The notes under the pieces are model-generated. The model was given only the letters and a program-made list of their open reading frames with translations, ran no database searches and was not told the DNA's origin. From Isoetes taiwanensis (Eukaryota; Streptophyta; Lycopodiopsida; Isoetales; Isoetaceae): a DNA stretch of 64,000 nucleotides. Both the position numbers and the translations under genes were made by a program. Positions 1 through 64,000 of this stretch are shown here, in pieces (positions within the stretch are counted from its first letter, which is position 1; each line of letters begins with the position of its first letter). The stretch covers positions 2,722,254 through 2,786,253 of the forward strand of contig JAJEKV010000052.1 of the NCBI GenBank assembly GCA_021234155.1, read 5' to 3'.

Positions 1-296
1 AGAAAGATTGTGCCATGTTTGCAAATTGAAATGAATAGGCGACTAAGGCCAATATTCGAATAAGGGCGTGCATAGCATCCAAACGCATTTGGATTTCATG
101 CGATCAGCCTCCGCTCCATTGCCGGAATGCATGCGCCCCTTGCTTATACTGATGCATATAATATCGAGCATTTTTCATGGTTTTATCTAGGCCCGTAAAC
201 TGCAGTTTTATGAAAATTCCTGGAATATTCTTTGTTTCTTTACTTTAGATAATTTTCATTTTATACGTTTTTTGGCGCCGCCGCCAATGTTCTCAT

Positions 297-366
297 AGCA
301 GTGCTTCCCATAGCAGATCTTCCCATAGCGTCCCAGAGCTTCTCATAGCAGAGCTTCCCATAGACA
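297..366. repeat. short degenerate tandem repeat (CCCATAGCAGAGCTT type)
   Basis: About five imperfect copies of a 13-16 bp unit reading roughly TTCCCATAGCAGAGC follow one another. The small open frames across it on both strands come from the repeat and are not evidence of a gene. Confidence 0.6.
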
Positions 367-1014
367 TCTTGCTTGTTTGCGACAGAGCATTTGTTGGCTG
401 GCCGACAGAGCATTTGCTGCGTTTGTGCGAAGGTCCCCTGCATTTTGGCAAAGATCCTCTGTTCTTGAGCTATTAGAGCCGAGCAACATATATGACCTTG
501 TTCTTGAACTTGCAGATCCGGTAGAGCAAACAGGGGCGGATCTTATCTTTCAACACAAGCAGGGGAAGTAGAGGATGCAATGGGCATAAGCAGCCCAAAT
601 TTGATCGAGTAGGGCAGCCGATAAGGCGCATTTGCAAGCTGCTGCTCTGATATTCGACTCAAATCCCCTGTTTGTGTGAAGATCTAATGTTTGAGCCAGA
701 CCCCTCTTCTTGAGCTTGCAGATCCCGTTTCCTTTTGCAGCAAAGAAGCTTCAATACGAATAATAGAAGCCAACTAACAAATTATGCCCCTTCTTTAGTG
801 ATTTCAATTGAAAACTGCCCCTTCTTCAATGATTGTAGACATTGAAGGGCCAAGAAAACACCCAAAATCGCAAAAAACACTAAGAAACACGTCAGATCCA
901 AGAACGGAATTTTCACAAAACTGACGGTTCACGTTTGGTAGCTGGCCGGATTTTGGGGTTTCCGGCCGGTTACCTAGCACGATTAGGGTTGCTCTCCCCT
1001 TCAAAGCCTTTCCA

Positions 1015-1235
1015 TTTTCCTCGAAACCCTTCTAATTTTCTAAAAAACCCTTCATATTTTTTATAGAAACCCTTCCGTCTTTCATTAATAGAAACTCTTC
1101 CGTATTTATTTTCCATGGAAATCCTCTGAAAACGATTTCTAGCCTTTGAAAACGGGAAGCGTTTCTTTGGAAAATAGGAACGATTTCTTCTTTTAAAAAC
1201 GGGAAGGGTTTCCAGCGAAAGTAGGAAGTGTTTCC
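1015..1235. repeat. clustered AAACCCTTC and inverse GAAGGGTTTC motifs
   Basis: The first half has several copies of GAAACCCTTC or close variants. The second half has the reverse complement (GGGAAGGGTTTCC and similar), so the block could fold on itself. No terminal repeats or target duplication were found. Confidence 0.4.
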
Positions 1236-2155
1236 AGAACTTATTTAATTTTTAGAATATTGACACGCATAAACATTTATAGATCACTAATAACGTTGCC
1301 AAGCATTGCTGGGCATAAGTTGAAAGTCTGTAAATATTTTGACCGCAATGAGAAAGGTGTGCAATAATATTTTCTTATAATAAAAATATTGAATAATTTA
1401 AAAACATTCAAAAGTAACTTAGCTCCTTCACGTTAGATACTGTTGCATCAGTATCTTTGAGAGCTTTGAATAGAACATCACGGTGGTTTATAAGAAACCT
1501 AAGCAAGAGTAAATTACCTGAGCAGGTTTTGAGGTGTGGCTATACTCAAAGTCTATAACTATTTGTGAGGCTGGGTATAAGTGGAATATCGTAAATGATG
1601 AACTGGAGTCATCACCCTCACTAAATATAATGATCATAGATACATGCTCACAATGTTGTGGTGAAACACTAATGTCAAAATATAATATGTGAATATAGAA
1701 AAATTGCCTAGCATTGATGGGCAAGGAGACATTTAATTTGCTAAATATTGTAATACATGTGGCAATAGCATTGGCTTGAAGCCAACGTGGGTAGATGGCA
1801 TTGGCGTTTCTTAGCAATCAAAGTGAGAAGACATCATTGGGCTTTTCAAAAATTTCAAATGTTTGTACTGGGGCTTCAGATATTCCATGTCTTTGTTATA
1901 GGAAACCACTTAGTCCAACCTTTGTTCCATGAAAGTATGAAAAGGGTCTTCATGATCAGGACCTATAATGCCTTGACAACCTACATAGCTATTAGTACTT
2001 GCTCCATAAATACTTTTAGTACAAAGCATTCTTTGCTGCATATAAATTCAAACACACATTCCCACATTGTATTAAAGTGGCTCCATGAGGAACGACTACA
2101 AAACCCTAAATATGATGAGGTGAAAAAGTGAAAAAATAGTACAAAACCCCACAAC

Positions 2156-2217
2156 AAAAAAAAAAAAAAAAAAAAAAAAAAAAACAAGGTGCTGCGCACG
2201 GAGGGTTGCCCTCCGTG
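2156..2217. repeat. 29-bp A tract followed by a perfect 9-bp hairpin
   Basis: An A run (2156-2184) is followed by CACGGAGGG, loop TTG, CCCTCCGTG (2197-2217). The A run may be a retroposon tail, but I could not place the body of an element. Confidence 0.4.
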
Positions 2218-2527
2218 ACCCAAGGGTGAATTGGCTTAAATCATACTTTAAAGTCATGTTTTCACAATCAATCAAAATTATTACTTCAAAACAATACAAT
2301 ACTTGATATTCGATTTTGCCCTTGATCCCTAAAATATTATTCTTGCACTGCGACTCGCATGAAACCAACAACATATAGATAGGTTTTTCATTCATCTCAG
2401 CAGTTTTTTCTACAATGGTATAGAGTGGGTATCTGCATATCGCAGGCTACCCAAAAAATGAAAAACATAGGGAATATCCAGTTATAACACCTGGACCCCA
2501 AATAAAATTGTGTGCTACAGATGTTGG

Positions 2528-2846
2528 CTAGTGTACCTGCCGAGAGCTTATCGCCGGGATTAAAAAACCCCGCCCTTTCGGGTTTTCGAGGAAAAACCCT
2601 AGCGATAAAATCTCGGCAAGGGGCTTGGACAACGCAGGGCTGCTAAACGCTCCCACAAAAAAACCCACGCTCCACAGAGAATACCGAAGTCGCGCATCAC
2701 CCCTGGACCTGCACATCACTAACAGAAAACCAATCGAGAAAAAACCTCGAAAAGCGAGGGGCTGGTCACGCGTGCCACGCGACAAAAAACAATATTTACA
2801 CCTCGAAAAAGCGAGGGGCTGGTCACACGTGCCACGCGACAATTAA
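2528..2846 (-). mobile_element. GC-rich fragment related to the 3' region of the 49-53 kb LINE family
   Basis: The part at 2548-2600 matches the layout seen at 49033-49080 and 52165-52215: CCGGGATTAAAAA, a CCCCGCC block, then GGGTTTT. The AAAACCC/GGGTTTT stem is conserved while the loop differs. The block at 2747-2842 adds two copies of a ~56-bp unit, each with a CCTCG-AAA-CGAGG hairpin followed by GGGGCTGGTCAC. The GC content contrasts sharply with the AT-rich flanks. The open frames here are repeat-derived. Confidence 0.5.
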
Positions 2847-2994
2847 AACAATTATGAACATACAAATAACAATTTTAAGGGGGGGAAGGGTGGGAGCCAT
2901 GGATACTGCTGAGAGATGAGAAAGCGCCGATGAAACGTCGATGAAGAACTCTGCAATAAGTAGCGATCCCCAAACCTAATGAACGGCCTAAAAA

Positions 2995-3036
2995 TGCATG
3001 CGATGCATGCATGCGACGCATGCCATGCATGCATGC
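2995..3036. repeat. GCATGC-rich palindromic tract
   Basis: Overlapping GCATGC and TGCATGCA palindromes fill about 42 bp. RY motifs (CATGCA) occur in plant seed promoters, but here they form a simple repeat with no linked gene. Confidence 0.5.
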
Positions 3037-3309
3037 TCGTCTCGTGCAAGAATCCCGATTCGCTACGCGAATCGATGACATTCTTGCACTGCGACTCGCA
3101 TGAAACCAACAACATCCCGATACCAGAGAACTTCAAATACTAGATCCGAGGAGAAAGGTTGAAGATTGTCCTAAGCCGGACAAAAGGGCAAAGATAAAAG
3201 AGGTTAGAAAGGATAGGAATGGCCAAGAAAGAGTAGCTCATGCAAGAAGAAGCCCCTCCTCCGCATGAGATCATATTCGATTTTGCCCTTGATCCCTAAA
3301 ATATTATTC

Positions 3310-3800
3310 TAGTTCTAGAAAGGGCCAGAGTCCTATGACGTTATTCCATACGTCAACATAGCTTTGAGCACGTACAATATTTTATTCAACTCAATGTCTC
3401 AACCTCAACCATTTAAGGTCATTAAAAGAGAAATGACAAAAAAAAGTTTTTTGACTTAAATATGCATATTCGAGTTAACATCATTTGGGTTCAAATCATC
3501 TGTTTCAGATATTGCTCTATTAATGCTTTCAATTCCAAACAATGATTTTTGTATTAAATAGACACGTGAATATATTGTTGCCATCATGGCAATGATATGG
3601 ATTTAAGTTTGTGGCGTTATCAAAATAATTTGATCGTCTCAACCATTATATTGTATAGACCACATGACATCAATTTGTAGCCTACGCCTGCAACAACTAC
3701 CTACCTGTTAGCCAATAAAACCATTTCCGCCATTAAAAATTGCAATACGCATAATTGTATGATAGATGGAAAAGCACCATTCTCAATTGTCAAACATCCA
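3310..3800. other. AT-rich stretch, nothing recognised
   Basis: No coding signal, repeat ends or RNA-gene motifs were seen between the permuted repeats and the dispersed repeat at 3802. Confidence 0.5.
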
Positions 3801-3801
3801 C

Positions 3802-3958
3802 ATTGGCTAACCAGCAATATAATTGATCGCCAGTATACAACCAATAATGGGTTTGGAGCAGTTATTGGCATATTCTGGGCATATACTAACATATACTTGA
3901 AATATGCCACAAACCCACATGGATGAGGGTTTGCCCCCTTAGGGGCAACCCAAAAATA
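3802..3958 (+). repeat. dispersed repeat, copy 1 (SINE-like size)
   Basis: The ~130 bp after CGCCAGT matches 8435-8556 at high identity and ends in both places with GGGGCAACCCAAAAA. The A-rich 3' end and size suggest a short retroposon. No tRNA-type A or B box was identified. Confidence 0.55.
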
Positions 3959-4263
3959 AGAGATTCTTGATGGTCTCCTTGTAGAACTCCTATAATGGGT
4001 AGGGGATTGTAGAACTCCTATATCGGCATGTAAGTATAATGATTGACATGTAACTAAAAACTTGGTTAAATCCATAGCAAGAACAACATTATGCAATCAT
4101 AATGGTTGGAACTAGGGTTGCACTAATGGATGCATATGAGCTGAAGAAGTTGGATGCAAAAACTTGCATTATGTGTGTAAACACGTCTTGAACCTCCCAT
4201 ACGCAAGGAATTTTACTTTGTAAGGTTTGGGCAGAGGATATTTCACTCGATATAGGCCCACAT

Positions 4264-4494
4264 TATATATGGTAATGGCCTGCTCTTCTTGAATGTTCTT
4301 ATATATGGTAATGGCCGGCATCTTTGAATCCATCCCAAAAATTTCTAAAATCATCAAATTTATTGTTTGGAGGAAATATCCTTTGATCCATTACGTGGAA
4401 AAATCAATGCAAAAGAATGCATCCCAAAAATTTCTAAAATCAACAATAAATTTGTTGTTTGGAGGAAATATCCTCTATCCATTACGTGGGAAAA
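4264..4494. repeat. local tandem duplications (~45 and ~88 bp units)
   Basis: TATATGGTAATGGCC occurs twice (about 4265 and 4302). The segment 4332-4404 (ATCCCAAAAATTTC to the ATCCATTACGTGG motif) is repeated at 4420-4494 with few differences. Confidence 0.6.
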
Positions 4495-4499
4495 TTAGA

Positions 4500-4576
4500 G
4501 CAGGCAAGCCCTTATGCAAAGCTCGGGTATGGCTTGCCACGCCCTTACCCTGCCCTGCGTAAGGGCTTGCCCGAGC
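4500..4576. repeat. inverted repeat around CAAGCCCTTA / TAAGGGCTTG
   Basis: GGCAAGCCCTTATGC near 4502 pairs with GCGTAAGGGCTTGCC near 4557. Nested AGCTCGGG/CCCGAGCT copies extend the fold. It lies just upstream of the LINE remnant and its function is unknown. Confidence 0.45.
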
Positions 4577-4839
4577 TAATTATCTTAACAAAATGTCACA
4601 AAAAAGGAAATAAATTCCAAATAAAAGGTCTACAAGAATTTCTGCCAAGCAATGGTTTGCAGCAAGGTGGTGTAGTATGTTGCTTATTCTTAGAACCTCG
4701 ATGGGTAGTGCCTCAGTGAAGATATTTCTGAATTGTGATCGTCCATTCCCTTGAAATTGGATGATGATTGTATTGTTCATCTCATTTTGTGTGTTACAAA
4801 TTTGGGCCAATCAACATTTGATGCCTGTCATGCTTACCG

Positions 4840-6525
4840 AGATGGTGACCCTCATGCTTCGCCTTTTCTTAAGGGTCTCCTGAAGGCCTGGAAGATGGTC
4901 AAGGTTCTCTTTTCATTTGACCCTAGCAGGTGTATGGTAGCCTCATCGCCCTTTCTCTGGGTACCCTTGGATTCTGATCTCCCTTGGCCTCTTCCCTACA
5001 CCCAGGTACTCAGCGCCGATGGATTGCTGCAGAGGTAACATCCATCCGTGACTGGTATTGAGAGGGTCATCTGGCGCCGTGGGAGTTTTTTAGGGAGAGA
5101 TTTGGCCTTCGGCGGTGGGACATACGGCCTTGGGCTAGAATTGCCAATGTTATTCCATTGCAGTTGTCTTCTCAAGTCAATCGCGTTTGGAAGTCGCATA
5201 GTGGACTTGATGCATCTCAGTTTGTAGCATCGGCTTATGGGCTCCTAGCGCTTCAGGACACATTGCCGCCTTCGGATAAGTGGTCGCTTAAGCTTCCAGT
5301 GAGTAAGTGGCCCGCCATGTGGAAGTGGGCGTGGAATACATTGCCTCCTCCTAAAATCCGTACCTTTTTGTGGCAGATCTTGCACCGTAGCCTCAGGGTG
5401 AATGTCCGACTAAGTTCGTAAGATGTGCGCATCTTAAAATAAGATGCTTAGATGTAGATGTGTGCGCATCGACACCCGCATCTGACATAGATGCTTCACC
5501 TTATTTTTTCAAATTTTTTTTTTTGCCAAAAACACTTGGATTAAATTGCCTGATATCGATGACCCTAAAATAGGTGCAGTTTGTTGCCTCTTTGGCCTTC
5601 TGTAACCATTTTCTCTTCAAAGCTCTTTGTTGATGATAGGGCAAGCGACAAACCGGGTATGTAGGTTCTATAAGGAGGTCGAGAGTTGGGCCAGAAGTTT
5701 GCATCTGGATTGAGAGGTCAGCAACAGAGAAAAAAGGTATGTTGCAGCCGATCAGGAGACCTGCAACAATGCAAAAGGATCTGCAGCAAGAAACCTGTAG
5801 CAGCAAGATCTGTAACAGTTTTCTCTTCTATTATTCATAGATATTCTGTATTTTAATTCTAAAGGTCTCTATAGATCAAAGGTATTTAAGGCTCCAATGG
5901 AGTGAAGGTATTTTTTGACAATTTAAATTTTTTTCAAACGCGTCTTAACTGCATCTTAAAACTTAGATGCTTCGATGCTTTAGATGCTTTCGATGTGTCG
6001 CATCTGACGCATCTCTCTTAAGATGCTTTTGAACTTAGATGTCCGAGTCCACACCACAGGTTCAAGCCTCAGGTAGCGGAAACATGCCCTTTATGTGGGA
6101 GGCGACGTGAGACCATTGAGCACTGCTTTGTCCTATGCACAGAGGTAGCGGCGAGAGCCCTCTTTGGGACTTCACTATGCAGTCAGAAGATTCTCTTGGG
6201 AGTCCTTCCTAGCAGATGGGCAGTGGCCAAGCGACAGGCGTTTCATTTATGCAGAGCTTGGCTTTTGTGGCTGATTTGGAAAAGACGGAGAGCGAAGGTC
6301 TTTCTGAATGCAGTGCTTAGCCCTTTTCGGTTGGTTCCGATCTTGAGGCATAAGTTGTGGCAGGCTTACCAAGTCTCAAGCTTGTCTGGCACAGTTAAGC
6401 GAGAAATTTGGTCGACATTCCTACAGATTGTGGATCATGATGGGCGCTTCATTTCTTAGCACCACACTTATCATTGTACTTGATCGCATTCTAATGGTTT
6501 AATATATTCTTATATTCTTCAAAAA
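4840..6525 (+). mobile_element. 5'-truncated LINE (L1-like), C-terminal part of ORF2, split by a hAT-type element
   Basis: The translated segments at 5158-5409 and 6061-6459 form the C-terminal zinc-binding region that follows reverse transcriptase in plant L1-like LINEs. The first part has WKWAWNTLPPPKIRTFLWQ. The second has CPLCGRR, then EHCF and a WLLWLIWKRRR stretch. The copy at 44696-46725 aligns along its length, including RVNV just before the hAT insertion. The 3' end is A-rich (about 6520-6540). The reverse transcriptase domain is missing by truncation, and the frame also changes near the insertion. It is a dead copy. Confidence 0.8.
5402..6046. mobile_element. non-autonomous hAT-type element (629 bp) with 8-bp target duplication
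   Basis: The element spans 5410-6038. ATGTCCGA lies immediately outside both ends (5402-5409 and 6039-6046), an 8-bp duplication as in hAT elements. The ends are inverted repeats: CTAAGTTCGTAAG on the left and CTAAGTTCAAAAG reading in from the right. Both subterminal regions are dense in AAGATGC/GATGCTT motifs, which hAT transposases typically need. The interior has no transposase. It interrupts the LINE coding sequence, so it is younger than that LINE. The TIR sequence is not one I recognise. Confidence 0.8.
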
Positions 6526-6539
6526 AACAAAAACAAAAA

Positions 6540-7372
6540 GGCCCAGCTATCTATAAAATCGACCTTCATTCGATTGTGTTAGGAAAATTCAAGGCGGTTA
6601 CTGCCTTTTGCTTTCTCTAAGTTCACTCTCATTAATTGGTATTAAAAAAAAAAACCTTGCATGCATAGCTTAGTAGTACCAAGCAACAGTATCTTCACAT
6701 AACATATCTGCAAGCGTTGTAGGACATATTAGTTTCTATTTATCACCACAATATCCAGATGAAGAAAATGATAACTAAGCCCAACTCTATGTAAGTTTCC
6801 AATGCAATCAACAAATGCAGCAATTCATCGTTTTTCTATGATGTTTTACATTAACTTTACAAATTCAAAAGATTCATTTGCACATGGAGGGACTATAGAG
6901 TGAAGTTGTTAATAATCCTGACATAACACACGCTAAAGTTGACACAGCGGAGAAACATAAAACTAGAATCCATACAAATTGCCTAAAGCAGATCGTGCAA
7001 ACAAAGTTGACATCATGTGAAGCATTCCTTCACTACTACACTAGTCTACTTACGTAAAATCATTCCTATATAAGTGCCTAGGTGAAGGTGCATAAGACAA
7101 GCAGGTAACATGATACAAACAAATGGAGAACTAAACCAAGGAAACACTGTCAAATTTGTTAAGAGCTCAATGTACAACCGCACATTTTATGTGTGGCAAT
7201 CGATGAATAACTTCCTAGTGTCTTCATGACCTACAAATTGCCAAAGACAGGCTGCAAATGCCATACTAATTTCAGAAATTATCTTGCTAGATATCAGAAA
7301 ACTTCCAACACATTGAGTTGGAATTCTGCAGAGACGATGACTGATGCTAGAAACAATTACCTTAACGGTCCA
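6540..7372. other. gene-poor stretch, probably the 3' UTR and downstream flank of the TBC gene
   Basis: No coding signal. It lies directly downstream of the minus-strand stop codon at 7373-7375, so the part nearest the stop is likely 3' UTR. The polyadenylation site could not be fixed. Confidence 0.4.
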
Positions 7373-8188
7373 TTAGGAACGCCTTTTAGATGCTTGACGA
7401 GAACTGATTCGTAAATAATCCTCTCTCAAATCTTCAAATCTTTTAGAAACCTTGTAACAGAAAAGTAGACATTAGATTAAATAGTGCAAATTCTGCAGAA
7501 GACAAGGCATAAGCACCTTCATTGAATATGTCATTGGCGGCAATAATACATTTGGTTGCATGGCATGTTCTGGAAAATTCCTCAATGCATGCACCAGCTT
7601 TTTTAATGGTAATTTTACCTTGGAGAAGCAAAGTAGATAAATAGGAAAATTCAAATTCTCTTCACATCGTAGATGAAAACCAAATGATGTTACTTACAAG
7701 ATCTTCTTGATAATATTTAAGCAGTGTCAAGCCTACACGGAAGACTATCTTTACACCCTGCAAGGTATAATGAATAAGTAAAACAAGACAGCCAGTCTGC
7801 ACTTAAATCTGAATAGTCTCTAGAAATTAAACTAAGAGAACAGTGAAGTTTAGGTTATCAGAATGAAAAAATGAATATAAAATTTAGGCCCTTTTTGTAA
7901 AAGCCAGCAGTAACAAATATTATGAATACATATTAAATGGAATCAATTTGAAGATGATGGAAATAAGTGAAAAATGGGATGGATAGTACAAACCTCGTAA
8001 AGAAAAACGTCCCAAATGCGGAGTGCCAATGGGAAAGGAAAAGAATAGGAGAAAACAGTGATGAACCACTGAGCATACATGCTAGGGTTGATCATCTCTT
8101 TCTCAAAATGTGTACCTAATCGAGGTATATGCTCATGAACTAATCTCTCGAGTTGGAAGATATACTGTTGTACAAGAGGTAGACCAGC
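7373..8188 (-). CDS. TBC-domain Rab GTPase-activating protein, last four exons
   Basis: Exons on the minus strand are 8188-7994, 7757-7698, 7618-7517 and 7450-7373, ending in TAA. All introns are GT-AG and phase 0, and the 144 joined residues are open throughout. The product starts AGLPLVQQYIFQLERL, continues EMINPSMYAQWFITVFSY, then LRIWDVFLYEGVKIVF and HALRNFPEHAMQP, and ends VSKRFEDL plus a basic tail. This is the C-terminal half of a TBC domain of the plant EVI5-like RabGAP type, which stimulates GTP hydrolysis by Rab proteins in membrane traffic. The catalytic arginine and glutamine fingers lie in the N-terminal half, which I could not find upstream. The remaining exons may be beyond a long intron, which would hold the repeats at 8.4 and 9-10.5 kb, or may be lost. 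Confidence 0.88.
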
Positions 8189-8422
8189 CTGTAAGACAGC
8201 CATAAGCAAAAATAAGTTTCCGACACATGTGCAAATAGAACATTACAATATGTAGAGTATAAAGACTACTAAAAGTCAGAGCAAAGCCTAGTTTTGCCAA
8301 GCTGCAAATGTTAAAACTCGGATCAGATACACCTCTTACAATCTCTTTCAACATTTCAGCAAATCGCACAGCAATTCGTCATAGCCTCCTTCCAGCAAGA
8401 AGCGCCGGTTAGCCGGTTTCCC

Positions 8423-8556
8423 AATTGGCTAGACCGCCAGTTTACAGCCGATAAGGGGTTTGAAGCAGTTATTGGCATATTTCAGGCATATACTTGGAAT
8501 ATGCCACAAATCCACATGGACGAGGGTTTGCCCCCTTAGGGGCAACCCAAAAAAAA
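8423..8556 (+). repeat. dispersed repeat, copy 2 (SINE-like size)
   Basis: It matches 3802-3958 in sequence and orientation, ends in GGGGCAACCC plus an A run, and lies just upstream of the first visible TBC exon. It is probably intronic. Confidence 0.55.
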
Positions 8557-8960
8557 CTACCGTCCATGATTCCAATATGCTAAAAATTAAATCAAACTCA
8601 TATTATGGAACTTGATTGATGCCCAATATGAAGAATTTTCTAGATTATCAAAATGGATAAGGAAAGGGCGGAGGGGGAGGAGAAGCTGTTATAGAGCTAT
8701 TTGTACAACTTTTTGCCTACTTACTATAAATTACATCACTACAACATCACCTTTTAAGGATTAAAATGAAAATATGACATGCGGACCAAAATATTCTTCT
8801 TAGAGAAGGCCTTATATGCCAACAACTATTGATGCTTGATAAGTTATGCAAAGCGACTATCCTAGAAAGCATAATACTGCGCCTATTTTGTTGAAAATGT
8901 AGTGACTATTATTCTTGTCCATAATGCCTAAATGCAAAATGGAAATGGGAATGAATGTTG
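8557..8960. other. AT-rich stretch, nothing recognised
   Basis: No exon of the TBC gene or other coding signal was found between the dispersed repeat and the direct-repeat pair. Confidence 0.4.
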
Positions 8961-9250
8961 TGCAAGAGTTATGTGGATATTTTATGAATTATTGGCAATG
9001 AATTTTACGAACCAAAATTTTAGTACAAAAAATTTCAATTTGTATTCACATCAAACCATCAGAGTACACAGAACAAGTACTGCCTCCCATGAGGCTATAT
9101 ACACACAAGCCACGTATAAAGATAACAAGATGACAACACAAATAACTATATACACACGTATGCTCCGCCAGGTATCAATCAGCCTGCACAAGCTTCCACG
9201 TGTTAGTAACATGCATAAGAGTTATCCAGTAGTGTCAACATGGAGCAATG
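8961..9250. repeat. left direct repeat of the pair
   Basis: It starts at GCAAGAGTTATGTGG and ends near AGCAAT. It contains TATATACACAC runs and the palindromic AAGCTTCCACGTG block, both shared with the right copy. Confidence 0.7.
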
Positions 9251-10193
9251 ACTGACGGACTACAAGAACACACATATGGAATCCACCATACGCACCATAG
9301 CATATGCCAAGCAGACACACCCCGCCATATCTAGACAGTACGTCGTCTAGAACCCCCACACTGGTGGATCCAGTGTAAGGGAGGAACTGCAAGCAACATT
9401 AGAACCTAGGCCACTAGATTGTTGACTACGTCTATCATCGTCCCATACCAGCAATAGATTTCATCTCACTAGCACCAGAAGTTCCTATCAAGATAAGCCT
9501 CGCTCATCTACATACATGCCCACATAAAACTCCCTTGGGTAGGCGCTCACTGTGCTTACCGCTGTATCATAATGTTATTTTTACAGCTGAGCACAGCTCC
9601 ATAGAACTTCCAAGTACCTCTGGTCTGTTGACAAGAACATGAGCTTGTTCCATACCGAGATCATATACTTATCTCACCATAATACTGGAGTTCATGAAAC
9701 AAGCTTATGCTCGTCTCCATACTTAACAAGGGACATTGGGAGGATGAAGGCTGATAGCTCCATCGCATATCATTAGGTTCTACTACGAGAACCCAGGAAG
9801 AGAGGTTCAAGGTTGGAATAACAAATTCCATCACCATGCCAACAAACCAACTCCACCGAAGACATCTCGGTTTATCATAGAGCTACACCAGGTAGACACT
9901 AAGCTGCTTCTAGGTGTTCATCAGAAGGGAATCCTTGGACAGCCCAATACTGCCCAAGTGCAGATTAATTGATACCGAGATGGATTTCTTAACCTTCTCG
10001 CCTTTCCAGACGATAGGACTACTATGGCAACTGCCACATCCATCTATCTCATGACTTACCAATTATCTTGCTTCAAGCGCTATAGCCTCCTAGCACTGCC
10101 AAAATTCCTAGCCAATGGTTTCTTGGAAGCCTTGCTTCTGTCTGCAACCTCTACTCCCGCTTCAGCCCTTCCGGCCTCTCTGTAACAGGTCGC

Positions 10194-10481
10194 CGCAAGA
10201 GTTATGTGGATATTTTATGAATTACTGGCAATGAATGTTTCGAATCAAAATTTTAGTACCAAAAATTTCAATTTGTATTCATCAAACCATAGGAGTACAC
10301 AAAACAAGTACTGGCACCCACGAGGCTATATACACGCCCGGCAGGTATAAAAATAACAAGATGACAACACAGATAACTATATACACACGTATGCGCTGCC
10401 AGCTATCAAATAGCCTGCACAAGCTTCCACGTGTTAGTAACATGCATAAGAGTTATCCAATAGTGTCAACATGAAGCAATC
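10194..10481. repeat. right direct repeat of the pair
   Basis: Partner of the repeat at 8961-9250, with scattered substitutions and small length differences. Confidence 0.7.
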
Positions 10482-12030
10482 ACAAGGCCCCCAAAATTGA
10501 ACCAATATGATTTTTTTGTTTATAGTTTGTGGGTGAAAACCAAATCTATAAATTTACATGTTACTGGGTTCAAAAGTTTACAAACCATGTCTAGTTATCT
10601 AATATGTTTCATTAACACACTTTTCTAAGGTGATAAACCAATATTGTTTTGTAACGTGGTATTGAATCATGGCAATTTTAATTGGTCTCTGTAACAACTT
10701 AAACTATATGATATGTACTACTGTCTAGTATGTCAAGTTTAGTAGAGTAGTATTTGATCACATCTAACTTTCTCGGTATATTGACATGGCAATTTTAAGC
10801 GCGTAATTGTCATGATGCTTTACACTGATTAATCATCAGCACACAACGTGGTAAACATATTCGTTTTGAATATGCTAATATGGCTTTTTATACCCTATTT
10901 TTCTCCGTGGTACTAAAATGTGATCATTTCAATTAGTTTTTCTAGCAACTTAAAATAAAATGCATGGTACAAACTAATGCTTAGTTTGATTGCATCTTGG
11001 TTTAAATTTGTTAATGTGATTCCTTTTTTAAGATTTCAAATAGATAATCAATACAATTTCAAAACCGTATACGTATACCCAGTTTCTAATATGTGATATT
11101 TACTAGTGCTTTAAAACATGTTTGATATGTCATATGTAGTGATTATTGATTAGGATGTTCCATTATTGATATTGGTTGTCAGTCTTTATTTAGGCGAGAA
11201 AGAAGACAACAAGACGAGAAAGAAGACAACATTTGGAAGTAGTCAACATTCTCATATTCCTAGAAATTGTGCGTACAATTCTGATAGACAGATTGTATAG
11301 ATAAACAACTCTTTAACTGGTCTGAAAAAAAATAACATTAGTCGGAGTAGAGTAGATATGATTACTTCTTTCCACCCATCAGCTTCTGGTCTGAGAGCAC
11401 AAGGCTCCACCGTGCATTCAGTTACATGCAGAGGCAAATGGTGTGGCCAAATATCACCGTTTCTGGTTGGCTTTTTGCCTTAATAGTTATTCCACAAGAT
11501 GGATTGGCTTTAGGAAGATGTAAAACAAACTTTTTGAAACAAAATCAACGCTCTTATTATTGCTAGTTGGATCTCAAGTAATCTTGGCTGAAAGATCACC
11601 TAAGCTCAAAAAATGTTTCGGGATCCCAAGGGTCAAAAAATTCTAAGAGTCATTTGGATTATGAAGAGGATCTGTTACCTGAATTTCCCACAAAAGTGAG
11701 CAAAAGGGTTCTGCATTTATTCTGGCTGCATCATCTTCAATTGTTGGAGCTGTAAAAATGGTGCTGCAGTCCAGCAAGTTTTAATTCACAAAGCTCTTTT
11801 CAAAAAAATGCATAAGGACTGCAAAGTGGCTGCCTCTAGCTCCTAGCTTATGGATTTCTCGCACGCAACTATTGCTATTCTATGTTAAACGACAGTAGAT
11901 GTGAACATAGTAATTGCAATTTTAACATCTACAAATCAACTGGCACAGGGTACCAAGCATAAGAAGCACGTCTACTCACTGCTTGTCCATAGCTATTATA
12001 GCCCCACTCAAATAAGCGCACATGGCTTTG
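10482..12030. other. AT-rich intergenic stretch, nothing recognised
   Basis: No exon, repeat end or RNA gene was identified. The 5' boundary of the L1 LINE lies somewhere near its right end. Confidence 0.5.
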
Positions 12031-12097
12031 TTGAGCAGCGAGAATGGAAGAAGGGGGATGGCGGGAGGAAGGCGCTCGAACCCTCGAACCCTAAAAC

Positions 12098-12385
12098 ATG
12101 CGATACTTCACCATTCTTGAAGAAGGGAGGAAGATCTCATGTGGCTGGTTAATAGGGGATGATGCAGCATTGTGGAGGAGTCTGGTCTTCCACCAAATCT
12201 TCCCTGAGGATTTGTACCAAGCCATCACTCCTTTTAGCCTAATAGAAGAAGAAGATCTTGTAGTTCAGGTTATTGAGACCTGGTTAGGGGAATTTGTAGG
12301 AGATAGAAACGCCCCTGCAGCCGGGGTGTTCAATCCCTTTTGCTCTGGGGCGGAAGGGAGGATTGTAGTAAGGGTTTTCAGTTGA
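12098..12385 (+). CDS. short 5' ORF of the L1 element, unknown function
   Basis: 95 codons with no domain I recognise, acidic in the middle (SLIEEEDLVVQVIETWLGEF). It lies in the presumed 5' untranslated leader, just ahead of ORF1. It may be a separate leader ORF, the true ORF1 start displaced by an indel, or chance. Confidence 0.35.
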   Translation: MRYFTILEEGRKISCGWLIGDDAALWRSLVFHQIFPEDLYQAITPFSLIEEEDLVVQVIETWLGEFVGDRNAPAAGVFNPFCSGAEGRIVVRVFS

Positions 12386-12389
12386 GTTT

Positions 12390-13688
12390 GTGTGCGTGAT
12401 TTGCAAGGTGGTAAGGGTTGATTATAAAATGGGGTGTGGGGCCGGTTTGGAAGGGAAGGAAAGCCTCACCTCGGGGTCTGTGAAGTTGGCAGATGGACAG
12501 ATTTTGGGAAATGTGGGTAAGTGTGATAAGACAGTTGGGACAGCAGTGGGGACAGCACAAGGGGGTACAGGCCCTGGTACGGGCACTGGGATAGATTCTG
12601 GTTTTGAGATTGAAAAGGCATTTTCTGGACTGTTATGTATGTTGAGCAGAAAAGGAAAGGAGCAACTGAAACAGCTTGCTGAGGCGTTGATCAAGCTCGA
12701 GAGCGGACAAGGAAGCGTCAGCTGTGTCACTTTCGGTGATTTCCTTACTTGGCTGCCAAATATGGTGAACACGCGCTCTGAGTCGGGAGTGGGACCCTTG
12801 CACAGGCAACAGGGAGTGATCAAGCCTATCTTGGATTATGGAAATGAAGTCCAGGAAGTGGTCAGGCGAGAGTTGAAGAATCAGCACGTCTCGGCTTGTG
12901 TGGGTAAGCTCAAAAACCCTGCTGTTGAGATTAAACTAAAATATCTTTCAAGTTTGGGTCTCATTGGCTGTGTGCGCCATGAAGGAGTGCTGTTACAGTC
13001 CCTGAAAATAGAGCTTGAGACGGATAAAGATATTTCTATCAGGAATATTTACTGGACTGAATTTCCCTTTTTTATAGTGGAATGCGAAAATCCTCAAACA
13101 GCTACTTTATTATTAAAAAAAGGAACTATTACCAAGGCCAACACCCAGATTTTCTTCCAGAAATGGTACCCTGGCTTCGACCCACAAAATCTGAGTGAGC
13201 TTTTTCATCCAGCTTTTTCATCCTGGACTTCCCTACAGGGTTTAAATCCTATGTACTGGAATGAGCAGTCCCTACTGTCTCTTTTCAAAGACACTGGAAA
13301 CTATATTGCATTAGAGGTCTCCCCTGATAGGCCCCCCAGAGTCTGGGCCCAAATTGACCTTTTGAAACCAATTCCCTGCAGTATTCAATATATTGACTAC
13401 TTTGGGAACTCCAGAACTCTGAAACTGGCTTGGAATGGTCTTCCACAGCCTTATGGCATCTGTGGCATCCGTCTTCATGGTGGAGGAGTATGCATGGGAT
13501 CCCGGGCAGTAAAAGAAACCAAACAGCTGCAAAAAGAGGAGGAATGGATCACTCCTAGGAAAGTGAAAAAACTAAGCACGCCTGCCCAAAAAGTTAAAAA
13601 AAAATATCAATGGGAGTGCAAAAAGAAAAGCAAAAAAATTGAGGGAGAGACAGTTGCAAGAAGAAAATCAAAAGATACAGAAGACTGA
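12390..13688 (+). CDS. L1 ORF1 protein, DUF4283-like RNA-binding region
   Basis: 432 codons. Residues ~230-280 carry the DUF4283 hallmark (FFIVECENPQTATLLLKKG followed by FFQKWYPGFDPQNL). After that comes NPMYWNEQSLLSLFKDTGNY, then VWAQIDLLKPIPCSI, the layout of plant L1 ORF1 before its zinc knuckle. The knuckle is degenerate here: GLPQPYGICGIRLHGGGVC has only two of the usual cysteines in place. The tail is Lys-rich. ORF1 proteins coat the element RNA. The frame stops at 13688 while a good C-terminal extension continues in other frames to 14459. Confidence 0.8.
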   Translation: MCVICKVVRVDYKMGCGAGLEGKESLTSGSVKLADGQILGNVGKCDKTVGTAVGTAQGGTGPGTGTGIDSGFEIEKAFSGLLCMLSRKGKEQLKQLAEALIKLESGQGSVSCVTFGDFLTWLPNMVNTRSESGVGPLHRQQGVIKPILDYGNEVQEVVRRELKNQHVSACVGKLKNPAVEIKLKYLSSLGLIGCVRHEGVLLQSLKIELETDKDISIRNIYWTEFPFFIVECENPQTATLLLKKGTITKANTQIFFQKWYPGFDPQNLSELFHPAFSSWTSLQGLNPMYWNEQSLLSLFKDTGNYIALEVSPDRPPRVWAQIDLLKPIPCSIQYIDYFGNSRTLKLAWNGLPQPYGICGIRLHGGGVCMGSRAVKETKQLQKEEEWITPRKVKKLSTPAQKVKKKYQWECKKKSKKIEGETVARRKSKDTED

Positions 13689-14459
13689 GTGGAGGAAAAA
13701 AGTTAGGTTCAGTGATGCTAATGCTGTCAAGGTCCTTTACAATGCTAAGGGGAAAGGGATCCTCGACCCTGAAGCTTTGGTGGTAACCCCGGCTCATGAA
13801 CACAGGGCCAAGGTCCTTACCATTGAAGAACCTATGGTTCCTCCAATAAATGATTTCTCAGAGTCTGATGACTCTGGAGGCAAATTTCTTGAACAGGGCG
13901 AACCTTCCTTCAAAATTTCACCCCCCCTGTCAAGAATCTTTTTAAGGAACATCCCCCCCTGCAAATGACTGATCAGTCTTCCATAAAGGCTGGTGATCAG
14001 GTGACTCAGGGAGACACTGAGCAGCAGCAAGGTGTTGACTCCCAAGGAAGGGAATCTGAATCTGAGAATGGTGATCTGGTGACACAAGAAGACTTTGAAC
14101 AGCTGCAAGGTGTGGACTCCCCTAGAGGGGAACTAGAATCTCAGGATATTCTCCCTACTGGCCTAATAGTAGGTGACTCTCCAATTCCTTTGGAGCAGGA
14201 GGAACAGTTGCCCCTCTCTAAATTGGGAGCCTTGGGAGAAGAGGATAAGGAGGAAGTGCCCTCCTCTTTGGGTTTAGAACTTGAACTGGACAACCTTCAG
14301 GGCAAGTTCTGGGATGATGGGAAATGTAGTGAAGATGAGTCTGAGGCTATTGAAGAGGTCGAGACTTTCTTCACACCACAAACAACTAAGAAAACCAGGC
14401 AGAGAAAGGTCTATACTCCCAACCAGTATGGGCCTATTACTAGATCCAAAAAACCATGA
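13639..14459 (+). CDS. C-terminal part of L1 ORF1, out of frame with the N-terminal part
   Basis: Open frames at 13639-13968 and 13965-14459 continue ORF1 through two frame changes, one near 13680 and one at the C run near 13952. The product is acidic (many Glu, Asp and Gln) and ends in a basic TRQRKVYTPNQYGPITRSK motif typical of plant LINE ORF1 ends. Its stop TGA overlaps the ORF2 start as ATGA at 14456-14459, which fits stop-and-restart translation. Confidence 0.65.
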
Positions 14460-16624
14460 GGATAGTGACCTGGAATCTTAGGGGAATTAAGGGCCCCTTG
14501 AAGCGCAAGCGTGCAATTATAGCTATGAAGGAAATGAGGGCTGACATCATCCTAGTCCAGGAACACAGGTTGCCAAGCTTTGAAGCTTCCAACCTTGGGA
14601 GATGGGTAATGCCTAATGGCAGCTCCATTTGGTCTCCTGCAGATGGGACAAAGGGAGGGATTTGCATAATTTGGAATTCTCTCCCATCTGTTGGTTCTTA
14701 CCAAAACCCCAGTGGCAGATGGCAGGTGGTTTTCCTAAAAATTAATGAGGAAGTAGTTGGGGTCATTAATGTGTATGCCTCTACTGATCCAGGGGAGAGG
14801 GAAAAACAATGGAAAGAGATGGCAGATTGGTTGAGTTCCCAAAAGGCTGACTGTTGGATTCTGAGTGGAGACTTCAACAATACCCCCCAGTGGGACCAAA
14901 AACTAGGGAAAAAGTTTAATATGACAAGGAATGAAAGGGTTCAATGGGATAGACTGATATCCTTATTTGTCTATCAAGCACCATGTTCCTCAAATGTGTA
15001 TTCATGGAGCAACAAGAGAGCAGGGAATGACAGGGTTTTCTGTCTTCTTGACAGGTTCTACACTAGAGATTGCTCTTGGCCTCAGATGATCATCAAAGGT
15101 GACCACAATAACTCAATTTCAGACCATTTTCCCCAATATTTGGAGTATGGAAACTCACTTAAGGGAGGGGCTAACTCTCCTTTTAAGCTGAACACTAGTC
15201 TGCTTAATAATAATAGGTTCTGCCAGGACTTTCAGGATTTCTATAAAGCATTGCAACCATTGCAGCCGAGTGGATCCATGAAAGGGTTTGTCATGAGAAT
15301 GAGACAAATCAAAGATTGGCTAAAAATCTGGGGTAAAAACTGGAATGACAAATTGAAAAAGGAAAAAAGGGAGACTTATTTGCAGATGAAGGAGGTCAGA
15401 CAAAGAATTTTTGGAGATCCACACAATGTTATATTACAGAGGGAGGAGGAAGTTTTGGAAAGGAAGGTTAAGAATATCGAAGAGTCTGAGGCTCGTGGTC
15501 TGATAATTAAAAGTAAATGTGTTAACATTAATTGCATGGATAGGTGCAGTTCCAAATTATTCTTCAAAACAGCCAAAGGAAGGATTGGAATTGTTTCCAT
15601 TTCAGAAGAGGACAAAATCATATCAGGGCAGGAAAATCTGATGAATTTCTTTCATGAAAAATATAGCAAATTGTTTGCTGAGGAGGAGGTGGACTCAAAT
15701 AGTTTCCAGAGTTTCTTTGATAAACTTGGACCAGCTGACCAAGCTCTGGATGACACACAGCTCCTTATGTGCCCTACTGAAGGTGAGATAGAGAAGGTTC
15801 TCAAAGGAATGGCAAGTGGCAAGAGCCCTGGCCCAGATGGCATCCCTCCTGAATTTCTGGTTGCCTTTTGGGACATTCTCAGGAAGGATGTCACTACCTT
15901 TATTCAGGGTGCCTGGTCTGCCCTAAAACTTCATCCTGCTATAAATGCTGGATTAATTGCTCTAATTCCCAAGGTAGATGCTCCTGCCTCTTTCTCTGAT
16001 TGGATTCCAATCTCTCTCACCAATGCTACTTATAAAATTTTGGCAAAAATTCTTGCAAATAGAATTAAAGAGACCTTGCAGAAGATCATCAACCCAGTTC
16101 AATCTGCTTTTCTCCCTGGAAGAAGCATTTTGGATAATTTTATTGGTGCCCACGAGGGTCTGCATTGGAACCTTATCTCCAAGCAGAATTGCATGCTGGT
16201 TAAATTGGATTTTAAACGAGCATATGACACCATTCACTGGGAATTTTTATACAAAGCAATGGCCCAGCTGGGGTTCTCTGAAAAAGTGATCAGCAGGATT
16301 CATAGCTTAAATGTTGCTAGCTGTTCTGCTGTCCTAGTTAATGGTACTCCATCAAAATTTTTTGAGTGCAAGAGAGGGGTCAGACAGGGCTGTCCCTTGG
16401 CCCCTTACCTTTTCCTAATAGTTGCAGAAATGGTGACAAGGGCGACCACATCCCTTCTAGCTGCCAAAGAAATCCAAAGTCTCCAATTGCCTAAGAATCT
16501 GGGAGAGTTCTCACTAATGCAGTATGCAGATGATACTTTTGCCTTCCTTCAAAATGATGGATACAGTCTTCCAAATTTCCTACAGATGCTAAATTTGTTT
16601 GGAGGAGCCTCTGGGGTTAACTGA
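14456..16624 (+). CDS. L1 ORF2: endonuclease plus reverse transcriptase
   Basis: 722 codons. Endonuclease motifs in order are TWNLRG, VQEHR, VINVYAST, LSGDFN and ISDHFP, matching the AP-endonuclease active site. Reverse transcriptase follows: GLIALIPK, DWIPISLTN (Ile where Arg is usual), QSAFLPGRSILDNF, VKLDFKRAYDTIHW, RGVRQGCPLAPYLF and the catalytic MQYADDTFAF. The frame ends at SGVN. The sequence continues in the next frame with NKDKSTI, as expected after loss of one G from a Trp codon (AACTG-AACAAGG), so a single-base deletion explains the stop. The protein nicks the target and primes reverse transcription there. Confidence 0.93.
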   Translation: MRIVTWNLRGIKGPLKRKRAIIAMKEMRADIILVQEHRLPSFEASNLGRWVMPNGSSIWSPADGTKGGICIIWNSLPSVGSYQNPSGRWQVVFLKINEEVVGVINVYASTDPGEREKQWKEMADWLSSQKADCWILSGDFNNTPQWDQKLGKKFNMTRNERVQWDRLISLFVYQAPCSSNVYSWSNKRAGNDRVFCLLDRFYTRDCSWPQMIIKGDHNNSISDHFPQYLEYGNSLKGGANSPFKLNTSLLNNNRFCQDFQDFYKALQPLQPSGSMKGFVMRMRQIKDWLKIWGKNWNDKLKKEKRETYLQMKEVRQRIFGDPHNVILQREEEVLERKVKNIEESEARGLIIKSKCVNINCMDRCSSKLFFKTAKGRIGIVSISEEDKIISGQENLMNFFHEKYSKLFAEEEVDSNSFQSFFDKLGPADQALDDTQLLMCPTEGEIEKVLKGMASGKSPGPDGIPPEFLVAFWDILRKDVTTFIQGAWSALKLHPAINAGLIALIPKVDAPASFSDWIPISLTNATYKILAKILANRIKETLQKIINPVQSAFLPGRSILDNFIGAHEGLHWNLISKQNCMLVKLDFKRAYDTIHWEFLYKAMAQLGFSEKVISRIHSLNVASCSAVLVNGTPSKFFECKRGVRQGCPLAPYLFLIVAEMVTRATTSLLAAKEIQSLQLPKNLGEFSLMQYADDTFAFLQNDGYSLPNFLQMLNLFGGASGVN

Positions 16625-18210
16625 ACAAGGATAAAAGCACTATTGTCCTACAGTCTGAAGAAGAGATGATTCATGGTATAAAGGTTACAGGCCACAAAAC
16701 AGCTACCAAATTGCTTGGCCTCCCTCTGGCTATTAATATGAATCTGACAGGTTTATGGGACCCCATTGTTAACAGGATGAAGAAAAAAATACAAATGTAT
16801 CCAAAATCCCTGTCAATTGCAGGTAGGGTCGAGATTATTAACAGTGTGATTGCAAGCACCCACATCTTCTTCTCCTCTGCCATCATTGCTGACAAAGCCT
16901 CTTATAGGAAACTGGAGACAGCCATGAGGGATTATATTTGGCAAGGTGCCAGAATGGTATCATGGGATAATTTGACTTTGCCCAAAAAGGAGGGGGGGTT
17001 GGGTTGCAAGGATTTGTTTGTCCAAGCCCAAGCTTTGGCTGCAAAGCTGGTTTGGAGGTCTTTGATGTCCAATGCTCCCTCACCAGCTATGAAACTTATA
17101 AAATACTGGTTGGAGGAAACTTCCCTGGTGGGAGCTCCCTCCCTCCCACATCAGCTTCCAGATTCAGCCTTCTATCAGCTCAATTCTGCCCCTGGTACTT
17201 CAAAAATCTTGAGAAGAATCTTCTCTGCTTGGAATCAGGCATCCCTGTGCTTCAGAGCTCGACCTCTTGGCTCAATTAATGATACTTTTGGCTTTTTTTG
17301 GCATCAGGATTTAGCTGAGGAAGAGGAAGGTTGTTTGGCTCTGAAACATCCTCTTAAATATAAAGAATGGTGTCATGCAGGTCTTCACACCATTGGGGCT
17401 ATGAGAATTAATGACAGATGGAAAGACTGGGATGATATATCTGGAACTCTGGCTGACACTGACACAAATAAAAATATCTATGTGGCTCTCACTAGAAACC
17501 CAGTTGGAAATCCAGTGGGACATACAACTGATGCCCCAAATTGGTCATGTGGCGGGCAGGCATACAAAGTCTCCAAAATCTATAGCTTGCTGTTGGACAA
17601 ATCTCAACTAAAAGTCTGTAGAGCATGGGACTGCCAACAGGATTTAGACATCACCATTATAAGGCAGGGCTGGAAACTTCAATGTGCCAATAAAATTGGG
17701 TTCTTCAGATGGTTAGTGCTGAACAAAAGCCTTAAAACAAATGGTTTTAGGGCTCAATTTAATAATCAAGTTACAGACTTATGCCCGCTGGGCTGTGGAT
17801 CAATGGAAACAAGTTCACATGTCTTCATCTGCCCTTGGTTAGCTCCTTTCTGGCAGTGGATTCTTCCCTTGGTGCAGCAAATCCCCTCTGATGAGGCCTC
17901 TTTGCTGCACTACCTTAACCAAAGATCCCCCTTTATGGGTACCATTCGGGCTCTCACATGCTGGGCTATATGGAAACATAGAAATGGGGTAGCTATCACA
18001 GGGTGGGCCCCAGATTTAAACAAGCTCAAAGCTTCTTTTCAGGTCCATCTAGCTGAAGCTGCCATGGCTCACAGAGCAAAACAGGGCCTGAACTATGATA
18101 GACAATGGGATTCCCTGGGAACTTTTGATGGTTTCTTCCAATTTTTCTCTCTGCTTTTTAATGATGTGGATTCTTTGGTTGACAGAGCTCTTGGTGAGGA
18201 GGCATCATGA
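16622..18210 (+). CDS. C-terminal part of L1 ORF2 (thumb and zinc-binding region)
   Basis: It continues ORF2 in the next frame. Motifs are KLLGLPLAINM, SLSIAGRVEIINSV, WDNLTLPKKEGGLG and, near the end, a zf-RVT segment (NKIGFFRWLVLNKSLKTNGF, DLCPLGCG, SHVFICPWL) followed by WAIWKHRNG. It ends at TGA 18208-18210. Confidence 0.9.
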
Positions 18211-18541
18211 AGGTGGGCATGCTCGGGATGTAGATCCTGCTATTGTCCCTTTATCAGCACTGGAGATCATCGATGCTCTGTTCTGGCTTAAGACAGAGGT
18301 TATTAGCTGCATTACTTTCAATCGTCTGCTGGAGGATGAGGACCTTTGGAGGTTCAATCCGGAGATAAACCCATATTTCCGAGCTAAACTCAAGATCCAT
18401 GAAGACGCTCGGGATTCCTGGGTCATGTACCTGCTGGACTCTACAGGTTATGGTCCGAATGAACTGGATGATCTGATGTTCATTCATACAGAGGAGGCCT
18501 TCGCTATCATCACTCTTGATGGGGTGCCTGATATTCTGTGA
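18191..18541 (+). CDS. 3' ORF of the L1 element, unknown function
   Basis: About 115 open codons overlap the end of ORF2 in another frame and run to TGA at 18541. The sequence (PLSALEIIDALFWLKTEV, then NPEINPYFRAKLKIHEDARD) is acidic, helical-looking and matches no domain I know. The lower bound is where it leaves the ORF2 region; an upstream Met in the same frame is at 18095. It may be a C-terminal extension of ORF2 now out of frame, or a separate small protein. Confidence 0.4.
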   Translation: MVRRHHEGGHARDVDPAIVPLSALEIIDALFWLKTEVISCITFNRLLEDEDLWRFNPEINPYFRAKLKIHEDARDSWVMYLLDSTGYGPNELDDLMFIHTEEAFAIITLDGVPDIL

Positions 18542-18806
18542 AATCAGTCTGAGACAGGGATCTTTAAACTGATGTCGTGACCACAAGTCTAGACTATATT
18601 TGGTTTTGGTTTTATTTGAACTACTGTTATAAGGTGTTCTTTTTTTGACTGGGTTTCCTTCCTTTAAAGGATTTTGGTGGCTATTCCTAGCCATCCTTCT
18701 CCATGGTGGGGCTTGTTCGCCTACTATGGTTCTTTTGTATGTAAATCTATGTAACTTTTCCATACACTAATATAAATCTGCTGTTTCCTCAAAAAAAAAA
18801 AAAAAA

Positions 18807-19950
18807 CCCAGCCAAACCTAGTGTCCTAGGTCTGACATCAACCCCTGGTCAATCCCACGGGTTGTATTATCAATCCAGACTCCATTTTCATGCAAGTCAT
18901 TGGTACTTAACATCCCTTAGCCTTCGATCTTTGTATCACTATACAATTTTAATATAGATAAACCATAAGCCTTTGTATACAATTTGTATACACGTGTCTA
19001 TACAAAAAAATGTGTTATTTAATCCTTCAAGTCAAGGCTCAGCTTCTATGTCCTTACCAATGATTATATCATTTAAAACAAATGTTTATGCCTAGTCAAT
19101 ATTCCATGTTCCTGAATCCATTAGATCAGGCCTTTATTTGTATCAAGAAAAATGCATATAAAGTTAGTACTCAATTTAGCAGATTGGCTTTACTGCCCCC
19201 TAATGGAGAAATGGACATCTACACCTTAGTTTTTAGAAGCCCATGTATTACTTGTGCTTTCTTTTAAAATGCTACTTCTAACAAACGTTTATTTTTACAA
19301 CTAATGGTTCCAACATCTTCCTTACGTATGTAGCATGACACTAATGCCCTGTTTTGTGTCTTTAAACATATATTTATTTTGGGGTGGCATTCAATCATAA
19401 TAACCCTTTCCTTTTCCTTTTTAAACCCAGAACTACGTCTCTTCCTTTTCAAACCCATATCTATGTCTCTTCCTTTTCTATCTTTATTGTTTTGAAATAT
19501 TCTTTTCAGCCTCTCTTTGTCTGGTTTTGTTGACTGCCAGATGCAACATATTGCTTCCAATAGTATTTATAAGCTAATTATGAACTATGATTATCATACT
19601 TTGTCTGGTTTTTGCATGCTAGCCTTATGTTTAAAATCCTTGGGCTCCTATATCCTAAGGTCTAGCCCATCCTCATAAATGTATTAACGTTTTATGTAGA
19701 CCATTTCCTAGATGAGAATGAAAATGAAAATTCAGAGCATAAACTCAGAAACGGAAATTCAGAGCATAAACTTCCTTTAAATATAAGAGCTGTGAACATA
19801 AAGCTATTTAACTATTCAGTTTTTGCATCCCAGTTAAACCACTTTGGAATTCAGCATCCATGCTTCATTAAACAAAAAGAAGGCAGGTAGTTACCTCTAT
19901 TTCGGCTATAGCTTCATTCACATATGTTTATCCATAGTAAAATTAAGTTT
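18807..19950. other. AT-rich stretch, nothing recognised
   Basis: No coding signal or repeat boundary was seen between the L1 tail and the exon at 19958. It may be intron or 3' UTR of the minus-strand gene above it. Confidence 0.4.
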
Positions 19951-19957
19951 ATAAAAC

Positions 19958-20981
19958 CTGTTTTTATCTCTGAGAAGAGCTTGATACAGTTTTTTCATGA
20001 GAGCATCTTCAGCTTGTATATCTTCAAAAGTTTGTTCAAATCCAAGTCCAGATCTACCACATCCAACTAAAACAAAGCTAGAAAAGAGACAAGGGCAGGA
20101 GAGGTCCGGTACCTGCAGCCAATCAACAAAACTTTAGCATAAAAATGGTAAAGATTGAAGGGCCAAAAGGTACAATGGAGCCTCTCGGTTTATAACCGAT
20201 CAGCCCTTGTATCCTTTTGCCCTGTTAGTATAAGATAGGAGATCTGTAGTTTATAATATAAAATTGTAAAATTGTAACTAAAGATTGCATTTCATGTTAT
20301 CAAACCTGATGTAAATGGCCTCACAATCACTTTGTGCATATTAGATCAGCATATCACTGTTTTTTTGTCCATTTGAGATCAAATATACCTGAATTTCGTC
20401 TTGATCTGAGGTGTATTCTTCAGCTTGCTGTGTTTCAGGTATGCTGGTTCCCCCTTTACTATTACCACCAGAATGATTGTTGTATGCAGTTCTACCACCA
20501 TAATTTCCTTTCTTGTTTGCCAGGGATCCTTTAGGATGCTCTGCTTCCCTTTTAAAGTTGGGATCTTTTCTGTGGTCCCCCATTCTTTTGGACAATAACT
20601 TGTAATCAGATAAAGACAAACAGGCCTGGAATTCCTCTTCGAGCCACTTTTCTTCCAAGGATTCCTCCTCTGAACTATATCCACAAGGGCAGCCGTCTGA
20701 ATCAAATTCTCCCTCCATGTCGATTAGGGATTTTAAGGCTTTAGTAGTACTTTTTCAATAAATCATGTATCTGTTTCTTCATGTGCCGAAAATCTTATTC
20801 TAAAGCCTACTACTGCAGCTCTGCTTTAGGTTTTGACCTATGATTTTCTAAAGCACAATCCATGAAGGACGATTTTTCTTACCTTTTGTTTTGCCTCCAG
20901 ACTGCCATACGTGCCGGATCCTTTATCCCAGAGATTTCTAGCATGTGGTTGCCAGGATGGTTGCCAGACGTCCCAATCCAT
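19958..20981 (-). CDS. predicted multi-exon gene, acidic protein of unknown family
   Basis: Three blocks look like exons. 20981-20883 begins MDWDVWQPSWQP and ends at an AAG|GTAAGA donor. 20718-20389 encodes an acidic Ser/Glu stretch (CGYSSEEESLEEKWLEEEF) then a Gly/Asn-rich part, ending CAG|GTATAT. 20066-19958 begins after TTTTAG and reads GCGRSGLGFEQTFEDIQAED, ending AACAG|GTTTTA. The phases do not join directly, so at least one exon or splice site is missed. GRSGLGFE recalls the Gly-rich start of a G-patch but is too short to assign. Confidence 0.4.
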
Positions 20982-21475
20982 AGCATAAAACTGGTGGCGC
21001 CGGATTTATCTTAACTGCTCCTTGACTTCACTTAGCTTCGAGGCCGAGTTAGGTAAGGGTTTATTCCAGCTATGCATATTGATATTATCCTATTTCTATT
21101 TTCCCAGCCATACGTTAGATAATATAATGCTCCTCTTTTTTTAAAAAAAAAGGAAAACAAATATAGCTCATTTATTTCAATGGTCTTGGTACTCTGCATT
21201 AAGTAATGTTAACCTCTTGTAGACCTTCTTTTTTCATTCCTATTTCTTATAGAACCATCATGCTTCAGAAATTGTTAAAGGGGGTCCCCTTGGCTTTTAA
21301 AAGATATTTATATTACCCTTTCCCGCTTAATGCTTGACTGAATAAATACATATTTAAAAAAAAAAAAAAAAAAAAAAAAGCGCACATTAGACATTGCATG
21401 ACCTCAGTTGGAATTACCAAAACAAAGACTCTTCTTAATAGATGTTATGATCTGAATCAACACAAAACGAGCTAC

Positions 21476-21684
21476 CATTTGGCCCTACACCTAGTTGCCC
21501 AGCTTGTCCGCCACCCCACAAATATACGGAACCATTAACGATACATGTATGAATGCCTCCACATGCAATATGATTAACATTGATGCCTTCCAAAACAACC
21601 ACGCTCCTTGATAGCACTTCTTTGTTTGGAGATTGAAGGGCGTGGTGGTCAAGATGACCCATACAAACCAACCCGCATGTATAT
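21476..21684 (-). CDS. single exon encoding one RCC1 repeat
   Basis: After a TTTACAG acceptor the exon reads YTCGLVCMGHLDHH, then VVVLEGINVNHIACGG, IHTCIVNGSVYLWGGG and QAGQLGVG. This is the RCC1 repeat signature (CGG-HT, then VYxWGxGxxGQLG). RCC1-family proteins in plants include the UV-B receptor UVR8 and several chromatin or organelle proteins. The other repeats of the propeller were not found nearby. A donor GTAGCT closes the exon; read-through hits a stop near 21435. It may be an exon of a long-intron gene or a stranded fragment. Confidence 0.6.
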
Positions 21685-21719
21685 CTGTAAATATGAAATG
21701 GACACAAGAAGACAGTCAA

Positions 21720-22950
21720 CTAATGAATAATAAAGTTCCATTAATGGCTAAACTCAACTTCTAATATCGCAAAAAAGATGGAGACATATCAAATCTTATA
21801 CCTGCTCTTCGCAGAAAATAAATAAGAATATTAAGAACCTATCTTGCTTATCAAAAGACGAGATTCTTCCTTACCTAATGGAGTCTGATAGTCTCACTTT
21901 CCCAAATACATGTCAAACCAAAAACAAGCCATCAGTCTAAACCACCAAATATGCACTTTGTTGATATATGGCCGTGCTGCTTTCTCATTTGCATAATAGA
22001 ATGTAAATCAAGTAAAAAAGATATGAAACTTCGCAAAACGATAAAGCACTCTCTCAGACTAGAGCAACCAGCCCCTATAAAAGCCCTTGAACTATCAGCG
22101 CTCAGCAACGCTCAAGGAAACCAGCAAATAAATCAATATCTATTCCGATCTACAACCAAAAGACATTTCAGCAATGACCTAAACCTAATTTAGGCAAAGG
22201 CTACTTGTATCTTATATTATAATGTTTTAGTGCAAGTAGTGGACCACGCCCTAAAAGTTTCGACGACTCAAATTAACTTGAAAAAGGTTTGGATGGCCTA
22301 GATTCACTCCTTTTTACTCTTACTACGTTTCCCCCTTTTAGGGTTGGGCGCACAAAGTCCGGCGCATAAATATGCTATGAATGATGTCAAATTTAAATGT
22401 GCAAATATATGATGCTTCTGGTAAATGAAATGATCAACCTGGTCATCGAAGGTTTGCAGAGCAGTTGCTTCTTTCAGATCCGATGCTTTGTAGTTTTACT
22501 TGGATTTGACGAAATAGGCACAATGGCAAAAGATAAAAGCCAAATGTCTACCATTTGTCAAAGCAAAATAAGCAAAATAAATCAAAACAGAGCATGTAGC
22601 ACTCACCAGATGGGTGTAGGCATATTTCAATTGTAAAGCTTATTAAAGCCACACTTTGTAAAGGGATGCCCATGAAATGTGCCTTTTGTTTCTAGGGGTT
22701 CCATTGGAATATTCCAGAATTATTCATGCTACAAAAGTTGCACTGGAATTTATCTCTCTCGAATAAGAATAAATTTGTATTCTCTCATTACAGCATAAGT
22801 CAAACAGACAATTGAAGTTTCTGTTGGCCACATTATGGAGGTACGGTTCTATTTGTAATGGTTTTGCTGCAATAAATGTATTCTCTTTTATTCATTATTG
22901 TTGTTTCTTTTGTAGGCGCTCATTTAGCAAATACAAAGAATGTCTGGTTT
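21720..22950. other. AT-rich stretch, nothing recognised
   Basis: No further RCC1 exon or other gene was identified. A T run at about 22948-22968 marks its right edge. Confidence 0.4.
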
Positions 22951-22969
22951 TTTTTTTTTTTTTTTTTTA

Positions 22970-25239
22970 ATTATAATGATTGATTTTCTCTTGGGTGCGT
23001 GTCCCTAGTGATTTGGTGGTATAGGGATGTAGAGCATTTTGGCTTCATCAATGTAAGATTTTCCATGAAGCTTGCTCAGACAAATGTACTCTATGGCCCA
23101 TGGTTGGATTTAAAGTGGAAAATGGCATGGGGCTTGCAAAAAAAAGGCAGGACACTATTGGAAATAAAGTTACGATGTACTTTACAGGGTTTTCAATTTG
23201 CATAAATCGTTTCTAGAAATTATTTTGTGTGATCAATGCTTTGAATATTATATCTGGCTTTCCTAAAGAAAATGTGAAGGACTGTGCTCTTTGGCCATAC
23301 TAATTTTGATGGCATGATAATTGTGCAACAATGGTTGAAGTTCTCCCGAAAGACGGGAATGATGGTGGTTTCTACATTTGTATACAGGGGTAAAGAAAAA
23401 TACATTTGGTAAAAGAAAAAACCTGTACAGAAAAAAGCCCTAATCCAGCTGTTGAACTAGGGTTTCGTGATCTGCCTTTTCATGGCTTGGTGGACACGAA
23501 AAGTGGTGAAGTGAATCGAATGCAATGCAGGTCTCCACATCGTTGAGAGTAATCCGGCGCTTTGGCATGAGACTGGATTTGCACATACAGACGGCAGTCA
23601 AGTTCCCATGTATAAATTCAATTCGGAATGGCACAAGGAGAAATAAAAAGGCTGGATCTATGGCGGATTTGGATGAATGGAAGCAGATTATTAAATCTAT
23701 TCTTCTGTCAAGGCTATAAGTGTTGCTGCTCAAGATAATGGCATGCAAAATCGATCACATCAGGTTCGAACGTTGTGTGTTTTGCATTGGTAGAATTTTG
23801 AGGATTAGACCATTTGTAAGAGGCAACATAAGTGCAAAAGACGCTGATAATGGTAACACAGATTAGAAATTATGTTAATCTGTAGCTTTATCTCTAATAT
23901 TCTTTGTTCTAAGAACTTAGACTGGAAAGTAGCAGATCTGAGCATCTTTAGTGATCTAACCTCAAATACTTCTTGCACCTTAATAATGAAAGAATAGAAT
24001 TGATTTCATTTAAATGAACATTTTCATGCTAAGCAATGAGTTCTAGCTCTTAGTTAATGCTCGTACATAAGAATGCCATGCAAGCAAAATATGCCTTAGG
24101 GCTTCTAGATCTAGATGTTTTTGGAAAACATTACAATTTATTTGTGAGCGCTAACTTGTTGCAAGCTTAACTTGTGCTTTGTTGTTAAGTTTAGACATCT
24201 TGTAGCTTATTTATACACTGAGCTTGAACCTGAATATGGAAAGGGCATGTTCTCTGTAAATTATGAAAGGATCTAGTTAATATTAGTTTGAATTTAAGAG
24301 TAATTTTGAAAAAGCTCCCTGCATGCGATATTGGTCTTAGTTTGTGGGAAGTTCCCACTCGTATGCATGATGGCATATTAAGGGATTGAACTTCATTTTC
24401 TGAAAGCCATGACGAAGCAGATATTTTTGCATATATAGCTCCAGAAATTTGCTTATACTGCAAACGTATTTGCCTAAAATGCATTGTAGGATCCCTTTAG
24501 ACTAAGGAAATGTAAATTAATTGATATGCCGGTCTAGATCTGATGATTTTATCTTATCCAGCAGTCTATATGATATCTGAACAGGTTTTGCAGTAAAGAA
24601 AGAGTTAGATCATGAATATAATAGCATCTGCAAGTTGTAAGCAGTAAATTATAAATATCTATTTTGCGTTTCTGTTAACAAGCAAGGTGAAGGGCGAAGA
24701 GCCCAAGGAATCTAAGCTTACCTGCTAGTGCTTAGGGCTTTACCCCGATTAAGGCTAACAGTCCTCTGGTTTACTGCAGGTAACGGGATTCCTTGCTCCC
24801 TGGTTGTTTTCACATATTGTTCTATTTCATTTAGTGTGGAAGCTGATTCCATGACAAGATTGAACGTCAAGACAAAGATTTCATGACAAGATTGAATGTC
24901 AAGACAAAAGGATGTAAAAACAGGATGTATTCTAAAACTTCTTGAATGTAAGATGAGCTGATTTTATTTGGAAATAGTAGAACAATTTGACTTGGTTAAC
25001 TTTAGGCATTGGATCGTATGGACTTACAGATTCTGTATAAACATATGGATAATTTACGATATGACATGGAATTGATTCTTTCTTGTATCTTTTGGATTAA
25101 TTATTTGTAACCAGGTTGAGGCTTAGGTTGGCATGCACCTGTTCTAACCTAAGGCTGCTAATTGTACCTGAAAATGGTCTTTGAAAAAGTCCATTGAATG
25201 GTAAAAAGTCTGTTTAAAATGGATTTAAAGGTTTTTTTT
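22970..25239. repeat. 2.27-kb direct repeat, copy 1
   Basis: It is nearly identical to 25748-28014 (offset 2778 bp at the left end). It starts at ATTATAATGATTG just inside a T run and ends at GGATTTAAAGG plus eight T. No protein family is recognisable; the small frames are conserved only because the copies are recent. Differences cluster near 23848, 23996-24040, 24128 and 24770-24810. Confidence 0.9.
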
Positions 25240-25747
25240 GCTTTACTCAGTTCTCTAGTTATACTAGCGACCTTAATCCTGGTTACTTTCATATTTCAGG
25301 TGTAATCATTGTTTTATTAACGATATTGATGTTTGTATAGACTCGTAATGAGGATTTTGACACAAACAATCATTGGATAATGGAGCTAGTTTAGCTCAAA
25401 TACAACGAGAGCAGCATTTATAGCCTCTCTTTTGCAGGCAGACTAAAAGGTACATTCTTTTGTCATTTTCAAAAGAAAACAATTCTAGTGATAAGAGTAT
25501 GTTATTGGATTGTAGACCATGCTTGGGTTTTTGGATATAAGTTTTACCAAGCATGGTTGTAAATAATAAAAACGGATATAAAACCTTTTTTGCCATTGGG
25601 CTACTTGAGTATACAATTATAGGAGGGGTAGGGCCTTGTTGGTGCAACAAGGTCCTACTCTCCTTGTTGTCACCAATTTCAATGAAAAGCAAAACTGGTT
25701 TAAACACCACAAGGCCCCCTAACCTACGGAAGGAGGAAGGGTTTTTT
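25240..25747. other. spacer between the two 2.27-kb repeats
   Basis: Single-copy here. It has two short inverted repeats, ACCATGCTTGG/CCAAGCATGGT (25517-25556) and GCCTTGTTG/CAACAAGG (25633-25655). No gene. Confidence 0.5.
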
Positions 25748-28014
25748 ATTATAATGATTGATTTTCTCTTGGGTGCGTGTCCCTAGTGATTTGGTGGTAT
25801 AGGGATGTAGAGCATTTTGGCTTCATCAATGTAAGATTTTCCATGAAGATTGCTCAGACAAATGTACTCTATGGCCCATGGTTGGATTTAAAGTGGAAAA
25901 TGGTATGGGGCTTGCAAAAAAAAGGCAGGACACTATTGGAAATAAAGTTACGATGTACTTTACAGGGTTTTCAATTTGCATAAATCGTTTCTAGAAATTA
26001 TTTTGTGTGATCAATGCTTTGAATATTATATCTGGCTTTCCTAAAGAAAATGTGAAGGACTGTGCTCTTTGGCCATACTAATTTTGATGGCATGATAATT
26101 GTGCAACAATGGTTGAAGTTCTCCCGAAAGACGGGAATGATGGTGGTTTCTACATTTGTATACAGGGGTAAAGAAAAATACATTTGGTAAAAGAAAAAAC
26201 CTGTACAGAAAAAAGCCCTAATCCAGCTGTTGAACTAGGGTTTCGTGATCTGCCTTTTCATGGCTTGGTGGACACGAAAAGTGGTGAAGTGAATCGAATG
26301 CAATGCAGGTCTCCACATCGTTGAGAGTAATCCGGCGCTTTGGCATGAGACTGGATTTGCACATACAGACGGCAGTCAAGTTCCCATGTATAAATTCAAT
26401 TCGGAATGGCACAAGGAGAAATAAAAAGGCTGGATCTATGGCGGATTTGGATGAATGGAAGCAGATTATTAAATCTATTCTTCTGTCAAGGCTATAAGTG
26501 TTGCTGCTCAAGATAATGGCATGCAAAATCGATCACATCAGGTTCGAACGTTGTGTGTTTTGCATTGGTAGAATTTTGAGGATTAGACCATTTGTAAGAG
26601 GCAACATAAGTGCAAAAGAGCGGATATAATGGTAACACAGATTAGAAATTATGTTAATCTGTAGCTTTATCTCTAATATTCTTTGTTCTAAGAACTTAGA
26701 CTGGAAAGTAGCAGATCTGAGCATCTTTAGTGATCTAACCTCAAATACTTCTTGCACGGAATAATGAAAGAATAGAATTGATTTCATTTCGTGAACATTT
26801 TCAGTGCTACCGAGTTCTAGCTCTTAGTTAATGCTCTGTACATAAGAATGCCATGCAAGCAAAATATGCCTTGGGGCTTCTAGATCTAGATGTTTTTTGG
26901 AAAACATTACACAGATTTGTGAGCGCTAACTTGTTGCAAGCTAACTTGTGCTTTGTTGTTAAGTTTAGACATCTTGTAGCTTATTTATACACTGAGCTTG
27001 AACCTGAATATGGAAAGGGCATGTTCTCTGTAAATTATGAAAGGATCTAGTTAATATTAGTTTGAATTTAAGAGTAATTTTGAAAAAGCTCCCTGCATGC
27101 GATATTGGTCTTAGTTTGTGGGAAGTTCCCACTCGTATGCATGATGGCATATTAAGGGATTGAACTTCATTTTCTGAAAGCCATGACGAAGCAGATATTT
27201 TTGCATATATAGCTCCAGAAATTTGCTTATACTGCAAACGTATTTGCCTAAAATGCATTGTAGGATCCCTTTAGACTAAGGAAATGTAAATTAATTGATA
27301 TGCCGGTCTAGATCTGATGATTTTATCTTATCCAGCAGTCTATATGATATCTGAACAGGTTTTGCAGTAAAGAAAGAGTTAGATCATGAATATAATAGCA
27401 TCTGCAAGTTGTATGCAGTAAATTATAAATATCTATTTTGCGTTTCTGTTAACAAGCAAGGTGAAGGGCGAAGAGCCCAAGGAATCTAAGCTTACCTGCT
27501 AGTGCTTAGGGCTTTACCCCGATTAAGGCTAACAGTCCTCACGGTTTCTTTGCAGTAACGGATTCCTTGCTCCCCTCGGTGTTTTCACATATTGTTCTAT
27601 TTCATTTAGTGTGGAAGCTGATTCCATGACAAGATTGAACGTCAAGACAAAGATTTCATGACAAGATTGAATGTCAAGACAAAAGGATGTAAAAACAGGA
27701 TGTATTCTAAAACTTCTTGAATGTAAGATGAGCTGATTTTATTTGGAAATAGTAGAACAATTTGACTTGGTTAACTTTAGGCATTGGATCGTATGGACTT
27801 ACAGATTCTGTATAAACATATGGATAATTTACGATATGACATGGAATTGATTCTTTCTTGTATCTTTTGGATTAATTATTTGTAACCAGGTTGAGGCTTA
27901 GGTTGGCATGCACCTGTTCTAACCTAAGGCTGCTAATTGTACCTGAAAATGGTCTTTGAAAAAGTCCATTGAATGGTAAAAAGTCTGTTTAAAATGGATT
28001 TAAAGGTTTTTTTT
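25748..28014. repeat. 2.27-kb direct repeat, copy 2
   Basis: Second copy of 22970-25239. Its right end runs into a 22-bp T run (28007-28028), whereas copy 1 has a T run outside its left end. The paired T runs suggest they took part in the duplication. Confidence 0.9.
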
Positions 28015-28393
28015 TTTTTTTTTTTTTTGTTTTTGAGGGAATGAGATTTTTTCCATTAATTATAGATTAAAAAATACATAATATCCAAGTATTTGACCAA
28101 GGGAGATCAATATACTGGAACAAGTTTGAGCAAAACATAGAGTAAAGTCTGGAATTATCCAAGTGCATATCCAAAAATTAATAAACTGATATGCATTGTA
28201 AAACCAAATTATACTGATAATTCCTGATTTGAGAGTTTGAGAAAATAAAAGCTGGAAGTTAAAAACTGGAGTTCTGCTTCTTGACAGTCTGAAATATTTG
28301 AAAATCTTTGTAGCAGTATCACAGAGTCGCAATTACCTGAAAGATAAAGATGAAGAAGACAACACAATGGCAAGTTAAATGAGGAAACAGAAC

Positions 28394-28956
28394 CTATGGA
28401 TCAAGGAATGGGGAACGGTCAGAGAAAGCTGGCTTCAGGATAAAGTTGGTTTTCTTTCCCCAGTCCAAACACTCCAGCAAATCAGAAACACAGGAGGTGG
28501 CCATTAGGATAAGCAAGTTTCCATATGTATCTGCTTTACACCTGTGATAGTAGTAGCATTCCCTGTAGAAATTGAACTGTTTCTCTGTCACATGCATGCT
28601 GGTAGTTTCCATAAACCAGAATAATGTATACATCTGATAAGTACTCTTGCAGAACTCATAAGCCCACTGGATCTCAAAGATCGGAAATTCTTCAAGGCTT
28701 GGGAAGATTCTGTCATGAATTTTTGATTTCTAATAATAGTCCTGATGAGCATTCACCTGAGTCTTGATCTGACCTTTATACCTGATAGCTTCCTTAAAAG
28801 ATCAAAGCTAGTATCCAGATCCCTCTTGCAGAACTCCAGATATTCTAGACAATCATAATAATATCTTTGAAGAAGATACTGCAAAAGGTGTTTGTTGAAG
28901 TTGCATTTGCTTTTTATCTTTAAAGCAGGTACTGCAAAAGGTTTTTGTCGAAGCAA
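28394..28956 (-). CDS. unknown protein with YRECYYYHR motif, two last exons
   Basis: A likely exon from about 28884 (after TTTTGCAG) or 28956 to 28774 encodes YLLQRYYYDCLEYLEFCKRD and LRKLSGIK. A second, 28729-28394, encodes KSKIHDRIFPSLEEFPIFEI, then WAYEFCKSTYQMYTLFWFM, FNFYRECYYYHRCKADTYGN, and ends FSDRSPFLDP before TAG. The exons join in phase 0 (AAG|GTCAGA to TATTAG). I know no family with this motif. A related last segment occurs at 36110-36340 inside TE2, which suggests a transposon-associated gene. The ~370 bp downstream end in a T run, an A tail on this strand. Confidence 0.5.
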
Positions 28957-28999
28957 AGGGTGTTTATCGAATCACTACTTGCTCTTGAGGCAATAGCTG

Positions 29000-29614
29000 A
29001 AGCTTCCAGTTGAGAAAGGAAGGAATTTATGGTATATCGTGGTCTATTCACCTTAATTATTGTGCTTTAAAAAAGAAATTTGCAGGTTGTATGGCTGGAT
29101 ATTGCTATTATATTGCCGCATTGATTACAAAGTGGTTTTGCTCTGAATTAGGAAAAAAGGAGGTATGGCCTTGCCAATTTGACTCTCTTTTTTATTCTAT
29201 CTTTACGGTTGTTGAATTATGCAGATAGTATTTGAGTCTATAGAGCATAGATGCAAGTTCATAGAAGGGCATATTTAAGTCTTTCAGCTTTGATAGCTCT
29301 ATCCACTAGAAGAAATATATACCATATCTTTGTTTCTCGACATAATATTTTGGAGTGAACAGAAGTCCTTCGGGTCTAAGCACAATATTGGGGGGCAATT
29401 TTTTTGTCGCCGACATAGGGTGCTGGGGTGCTTTATGCCTTTTTTCCTAATTTTAGGGTCCATTAACGAAGAACAGCATCGAGCGCGAAAAAACTCGAGC
29501 AAATTAAGGAGAGATCGGTAGCCCGCCAAGAATCTCTTCCCAAAATGTGGCTATCCCTCCAAATTCCAGTTTGCATTTGTTGTATTTTCTTTCCTTCTTT
29601 TTTTTCAAGAACAG
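29000..29614. other. upstream flank of the TE1 transposase
   Basis: No gene. It should contain the left end and promoter of TE1, but I could not find an inverted repeat matching a right end. The GGGTGCTGGGGTGCTTTATG stretch near 29418 was tested by eye without success. Confidence 0.4.
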
Positions 29615-32600
29615 ATGGATTTGGTTGAGCGGTATGCTGCCGAATTTCAAGCAAAGTTTGGGGATTCAGATCCAGAACTTATAGCAAAAGAGCTGGGATT
29701 CGATCTTGAAGCTGATATACCAGAAATCTTGTTACCAGAAATTGAGGCATCGACTGTTGTGGTTGGAAAAGAATTTTCAATTTTAGGAGAGAAGCCTTCA
29801 GTTCTTCCTTGTGATAATGTAGTTTCCCCTGTAATTGCAAAAGAAAGTCCTGCTGGCCATAACTGTTGTCCATGTATTCAAGTGAAATGCAAATGTATCT
29901 CACCAAATACAACTTGCAGGAAAATAATGTCTGCCAAAAGAAGGATGCAGAGGAAAAGAAGAGCAGAAAGATTAGCACTTGAATCTGCATCCAGTCCTCA
30001 CAGATTGGCCACTCAAACCAAACAAAAGTTGGCAAAAGGTATTTTGGATAATATTTATAGTGTATGCAAGAATTTATTTCAAGATGATAGGGATGAAATC
30101 TTGGCAAGAACAGGTCAGGGATTGCCAGAAATTGGTATAATGGGACACAAGGAATTGTTTGCAGTTAGGCAAGTTGTTGATAATGTGAAGAGCAGTCTTC
30201 AAACTAACAAACTAAGAAGGAACCAGGATATGACACAAGCGAGGTCATCTACTCTAATAGCTGTTAATAATGCTAGCAATAAGTCTGGAGTTGCAAAGAC
30301 TTTAAACATAAAGAGAAGGACTGTGTATGCTGCTTTGGACAAGAGGAAAGCAGCTACAATTGGTGGGCCCTGGTCCATGTTTAAGAGAAAGGATAGAAGT
30401 GATAAGCTCTCTTTTAAAGATCGAGAGAAGATATATAGTTACTGGGTTTGTAACACAAGGGTATCTCCCAACAAGAAACAAGTTGTGAAGCTTAGGAGAA
30501 CCAATGAAGGAGTCAAGAATTTCAAGCCATATAGGTTGCATCCCATCCACTTTTTGGAAGAATCTCAGGTTAGTGAACTTTGATATTAGTTTTGAAGTTC
30601 CTAGTATTGTCAATTTACTGCTACATTTGAAGATTTGAAGTGCAAATGTTATAAAAGTTTTTTTGTGTTGGCTTGACGTGCAGGTTGTCTTCTACAAAAA
30701 GTTTCAGAAACAGAATCCTGACATCAAAGTAGGTTTGAGAAGGTTTGAGTGCTTGAAACCTTTGTTTGTTAGGAGACTAAAAGATCGTGAAACTTGCATG
30801 TGCATTTATCACATGAAGATGGAATTTGTGAGACATAGAAGAGACATAAACACACATGGAACAAATTGTAAGTGCAAGTGTTCAATTTGTGGTGCCGGAG
30901 ATCTTTGTGAAGCAAAGGAGAAGACTTTCAATAGTGTTAGTGAATTATGGAGGTCAACGGTATGTTCTAAGGCAGATGAGGATCTTTGGCACAAAGCAAA
31001 TTGTCTAAACTTGATTGCAGCTCATGTGGAATAAGAAAATTCAAAAGATGTCCAAGGGAGGAGAGCGCTATTCGGACAATCGATTGGAAGAACTTTGAGA
31101 TAGATAGATAGATAGATAGTAGTTTTAACGTCACGCCACTAGGCAGCATCCAACTGGACATGTGACCACACACCACACTACATTGCTTAGTTGGGCCCTG
31201 CCCCCAACCACCTTACATTGCGTCTGTTGGGATTTGACTCCCAACAGTACCGAGTGCATTTTTATTCAATATTTGAAATAACATGTAACTTATTTAAACT
31301 AAATCTGAAACTATGAATCTGAGACTGCTGCAGGTTAAAGAGACAATAAAAAGGAATGTGGGAAAGGATGGCTCCATCAAAACAACAACATTGAAAGAAT
31401 TCATGTCTCATGCTGAATCTGTCATGAAGCAGTTCATTTCACATAATTACACAGCTAGATGGCAAGCAGAACAATTTAAAAACTGTCTTCAAACATTTCC
31501 AAAAGGTACTGTGGTTTCTGTTATAGATTTTGCCGAGAATTTCTCCTTCAAAGTTCAACAGGAAATCCAAAGTATGCATTGGCATAATGACCAATGTTCC
31601 ATCCTAGTTCATATCACTTACAGACATGCCCAAGAATCTGAGATCCCACACATCAAGATTGGTGACAGAAAAATAGTGAAAGAGACACATTTCTACATAT
31701 CGGACGTATTTGTCCAGCATTGTTTGCAAAACCATCACGAGTTTTTGTTGAGCAGGGGAGTTAATTTGGCAAAACATGTGTTCTGGTCTGATGGATGTGC
31801 CTCCCAGTTCAAATCTTCTAGAGCTTTCTACTTCTTAGGAAGATTCTACAAGCTCAAGGGGATTAAGTTGCAGTGGAACTTTTTTGCCACATCACATGGT
31901 AAAGGGGAGCATGACGGGGCTGGAGCTGTCATCAAAAGAATATTGACGAGTGAAATGCTTAAAAGGGACAGCACAACCCTTAAGAAATTCTGAAGATGTT
32001 GTCAACTTTCTCAATTCTTATTTCAGCTGCAAACAAACTTCAAAGGAATGCAACATACAAAGGTATTAGTTTTATTCCATAGTGTTGAGTAATTTTATAT
32101 TGAAATTATTTCTTACACCCAAAACCGTTTATTTTAGGTTCTTCTGGCTTGTTAAGTTGGGTGATGTGAACAGATATTTGCCATATGAATGTGATACTTT
32201 AGCAGGTACAAAAAAGATTCACACAATTAGGCCTTACTGCCAAGGGGTGTAAATATGGTAATGCTACCCAAAAAAACGCGAAAGCACTTAGCACCTAAAG
32301 CACTTCCAAGCACTTAGCAACCCGTAGTTATACCTCCCACAATCTCGACCTCGGTTCCCGCGCGCACCTAGCTTCCAGGCACCTTCCTTTTTTTTTTTAT
32401 CCCAATTTGTGTTTCTTTTGCTCTGTTTTTCTCCCGCTCACATCATAGATCAATTATCCGGAACTTACATTCGTGAATCGATTACAATGGTAGAGGAGGC
32501 AGTTACAGCTGAGGATTTCGAAAGGATACACGGCCTTTCAAACCATGGTTTGCAGCCTCTGAGCATTCAATTGGGCGGCAAATAATGTTACACAAAACGA

Positions 32601-35600
32601 TGGGAATCGGTTGGCAAGAACCCCTCAATCCCAAGTCGAATTAAGGCACTAAAGTTGCTTTGCTATTCACCACATCCAAGGCCAAATTGGACGGTTTGTT
32701 AAGGATTCTTTATCCGGATGGGGTTTCAAACAATGAAGTCGGGGAAGCAATTTGCCCTTGCATTTGCTTGGGAAAATTGCCAAGAAGGTCTTGAAGATCC
32801 GAAGGCCATCAAATCAATTGGGCCGCATATGGTGCCGCAGTTATGGTTTACGGGCATAGCGGTAGAGAGTTCGGGTGTTAAAGAGAAACAAGAAATTGAT
32901 TCAAAGCCTGGGTTTGAGCAAAAGAGGTAGCAAGTAGTAAACTTGATCGGACAAACTTGAAACCGAATCTGCCAGATAGTGACAGAGAATCACGGAAAAA
33001 ACTTATGATCAAGAAAACTTCGGATGGAAAAAGAAATGCAGGATATAGTTGTTAGCCTGGCAGCTGAAGAAAAGTCAAATGACAAAATTTTTAAAAGGCT
33101 AACCGAAAAAAGACACAGCATGGAACAATTGAAATCACTGCTTGTTGAAAAGAGGGGCCTGTTCATGACACGGGAAGTAGAACGGAAATAAAGGAGTTGG
33201 AGAGAAAGTTAATGTTTGAGGAGTATCTTTGCGAGTCCATGGAGTCATTATGCACGGAGATCCGAGATCCGGATCTGATTTTGAAGAAGGGAAATTTGGA
33301 GGCGAGAATTAATTCAACCGGATGGTGACATCAAGGCAGCCAAGGAATATGCAAAAACCTTGACAAATCTAGGAGACATCAAGAATTCAACATTCTGCAT
33401 CAACACCATCAAGAGAAATCTTCCAGGTTTTTTACAAAATTTTTGTAATGCTTGTGGTTTGGGATTTCATGATAAGTACAAGCTTTCTTTAATTCTTGAT
33501 TGCTCACATGAATATCATGTGATGTGTGCTGCCTTGTTAAAGGAAGGCAAATGTTTGAAATGTGAATGCCTAGTTTATGTTGAGCTTGGCTTGAGCATTC
33601 TGTTGCTGATTGAGCGGGTTGCTTCCTTTGATCCTAGATTAAGTTTCAGGAAATCAGATTTGGGATCAAATACAGGTCGGGCAATTGAAGATGTAGTAGA
33701 TGTGCAATCTGACCAATTGAAGTCCCCTTCTACTAGCACGAAGAGAAGAAGGTTGAGACATGTCAGGGATGATTCTGATATTGAAACAGAGAATGTTCTG
33801 GGACAGGTGACCCCAATGCAGGTGACCCCAAGAAGTGGCAGTAAATTTCAGGAAGAAACAAAGGCTGCTTCAGATGAGGAGATTGAGTATGTCTTAGACA
33901 CTCCAACCAGGAAGAAGCAGAAGCAAGATCAAGAAGAAAAAGTCGATGTGGTTGTGAAGAAGACGGGGAAGGAAAAGAAGACATTGAATAAAGAAGAGAC
34001 TAGCAAAAGAAAGGAGGTGGCAAGGCCAAAGCAAAGATTCGGACCAAAGCCAAGGTTACTAGAAAGTATCCTTTGAGAGGGAGAGGTCAAAAGAATGATG
34101 GGAATGATGCGGGGCAAATGAACTTGCAAGGCAATGAAGAAGAGGTTGAGAAGGATGTCATGGACAACATAAACTCAACCCTTGCTGATATTGGTCAAGG
34201 TGGTTTGAAAGTTCAAAAGAAGTTCATGAAGAGCAGCCAAATACTAGAACCTGCACCAAATGTACAAGCCTGCGGACTATCTCGTACAAGATAAAGGTAC
34301 AAAACTTGCAGCAATCATTGAATCCATGAGGGGGAAAAACAACATCCCCTTGAGCAGAATAATTCATTCCTGATTGTTTAATTTGAATTCTTAAATTATT
34401 GTATTCATTATTTGAGTTGTCTTCTGTAATCTTCAGGGAGTGACCAAGTAGTCCAAAGTGATGAGGACTTAAATGTATCCCAATTAACTTCCAGGTCTTG
34501 TGCTTTTTTAATTTAATCTCAATATTTGTACTTGAATTTGGGTGTGTATTCACTTGATTAATGTTGTGAATGTTAGGTCCACTGAAGTACAAAGTGTAAA
34601 TGTAGCTTCAAGTTCCACTGCACTGCCAATTGTTATTAGGCAAAAGAGATTGCTGATTCTAGATCTTAATGGCGTTCTCGTGAAGAGCTTTAGAAGAAGC
34701 AATCAATTGAGGGATGATCTTAAAAAGATAAACCCTCAATTATTAAAATCATCAACAACTAACAAAGTAGTTGTATTCAGGACGGGAGTACATGCTTTCT
34801 TGGAGGAAGCATCTTCTTGGTATGACTTAGCCATTTGGTCCTTTATGAACAGTTTAATGTTCATGAGGTGCTTGATGTCCTATGTCCCCGCTAAGAAAGA
34901 CAAATTCATCTTCATTTGGGACCCGAGTTTACGTGATGAGATGCCTTTCAAGTATCCTTTGGAGTATTCTAATCCTATTTTTATGAAGCCACTCCATAAG
35001 GTATATGCACGACTTTCCACGAGTATGGCGAAAATGTAATTATTGCGGATGATGAGGTTTACAAGGCATTTACGTCCCCCCATTTACTTCCATCATGGTG
35101 CCTACTTTCACCGTCGATAACCCGATGAAATTACGGATGTTTATTTGCTTCCAATACTTAGGCGGGTGTCACGTCTTTGAAAGATACTTTAGGTGTCTTC
35201 AAGAATAACACTAGAGCGAAATGTTATACAAGTATTTCCACAGGTGTTCTTGAAGAATTATTCCAGCAGGACATTGGAGCAGATAAGAAACTGCTGGTCA
35301 AAGCATACTGCAAGGGCCAGATTCAGTGGTTAGTTGATGCACATCGAAATGTCTTCAGTGCAGACCAGTTGGTTCATCTACAGAAGTTTTTAGATTCCTG
35401 ATCCTGGTATAAACTTTGTAAATTGCCTCAATTTTGTTACATAGAGGCATGTAACTATGTGAGTGCAGATTTGCCTCCATTTTGTACAGATACTATGAGA
35501 GTGCAGATTTGCCTCCATTTTGTAACTACACAAGAATTTTGTACCATCTTGCAATGTAATATATCTTCATTCTCTTTCATTATGTGTTCTCGTATGAATT

Positions 35601-38600
35601 TTCTTGAAATTGCAAAGTTAACTGTGCAGATGTTATGCTTTCCCAATTCAAGAAAAAATAGTTTAGACTATAAGACTCCTTACAGCCACAACCCAAACCT
35701 TTTGCAAATGATTTTAATCTTGGCAGGAACTCAAAGGAGTTGAGAAGATGTGGATTGAATTTGGACTGAAGTATTGCATCAGACCTTGTTCATATTGATG
35801 ACACTGACCAGGTCAAAATTTGGTCAATGTCCCTGGCCGAAGTCAATTTTTTGCAGACATGTCTAAGCTGGGAATTTTTGGACTCTGAATAAAAGCAAGA
35901 TATGTAGAACTAATTTGAAAAGTAATCAAATGCTGAAGAACAAATGTGAACAGTAATCAAATGCTGTGGTGCACAGATAATTGAAAAAAAGAGAAATTTT
36001 TCACATTAATAACACAATAGCCTGCAGGCTCGAATTTAAAAGACATCTGAGCCTGCAAAATTACAAAATTGGAGCAAAATTACAAAAAGGATGAAGATGG
36101 ATGGCCTACTCAAAATTGGTAGGTGTCTAAGTACTTGAAGTCTTCAAAGAAATCAGGCTGGATTATTGTCAGCCTGCTTGGCTGATTCCACCATTCAACA
36201 CTGTCAATGAGGTACTCAGGATTGCAGGTTGCCATATTTAGCAGAATCAAATTACCATAAGCATCTGCCTGACCTCTATGATAGTAATAGCATTCTCTGT
36301 AATGATCAAACTGAGCAGAAGTCATGTGTTTTGTCATCACTAATATAGAAATGAGTCTCCTTCACAATACCTTTGAGAGTTTGTTTTCTCTTCTCCTTGG
36401 CCGAGTCCTTGTTCTTCTTGTTCAAGCTCTCTTCCTCTCTCTTCCTTCTTTCTTCTTCTTCTTCTTTCTTCATCCTCCTGTAAGTAATATGCACTAGAAT
36501 TGACACCTGATCAAGTATGCCAATGGCGATTGAGCTTCTGTTGGATCTTAAATCCGTAATTTTTACGCAAAAAGTCTATGACGTAAACAATAGTATCATC
36601 TCGTATGGTTGCCAAGCATTTCTTGAATTCCTTAGCTTGCCAATGAGCTTTATAATTATGTGGAACAAAAGACTTCATAGTCTTTTTGCATGCTCATTAA
36701 ATTCAAAAGGATTTGCCGCCTTGTAGGCCAATCTAGTAACCTTTGCGGGTTTTCTTAGATAGCTTGGCGAGATTCTTTCTTTGGACTTCTTCTGGCGGCA
36801 GTTCAATGTCAAATGATTAGCTCAACTCCTAAAAAGTAATATGCTTGAATTTGATAGTTAGTACCTTTTCAAATACTTTCCATTGGACATTGATAGACTT
36901 TTGCTTGTTCCTCTCTTTAGGACATGTTGGCAACCTGCAATACAAAAACAATAATGGCAGATGTATCAGTTACAGTAACTTTTCCAATTCAAGAAAAAAC
37001 AGTCTAGACTCTAAGACTCCTTACAGCCACAACCTAATGGTTTTGCAAATGATTTTAATCTTGGCATGAACTCAAAGGGGCTGAGAATATGTGGATTCAG
37101 TCTGGACTGAAGTCTTGCATCAGAGCTTGTTGAAAATGATCACACTGGCCGGGTCAAGAATTGGTCAATGTCCCTGGCAGAATCCAAGATTTTGCACATC
37201 ACTCTAATAGGATAATTTTGGAATTCTATCACCGGATTAGACTCGACAACTCAGAGAATACCGCAAACCTTAGTGCTTCAAATAAAAAGCAAGGCACAAT
37301 GTGATTTAGTTCTGAGACTTAGTTATTTCAAGGTAGCAGACTTTGAAATTTCAGAGAACATAAATCTGCAGGCATGAACACTCAATCTTTCCTGTGTTTG
37401 AGTGAAGCTGAGCATTCCTATCAAGCAGGGACACTCACATACAACCTGGACAAGATGACTATGTTGAGGAAAAGATGACCAAGACTATCAGACAGGAAAC
37501 AGGTTTAGATTAGATACTACTTAAAAGTAATGTACAAGCAAAAGGAAACCATACTTACTTCTTTAACCCACACTTTGTACAAGTCTGCATAAAACACACG
37601 TGCTTATGCCACTCTTCACTCTCATCCTTTTGGCACACCACCATTTTCCAATAATCACTAGTTGATTTAATGGTGTTCTCCTTGGCCATACAGATCTGAC
37701 CTGGGCCACAAACTTTGCACTTACATTTACATTCCTTGTGAACACCATGAGGATCTGTCCTCATATTATTGATGGCCTGCCTTACAAATTCTAAATGCAA
37801 ATGGTATTGGCAAAAGAACAGTCTCCCTTTCTTTTAATTTTCTAATGTAGCTTGGCTTCGGTTTCTAAAGCCTCTTTGGGACATCTTCATATCCGGATGT
37901 TCCTTCTTGAAACCAAGATATAGTTGAACCCCGCACAATGAAAAAAAATTTAGTTACTTTCTAAACAAAAAAGAAAGAAAGAAAGCATTCAAAATGTATG
38001 GTCGAAACTATACACGTGTCATCTCTAGCGGATGAATAGGATGATCAATTTTCTCACCTTTATCATTCAAATGCTTCCTCACATGCTTCTTATAAGGTGA
38101 TACTCGGTATTTTCATCCCAATACTTCTCCGACTGTGGCTATTTCTTCAGTTTGTGAAGGCATCTTTTCTTCTCTTCCTTCCAAACATTGACCGGGGGCC
38201 GCCAGTGATTCTCGCAAAAATTGCCTTCTAAATGCCATGGCAAATTTTTAGTGGAATAGATAGAACCCTTGAAATTGCAGATTGATTGATCCCCAGGCCC
38301 AACAGTTGCCATTTGTAGAGTGCTCTTTCTTGCTTGCAAAATATCGCTTTTCTTTGCATTTTTTGGACCTGCATTGTCTCTGGACATTGGAAATCATGGT
38401 ATCGCGTTCTGACCCGGGTTCTTGGGATCTGGTAATTCTCCTTGCAATGGTAAATGTGTATTTTTCTTCAAAAGTCTTTGAAGAATTCTCCCTTTGTCTA
38501 AATCCTCTGAAACATTCCTCACAATGTGATTAAAAGAGTCAGTTAGCTCTTTTGACAGCTCTTGCAACCTTCTATCACTGAGAAAATGTTTTCTCTTCTT

Positions 38601-40320
38601 CTCATTTGGTGCAATGTTTTCTTTTTCCTTTAGTTTCAATCTCTTTCTGGATTCTCTCTTCCTCTTGGCTTCAAAATCCAGATAAATTCATTAGAGGAAA
38701 AATGAGATCACATTTTGTCCCATTAAGGAATGCTTAAAATGCCATGTCAGCTTTTTAAATTGTCCAATAAGAGAAGAGCTCCAGTATATCTCATTCCAGT
38801 ATTATGTGGCAGCCTGTAATTAATGCAGTTGCAACTAACTTCTGGGTAAGAGCATGTTAGGGCCTACATGTTTTGGAAACTACCTGGAAAATACTCTGGG
38901 TAGTCAAAGATGATGATATATTTGAGTTCTTAACATCTTCTTGACATCACAAAGTACCTTACAACATGTATATACTACTACTCTTGAATATAACACAATT
39001 TCTTTTGGTCAATCTTGTAGTCTAGGTACTTTAAAATACAATTATGTACTTGCACAGAAGTACACAGAAAAGTACCTTTTTGGTAATTTTTTATGTAGGC
39101 CCTAACATGCTTTCACCCTTCTGTAGTATCATTTTTTCATTATAACTTTTGATCCAGAACTCCGATTCAAAAACTTTTTGTAGCAATGGGTTCGTCTTCA
39201 CAAGATCTATCTAGTGATAACCCATTCATACATCTTTTACGATATAAATATATAAGAAATAAGCAAAAAATCATATTTTTTTAAGGTTAACGCATATGAC
39301 CATATTGAAATACATCATAACCATATATCATTGGAAAGATCTTTTCATTCCGCATCTAATGCAACTAACGCTGCAACATTTTGACGAGTGGATCAAAAGT
39401 TATGGGGGAAAAACAACAACAATGAAGTTGTTGGTGCTGCATTAATTGCAGTTAATAGAGGGTAGCCATTCTATTGGAGGATTCTTATGGGGATGAAATG
39501 AGATCTCAAATTTCCTCTAATGCTCCTTTCCTGATCATCAATGCTCTCGGAATTAGAATTGGGATTGGCATTCGGATTGAGAATTGCAAGTGAATTATCA
39601 GCCATGAGAACAGATCAAAGATTGAATTGGATTGGAATTGAAGACAGCCAGGAAAATCTCGTTACAGGAAATCTTCGAAAGAATGACAACCAAGAATTTC
39701 CCTCCAAGAATCCGGCCATCTAGAAATCCCGCCAAACATGAAAATTCATCTCCCAATTTGCGCGGGATCATCCATGTCATCGATCCCTACCTCCACGGGA
39801 TGATCCGTTCTATTTCTGGAGTAATCATCAAACGATGTCGTTGAACGAAAAAGCACTCGAGGGTAAAGCACCTAAAGCACTTACAGCACTTGTCCGGATA
39901 GTGCTCTTTGGGTAGCATTACCATATTTACACCCCAAGACAGGCCAACTGAAATGGCACATAGGCATCTATCATGCTTTTGCAGATTTTGTTGGAGAGAA
40001 TTATGGTATAAATGTAGACATGCATCTCGGCTTGGAGATTATTCATTGTCAACCCTGATTCCTATGGTTTTCGAGCAGGAATCTCTTGTCCACCATGTAC
40101 AGTATGAGGGGGACAATCAATGGAAAGCAGAAATGGTTGAAGTAGGTGATAACTTTGTTGTGAATGCAGAGGAAGGAAATGATGAGAATGTGGATTTCTG
40201 GATAATCAAGTGCACTGAACCTAAACACATTGTCCAAAGATGCATTTAAGGACTATTGGGGCTCTAAGTTCAACAGCAGGAGGTTGTCTTATCGTAAGTA
40301 TTACAAGTTCATCAAGATGG
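29615..40320 (+). CDS. TE1 DDE-type transposase, multi-exon, interrupted by TE2
   Basis: Exon 1 (29615-30568, 318 codons) has a Cys cluster (CCPCIQVKCKC), a basic region and a helix-turn-helix-like segment (GVAKTLNIKRRTVYAAL). Exon 2 starts at 30684 and has a zinc-binding CKCKCSICGAG motif. Exon 3 starts at 31334 and carries the core: VVSVIDFAENF, HFYISD, FWSDGCASQF and NFFATSHGKGEHDGAG, candidates for the catalytic acidic triad. Exon 4 starts at 32138 (FFWLVKLGDVN), is cut by TE2 at 32244 and resumes at 39939 in the same frame. Frame breaks occur near 31013, 31985 and 40245. It resembles unnamed transposases of plants and invertebrates; I could not name the superfamily with certainty. Confidence 0.8.
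31083..31300 (-). mobile_element. candidate SINE with (GATA)n tail in a TE1 intron
   Basis: Between exons 2 and 3 of TE1 lies a run of GATA units (31083-31106) followed by TTTTAACGTCACG and about 190 bp of sequence richer in GC. This mirrors the 49 and 52 kb LINE ends, where a simple repeat precedes TTTTATCGTCCACGG. A GTTGGGAGTCAAATCCCAAC hairpin near the far end loosely resembles a tRNA T-arm. A short retroposon sharing a LINE-type tail is the likeliest reading. Confidence 0.4.
32245..32272 (+). repeat. TE2 left terminal inverted repeat
   Basis: 28 bp identical to the reverse complement of 39907-39934. It is followed by AAGCACTTAGCACC-type subterminal repeats. Confidence 0.95.
32487..33350 (+). 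pseudogene. TE2 cargo, N-terminal coiled-coil region, decayed
   Basis: A start at 32487 gives MVEEAVTAEDFERIHGLSNH before a stop. Further segments in changing frames include DGLLRILYPDGVSNNEVGEA (about 32690) and a charged, helical stretch (IVVSLAAEEKSNDKIFKRLT, near 33040, and LMFEEYLCESMESLCTEIRD, near 33210). The last flows into the RING-finger frame as DIKAAKEYAKTLTNLGDIKN. Several frame changes show this part is broken, though it looks like one original protein. Coiled coil ahead of a RING finger is common in E3 ligases. Confidence 0.5.
33360..34294 (+). CDS. TE2 cargo: RING-H2 finger protein with basic, nuclear-type tail
   Basis: 238 codons to 34076, continuing in the next frame to 34294. 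Residues 29-70 fit RING-H2 spacing: C-x2-C, 15 residues, C-x-H-x2-H-x2-C, 8 residues, C-x2-C (CNAC, then CSHEYHVMC, then CLKC). RING-H2 domains usually act as ubiquitin E3 ligases. The rest is low complexity with nuclear-type clusters (STKRRRLRHVRDDSD, PTRKKQKQ) and, past the frame change, an AT-hook-like PLRGRGQ. The start is probably not the true N terminus, because the upstream sequence continues the protein in another frame. It is convergent to the TE2 transposase. Confidence 0.6.
34577..35401 (+). CDS. TE2 cargo: FCP1/NIF-like HAD-family domain protein
   Basis: After a GAATGTTAG acceptor, the frame to 35037 carries HAD motif I as LLILDLNGVLV, with Asn where the catalytic second Asp of DxDG would be, as in some plant FCP1-like proteins. 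It continues VVVFRTGVHAFLEEASSWYD, LAIWSFMNS (motif II region), KFIFIWDPS and MKPLHKV (motif III Lys). A neighbouring frame continues with ENVIIADDEVYKAF, the motif IV acidic pair, and 35177-35401 gives a plausible C terminus (DTLGVFKNNTRAKC to LQKFLDS). FCP1/NIF phosphatases act on serine residues such as those of the RNA polymerase II tail. Frame changes at about 35010 and 35150 make this copy defective. It may be the C-terminal part of the same cargo protein as the RING finger. Confidence 0.65.
35405..35530. repeat. short tandem repeat (GTGCAGATTTGCCTCCATTTTGTA)
   Basis: Two good copies and one weaker copy of a ~45-bp unit centred on TTGCCTCCATTTTGTA lie just downstream of the HAD-domain stop. 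Confidence 0.55.
35641..35870. repeat. ~225-bp direct repeat inside TE2, copy 1
   Basis: It matches 36975-37199 in the same orientation at roughly 85% identity, beginning CCAATTCAAGAAAAA and ending near GTCAATGTCCCTGGC and the following TTTTGCA motif. It lies between the two convergent genes. Confidence 0.7.
36110..36340 (-). CDS. TE2 segment with YRECYYYHR motif
   Basis: The frame reads FDHYRECYYYHRGQADAYGN, then LILLNMATC, and ends FKYLDTYQF. It aligns with the last exon at 28394-28729 over the motif and the following ~35 residues. It directly abuts the transposase sequence ending ISDDKTHDFCS, which looks like a deletion junction because the WSDG and GKGEHDG core of TE1 is missing in between. 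Unknown family. Confidence 0.5.
   Translation of the reverse strand: MMTKHMTSAQFDHYRECYYYHRGQADAYGNLILLNMATCNPEYLIDSVEWWNQPSRLTIIQPDFFEDFKYLDTYQF
36975..37199. repeat. ~225-bp direct repeat inside TE2, copy 2
   Basis: Partner of 35641-35870. It sits in what should be an intron of the minus-strand transposase. Confidence 0.7.
38689..39522. mobile_element. 834-bp inverted-repeat element inserted in the TE2 transposase gene
   Basis: The ends are inverted repeats: CATTAGAGGAAA on the left and its complement TTTCCTCTAATG on the right, with weaker pairing for another ~100 bp. TA next to GAGGAAA on both sides would suit a Tc1/mariner-like (Stowaway) target, but the surrounding symmetry leaves the exact boundary open. 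It separates the transposase start (MADNSLAIL) from DFEAKRKRES; omitting it leaves an open frame across the junction. No coding capacity. Confidence 0.65.
38852..39110. mobile_element. 259-bp MITE-like element nested in the 834-bp element
   Basis: Perfect 18-bp terminal inverted repeats, GCATGTTAGGGCCTACAT at 38852-38869 and its complement at 39093-39110, bound an AT-rich interior. Target duplication not resolved. Confidence 0.65.
39907..39934 (-). repeat. TE2 right terminal inverted repeat
   Basis: 28 bp, perfect partner of 32245-32272. AAAGCACC and AAGCACTT motifs lie just inside (39852-39890). Confidence 0.95.
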
Positions 40321-40324
40321 TAAG

Positions 40325-41236
40325 TATGAGTCGTTAGACAATATGCCCCGATGTAACTTGCTATACACACCTTGTAGTTTGTGCAAAGGTTAAATTGCGT
40401 GTCGCACATGGTGAGAAGGGTGAGTTCTCGCCTCTCGGGCGATGCACATGAGCAGATTATTGAGTATTTGCCTCCTCCCTCATCCGGGGCACTCAACGCC
40501 CTAGTAGTAGACGGAGAAGGATTGATGCAGTGAAGTGAATCCATGCATAAATGTTAATATAACATTTTAAATTTGGGCATGTAACAGCCTTGTAAACTTG
40601 GGCATGTAACTTGTTCATGTGTTGTTTCAGACATTTTCTTCTATCAGTAGTAACAGAACCATATTGTAACCATTGGTTCAACCATATTGTAACCATATTG
40701 TCAACAAAATTCAAAGTGTTTTAATATCAAGTGTCTTCTTTCTCTTGTTTTTCTTGTTGGGTGCCCGGATTGTCAACTGCCTGTATGGAACAGCTGTTCA
40801 ATGAATTGAACAAGTGTTTAAGTAATGAAGTTTTACAAGTAAACAAGTCCATTATTTCCTATCATATTTGATCACTTGTATAATGTTTAAGTGTGTTGGT
40901 AGATAATGTTTAAGTGTCTTCATTATTTCATGAAGTGATGATGCTTAAATATTTCGAGTTCAATAACTTTTGCTTTTGTATTGAGTTTAATAAGTTGTGT
41001 GTTTAGAAACAGTTCATAACTTGTAAACAAGTATTGAGTTCAATAAGTTCAATAACTTGTAAACAGTTCAATAACTTGTAAACAGTTCATAACTTGTAAA
41101 CTTGTATTGAGTTCAATAAGTTCTTTGTGTTTGTAATTTAAACAGTTCATAACTTGTGTACTTGTGTTCAATATTCAGTAAAGTTTTAATTGCATTTTCA
41201 AAGTGTTCAATTCAGTATTTGTCTGGTCTCGTGTTT
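40325..41236. repeat. AT-rich tract with GTTCAATAACTTGTAAACA minisatellite
   Basis: About 40990-41165 repeats GTTCAATAA-CTTGTAAACA in imperfect copies. The rest is AT-rich and non-coding, lying between the TE1 transposase end and the convergent gene. Confidence 0.55.
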
Positions 41237-41471
41237 CAAGTATTCCATTGTAAACAAGTATTGAAGTATTCAAGTATTGCTAACCCTCAAAATTTCAGTA
41301 CATTTAACCTGTTGCAAACCACATTTTCATGAAGAAGACTGCTCACAATTTGCTAAAGCTCAAATATTCCATTGTAAACAAGTATTGAAGTATTCAAGCA
41401 TTGCTAACCCTCTGAGTTTCAGTACATTTAACCTGTTGCAAACCACATATTCATGAAAAAAAATGCTCACA
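41237..41471. repeat. ~117-bp tandem duplication
   Basis: 41237-41351 and 41357-41471 are near-identical neighbours (TATTCCATTGTAAACAAG to TGCTCACAA). Downstream flank of the minus-strand gene. Confidence 0.75.
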
Positions 41472-41515
41472 AATTTGACAACCATAAATATTTCATTCAT
41501 TTGGAAGGCATTTAC

Positions 41516-43862
41516 ATTGTGAGAGGTTCAATCTTTCTGCCTTTACAAAATAGGCAGTACAAAATCATTGACATAGTGTCAATGGATTGACATACATCCT
41601 GTACAAAATAAACATTGTAGTTCATGTCATTTGAAAAGGGATCTTCACTCTGCATAATAGAAACATGAAACTGAATTAACATACACATAGATGTAGTTGC
41701 AAGATCAATAAGTTACAAACCTGGCAAGTGTAAAGAGATCTTATGTTTAACAAACTGTTCCAGTGTCATGGCTTCTTCATCACTGTCATCATCACGAGCA
41801 TCAGCATCTTTGGCAGCAACAGATGGAATTGAAGATACCGCAACTTGGACAGAACAGAAGAGATGGAATTGAGGTGCTTTGAGTCGAAGGGGCTTCAACT
41901 AATGGTATTACAACTTCAAGAGGAACATGAGGAGATTCAAATGAAGGAGCCCACTATAGGTACATTGGCTTCCACCGTCTTTGAAAATAAAGGAGCTAGA
42001 ACTAGAGGTGCTGCAGCGATTCTGGGGCTTCAAAAAGGTGCCGGAACTAGAGGTGCTGCTAGCTTCTGTGGGCTTCAAAAAGTGCTTTGGAACTAGAGGT
42101 GCTTTCGCGCAGCTGGGGGCTTCAAAAGGTACCGAGCTACGGGGGCATCAAAGAATTGAAGGTTGTATAGCAGCAATTGTAGATGCTGCTGGTTCAAACC
42201 ACAAATTTGCAATCTGGCTAGAGTTGAAGGACTCACAGCTTGGTTGCTTAAAGTATCATCTAACAGCAGAAAATGATAATTAGTATCTGCAATTTAAAAA
42301 CACATCATTCTTTGAAATGAAATGTAGCACATGTATACCTGTGGGAGCATCCTGTTGTAGGTTATTCTTAGGATCCTTTGGTGTATTCTCCCCACATTTT
42401 TTTTGGTAACCACTGGCTGCTTACCTTTTGGTCCAGCCTTCTTTGTACTCTTTGGCTTATCTGTAAGGTAAGTAAGTTAAAAATACAAACATAAAAGACA
42501 TTATTTTATAGCTAGAACACTCACTAGAAACTGCAGATACATGCTCACGTGCATTCCATTTACTAGGTCTACCTTTACGAACATTACGGAGTTTCTTTTG
42601 TCCATCTTCTTCTGCAATTGGTAAGGATTCTATTACTATTGGTGCAGGTTCAGCCTCAGAAATCCCTGGACCTGTTTGATCCTTAGCAGCTACAACATTA
42701 GCATTATGCATATGCAAGTTGCCCCACTCCATAAATGTTAGACAACTTCGTTTTAACTTTTCATATGCATATACAAGTTACACCAGAAGTGAAGCAACCA
42801 AATAGGGTCTTTCCTTTAGACAACCTATCTATGATTTCAAAGAAATATAATTGCTTTATTATCCTTTAGGCCTTTGCCAATTATAAGCATGTTCATTTTG
42901 TTATAGCAGTTAGGACAATGGAACATTTTATAACTTATGCAGCACCCCATGAACAACTGCTTTATTGTTCTGTAGGCCTTCTGCCAATGATAAGCATGTT
43001 CGTTTTGTTATAGCAGATTAAGGCGATGGAATGTTTTATAACTTAAGCAGCACTCCATGAACAACTGCATTAACTTTCAAAGACTCGAGAACAAAGCGCA
43101 TTAACAACGAGACTCTAGGAAGAATTGCATTAACTGTCATGAAAAGGCCAATCATGTTTCTTTGTTAATCAATTGGAGAGAAAAAACATTTGAAAATTCT
43201 CTTTTGCTAATCAATTGGAGAGGAAAAACATTTTGCATAAGCAAAAATGTGAAAAACAACTCTAATAACTTTTTTATAGTAGTTGGCTATGCAAATCCTA
43301 TAGTGGGATGCTTATGCAAGTACTGTCGTACATGCTAGGCCAATACAGATGTAGCATATACGAGTGCTTATGCAAGACCTGTCTTACATGCTAGGCCAAC
43401 ATAGATGTAACCAATATGAGAATTGTGCAAATACAAGGGGAGTTTGCTAGCAAGACAACAACGAAAAGAATGGTGCCCAGCAACGCTGGGCACTGTAACT
43501 AGTAAAACTCTAAGATTTTATCAAATAGATGATCCAAATTAATTTTGATGTCGATCGGACGGCCCAAAACTTTGAGGACCTCAGGGTGTTAAGGATACAA
43601 GAAACCCCTAGATTTTAAAGTTCAGAGTCTAATTGTCAAGGTAAATAGGCCAATACGTCATGAAAATATTTCAATTGAAAAGCTAGGAGGAAGAGATATT
43701 TACCTTTTGTTGTTGTACCGGATGTGTTGCATTGCTACACATCCGACCACTAGTAGAAGCAAACTCGGTTGTGAACATGGTGACTATGAGCTTTGCGGCA
43801 AGTAAACAACGCCACTTACTTTATGCGCGCAGTTTTGCTTCCATGTGAGTTTTCCAGCATCG
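41516..43862 (-). CDS. predicted multi-exon gene of unknown function, convergent to the TE1 transposase
   Basis: Likely exons on the minus strand are as follows. About 43862-43803 gives MKLQKADAGKLTWKQNCAHK with an AAA|GTAAGT donor. About 42693-42529 gives SEAEPAPIVIESLPIAEEDG and the AT-hook-like RNVRKGRPSKWNAREHV with a GTGAGT donor. About 42460-42340 is Lys-rich (NKPKSTKKAGPK). 41843-41721 gives ADARDDDSDEEAMTLEQFV. About 41642-41516 gives VYFVQDVCQSIDTMSMILYC and LFCKGRKIEPLTM before TAA. A Pro/Ala/Ser repeat region lies at 41850-42150. The charged, AT-hook-like make-up suggests a nuclear protein. Its position mirrors the TE2 cargo relative to its transposase. Exon links are inferred, not proven. 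Confidence 0.4.
41985..42135. repeat. ~45-bp minisatellite (ACTAGAGGTGCTGC...GGGCTTCAAAAAG)
   Basis: Three to four imperfect units of about 42-48 bp. On the minus strand they would encode Ala/Pro/Ser-rich repeats such as APLVPAPF. Confidence 0.6.
42853..43067. repeat. ~105-bp tandem duplication
   Basis: Two adjacent copies share TGCTTTATT, the GGCCTT-TGCCAAT block, ATAAGCATGTTC and TTTTATAACTTA. Probably intronic or upstream of the minus-strand gene. Confidence 0.65.
43473..43502 (+). mobile_element. Helitron-type 3' end
   Basis: A perfect 9-bp hairpin, GTGCCCAGC-AAC-GCTGGGCAC (43473-43493), is followed by TGTAA and CTAGT. This is the classic Helitron terminus: a GC-rich hairpin a few bases before CTRR, then the host T (43503). 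The 5' TC end and any Rep/helicase gene were not identified, so the left limit is unknown. Confidence 0.6.
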
Positions 43863-43869
43863 GCTTTCT

Positions 43870-44690
43870 GCAGTTTCATTGATTTAGGTTTGTGAATTCT
43901 ATAGGATACTAAAAATAGGAGACAATTTTTGATGTTGCATTTCTTGGCTGTTTTTGCAATTAATAGATTCTTGGAAGGAGCCATTCCGGGGGCTGACTGA
44001 TTCGAACGTCTTGTATATCGCCAAGTAAGTATTATATCTATTCTACACGAATTTTTTCTTTGGTGCATTGTCTTGGAGTTTGAACTTTACTCTGATCCTT
44101 GATCTCTAGCATCACAAGGATAAAGCCCGATAATGTGTTTCTTGCTTCGCAAACAGGTAATAATGAGTTTGATTCAATAATACAGAAATAGAGGATCATT
44201 AGATAGTATCGAATAAAGATAGCATGGGGACAAATGCGCAGATAGATTTGGAGATTTGAGGTGATAAGAACTGGCAGATGTGAAACACGATTCTCGTGTG
44301 TTGCTCTCTTAGCATTCTTAGAATTCTTCACTAACAATTCGGCTTATCTGCTGTAGTGCACCATGTTGAGCCATAATCTGCATTGCAAGGACTTAAGTCC
44401 GTGATCAGACACTTCTCATTTGTCTCATTTTGTCTGGTAGAACCGTCCATTTTCCACATTAAAAATAAGAGATGTTTTTTAGGTGATGCTCTAAATTTAA
44501 GCTATAGGATAAAAGGAAGTGATGGACTATCATTTGTAGAGGATTACTCTTATTCAATATTCCAGAAGAAGTAGAGACATAGATGTAGAGACATGAATAA
44601 AATCTCAGTAGACAAAGATAATCCACTGAGTGCAGCCACCTGTCTATGCATAAGATAAGATACCCAAATATTCCTCAAAAATCAAATGTT
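43870..44690. other. no gene recognised
   Basis: AT-rich flank between the predicted minus-strand gene and LINE copy B. It may contain the TE1 right end, which I could not define. Confidence 0.4.
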
Positions 44691-44695
44691 TTTTC

Positions 44696-46725
44696 TCAGG
44701 AGCAAGCTGGGAACATAGGTATGCCTTCTCCAATCTGTCCTTGCGCCTCATGGAGAAGTTGGTTGACACTAATTGATAAGCCTTTGAAGATACACATTCG
44801 CCTTCTTTTCCAAATAGACCACAACAACCAGCCTGAAGCTAAGTGGAAAGCCTGTTGCTGCAAGCCGTTCCAAGTGGAAGGATAAATGGCGAGAAGCACC
44901 TGCTGGCTAGTCAAGACCACATGGAAGAGAGATAGTAACCATGACCAAACTGGCTAAACTTGGTCACATAGAAAGAAGCAGTGCTCGAGACTCTCAACTT
45001 GCCGCTTACACAGTGGGCAGAGTTCTGAAATGCGGGGATAAACCTTATGAACCAGCACATTAACTCGCAGACATCTGTGACCATAAGGTAGAAACTTTGG
45101 GATGCAGCAATTTATTCCAGACCCAGGACCACATATGCTTCCACTGAGGAGGGAGAATGCGTAGCTGCCAACCAGCCCGAAGGGGGACAATGTCAACATC
45201 AACCAGCTTTTGATATAACGAATGCACAAGACGTTGTGCATTAACAATTTGGGGACCAGTCCAAATAGGCACATCAACTGATTGTGAAGGAGCGTCTGGT
45301 AGAATGTCAGCCAGCTTTTGCCATAGAGCTCTGTCCCATCGAGGTAGCATAGACTTAGTCTGAAAAGCATCCCAAGTCAACAAGTGTCCTGCCTCATACC
45401 AAGCATCTATTGTGAGAATACCAGCAAGCCTCCAACGCCGCTGAGTCAATGGATGTACAGTAGCACACAGAGGTATGTGGTTATCCAGAGGAATCCACCA
45501 ACACAGGGAACCTACCTATGGACACACACCTGGATTAATCTTAAATAGCACACGAACTGTCTCCCAAGAATCAAACAGTCCCTTCAAGAAGGGAGAAGCA
45601 TTCGAATATGGATGAAGCTGACAAAAGAGACACCAAGGAAGAACTGCCCTAAGTGCCCGTTCCCAAAAGGAATACACTGCCCACCAATCTCATTCCAGGT
45701 GACTGTACCATACCCACCAAGTAGCGACAAATGAACTTAGATATCATAATTTTACTCTGTAAATGAAAGCCAATCATACCTAGACCTCCAGCAAATTTTG
45801 GTTTGATACATGTGGACCAAGCGGCCTTCACAACTACACCTGTCTCAGTACCTGCCCAAATGGAGTTACGGACAATTGCGACGACCTCTTGAAACTTTGT
45901 TTGTGAGGCAAGCACAGCAGATGCCATATACAACCTGCTTAGCAACTACTATCCGCCCTGCCAGAGAAAGCTTGGCTGTATTCCACCAAAAAAGATGCTT
46001 ACGCAGGCCTTCCACTATAACATCCCATGCATCTGAAGTAGAGATATGTATACCTACAGGAATGCCCAAGAGTTTAGTAGCCTTCCCTTGAGGAAGCACT
46101 TTCCACGGATACTCGTAAACACAGGGAGGAACATCCACATCCAAAGTCCATAAAGCAGAGCACTTTAGCCACCCAACCAGAACCCCTGATGCCAGGGAGA
46201 AAGAGTCCAGCAAAAGCTTAGCATTCTGAAGATTATCATCCTCAGCCACTAGAAAGAGAAATGTATCATCGGCATACTGATTATACACTTCTTGAGAACC
46301 ATCCTCCATAGTCAAACCCTAAATTACGCCATCTTGAGTAGCCAAAGAGAATAGCTTGGACAATACCTCTGCCACAATAGTGAACAATAACGGGGCAAGG
46401 GGACATCCTTGTCGAACTCTTCTACCAACAGGAAACACAGCCGACGGTTCTCCCTGAAAAAGCACAGTAGACCGAGCAGAAAGATGGAACTTCATAACAT
46501 CTCTGGTAAACAACTCTCCAAATCCCAATGTCAGAAGGCATTTTTGTAGGAAATTCCAATCGATACTATCATAGGCTTTAGCAAAATCCAATTTGAGATA
46601 TACAATGTGCTGACCCTTAAGACGCACCCAATATATCCCCTCATAAGCTGCAGCAACATTATCAAGAATACAACGCTTAGGTAAAAATTCTGATTACGAA
46701 TATGTAACATATTCTCTAATAACAA
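44696..46725 (-). mobile_element. 5'-truncated L1-like LINE, second copy of the 4.8-kb family
   Basis: The minus strand reads VYLKLDFAKAYDSIDWNFLQ, RRVRQGCPLAPLLFTIVAEV and NQYADDTFLFLVAED, reverse transcriptase motifs with the YADD catalytic box. These are followed by KLLGIPVGIHISTSDAWD, SLAGRIVVAKQVV, ELCPLCKRQ, EHCFF and LLWSIWKRRRM. The zinc-binding end aligns with 5158-6459. The endonuclease is missing by truncation and several frame breaks occur. The 3' tail is not a clear poly(A). Confidence 0.88.
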
Positions 46726-46729
46726 GTGT

Positions 46730-47980
46730 TGGGTGAAGAAGATAGAAGACTAAGACATTAAGGATCTCCCAAGAATAGCAAGGCGAATCTACTCCAATTT
46801 GGAATGTTCTGAAAATAAGCTTGGGATAGCAAGGCGGACTTACTTCTATTTGAGAAACTTTTGAATCTTCAAGATATAAGAATTATTAGATGGGCACTTT
46901 GTATAGGTTCATCGCACAAAAGCAAAATATCACAATGGAGTGCATTGGAGAAAATTGTATTTTGAGATAATTTTAAATGGTGGTAGTACTATATTGAACT
47001 ATTTAGTTATATTTGAAATAACTTTAAATTGTGTTAGTATTGAGAGAATTCTGTGTGATATGACATTGAATTACTTTCCAACTTCTTGTTGACGATATAC
47101 TTGAGTTGTATTTTGAAGTACTACATTGAATAACATTGAATTCTTGTTGATGATATGTTTGAGTTGTATTTCAAATCACTTTATAAACAATGTTGATGTT
47201 GATTTGATGTGTGAGTTTATTTTCCCACTTGCAAAAATGAGTCATATCTCTCAATTTAAATGCATAAGGCTTACAATGATCTAGCTTGAGAACTCACCTG
47301 TCATAGAAACCCCTGTGATATTATTTAAAGACACTGCCTAGCTCGTACGTTGTAGTTTACACTTAAACTTTAGAGAACAACACAAGCTAAAAGCATTTAC
47401 CACTACTATGATCGAGACACACAACCATGTCATGATGTTGTTGTTGTTATTGTTGCAGCATCTCATGATATATATTTGTATCGTTTGTTGTCAGCATTCT
47501 TATCACTGCCATGGTTTCCTCTCAAAAACCCTTCGGGTGGGGTTTTTTTAATCCAGATAGTAATACATTTGTTGTGTTCCTTGTTTAGGTTTCTTAGATG
47601 ATAAAAATCATTCAATTCAATTGATATAAGCATGCTAGTATCACCAAGGGACAAGACGATATACAAGATGGAGAGAGGCGTACGGATAACACTGAGGACA
47701 AACAAGTAAAGACAAAAAGTCTGTCATAACATACATAACAATAGACAAGCAAAGAAAAGAGCGTTTGTAAGATAGAAATCTACTTGGAGCTGGAGCCCTC
47801 AAAGATATTATTTCGTCCCCTCAAAGAAATGTACATATAACATATCTGTATGCACGGGAAGGGGGTTTATTTGACCAATTTACGTATATATATGTTTAGT
47901 AGGGGTTCCTTTTTCTAGGGTTTTGGGCACTAGCCTAAAAAAAAATTATTTGAAAGAGGTCAAAATTGGCTTCTTAAAAA
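46730..47980. other. AT-rich stretch, nothing recognised
   Basis: No coding signal. It may be intron of the plus-strand gene whose exons appear at 51852 and 53439. Confidence 0.4.
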
Positions 47981-47984
47981 TTCA

Positions 47985-48099
47985 TTTTGTTTTTGTTTTT
48001 GTTTTTGTTTTTGTTTTTGTTTTTGTTTTTGTTTTTGTTTTTGTTTTTGTTTTTGTTTTTGTTTTTGTTTTTGTGTTTGTTTTTGTTGTTTTTTTTTTA
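47985..48099. repeat. (TTTTTG)n microsatellite
   Basis: About 17 units of TTTTTG. The VF-repeat peptide read from it is an artefact. On the minus strand it is an AAAAAC tail after TTAGGCTAGCGTGCT, so it may be the expanded tail of a retroposon lying to its right. Confidence 0.85.
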
Positions 48100-48195
48100 G
48101 CACGCTAGCCTAACCAAGCCTACCGCCTTTCCTCAAATTCTAGCCTATCCACGTAGCAGCTCCACCTCATAAAAAACTGATGTGGCAATAGTTTC

Positions 48196-48228
48196 TCCGT
48201 AAGATTTTTTTTTTAAGATCTACGGCCA
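48196..48228. repeat. short palindrome CCGTAAGATT / AAGATCTACGG
   Basis: Near-perfect arms around a T/A run; potential hairpin of ~13 bp arms. Confidence 0.5.
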
Positions 48229-48375
48229 CGAAAATTAGAAAATGGGTAAAGAAAAGCAGGGAGATGGAAAAGGTCATGAATAACTGCTCGCGACACAGGT
48301 CCTACTCCAAGTTCATCACCCGCTCATGGTCCTCCCTTATCACTGGTGGCTATGTCCTTTCTCCTTATCACTGGT

Positions 48376-48555
48376 GGCCATAGCCTGGCATTTTTTTTAG
48401 GGAGGATCGATCTTAGTGGTTTTTAAAAGATCCACTTGGTAGTTTTTCCTCCAGTTTTCCCTTGGCATGAGATGCATAAGGTCGCGGCCTACTTGTAGGA
48501 TCTTTTAAAAACCACTAAGATCGATCCTCCCTAAAAAAAATGCCAGGCTATGGCC
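48376..48555. repeat. perfect 58-bp inverted repeat with 64-bp loop
   Basis: The left arm 48376-48433 (GGCCATAGCCTGGCA to AAAAGATCC) and right arm 48498-48555 are exact reverse complements. The transcript would form a 58-bp perfect duplex. No transposase, clear target duplication or gene is attached. Possible origins are a recent fold-back MITE, a young small-RNA hairpin locus or an assembly artefact. Confidence 0.95.
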
Positions 48556-48952
48556 GAAGCCATCATCCCCCTTATCTATGCGCTGCTTTGCCATAGCCAG
48601 AAGCTCCACGCCAGAGCTCCTTTTGGGCAAAAAAAGGTCCTCCATTTTCAATTCTTAGTCCATTTTTTTTTTCCATTATCCTGCTGTATTATTTTGCAAG
48701 CCCAGCTCTAAACCTTAAAAATGGAGCCGGAGTTTGTGGCTTTTGGAGTATTCCCAAATCTTCCATGTTTTATCCGGCTCTTATCGTGGTGGGCTGTTAT
48801 CGTCCCGTTTATTGGGCTCTGTGGAGGCATGGCAGCAATAATGCACCTCATCTGCCTGGCAGAAGCACAATAGCACATGTAACTAACTCTAGTTTCTTAT
48901 GCATTACAATCATTGTTTTTTAGTAAGGAAGAGGATAAAGGAAGGAAGGAAG

Positions 48953-51660
48953 GAAGGAAGGTTCTTTTATCGTCCACGGAGACCAACGGTCTATGGGACC
49001 CAATACAAAAACGCAGCAAGTTTAATTATTGCCGGGATTAAAAACCCCCGCCAGAAGGGTTTTGAGGGAAAACGCGCGGGTGGAAATCGACCTGTGACAA
49101 ACCGCCCTAACATATAAAATGCGAAACACCCAAATATATACGGTCATGCACCACACCCGTGAGTGCCTAATCACGGGCAGCCGGCGGGGCAAAGGTGACC
49201 TCGCAGTCCAGCGATACCTCCCCCAATGTAATGCCCCGGGGCAATCGCATCGACGGTGTTCATCGGCAAATGCAAGGGCAAGTCCGGCCGTATTAAGGGG
49301 AGCGATCCGGCCCGGATCGACCAACGCCGGGCAACTCGGAAAGTGTGAGACTCATCCTCAATGGCACCCGCTTGACAAAGACCGACAGAGCCTGCCCCGG
49401 CGGGCTCCCCAATCCACCTCGCCTGCCTCGATGCGAAGATGGTGGGCACCTGTGCGAATGGAGGCAATGAGTCTGCGCTTTTTCAGGGCAGCCGGGAACG
49501 CAGGTAGAGCTGTGGGCCCCGGGCTAACACGGGGTTGATGTGCTCCTTGTAATGGGCCATTTTGACCGCTCAGAGAGCCGGGTCCCATTGCCAAGGAAAC
49601 AAGTGTCTAGGTACTCCCGCCAGGCTGCCACGACGATCGGCCGTGGCCACCCAGACGCATCGTGCTCCTGCACGTTCCATCTGGCGAACCACTGATCTCT
49701 CTTACCCCTCCAACAGGCCCTAAGCCGCTGGGACCCATGGCCCGCAATTAAAGCCCAGTCGCCGGGCCGAGCATCACCCATAGTAACCACTTTCTCGAAA
49801 ATAGACGATGTGTCTATCAAGGGCTGCCGTTTGAGCGGCAGAATCCAGCTCTCGGCCGAATCGATAGGGGTGAAGGTTTTTTTTTTTTTTTTTGAAAGAA
49901 CGGGTGTTTTTATATTTATCGTAATAAAAAGTACATTGTTTCAAACATATAAAGGATTACTACAGGGAGAAGCCTCAACATCTTCATCCTTTATGCTTGA
50001 GAAACTTATTCTCTCGCTCTGTAAGCTAATATACATGAAGCTCATGATGATCTCCCATATGGTGACCCGGAAAAGACAAGAAGATCTTTGGAAAAAAAGC
50101 TCTCGAAGCTTTCTTTTACACATTGAAGATCCAAAGCAGATACTCTAGAAACATTGAAGATAGAAGGAAGTACCATAATATGAGACCAAATTAGTTGCTG
50201 CATTGTTGGGATGCAAAATAGTCAGCCTAAGTAGGCTAGACACACTTGCCCAGCCGCCAAGACTACTCCCAAAAGTCTGGTTCATGATATATAAGCTTCT
50301 TCCTGCTCACATGATATCCCTAGCTCGGCCCCTAAATTGATCTCATTTCTTGCACTACGAATCCATTCAAATAATTCCCAAATTCCACCAAAACCCCTCG
50401 TGATAAAAGACAGATTCTGATCAATTCTTGAAAATTCTGTACCTTTCTGCTAGAAAGAAAGAACGGGAGAAGGAAATTGCTGCCTGACAGAATAAACCTG
50501 GGGAAAAATAAAGTTTTAATGCTCAACCTGAAGACTGCTTCTCTTACCAGATCTGCACCCATCTACTCCACCTTATAGGCACTTTTGCCATTTCAGTGCG
50601 CATCCGCATGAAAAGAATGGAACCTGTACTCAAGCTGCCGGAATCCTTTCTGTTTACAATGCAGATAGCATTATGCTTTAAAGAAGCAAAGAGCAGAAGC
50701 CACGTTAGTGGCATGAAGCAAAATCGTGGAAAGATCCACCCCAAAGCTGCTCCAGGACGAAACATCTCAAAAAGCCAGGAAAAACTCTACAAGAATTGTT
50801 GAATCCTCTGCTAGCATCCGGAAAAACATACCTGGTGACCTCAGATTGAAGCAGCAGTGCCGGAAGCAAGGAGAGAGGGGCGGTCCCTCTCTCACGACCG
50901 CCCTAGCCACAGGCGGGAAAGTTAGCGCCAAGAAGCATTTTTTTTCATTCTAAGTTTTTTTGGTTCTCCAGGGACTGAAGGTTTCACCCCAAGTGCCCGT
51001 GCCAAAAATGCCTTCTGCACCTGCTCCAAGTCATTCCATGTCGCCAAAGAGACGACCGGGCCCTAAACCTCGACCCGTCTGGAAGGACACTGGGCTCGAC
51101 CGGTGCGAGCGACCGATGGCCCCAATCATAGAGCTACGCACGGTGACCGTTGTTCTGCATGGCATAAAAGCGCTTTCCACTTTTGTCACCCGCAGCGGAT
51201 AGACGCCTCCCAAATAGAAGCGAGGGAGGGGAACTCCACCCCTAGGTACTTGTAGGTGGGCGTGACGTCCATAGGTCGTCCCCCGATATGTGAGTGCAGG
51301 AGGCATGGGGTGACGTGAAGAGGATATGAGAACCACCACGGTCTTGGCGGATTGACGCCAGCATGTCCGTAGTCCGTGAGATCGCATAGCTTCGGGTGTG
51401 GGCCGAGGCCAACATCGTCCCCGCGATAGATGAGTCGGGCGGATGACCGGTGCAAAAGCTGTATGCCATCCCCCCATGCTCGAAGCCGGGACTCTAACGA
51501 TCAATGTAGAGGCCAAAAGTGTTGGCGCGAGGGGGCAACCCCGCGGACCCGATACTCTTGGTGAATGCTTGGCCCATCGGTACGCATCGCCAAAACAACT
51601 CTCATACAACCTCAGATATGGCATTCTCGCATTGGCGTGGAGCCCCAGCTGATCTAGCCT
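48953..51660 (-). mobile_element. GC-rich LINE, copy 1, interrupted by a retroposon
   Basis: Reading down the minus strand: a reverse transcriptase GCPLAPTLLA motif near 51520, a degenerate DDVG at the YxDD position near 51420, then TYKYLGVEF near 51265. After the interruption comes a less characteristic C terminus to about 49100. The 3' region has CCGGGATTAAAAA with an AAAACCC/GGGTTTT stem (49033-49075) and ends CCGTGGACGATAAAAGAACC before a (TTCC)n simple repeat. The 52-53 kb copy shares the whole layout. KYLGVEF and GCPLAPTL are common to non-L1 LINE clades; I cannot name the clade. Multiple frame breaks; dead. Confidence 0.75.
49871..50984 (-). mobile_element. ~1.1-kb retroposed sequence with A tail and 9-bp target duplication
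   Basis: The insert (49880-50975) splits GC-rich LINE copy 1. TGAAGGTTT occurs at both edges (49871-49879 and 50976-50984), while copy 2 has one such site (near 52984). On the minus strand it ends in a run of about 14 A next to the lower coordinate. No protein domain was recognised in it. It could be a processed transcript, a deleted LINE or a long SINE-like element. Confidence 0.6.
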
Positions 51661-51851
51661 GAGGACTAGGTTGTTAAGAAACACAGTCAAAATAGAAATC
51701 CTTTTCCATATTGCGTCGGTACTCAATAGTCCTTTGCTTTCATTTTCTACGCACTTATACTGCTTATAACAACATACTGCATGCATCACAAAATATTCTT
51801 TTAGTCTCTTCTACTTAACATTTATTGTTGACTGGATGATTTTAAATCCAG

Positions 51852-52001
51852 GCAGTGGCGGTATGCAATGCTCAAGAGAAGAGCTCAAGCAATAGTCTTC
51901 TTTCAAAACTGCATTTTGACGTTGTACAGATCCTCGAAGAAGCTAATAGCTACCTTCAGCAATATGCATCTGACTGGAATGATGTTTCTGACAAATTCAA
52001 G
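51852..52001 (+). CDS. exon of an unidentified gene (helical protein)
   Basis: 150 bp, fully open, between AATCCAG and AAG|GTTAGT. It reads AVAVCNAQEKSSSNSLLSKL, HFDVVQILEEANSYLQQYAS, DWNDVSDKFK. Base composition and codon use contrast with the LINE copies on both sides, which suggests a host exon with LINEs in its introns. The amphipathic helical pattern suggests a coiled-coil or helical-bundle protein. No family recognised. Confidence 0.55.
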
Positions 52002-52049
52002 GTTAGTTAAAACTTCTGCTAGATGACATTCTGCATGTATGGATGATAA

Positions 52050-52092
52050 TGCCACAACTAGAGAATAGAATAGAATAGAATAGAATAGAATA
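52050..52092. repeat. (TAGAA)n tail adjoining LINE copy 2
   Basis: Eight units of AGAAT directly abut TGATTTTATCGTCCACGG. Together with the (GGAA)n at 48934-48960 this suggests the LINE makes or targets simple-repeat tails. Confidence 0.7.
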
Positions 52093-53290
52093 TGATTTTA
52101 TCGTCCACGGAGACCAACTGGCCTATGGGACCCAAGTACAAAGAGAGAGCAAAGAAAAGATTACTACCGAGGATTAAAAACCCCGCCGAAAGGGTTTTCG
52201 GGAAAAACTTAGTAGCAATAAGGATGCCGACATACCGCACGCTTATATACATAATCACAAGTACAAACAGGTTAATGTCCGGACCGGGGGCATAACCGAA
52301 GTCCGCAGTATCCATTACCTCCCGGAGGTACGATCCCAACAAGCCTACGAGGGCCGTGCTCGGTAGCTCATGCAAGGCCCGATGGGGCACAACTAACCGA
52401 GCATACCGAGCCCGATATGCTCGTGACACGGACGTGCCCGAGGGCGTGACTTTCATCCTCAATGGCGCTCGCTGACGGACATTGACGGACTCGCCCTCAC
52501 GCTGCTCCCGAATCCATCTCCCCGTCTCAATGCGGAGGTGGTGTGCACCCAATGCGAATGGAAGCAATCACCCCAAGCTTTTTCATGGGTAGATGGGTGC
52601 ACAGTAGTGGTGTGGGCCCCTCGTGAGCATGGGATTAACCTCGCCGCCGATAATTTGCCACCTTGACATGTGACGGCCTCTCAGATCCCAAAGCTTGGCC
52701 ATGAAGCAAGCATCCGGTATTGCTTCAAGGCGTGGCGTTCCTTCCGGTGTATGCACCGGGTCCACATCTCGTGTGCTGCACATTCCATAGCGAAACCACT
52801 GGCTTGCTTGTCTTTCCAGCGAGGCTTTGAGTCGCTGCGGGCCCATCGCCACCGCCAAAGCAAGGTTGGGCAGCCGGGCTTCATCCATAGCCCCACCTTC
52901 CGGGAAGTAAATAATGTGACGTTCAGTATGCGACCCTCTCAGTAATGGAAGGAAGCCTTGTCTCTGAGCAAGATCGATATGGGACCGTGGATTTCACTCC
53001 GGTGCGGGGCCAAGAAGGCCTTACAGACTGCTCTAGATCGTTCCAAGTGGTGAGGGATATCACCGGCCCCACACTTCCCCATAGAGGAGGACCCGGTTCA
53101 ACCAAGGCCCCGAACAAGTGTGCCCGGTGACCCCATGCATCTGACTACGCCTTGTGATCATTGTTTTGCATTGCATACAGGGCTTTCCAGCCTGCAGTGA
53201 CCCGTAACCTGATGGATGCATCCCAGTGTGTGGTAGTAGAAAACTCAATGCCCAAATACTTATAAGACTGAGCCACCTCCACTATGTCGA
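52093..53290 (-). mobile_element. GC-rich LINE, copy 2, 5'-truncated
   Basis: The minus strand begins near 53285 with SYKYLGIEFSTTTHWDASIR, LRVTAGWKALYAMQNND, matching copy 1 (TYKYLGVEF, WEASIR). It ends at 52093 with CCGTGGACGATAAAATCA. The 3' stem AAAACCCC...GGGTTTT is at 52173-52200. It lies between two apparent host exons, so it is probably intronic. Confidence 0.8.
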
Positions 53291-53438
53291 TTTAAATTTA
53301 AGCTATCTTAAAAATTCTCTCGCCTAGGCAATAATAAAATATGCTAGTCATATTATGTAGCGGTCGAAAAATTAGAAATCTCCGTACCACATTGTAAGCA
53401 GAACTTCCATTTGTAATTGAATGCCATTGTCTTTATAG

Positions 53439-53671
53439 TTTCCTTGGTTCTCAAAATCTCGAATGATGGGACTCTAAAAGCCATTGAATTAAACAAAGAT
53501 TTTTGCATGCGACTACTCTTCTCCATGAAGAAGTTGGATCATCTTGCAGAACACTTTAAGGGTATTGACAATGTCGGACAGGCAATTAGCATCCTGCGGC
53601 ATGTGTTAAATACAATGGAGCATAAAAAGGTCATTTGTAAGTACACATTCACCTTCAACACTTTGCAGTAG
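53439..53671 (+). CDS. probable terminal exon of the gene with the exon at 51852
   Basis: After TTTATAG the frame reads LVLKISNDGTLKAIELNKDF, CMRLLFSMKKLDHLAEHFKG, IDNVGQAISILRHVLNTMEH, then KKVICKYTFTFNTLQ and TAG at 53671. It is helical and similar in style to the 51852 exon. The phases of the two do not match directly, so an exon between them may be missing. An alternative donor after MEHKK (GTCATT) is possible. Family unknown. Confidence 0.55.
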
Positions 53672-53920
53672 CCTTTTCAACTGACCAAGCACATGATGTT
53701 CATTTAGATGATGATGATGAAGCGAAACTTATCTTCAAGCAGGAAATCTAGACAATCTACTATTTGGCAGCGTGTGCACTGGAGCCTCCATCAACACCTT
53801 GTATGATGGAACCGTGTTTGAATTCCAATTTTAAGTTTAGTTCTTTCTTTGTTATTAAAGAACAAAGACATTTCCTTCTTTTTTTTCAATAAAAGGGGAA
53901 CTTTAAAATTGCCTTGTATT

Positions 53921-53985
53921 TACAGAAGTTGCCAAACTTTTGGGGCACCCGAGTATTTGCAGAAGTTGCCAAACTTTTGGGGCAC
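53921..53985. repeat. two tandem copies of a ~33-bp unit
   Basis: AGTTGCCAAACTTTTGGGGCACC occurs twice with matching upstream GTATTT-CAGA. The following 200 bp has three overlapping open frames and no clear family. Confidence 0.7.
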
Positions 53986-53999
53986 CTATCAGAACGCCT

Positions 54000-55755
54000 A
54001 TGATTTTGGTAAATTTCGAATGGGAAGGCAATGCTACTATTTTTGGCATCAGGGATTTGCCATCAGACAAATTTGGCATCACCAGTTGTGCTACTCTTCC
54101 AAATCCATTATGCTCCAAAATTGATGACAAATTCTGCTGTATTCAGAAGCTCAAGTGGATTTTGTCTTGATATTTTGATCATATTTATTTACACAACAGG
54201 CTTCTATTCCATTGCTAATATGCCTGAGAAATAAAGGTAAATTATGGCTTTGGCTCTTGCATTGATTTCTTTGCTGATTGCACAAATATTAGAGACAGAA
54301 GAAGTTAAAGATCGCAATGAAGATGTAAGACTTCTAGAGAAGAATTCATCCACATACCCTTGTTTCTTATGAATCGTGAATGGATCCTAAAATCTTTTAC
54401 GGACAATGAATCCTAGTTGCTACCCCATAAATAGAGTGATCAAGGGTCTTCAACAAGCTCTTAATCCGACATTGTTAGACCTCCGAGCTAGCACACACCC
54501 AAGATTAATCCACCTTGCTATGCTAGTTTGTTTGAGCCCAACTGCCAGGTCTTGTTCCCGCATTAGCATCTTGATCTAAAAAAACAATGTATTGCATTGT
54601 CGAAAGGCCCTAGCTTGGGATAGTGCAGCATACTGAAGGCCAATCATCTCTTCCATTCTATCAGACAGAAGACTGATGTGAGCTTGGGATAAAAAGCAAG
54701 ATAAGCATTCCAGACCTTTCATCTAGCATGAAGGACAAGTTAAAGATGATATAGTAGACCAGAGGACTTGAAATAAGAGGACAAGGTGAAGATAGACTTG
54801 AAATAAGAAACAACCACTAGAAGTCTTGAGTCCTAGAGTTTCATTGCTCGAAAATCTTGCATTTTTTTGCTCTGGCATCAACACCGAAGGGTGCGAAACA
54901 TGTGAACAATGAAGGTCAAGTTGGGAAACAAGTTGAAGAGCTATGGCAATTTTGAGAATGATGCCTCCTATGGCAATCATTATGAAAGGCAGCATGGTCA
55001 GCGCACGCCTACATCTATAATGCCTACAGACGATTGAAAGATTATTTGAATCAAATAAGGTATAAACGAAAGACATAAAAATATAGAATGTGAAAAAAAT
55101 GATTGTTGAAAACGGCGTTGAATCTGTGTTTCTTAATGAACTGTTTGTGTTGAATTTGTGGTTCTCAACGAAATGTTTGTATTGTCGTGGATTTGATACA
55201 TCGGGGTGGAACTTCTACGACATTTGGAGTATACAAAGAGCATTAAAGCAAGGGCTGGCTATGTATGTATACCGTGAAGTTATCTCCATCGAGCAACTTT
55301 TGTAATATTGATGGACCTTATATCCCCGTTTGCTCTTTTATTTTCTATACTCCCTTATGGTTGTTCCTTACTTAGATTTATCATCTCAATGCAAGTTGTG
55401 CAGTAGTCTAGTTGGTCATATAGGTTCCATTTTGGTCAATTTGCTTGGTTGATTCCTTTTCACCCCATCGACTTCGTTAAACCATTGTCCTATCGGCTTT
55501 TTATGTGTATTTGCTCCATGTTTTTAGTAAGTTCTTTTGACCCCTTTGTACGTAATAGATGGTTTTTCAATATAGTAGATCTAACTTATGATTGGATACC
55601 CTACATAACCCTACACCTTATACATCTCAAACAATACATTTTTACTGGTCGCAAATGTATTGACATAAAACAACTAGTGATACCTAAAATTCAAGAACAT
55701 TATTTAAAAACCTTCATTGCATTGCATAACACGCAACAAATTAAGCATGCCTTTT
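54000..55755. other. no gene recognised
   Basis: AT-rich with scattered short open frames on both strands and no recognisable domain. Confidence 0.45.
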
Positions 55756-55758
55756 GCT

Positions 55759-55802
<44 letters not shown>

Positions 55803-55944
55803 GGCAATGAAGGGGAGGTGTGTATGACTTATTAGCAGGAGGTGGGTATGAAATAATAGCAGGAGGGAACAAAGAGGAAGAGGTATTATTGAGAGTGTGG
55901 GTAAAAACTCCTGTGTTGAAATTATTTGGTAAAAAAAACCTCAT
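55759..55944 (-). pseudogene. proline-rich fragment ending in a 41-bp A tail (minus strand)
   Basis: A T run at 55760-55801 is preceded on the minus strand by a frame with LFPPAIISYPPPANKSYTPP. SYPPP repeats also occur in the secreted protein at 58209-58871. It could be a retroposed piece of a cell-wall-type Pro-rich gene, or just a poly(A)-tailed retroposon in which the resemblance is chance. Confidence 0.3.
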
Positions 55945-56685
55945 GCTATAGTGGTCTATAAAAACTGAGAGTGGTTTGTGATATGGTTATTAAATATAAT
56001 AGGTATGCTTTTACCATCCGATATCGTCCCATTGCAGGCCTAGGATCCATTTTTGTAACCAGTTGCGAGCTCTGCTTTCAACAACTTATGTGTTCCTGGA
56101 TTTGTTTTGGTCAACTGAAACTTACCTTTAGGTAATACATTATGTATAATAATACTTATATATTTAAGTTATGCATGTCCTTGTGTATCGTGCCTACCCT
56201 CCCAGTAACCCGGTAAATAATTTCTGTCCCCGGTCCCGACATGAAAACTTGTAATGTTTTGGTTTAATCTGGATCTTGTCATTGACAGTCCATGTAAGAG
56301 TGCATGGTTATCAATTGGCCTTAAGCCCTTCCCCCTTTTCAGCCCGAATGTTTTGGTGTGTTTGTGGCCATGTTAGTTTGATTTCTCTCGTTTTACATCT
56401 ATAGCAAATAGATATTGATTTAACACGATTGACCATTTCCAAATTGTCTATCAACGTACACATACTTATATGCTTATATTACCCTCTCCTAAACTCTTCT
56501 CACCCATATGTGAAAACAGCGGGACTTCCTGTATTTATATGAAAAATAGTTTATACAAAAATTTATACAATATATCAAAATTTGGTGCCAGCCTAAGGCT
56601 AGATCACCTTCTACCTATTTCCGATTTTTGAGCACATTTGAATGATGATATCATATTGCTGAGCCATTCCAGAACAATACTATTT
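55945..56685. other. no gene recognised
   Basis: AT-rich non-coding sequence. Confidence 0.4.
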
Positions 56686-56688
56686 CAG

Positions 56689-56870
56689 TGTGGGTTTAGC
56701 TGGGGCAGACCTTGGTGTAGAAGGAGCTGGAGCAGTCCTTGGTGCAGATCGATTTGGGGCTGGCACTAATTCCTCCTTCTTCTCTCCCTTTTCTTCCCTT
56801 GTTGTGGATGATTCCTTTTCCTTTTTAATTTTTTCAGCCCCCCTCCAATTCTCCCGCTCTTATCTTGTAT
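56689..56870 (-). pseudogene. fragment encoding a Lys/Glu-rich then Ala/Pro-rich C terminus
   Basis: The minus strand reads AEKIKKEKESSTTREEKGEK, then PAPNRSAPRTAPAPSTPRSA and a stop (TAG). Upstream the frame is broken. Ala/Pro/Lys tails of this sort occur in plant linker-histone and HMG-like proteins, but nothing else supports that. Confidence 0.25.
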
Positions 56871-56879
56871 AAGCCTTCT

Positions 56880-58200
56880 TAAATGCTGGAAATCCTTATA
56901 CGTCTGGATGATCTTTTACTTGAGCCCTAATGCTATAGTAGTGGTCTATAAAATTTTTGTGGTTTATGAAATAATGTAGTACATTCTATAGTGGTTTATG
57001 AAACCTAGTACCGCTTTGCTAAAGTCACTTTAATTTGACATGATTTGAGGTTAGTTCTATTATACCCAAATGTTAATCTCAACATATATTTAATTGGCAT
57101 CATCATTTATGAATCAATTGATTTATGGCATGGTTTTGCAAATGATTAATAGAAACATTAATCTCATGCCACTTTAAGATGATTGTGCCCTAAGCTAGGT
57201 AGTACCATCAAATGTATCAAATGGACATTCTCACTATATGGGTAACTTGAAGTTTAAGTTGTAAAATTGAATGTATTGATGGATAGTAAATGGAAGGTCA
57301 GCAGATATTAATTTATGAGGATGAAGGAATATTTTGGTTTGGAAAGGGAGATGAGTATGGCACCCAAGACATTATCTTGCCTTGTCAAACACCACTATTT
57401 TTGGATAACAATTTAGTGATTTGCCAAAAGCGATCGTTGTGTTCGATTTTGACTATGTCATCTATTTATCTAATTGTGACCAAGAGATTGTGGGCGGCTT
57501 CATTTCATATAGTTTTTTATTGAGATTCATGCCCTCATGCCTATGTGAAGTCCATAGTAAAGATTACATGCAATAACGATGATGATAGTTTTGTTATAAG
57601 TCCATTTGGAAGGAATAGGAAGAGGACATATGAACACTGCTAAGGACAATGGCTAGGTCCCCACAAAATATAAAATTATTCTTAGATAATGATAAGTTGG
57701 CAATTTCCCTAGGCTAGGGGTCTTGCTTATTAAACTTTGCACAAGGATGCAAAAGTCAAGAGAATATAAATTTTGCTAATCTCAGCCCTTAATCAAATTA
57801 CAAAAGAATGATACTACTAAGCCAAGTGTTTTTCCTCTTGTAAATTTTCTTCCATGTTGTTTAATTGAAACACCTCCATTGCACACCTTGTTAAATGAAG
57901 AGACATTTGAACTTTCACTAGTTTAGATTGACATTAGCTTATACACTATAGATTGCAATTGAAGCTTACTAGTGGAAGCATTAGTGTTTATCCTCCTACG
58001 TTCCAGTCTGCGATCTCATCGTCGAGGTAGCCCATATTACATAAATAAGAGCACTCCGGTAAAAAGAAGGAGCCACTTGAAGGGGATTCTAATGCAAGAG
58101 CTGGAGAGCAACAGAGAAGAAGTCAGAAAATCTAAGTATGAAAACATGTATACTTATGAAGTTAGTGATTGATTTATTTTAAGTTTATACAGATGTGTTT
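56880..58200. other. no gene recognised
   Basis: AT-rich. If the lectin-like exon splices at CAG|GTAATG (58209-58215), later exons should lie here, but none was identified. Confidence 0.4.
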
Positions 58201-58208
58201 TCAGGACA

Positions 58209-58871
58209 TTACCTGGAGCTTGTTGGGAAGATATTTCGGCTAGGGGGAGGGGGGGAGGATAGGGAGGGTACTGTTGGAGGTGGGGGGTATTTAATAGTTG
58301 AAGGGGGAGGAGGGGATGAAGTGATTGAAGGAGGTGGAGGGTAGGAGGCAGAAGGAGGTGGGTAGGAGGCAGAAGGAGGAGGGTAGGAGGCAGCAGGAGG
58401 TGGGTAGGAAGTTGGAGGGTCAGATGGCAAGACGAGAACATCTCCATTGTTCTGGACAGAGATGGAAACACTGGAGAGGTGGGTTTTCTGATAAGCAGTG
58501 AGATTATAGAGATTAAGCTTATGCCCATAGCTACCCAGGTAAATGTAGCCCCCATCATCCAATACAAGTGAGCAGAGATCAGCCGAGGAGTAATCTCCCA
58601 GCATTGGAAGACCTCCCCATTTTTGTATGAGGGCCGAGACTGTAATCTCTGCCAAATAGCAAAGCATTCCTTCCCCTGTTCTGTTAGTTATTGCCAAATA
58701 CAGGTAGTACACCGAATTTGGGGAGTTGAGGAAAATATCCACCTGCGGGAATGTCTCGCTTGCATTGGCAGCCATAGATGCAAAGGTAGAAAAGGTTGCT
58801 CCATGGACTAACAGATTGCTCTGACATAACAAGGCGACTAAAAGCAGCACCTTGGCATGCATCTCCATCAT
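58209..58871 (-). CDS. secreted bulb-lectin-like protein with Pro-rich C terminus
   Basis: 220 codons. A signal peptide is clear: MHAKVLLLVALLCQSNLLVHG, from the second Met, 9 bp inside. Residues ~25-150 have features of a B-lectin domain: PNSVYYLYLAI, then DLCSLVLDDGGYIYLGSYGH, then SVSISVQNNGDVLVLPSD. There are N-glycosylation sequons at NAS, NRT and NLT. The C-terminal ~70 residues are extensin-like repeats (SYPPPAASYPPPSASYPPPS), as in cell-wall proteins. The frame ends at SSR-TAA, but CAG|GTAATG overlaps that stop and could be a splice donor, so a transmembrane or kinase part could follow. Expected location is the apoplast or wall. The lectin assignment is by motif only. Confidence 0.6.
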   Translation of the reverse strand: MMEMHAKVLLLVALLCQSNLLVHGATFSTFASMAANASETFPQVDIFLNSPNSVYYLYLAITNRTGEGMLCYLAEITVSALIQKWGGLPMLGDYSSADLCSLVLDDGGYIYLGSYGHKLNLYNLTAYQKTHLSSVSISVQNNGDVLVLPSDPPTSYPPPAASYPPPSASYPPPSASYPPPPSITSSPPPPSTIKYPPPPTVPSLSSPPPPSRNIFPTSSR

Positions 58872-58879
58872 ACCACAAT

Positions 58880-59240
58880 GCTCCGGTTCTGCACATCATT
58901 GTCTTAATATGCCTGTAGCCATAAAACGTGCCACTTACAAGCTAAAAGACGTTTGTAGATGCTCTTTGAATTTGTCCAGCCACACAACGAGCAGGAGACT
59001 ACTAGGTTTTACATCTGGCAGGTCCGCACGTTCAAGCCACATCGTCCCAGGTAACGAAACAAAATGTTATATTTTGAAGTACTAGGCTTTGTACAAATCA
59101 ACGTTATTTGTGATGTTGTTCATCACCAAAGAGAAAGAAAAGCGAGGAGCATCTGCATCACTCGAAGCAGCCCATTCATCAAGCTTTTAAATCAGTTTAA
59201 AGAAGGCTTGAAAATAAGGGCCTTGGACCTGCCGGATCTG
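58880..59240. other. upstream flank of the lectin-like gene
   Basis: No coding signal; it should contain the promoter of the minus-strand gene. A poorly defined transition to GC-rich sequence occurs at about 59217. Confidence 0.4.
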
Positions 59241-59580
59241 GCTAGTCGTCGATAAACGACGACGTGTAGAGCTGACGTGTCGTGTGGGCTAGCCTGGCAT
59301 GGTGTCCGCGTTGCCGGCACGCCAGGTGTAGACATCGTCCACCAGACGCCGATAAACGACGCCCCGAAAGTCGACGGTTTACCATGCCCGCAAGGCACGG
59401 TGTCGGTGGACAAGCCGGCACGCCGGCTGAAACCGACACGCCCGGCTTGTCGTCGATGAACGACGGCGTCAGACAGAAATGACGTACGCTACGGCCGCGG
59501 TGGCATGGTGTCGCTTGCCGGCCGCACGCCACGCGGGTGGACACACGTCATCTAGACGTCGTTCATCGACGTTTAGCAGA
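59217..59580. repeat. GC-rich block with palindrome cluster 1 (CGTCG-N5-CGACG)
   Basis: Four short palindromes with 5-base loops occur at 59245-59263 (arms GTCGTCG/CGACGAC, loop ATAAA), 59346-59361 (degenerate), 59449-59467 (loop ATGAA) and 59556-59572 (arms ACGTCG/CGACGT, loop TTCAT). Between them are CCGGCACGCC-like repeats. The GC content is far above the flanks. Confidence 0.75.
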
Positions 59581-59769
59581 GAATGCATTAGTTTGTTTCA
59601 GCAAAGGCAAGGTCCGGCTTGCCCGCTTAATCGATCACATCCGGCTTCCGATAATGGCACCGACATACCGTAAAACTTGTGTTTGTTTAACATAACAGAA
59701 ACAACATACAATACAAATAACACAAATAAATAAAAAAAAAAACTGATTGTTTCCATTCATAAAAAAAGC

Positions 59770-60113
59770 TTATACATTACTTATGTACATCCTGAGGACG
59801 TGACAGTTTGATGCAACCATTTGCATCATTATCTGCACCATTAACATCGTTTTCTCTTTGTTTGGCTCGGTGAGCCATTCTACCGATCTTTTCCCCTCAG
59901 AGGAACGCCGGATGTTAGTGCAATCAGAAGCTCATTTTCACTCATCTTTGCCACGATGGTGAAGGGAGGGTTCTCAGCGGGAGAAGCAGGGGGGTTGCTG
60001 GAGGTGTCTTCCCTTGGAGGAGGAGGAGGAGGATTACTGCTAGAAGGAACATATCGCGCGAAGGTGGTCTTTAACTGCCGGACCATTATAGCAAGATAGG
60101 CAAGAACACTCAA
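59770..60113 (-). CDS. small ORF region, Pro-rich N terminus, unknown
   Basis: The frame 60113-59880 reads MVRQLKTTFARYVPSSSNPP (second Met), then PPASPAENPPFTIVAKMSEN and LLIALTSGVPLRGKDR. A neighbouring frame continues MAHRAKQRENDVNGADNDAN to CIKLSRPQDVHK and stops at about 59778. It lies between the two palindrome clusters on the opposite strand to the SET gene. It may be one broken protein of a mobile element. No family recognised. Confidence 0.3.
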
Positions 60114-60162
60114 AAGATAAGAATAACAGCAGCTACTGATGGATCCACTTATAACGTGGATG

Positions 60163-60204
60163 TAGGGTTAGGGTTAGGGTTAGGGTTAGGGTTAGGGTTA
60201 GGGT
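60163..60204 (+). repeat. interstitial telomere-like array (TTAGGG)7
   Basis: Seven perfect 6-bp units. The period is TTAGGG, not the TTTAGGG usual in most plants. Being short and interstitial, it does not mark a chromosome end. Confidence 0.95.
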
Positions 60205-60261
60205 TCGTATTTGGCACCAGCACCATGCCACGACATGCATGTTGGACACACAAGCACAGGT

Positions 60262-60540
60262 CGTCGTTTAACGATGTTATGATCATTAAACGTCGTTGAA
60301 CGACGTCTTGATCATCTGACGTGGCATCTGAGGGGGCATCTGACGCCCCCTACCTGACATGGCATGCCTAGGTGTTAAGCCACACCTGTTAGACGTCGTT
60401 CAACGACGTCTGAGCTGGTAACTGACGTGGCATATGAGGCGGCATCCGACGCCCCGTGCTGACGTGGCATGCCTGGGTGTCAAGCCACGTCGGCTTGGCG
60501 TCGTTGAACGACATTGTGCAGACGTCGATAAACGACGTTA
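60262..60540. repeat. palindrome cluster 2 and ~110-bp tandem unit
   Basis: Five palindromes with 5-base loops occur at 60262-60275 (TTTAA), 60290-60306 (TTGAA), 60392-60410 (TTCAA), about 60499-60512 (TTGAA) and 60522-60538 (ATAAA). Two diverged copies of a longer unit (TGACGTGGCAT...GGCATGCCT.GGTGT.AAGCCAC) carry the middle ones. The arms are the same as in cluster 1. Confidence 0.8.
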
Positions 60541-60750
60541 AATTTGGCGGGAAGCCGACCGGGTTATTTTTTCCATTCCATTGTTATTTTGTCTCATTGC
60601 TTTCGGTTTTTTTTGCGCCCGTGGGTCTTCATAAGGTAAGATCTCTGCTAGTTTGTTAATCTTTGTGGTTTTAGAGTTAAACACCTCCAAATGCTAATAG
60701 ATTAGAAGATTGAATCTTGAAAGTATGTTAAAAACTTGAGGGATGCATGA

Positions 60751-60931
60751 TCAAGGTACGAGTCGGCTCCATCCCGAATGGAGAAGACTAGACGTATCGG
60801 GTTTATGCACCTCAGAACAGAAGTTTCAATCTTCATAGGTTACAAAAGATTTGAAAGGTTGCGTGAATAAGGTACTGGTCGACTCCATTTCAAATGGAGA
60901 GGACTAGATGTATCGGGTTCAGGCACCCTTC
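60751..60931. repeat. ~62-bp unit duplicated upstream of the SET gene
   Basis: AAGGTAC-GTCG-CTCCAT...AATGGAGA-GACTAGA-GTATCGGGTT-GCACC occurs at about 60755-60812 and 60870-60931. Each copy contains the inverted CTCCAT/ATGGAG pair. This may be promoter or splice-leader sequence of the gene, or element subterminal repeats. Confidence 0.6.
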
Positions 60932-62409
60932 AATCAAATGCTTTCTAAATATCATAAACGTTGTATCAATCTAAATCTTAAGAAGAAACATTTGATAAAA
61001 TCTAAAAAAAAAACATGGATATTTATATTTATTATATTATTACATGGTTTTTTATTAATATTTTTATTGTTTACTACTAAAAACAACATCGACGAACGTC
61101 AGAAGGAATTTGAACGTAAAGTGAGACAGAAAGCTTTGAGAATGTTACATGGCGACTTGCGCAAGAATGTTACCCCAACAATTGCCACAAATAGTCCAAT
61201 TAGACCCAGTGGACCGAGTCTTCCTAGAGGCTTTGGTGGTGTGCATGAAATGAATGCCGCCGATGTATGTACAATAAACATGTTTCGAATGATTAGTTAA
61301 CTTTATATCTTGATGTTACTTTTTTTTTTGCAGTTGTACTTGACAGAGCGGTTATATTGCAATTGTTCCATGTGCAAAGGACAAATAAAACGGATGAGAA
61401 AAACTGTCCTCGACCATGTTGATAAATATGGTGAATGCCCGACAAATCCAGTGCTCTCGGACGCACATGTGGGGTATTCCAACGAGGTATAATACACGAA
61501 TCTCATGAACTCGAATCAACTACTCTCATGTACTTGAATCGACGTCTTAACTTAGTTTGCTTGTGTTTTGTTAGGAAGAAATTGAGAATGAAGTGAGCTC
61601 GAAGCAATATATAGATTTTGGGGTTATGTTGTCATTGGAAGTAGATGATGTTGATACTATGAATGCGTTCATAGAAAACCCTACAAAAAGAAAGCCATCA
61701 ACTTCCGCAAAGAGTATCCCATTACGTGATAGAACTCGTCGTGCAATGGTCGTTGCCAAGATTGGAGGGAATGACAATGTTCATCAAAATTGGAATGTAC
61801 TAGATCATGTAGAAGAAAATAATCTTCCACCTTCACTAGTCCATTTGGTCCAGCCCTTTACAGACAAAGATCGTAAGAAATTCAATGCATGGCCTAGAGG
61901 CAAGCCAATTATTTATGGGGAGCAATTTACATATTGGGGTAGGCAGTACATGATTAAAAAATATTGGGGTCCCCTCTTTGCCCAGGATTATATATTATGA
62001 TCTAATACAAAAGTCGAAGATGGTACGACCGTTCCTTTAATGCCATATTTAGGTCCTGAATATAACTCAAACACTTGGCATAAATTGAGTAAGCATCAGT
62101 GGCGCATGCTCATCTATGGCCTAAATTCAAATGCACGAACAATATCCAAGCCCAGTGACTACGCAAGCTTCACATATATTGATGGTCGTCCTCAGTTGCA
62201 TGGAAACCTTGCTGCTTTTATTAATAGCTCTATCGAGAATCCTGAAGCTACCAATTGTGAATTTGTCGAGGCAAACAAAGACCAAGAAGAATTTTTAGGC
62301 GTAAAATTGATGGAGATATATCATGGTTTATGCTATAAAAACTTTGTGTATTGGTGATGAATTGTTCATTGAATATGAATACGGTAGACCAATACCGGAG
62401 GTCCTTTGA
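60908..62409 (+). pseudogene. SET-domain protein with N-terminal Cys cluster, three exons, damaged
   Basis: Exon 1 ends at 61264 (NAAD|GTATGT), exon 2 is 61334-61486 and exon 3 starts at 61575; all junctions are phase 0 and GT-AG. Exon 2 has a zinc-type cluster and basic run (YCNCSMCKGQIKRMRKTVL). Exon 3 carries SET-domain signatures: RPQLHGNLAAFINSSIENP, NCEFVEA, and at the end GDELFIEYEYGRPIPEVL, corresponding to the SET NH-C and ELxxDY boxes. SET domains methylate lysines. At least two breaks in exon 3 (an in-frame stop around its middle and a shift before GDELF) suggest a pseudogene or recoded element gene. The palindrome clusters upstream suggest it may belong to a mobile element. The exon 1 start is uncertain, because its first half is AT-rich and could be intronic. 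Confidence 0.6.
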
Positions 62410-62451
62410 TGATGTACTCAAATTACTCATATAATTTTCGTCGGAATGCAC

Positions 62452-62497
62452 CCTCCTCCTCCTCCTCCTCCTCCTCCTCCTCCTCCTCCTCCTCCTC
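62452..62497. repeat. (TCC)n microsatellite
   Basis: About 15 units of TCC shortly after the SET frame ends. The poly-Arg peptide on the other strand is an artefact. Confidence 0.9.
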
Positions 62498-62529
62498 TTC
62501 TTCGATGATGTTCTCACAAAGACTATGTA

Positions 62530-64000
62530 CAATTAAAGTTTAACAACAATTAAAAGACTTCGTTCAAAGTGAGCACATATTTCCCAATACCTACCCTGGG
62601 TTTGAAACCAGGCCACATCAGGTACTCCTACTCCCATTTTAATCTTTAACGTTTTGGAAAAATCATATAAGAATATAATACAAGTAATAGATTTCATCTT
62701 TAGATATCACAGTATTAAATAGATCATGTAACTTTTTCATTTAATCATAATTGTTTCATTCAAGTTTTAAACTGTAGACATAGGCTTGGTAAATCTTGTT
62801 TTTTTGGAAAATACAACCTGAAATATCATTAACATATACGTATCTGGATCCTTAAAGAAGTAGTTCAGTAATATTCAATTTTTTATATAAGCTATCATCA
62901 TTCATATATTTCAGAGCAGAGCTGGATCCATGAAGATCTATTCAATTTTCAGTATTTAGAATTTTTCAATTCACAAACACAACCATTTGTGAGCAAGATA
63001 CACTATTATGTAGTCTGTACCAACTTAAATAGAACCAGACCAGTCATATACTTGTCTAACTTGTCACCACTTGATTGTACTTCCATTTAAAGAGGAAAGA
63101 TCTCACCAAGTATTGGTACAAGCATTGCATCAGACCATGTTCTTCTTATGGTCCATTGATTGTAACACCAAACATCCGAAAATAACTCCAGGAGAGAGAG
63201 TAGGAGAGAGAGTTCTGGTTACCTGCACCCAAGCAATGACAAAGTTAGCATAAATTGGTAACTAGCCAAGGGGCGTCAGGTAAGCTATAGAACACTCTGG
63301 CTTATCGCCCTTCACCTATTATTTTCAGCATTGTTAAATTATATTAACCCAATAGAGTCTCATGATTTCAGTAGGTTAATACAAGCTGACAAAACTCATT
63401 AACTAGTTGGTGGCCAATACCAATAGGGTATTCTACTTAAAGCCTACTAGTGATCAGAGTTGAGGAAAAACAACATATATAAGCCCTTGCAAAGCCTCAT
63501 TACAAAGCGAACCTCTTGCCTATGGCTGGCTGTCCAACTTAACCTGTGTACTTGAGATGAAATTCATGATTGTTGTGCCTTATTCCTTTTCAACAAGGTG
63601 GCACCGGATCATCATACAACCATCATATAACCATATAGTGCTGACTTACTTTGTAGACCTTTATATAAGCGGAACTAAATCAGCGAGCAACACACTTAGA
63701 CTAAGGACATCAGGTACAATGCAAGCCCCTGCACTGCAATGTAATCTAACCTACAGCATTTAACAACCTTAGCAAACTTGAGTATTTCTAAGCACTCCAC
63801 AACATAGACCTAGCAGCAGTCATGCAAAAACATGAGTATGAAGCCACCTACAATCCCAAGCCTAAAGCAAACCGATGTGCAACACTATGAACCCAACATC
63901 ATATGCAAAAGGCAAACACCAAATAAGAAAACAACTGACACAATCATGTAGCTACACAAACAAGGTATGCTGCACACAACCACTCAACCCTAATATGCCT
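62530..64000. other. no gene recognised
   Basis: Mixed-composition non-coding sequence. 63190-63275 faintly resembles 20085-20155 (ACCTGCA-CCAA and TTAGCATAAA-GGTAA), too weak to call a repeat family. Confidence 0.45.

What the first reader, a model, noticed from the sequence alone, without database searches (positions are those of the whole stretch)
32245..39934. DNA transposon carrying RING-H2 and FCP1/NIF-like cargo convergent to its transposase
TE2 holds, on the strand opposite its transposase, coding sequence for a coiled coil, a canonical RING-H2 finger, a basic nuclear tail and a HAD/FCP1-like domain. I know no described plant transposon with this pair. A ubiquitin-ligase-like and CTD-phosphatase-like accessory protein could help the element manage transcription or silencing. 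This is the best candidate here for an undescribed system.
Basis: partly seen in the sequence, partly recalled or inferred. Interest (0 to 1): 0.88.

Follow-up and report, generated by a model that had tools for sequence, protein, structure and literature searches.

The report
Transposon clan carrying ubiquitin-ligase-like helper gene
A jumping gene of a quillwort carries, facing its own transposase gene, an extra gene that joins a RING-H2 (ubiquitin-ligase-type) finger to a phosphatase-like domain, and a distantly related jumping gene in the same genome keeps the same pair, so it looks like a lasting helper gene of unknown but testable function.

Summary
TE2 (32245-39934) is a DNA transposon with 28-bp inverted repeats and a 4-bp target duplication; the genome is, by size, Isoetes taiwanensis. 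Opposite the transposase lies a probably spliced gene: N-terminal domain, coiled coil, RING-H2, basic tail, NIF/HAD domain (nearest solved structure UBLCP1). The window copy is defective (about 2.1 kb of transposase missing, 834-bp element nested). The cargo is not a one-off capture: 14 of 15 TIR-to-TIR copies hold RING and NIF, and a deeply diverged family read at one locus (L045; NIF 32%, RING 48% identical) has the same layout. In that lineage 60 of 150 listed NIF places have a convergent transposase 393-888 bp away (0.02 expected). RING ligands and HAD motifs are kept, with motif I as DxN, suggesting a pseudo-phosphatase. Against: dN/dS within TE2 is about 1; none of 89 TE1-like transposases lies near a listed NIF (capped lists); other species were not testable. 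The duplication length fits Sola; transposase homology was untestable. Best reading: a conserved accessory gene, probably a nuclear E3-type adaptor acting on silencing or on the transposase; the function is inferred.

The parts
32241..32244 (.). left copy of the 4-bp target-site duplication CAAG (right copy 39935-39938)
   Evidence: 4-bp match in 15 of 15 elements with both TIRs, 5-bp in 0 of 15
32245..32272 (+). left terminal inverted repeat, 28 bp
   Evidence: 438 exact 25-mers genome-wide, reversed control 0
32487..33383 (+). cargo gene, N-terminal domain and coiled coil (ATG of the reading at 32487; coiled-coil part matched at 32745-33365)
   Evidence: ORFs of the aligned copies, ATG position; 41-residue block in L045 at 41% identity
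33444..33563 (+). RING-H2 finger of the cargo protein
   Evidence: ligand spacing; all 8 ligands kept in L045; zf-RING_2 weak hit on L045, E 6.8e-4, below the curated cut-off; no hit for the window ORF
33564..34291 (+). basic, Ser/Lys-rich tail after the RING
   Evidence: tblastn of the family reading; no Pfam domain
34437..34494 (+). small inferred exon (acceptor ..CTTCAG before, donor GT after; next acceptor ..GTTAG before 34577)
   Evidence: motifs read from the sequence; kept exactly in 12 of 20, 13 of 21 and 10 of 21 copies. No transcript evidence
34577..35401 (+). NIF/HAD (FCP1-SCP-UBLCP1 type) exon; motif I LDLNGV 34659-34676, motif II IWS 34833-34844, motif III K 34983-35000; frameshifted in this copy
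   Evidence: PF03031 E 1.3e-8; unbroken 287-residue stop-to-stop frame in sister copy L021; alignment with L045
36158..36325 (-). fragment of a further ORF ('TpC3') of the element, fused to the transposase by the deletion in this copy
   Evidence: full-length copies carry about 2.1 kb more here
36321..36693 (-). transposase catalytic region, N-terminal half only; the stretch with FWSDGC..HGKGEHDG is missing from this copy
   Evidence: TpDDE coverage 0.40, TpC 0 in the window copy
37593..37953 (-). transposase exon with CxCxC zinc-ligand-like cluster
38152..38687 (-). transposase N-terminal exon with HTH-like segment (by eye; continues 39519-39614 beyond the nested element)
38689..39522 (.). 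nested 834-bp element with 39-nt imperfect inverted ends
   Evidence: I2; absent from the 14 sister copies that align across this point
39907..39934 (-). right terminal inverted repeat
29900..32236 (+). TE1, related transposase gene into which TE2 inserted (continues 39943-40234)

Best explanation
TE2 belongs to a large group of Sola-like (4-bp TSD) DNA transposons in Isoetes that carry a second gene convergent to the transposase. Shown or strongly indicated: its parts are an N-terminal domain, a coiled coil, a RING-H2 finger, a basic tail and a NIF/HAD domain; this order is kept in two deeply diverged lineages, so it is a maintained accessory gene and not a passenger. Inferred: one spliced mRNA and one nuclear protein. 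Inferred mechanism: the RING recruits an E2, and the HAD domain, whose motif I is D-x-N in both lineages (general-acid Asp lost), mostly binds a phosphorylated nuclear partner instead of dephosphorylating it. The protein then ubiquitinates that partner, most likely a host silencing or transcription factor, giving the element cis or trans protection from silencing, or it tunes the transposase.
For: 14 of 15 TIR-to-TIR copies hold RING+NIF. L045 has the same architecture at 32% (NIF), 48% (RING) and 35-53% by segment (transposase) identity, with all 8 RING ligands and HAD motifs I-IV kept in position. 60 of 150 L045-like NIF places have a convergent transposase 393-888 bp downstream, 0 in any other arrangement within 6 kb, 0.02 expected under uniform placing. 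53 of 150 RING places lie upstream of a listed NIF (union of 264) on the same strand; 28 full RING-NIF-transposase triples. Codon-position identity NIF L021 v L045 46/59/34% over 188 codons. 17 of 59 divergent NIF copies are stop-free (29%) where a neutral model gives 4-13% for no stop and at most 2.1% for no stop and no frameshift. No in-frame Met lies between the inferred acceptor and motif I in TE2, which favours splicing from upstream exons. Precedents: VANC/KIU Ulp1 antisilencing (PMC13317346, passages) and KolobokP with an accessory nuclease on the complementary strand (PMC9587614, passages).
Against: No direct evidence of expression, splicing, E3 activity or target. dN/dS within the TE2 family is about 1 (shared variants: NIF 0.80, RING 0.42 on 22 variants, coiled coil 1.36, basic 1.33; wrong frames scatter as widely). 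TE1-like transposases: 0 of 89 lie within 6 kb of a listed NIF. Only one diverged locus (L045) was read in full; the rest is coordinates from capped lists. The 59 rows (the rows with identity at most 80% and at least 180 aligned residues, read off by hand) come from a score-ranked list, which favours stop-free copies. L045's own transposase is broken. Pfam support for the RING is below the curated cut-off.
Confidence: 0.45

Rival explanations
1. Transposition cofactor: the second protein works in the transposition reaction itself (binding subterminal repeats or the transposase, like CACTA TnpA or MuDR MURB, recalled), the RING being a zinc-bound protein or DNA contact and the HAD domain a scaffold.
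For: Fixed convergent two-gene layout, as in KolobokP (passages); coiled coil and basic tail; DxN in place of DxD argues against a working phosphatase.
Against: RING-H2 spacing and all ligands are canonical, and zf-RING_2 is the best Pfam hit of L045, though below cut-off; TE1-like elements seem to do without the gene (capped lists).
Confidence: 0.25
2. Active CTD/UBLCP1-type phosphatase: the HAD domain still dephosphorylates Pol II CTD or the transposase, with RING-directed turnover as a second function.
For: Motifs II-IV and the nucleophile Asp kept; nearest solved relatives are the phosphatases UBLCP1 (E 4.4e-10) and CTDNEP1 (1.9e-3).
Against: Second motif I Asp is Asn in both lineages; that this cripples SCP-type enzymes is recalled, not tested.
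Confidence: 0.15
3. Passenger host-gene capture: host RING and NIF fragments were captured once in an ancestor, amplified with the element, and have no function for it.
For: dN/dS about 1 within TE2; NIF-type genes are plentiful here (33 of 150 listed places score 142 bits or more); plant elements often capture genes (PMC13317346, passages).
Against: Shared order across lineages at 32-48% identity with ligands kept, stop-free divergent copies, 28 triples.
Confidence: 0.12

Closest known systems
Sola DNA transposons (Repbase superfamily)
   Same: 4-bp TSD, mostly 2-9 kb and variable TIRs as described in PMC10741241 (passages), which names the moss Physcomitrella as a plant host; Sola2 elements with an extra Fanzor1 protein exist (PMC3627910, passages)
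   Different: No Sola transposase sequence was held, so homology was not tested; no RING/NIF gene is mentioned in the passages seen
KolobokP (PMC9587614, passages)
   Same: DDD/E transposase with an accessory gene downstream on the complementary strand; lineage-specific accessory proteins within one superfamily
   Different: Accessory is a His-Me nuclease; Kolobok TSD is TTAA, here the 4-bp TSD varies
VANDAL VANC / KIU MULEs with Ulp1 domain (PMC13317346, passages)
   Same: Plant DNA transposon lineage keeping an accessory gene with a ubiquitin-like-pathway domain, linked to escape from silencing
   Different: Ulp1 protease domain (of the SUMO path, recalled), not RING; non-TIR MULEs; hypomethylation is reported there, only inferred here
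UBLCP1 / dullard (SCP) phosphatases
   Same: HAD family by sequence (PF03031, TIGR02251)
   Different: Motif I DxN in place of DxD; far below the TIGR02251 cut-off (39.1 of 139 bits); beside or fused to RING-H2

Membership tests
TIR DNA transposon | terminal inverted repeats plus constant-length TSD | tested here: met
   28-bp TIR, 4-bp TSD in 15 of 15
TIR DNA transposon | transposase with acidic catalytic residues | tested here: inconclusive
   Invariant DGC, SQFK and HGKGEH blocks across TE1, TE2 and L045; no Pfam match above cut-off; AlphaFold model useless, pLDDT 34
Sola superfamily | 4-bp TSD | tested here: met
   definition from passages
Sola superfamily | Sola-type transposase by sequence | not testable with these tools
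   no reference Sola protein was at hand
Kolobok | TTAA TSD | tested here: not met
   TSDs vary: TGCG, CAAT, CTAT, TTTG and others; definition from passages
RING-H2 finger | C3H2C3 ligand order and spacing | tested here: met
   the pattern itself is recalled
RING-H2 finger | Pfam RING model above cut-off | tested here: not met
   L045 zf-RING_2 20.3 of 27.3 bits; the TE2 ORF had no hit at E 0.1
RING-type E3 ligase | E2-dependent ubiquitin transfer | not testable with these tools
   needs an assay
NIF/HAD phosphatase family | PF03031 above cut-off | tested here: met
   TE2 35.2 and L045 73.7 bits against 21.8
NIF/HAD phosphatase family | catalytic DxD motif I | tested here: not met
   DxN in TE2 and L045
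Gene-capture element (Pack-MULE-like) | cargo sporadic among long copies | tested here: not met
   14 of 15 TIR-to-TIR copies and the L045 lineage keep it; the ~0.27 and ~1.7 kb derivatives are too short for it

The most novel reading that the evidence does not exclude
A plant DNA-transposon lineage has kept its own nuclear ubiquitin-ligase-type protein, whose substrate arm is a phosphatase turned phospho-reader, to destroy or block host silencing or transcription-control factors: a ubiquitin-based counterpart of VANC antisilencing, spread over hundreds and perhaps thousands of places in one lycophyte genome.
Probability: 0.28. Interest if true: 0.88.

Novelty: new variant of a known kind. Interest (0 to 1): 0.72.

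Why it matters
Accessory genes kept by eukaryotic DNA transposons (VANC, the Kolobok accessories) reveal how elements manage host silencing or the transposition reaction. A RING-H2 plus HAD gene kept across diverged lineages in a lycophyte would be a new accessory type, would make a ubiquitin-based element strategy directly testable, and could explain why NIF-type sequences are so numerous in this genome (3261 loose first-look candidates, of which 150 were scored and listed). It also warns that such genes may be annotated as host genes: the published Isoetes repeat library removed repeats matching plant proteins (PMC8566536, passage).

Tried and rejected

Viral and prokaryote collections: no relatives of the transposase or of the L045 NIF in viral contigs, none of the window NIF in phages. 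The one bacterial hit (Thiothrix) lies opposite a 654-residue ORF that looks like an acetyl-CoA synthetase (name recalled) and was rejected as chance.

AlphaFold of the TE1 transposase core, folded without an alignment, gave pLDDT 34, so no fold search was run. PDB sequence searches with the short window NIF and the TE1 core found nothing. A cargo in TE1 was looked for in window 39943-47000 and 24001-30000 and not found (best NIF match there E 0.42).

Paper searches for NIF or CTD phosphatase with transposons (listings only) gave no description of this pair; a search for lycophyte DNA transposons (listing only) gave nothing that settles the family. The library lacks most subscription papers, so absence from print is not shown.

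Full report
What was checked. The finding names a DNA transposon at 32245-39934 with a RING-H2 and FCP1/NIF-like cargo opposite its transposase. Both boundaries are exact: 28-bp inverted repeats flanked by a 4-bp duplication, CAAG; 15 of 15 elements with both ends show a 4-bp duplication and none a 5-bp one. The 25-bp terminus occurs 438 times in the genome, the reversed pattern never. Among the first 100 of these 438 places, 31 facing pairs lie less than 30 kb apart: 5 at 271-282 bp, 16 at 1607-1718 bp, 5 at 8938-9185 bp and 5 others at 6.0-26.7 kb, as expected for an autonomous element with short derivatives too short to hold the genes.

Host. The window lies in an assembly of 1,658,258,908 bases in 1110 contigs. 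The published Isoetes taiwanensis assembly has 1658.30 Mb in 204 scaffolds and 909 contigs (PMC8566536, passages). The identification is an inference from size.

Anatomy. Of 20 fetched stretches with TE2 relatives plus the window, 15 hold both termini; 10 of these 15 are 8.5-9.2 kb long, the window copy 7.7 kb. Left to right on the plus strand: an N-terminal domain, coiled coil, RING-H2, basic tail, one small inferred exon, then the NIF exon; the transposase runs the other way. The window copy lacks about 2.1 kb inside the transposase and has an 834-bp nested element. TE2 sits inside the transposase gene of a relative, TE1, about 55% identical in the catalytic region. Sister copy L021 has an unbroken 287-residue NIF frame.

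Frameshifts. Of 128 alignment positions with indels in at least four copies, 70 (55%) touch a CHG-type trinucleotide against 11.5% of tested positions; homopolymers are not enriched (7.8% vs 8.0%). The assembly used Nanopore reads, polished with racon and pilon (passages), so I read many frameshifts as base-calling errors at methylated CHG sites that survive polishing in repeats. That is inference, and it would imply that the copies are methylated.

Is the cargo conserved? Within TE2, yes by presence: 14 of 15 TIR-to-TIR copies hold RING and NIF sequence; L017 has lost both with most of the element, and L026 holds 88% of each. By substitution pattern, no: for shared variants omega is 0.80 in NIF, 0.42 in RING (15 N, 7 S), 1.36 in the coiled coil, 1.33 in the basic part, and 0.35 to 1.71 over five transposase blocks (0.98 in the main one); wrong frames scatter as widely. 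The family looks like a recent burst followed by neutral decay, so it cannot show selection.

Between lineages the answer differs. Pfam NIF finds 3261 loose first-look candidates, of which 150 were scored and listed; of these 150 places 33 score 142 bits or more, while 101 score 61-85 bits and lie on many contigs. One of these 101, read in full as L045, carries the same layout: N-terminal block 41% identical over 41 residues, RING 48%, NIF 32% over 183 residues, convergent transposase 35-53% by segment. All eight RING ligands are kept, and so are HAD motifs II (S), III (K) and IV (DD); motif I reads DLNGV or DVNGV, Asn replacing the second Asp. NIF codon positions agree at 46, 59 and 34% over 188 codons.

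Linkage was then tested with coordinates only. Of 150 listed L045-like NIF places, 60 have a transposase place from another 150-row list 393-888 bp downstream on the opposite strand, none in another arrangement within 6 kb, 0.02 pairs expected under uniform placing. Of 150 RING places, 53 lie within 8 kb upstream of a NIF on the same strand (264 NIF places, union), 45 of the 54 pairs at 1.2-1.6 kb, with one pair in another orientation; 53 have an opposite-strand transposase downstream within 8 kb, with two pairs otherwise placed; 28 loci show all three in order. All lists are capped, so these are lower bounds. For TE2 itself 18 pairs of NIF (40 places) and transposase N-terminus (40 places) fall within 12 kb in the expected order. 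Two NIF places that are not among the rows listed have the exact TE2 terminus 2.4-2.6 kb upstream (C133, C908, which used 100 of 438 termini).

Stop-free copies: of the 59 rows with identity of at most 80% and at least 180 aligned residues, read off by hand, 17 have no stop. A neutral model with only half the divergence on the copy's branch gives 4-13% for no stop and at most 2.1% for no stop and no frameshift. The list is ranked by score, which favours intact copies, and frameshifts were not seen directly, so this is supporting evidence only.

Results against. Of transposases 65% or more identical to TE1, 0 of 89 have a listed NIF within 6 kb, and nothing like the cargo lies beside TE1 in the window; the lists are capped, so absence is not proven. 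L045's transposase is broken. No other plant species could be searched. Nothing here shows expression.

What the domains are. NIF: PF03031 35.2 bits (TE2) and 73.7 bits (L045) against a cut-off of 21.8; NCBIfam's best is the dullard-like TIGR02251, far under its cut-off; a three-sequence profile of the TE proteins hits UBLCP1 (E 4.4e-10; the match starts after motif I) and CTDNEP1 (1.9e-3) among solved structures. RING: canonical ligands, Pfam support weak. The transposase has no Pfam match above cut-off.

Which element family. Sola elements make 4-bp TSDs, are mostly 2-9 kb and occur in a moss (PMC10741241, passages), and Sola2 elements with an extra Fanzor1 protein are described (PMC3627910, passages). 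TE2 fits these features; transposase homology was not testable, so I write Sola-like. Kolobok is excluded by its TTAA TSD (passages). The nearest parallel in layout is KolobokP, accessory gene on the complementary strand; the nearest parallel in proposed role is VANC with Ulp1 in VANDAL/KIU elements (PMC13317346, passages).

How it probably works. Shown: a conserved gene module convergent to the transposase. Inferred: one nuclear protein; RING-driven ubiquitination; a HAD domain that binds rather than dephosphorylates; a target in silencing or transcription, or the transposase itself. I give the module being a maintained accessory gene about 0.88 and this particular mechanism about 0.35; the field value 0.45 is for the whole statement.

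Noticed in passing
TE2 alignment, whole element: Single-base indels cluster at CHG trinucleotides (70 of 128 hot sites vs 11.5% background), suggesting methylation-linked Nanopore errors; frameshifts in this assembly's repeats should not be taken at face value.
   Followed up: yes
36158-36325 (-) in TE2; 28460-28624 (-) near TE1: A further ORF (..FDHYRECYYYHRGQADAYGNL..) lies after the transposase on its strand in TE2 but upstream and on the opposite strand of TE1's transposase; no match in the 8.2 kb of L045. A possible third gene of the group.
   Followed up: partly
38689-39522: 834-bp nested element with 39-nt imperfect inverted ends (82%) and a second inner inverted pair; absent from the 14 sister copies that align across the point.
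   Followed up: partly
35638-35886 and 36979-37227: Direct repeat of 249 nt, 83% identical, at two places inside TE2; unexplained.
   Followed up: no
genome, G000:C47:217907-239635: Four TE2 transposase places and three exact ends lie within about 22 kb of one contig, a cluster of copies.
   Followed up: no
genome, G000:C1018:22.9-26.8 Mb: Twelve strong NIF places (142-172 bits) in two groups, probably host phosphatase genes expanded locally.
   Followed up: no
45866-46693 (-): ORFs that look like a LINE-type reverse transcriptase (by eye).
   Followed up: no
48376-48555: Perfect 58-nt inverted repeat with a 64-nt spacer.
   Followed up: no
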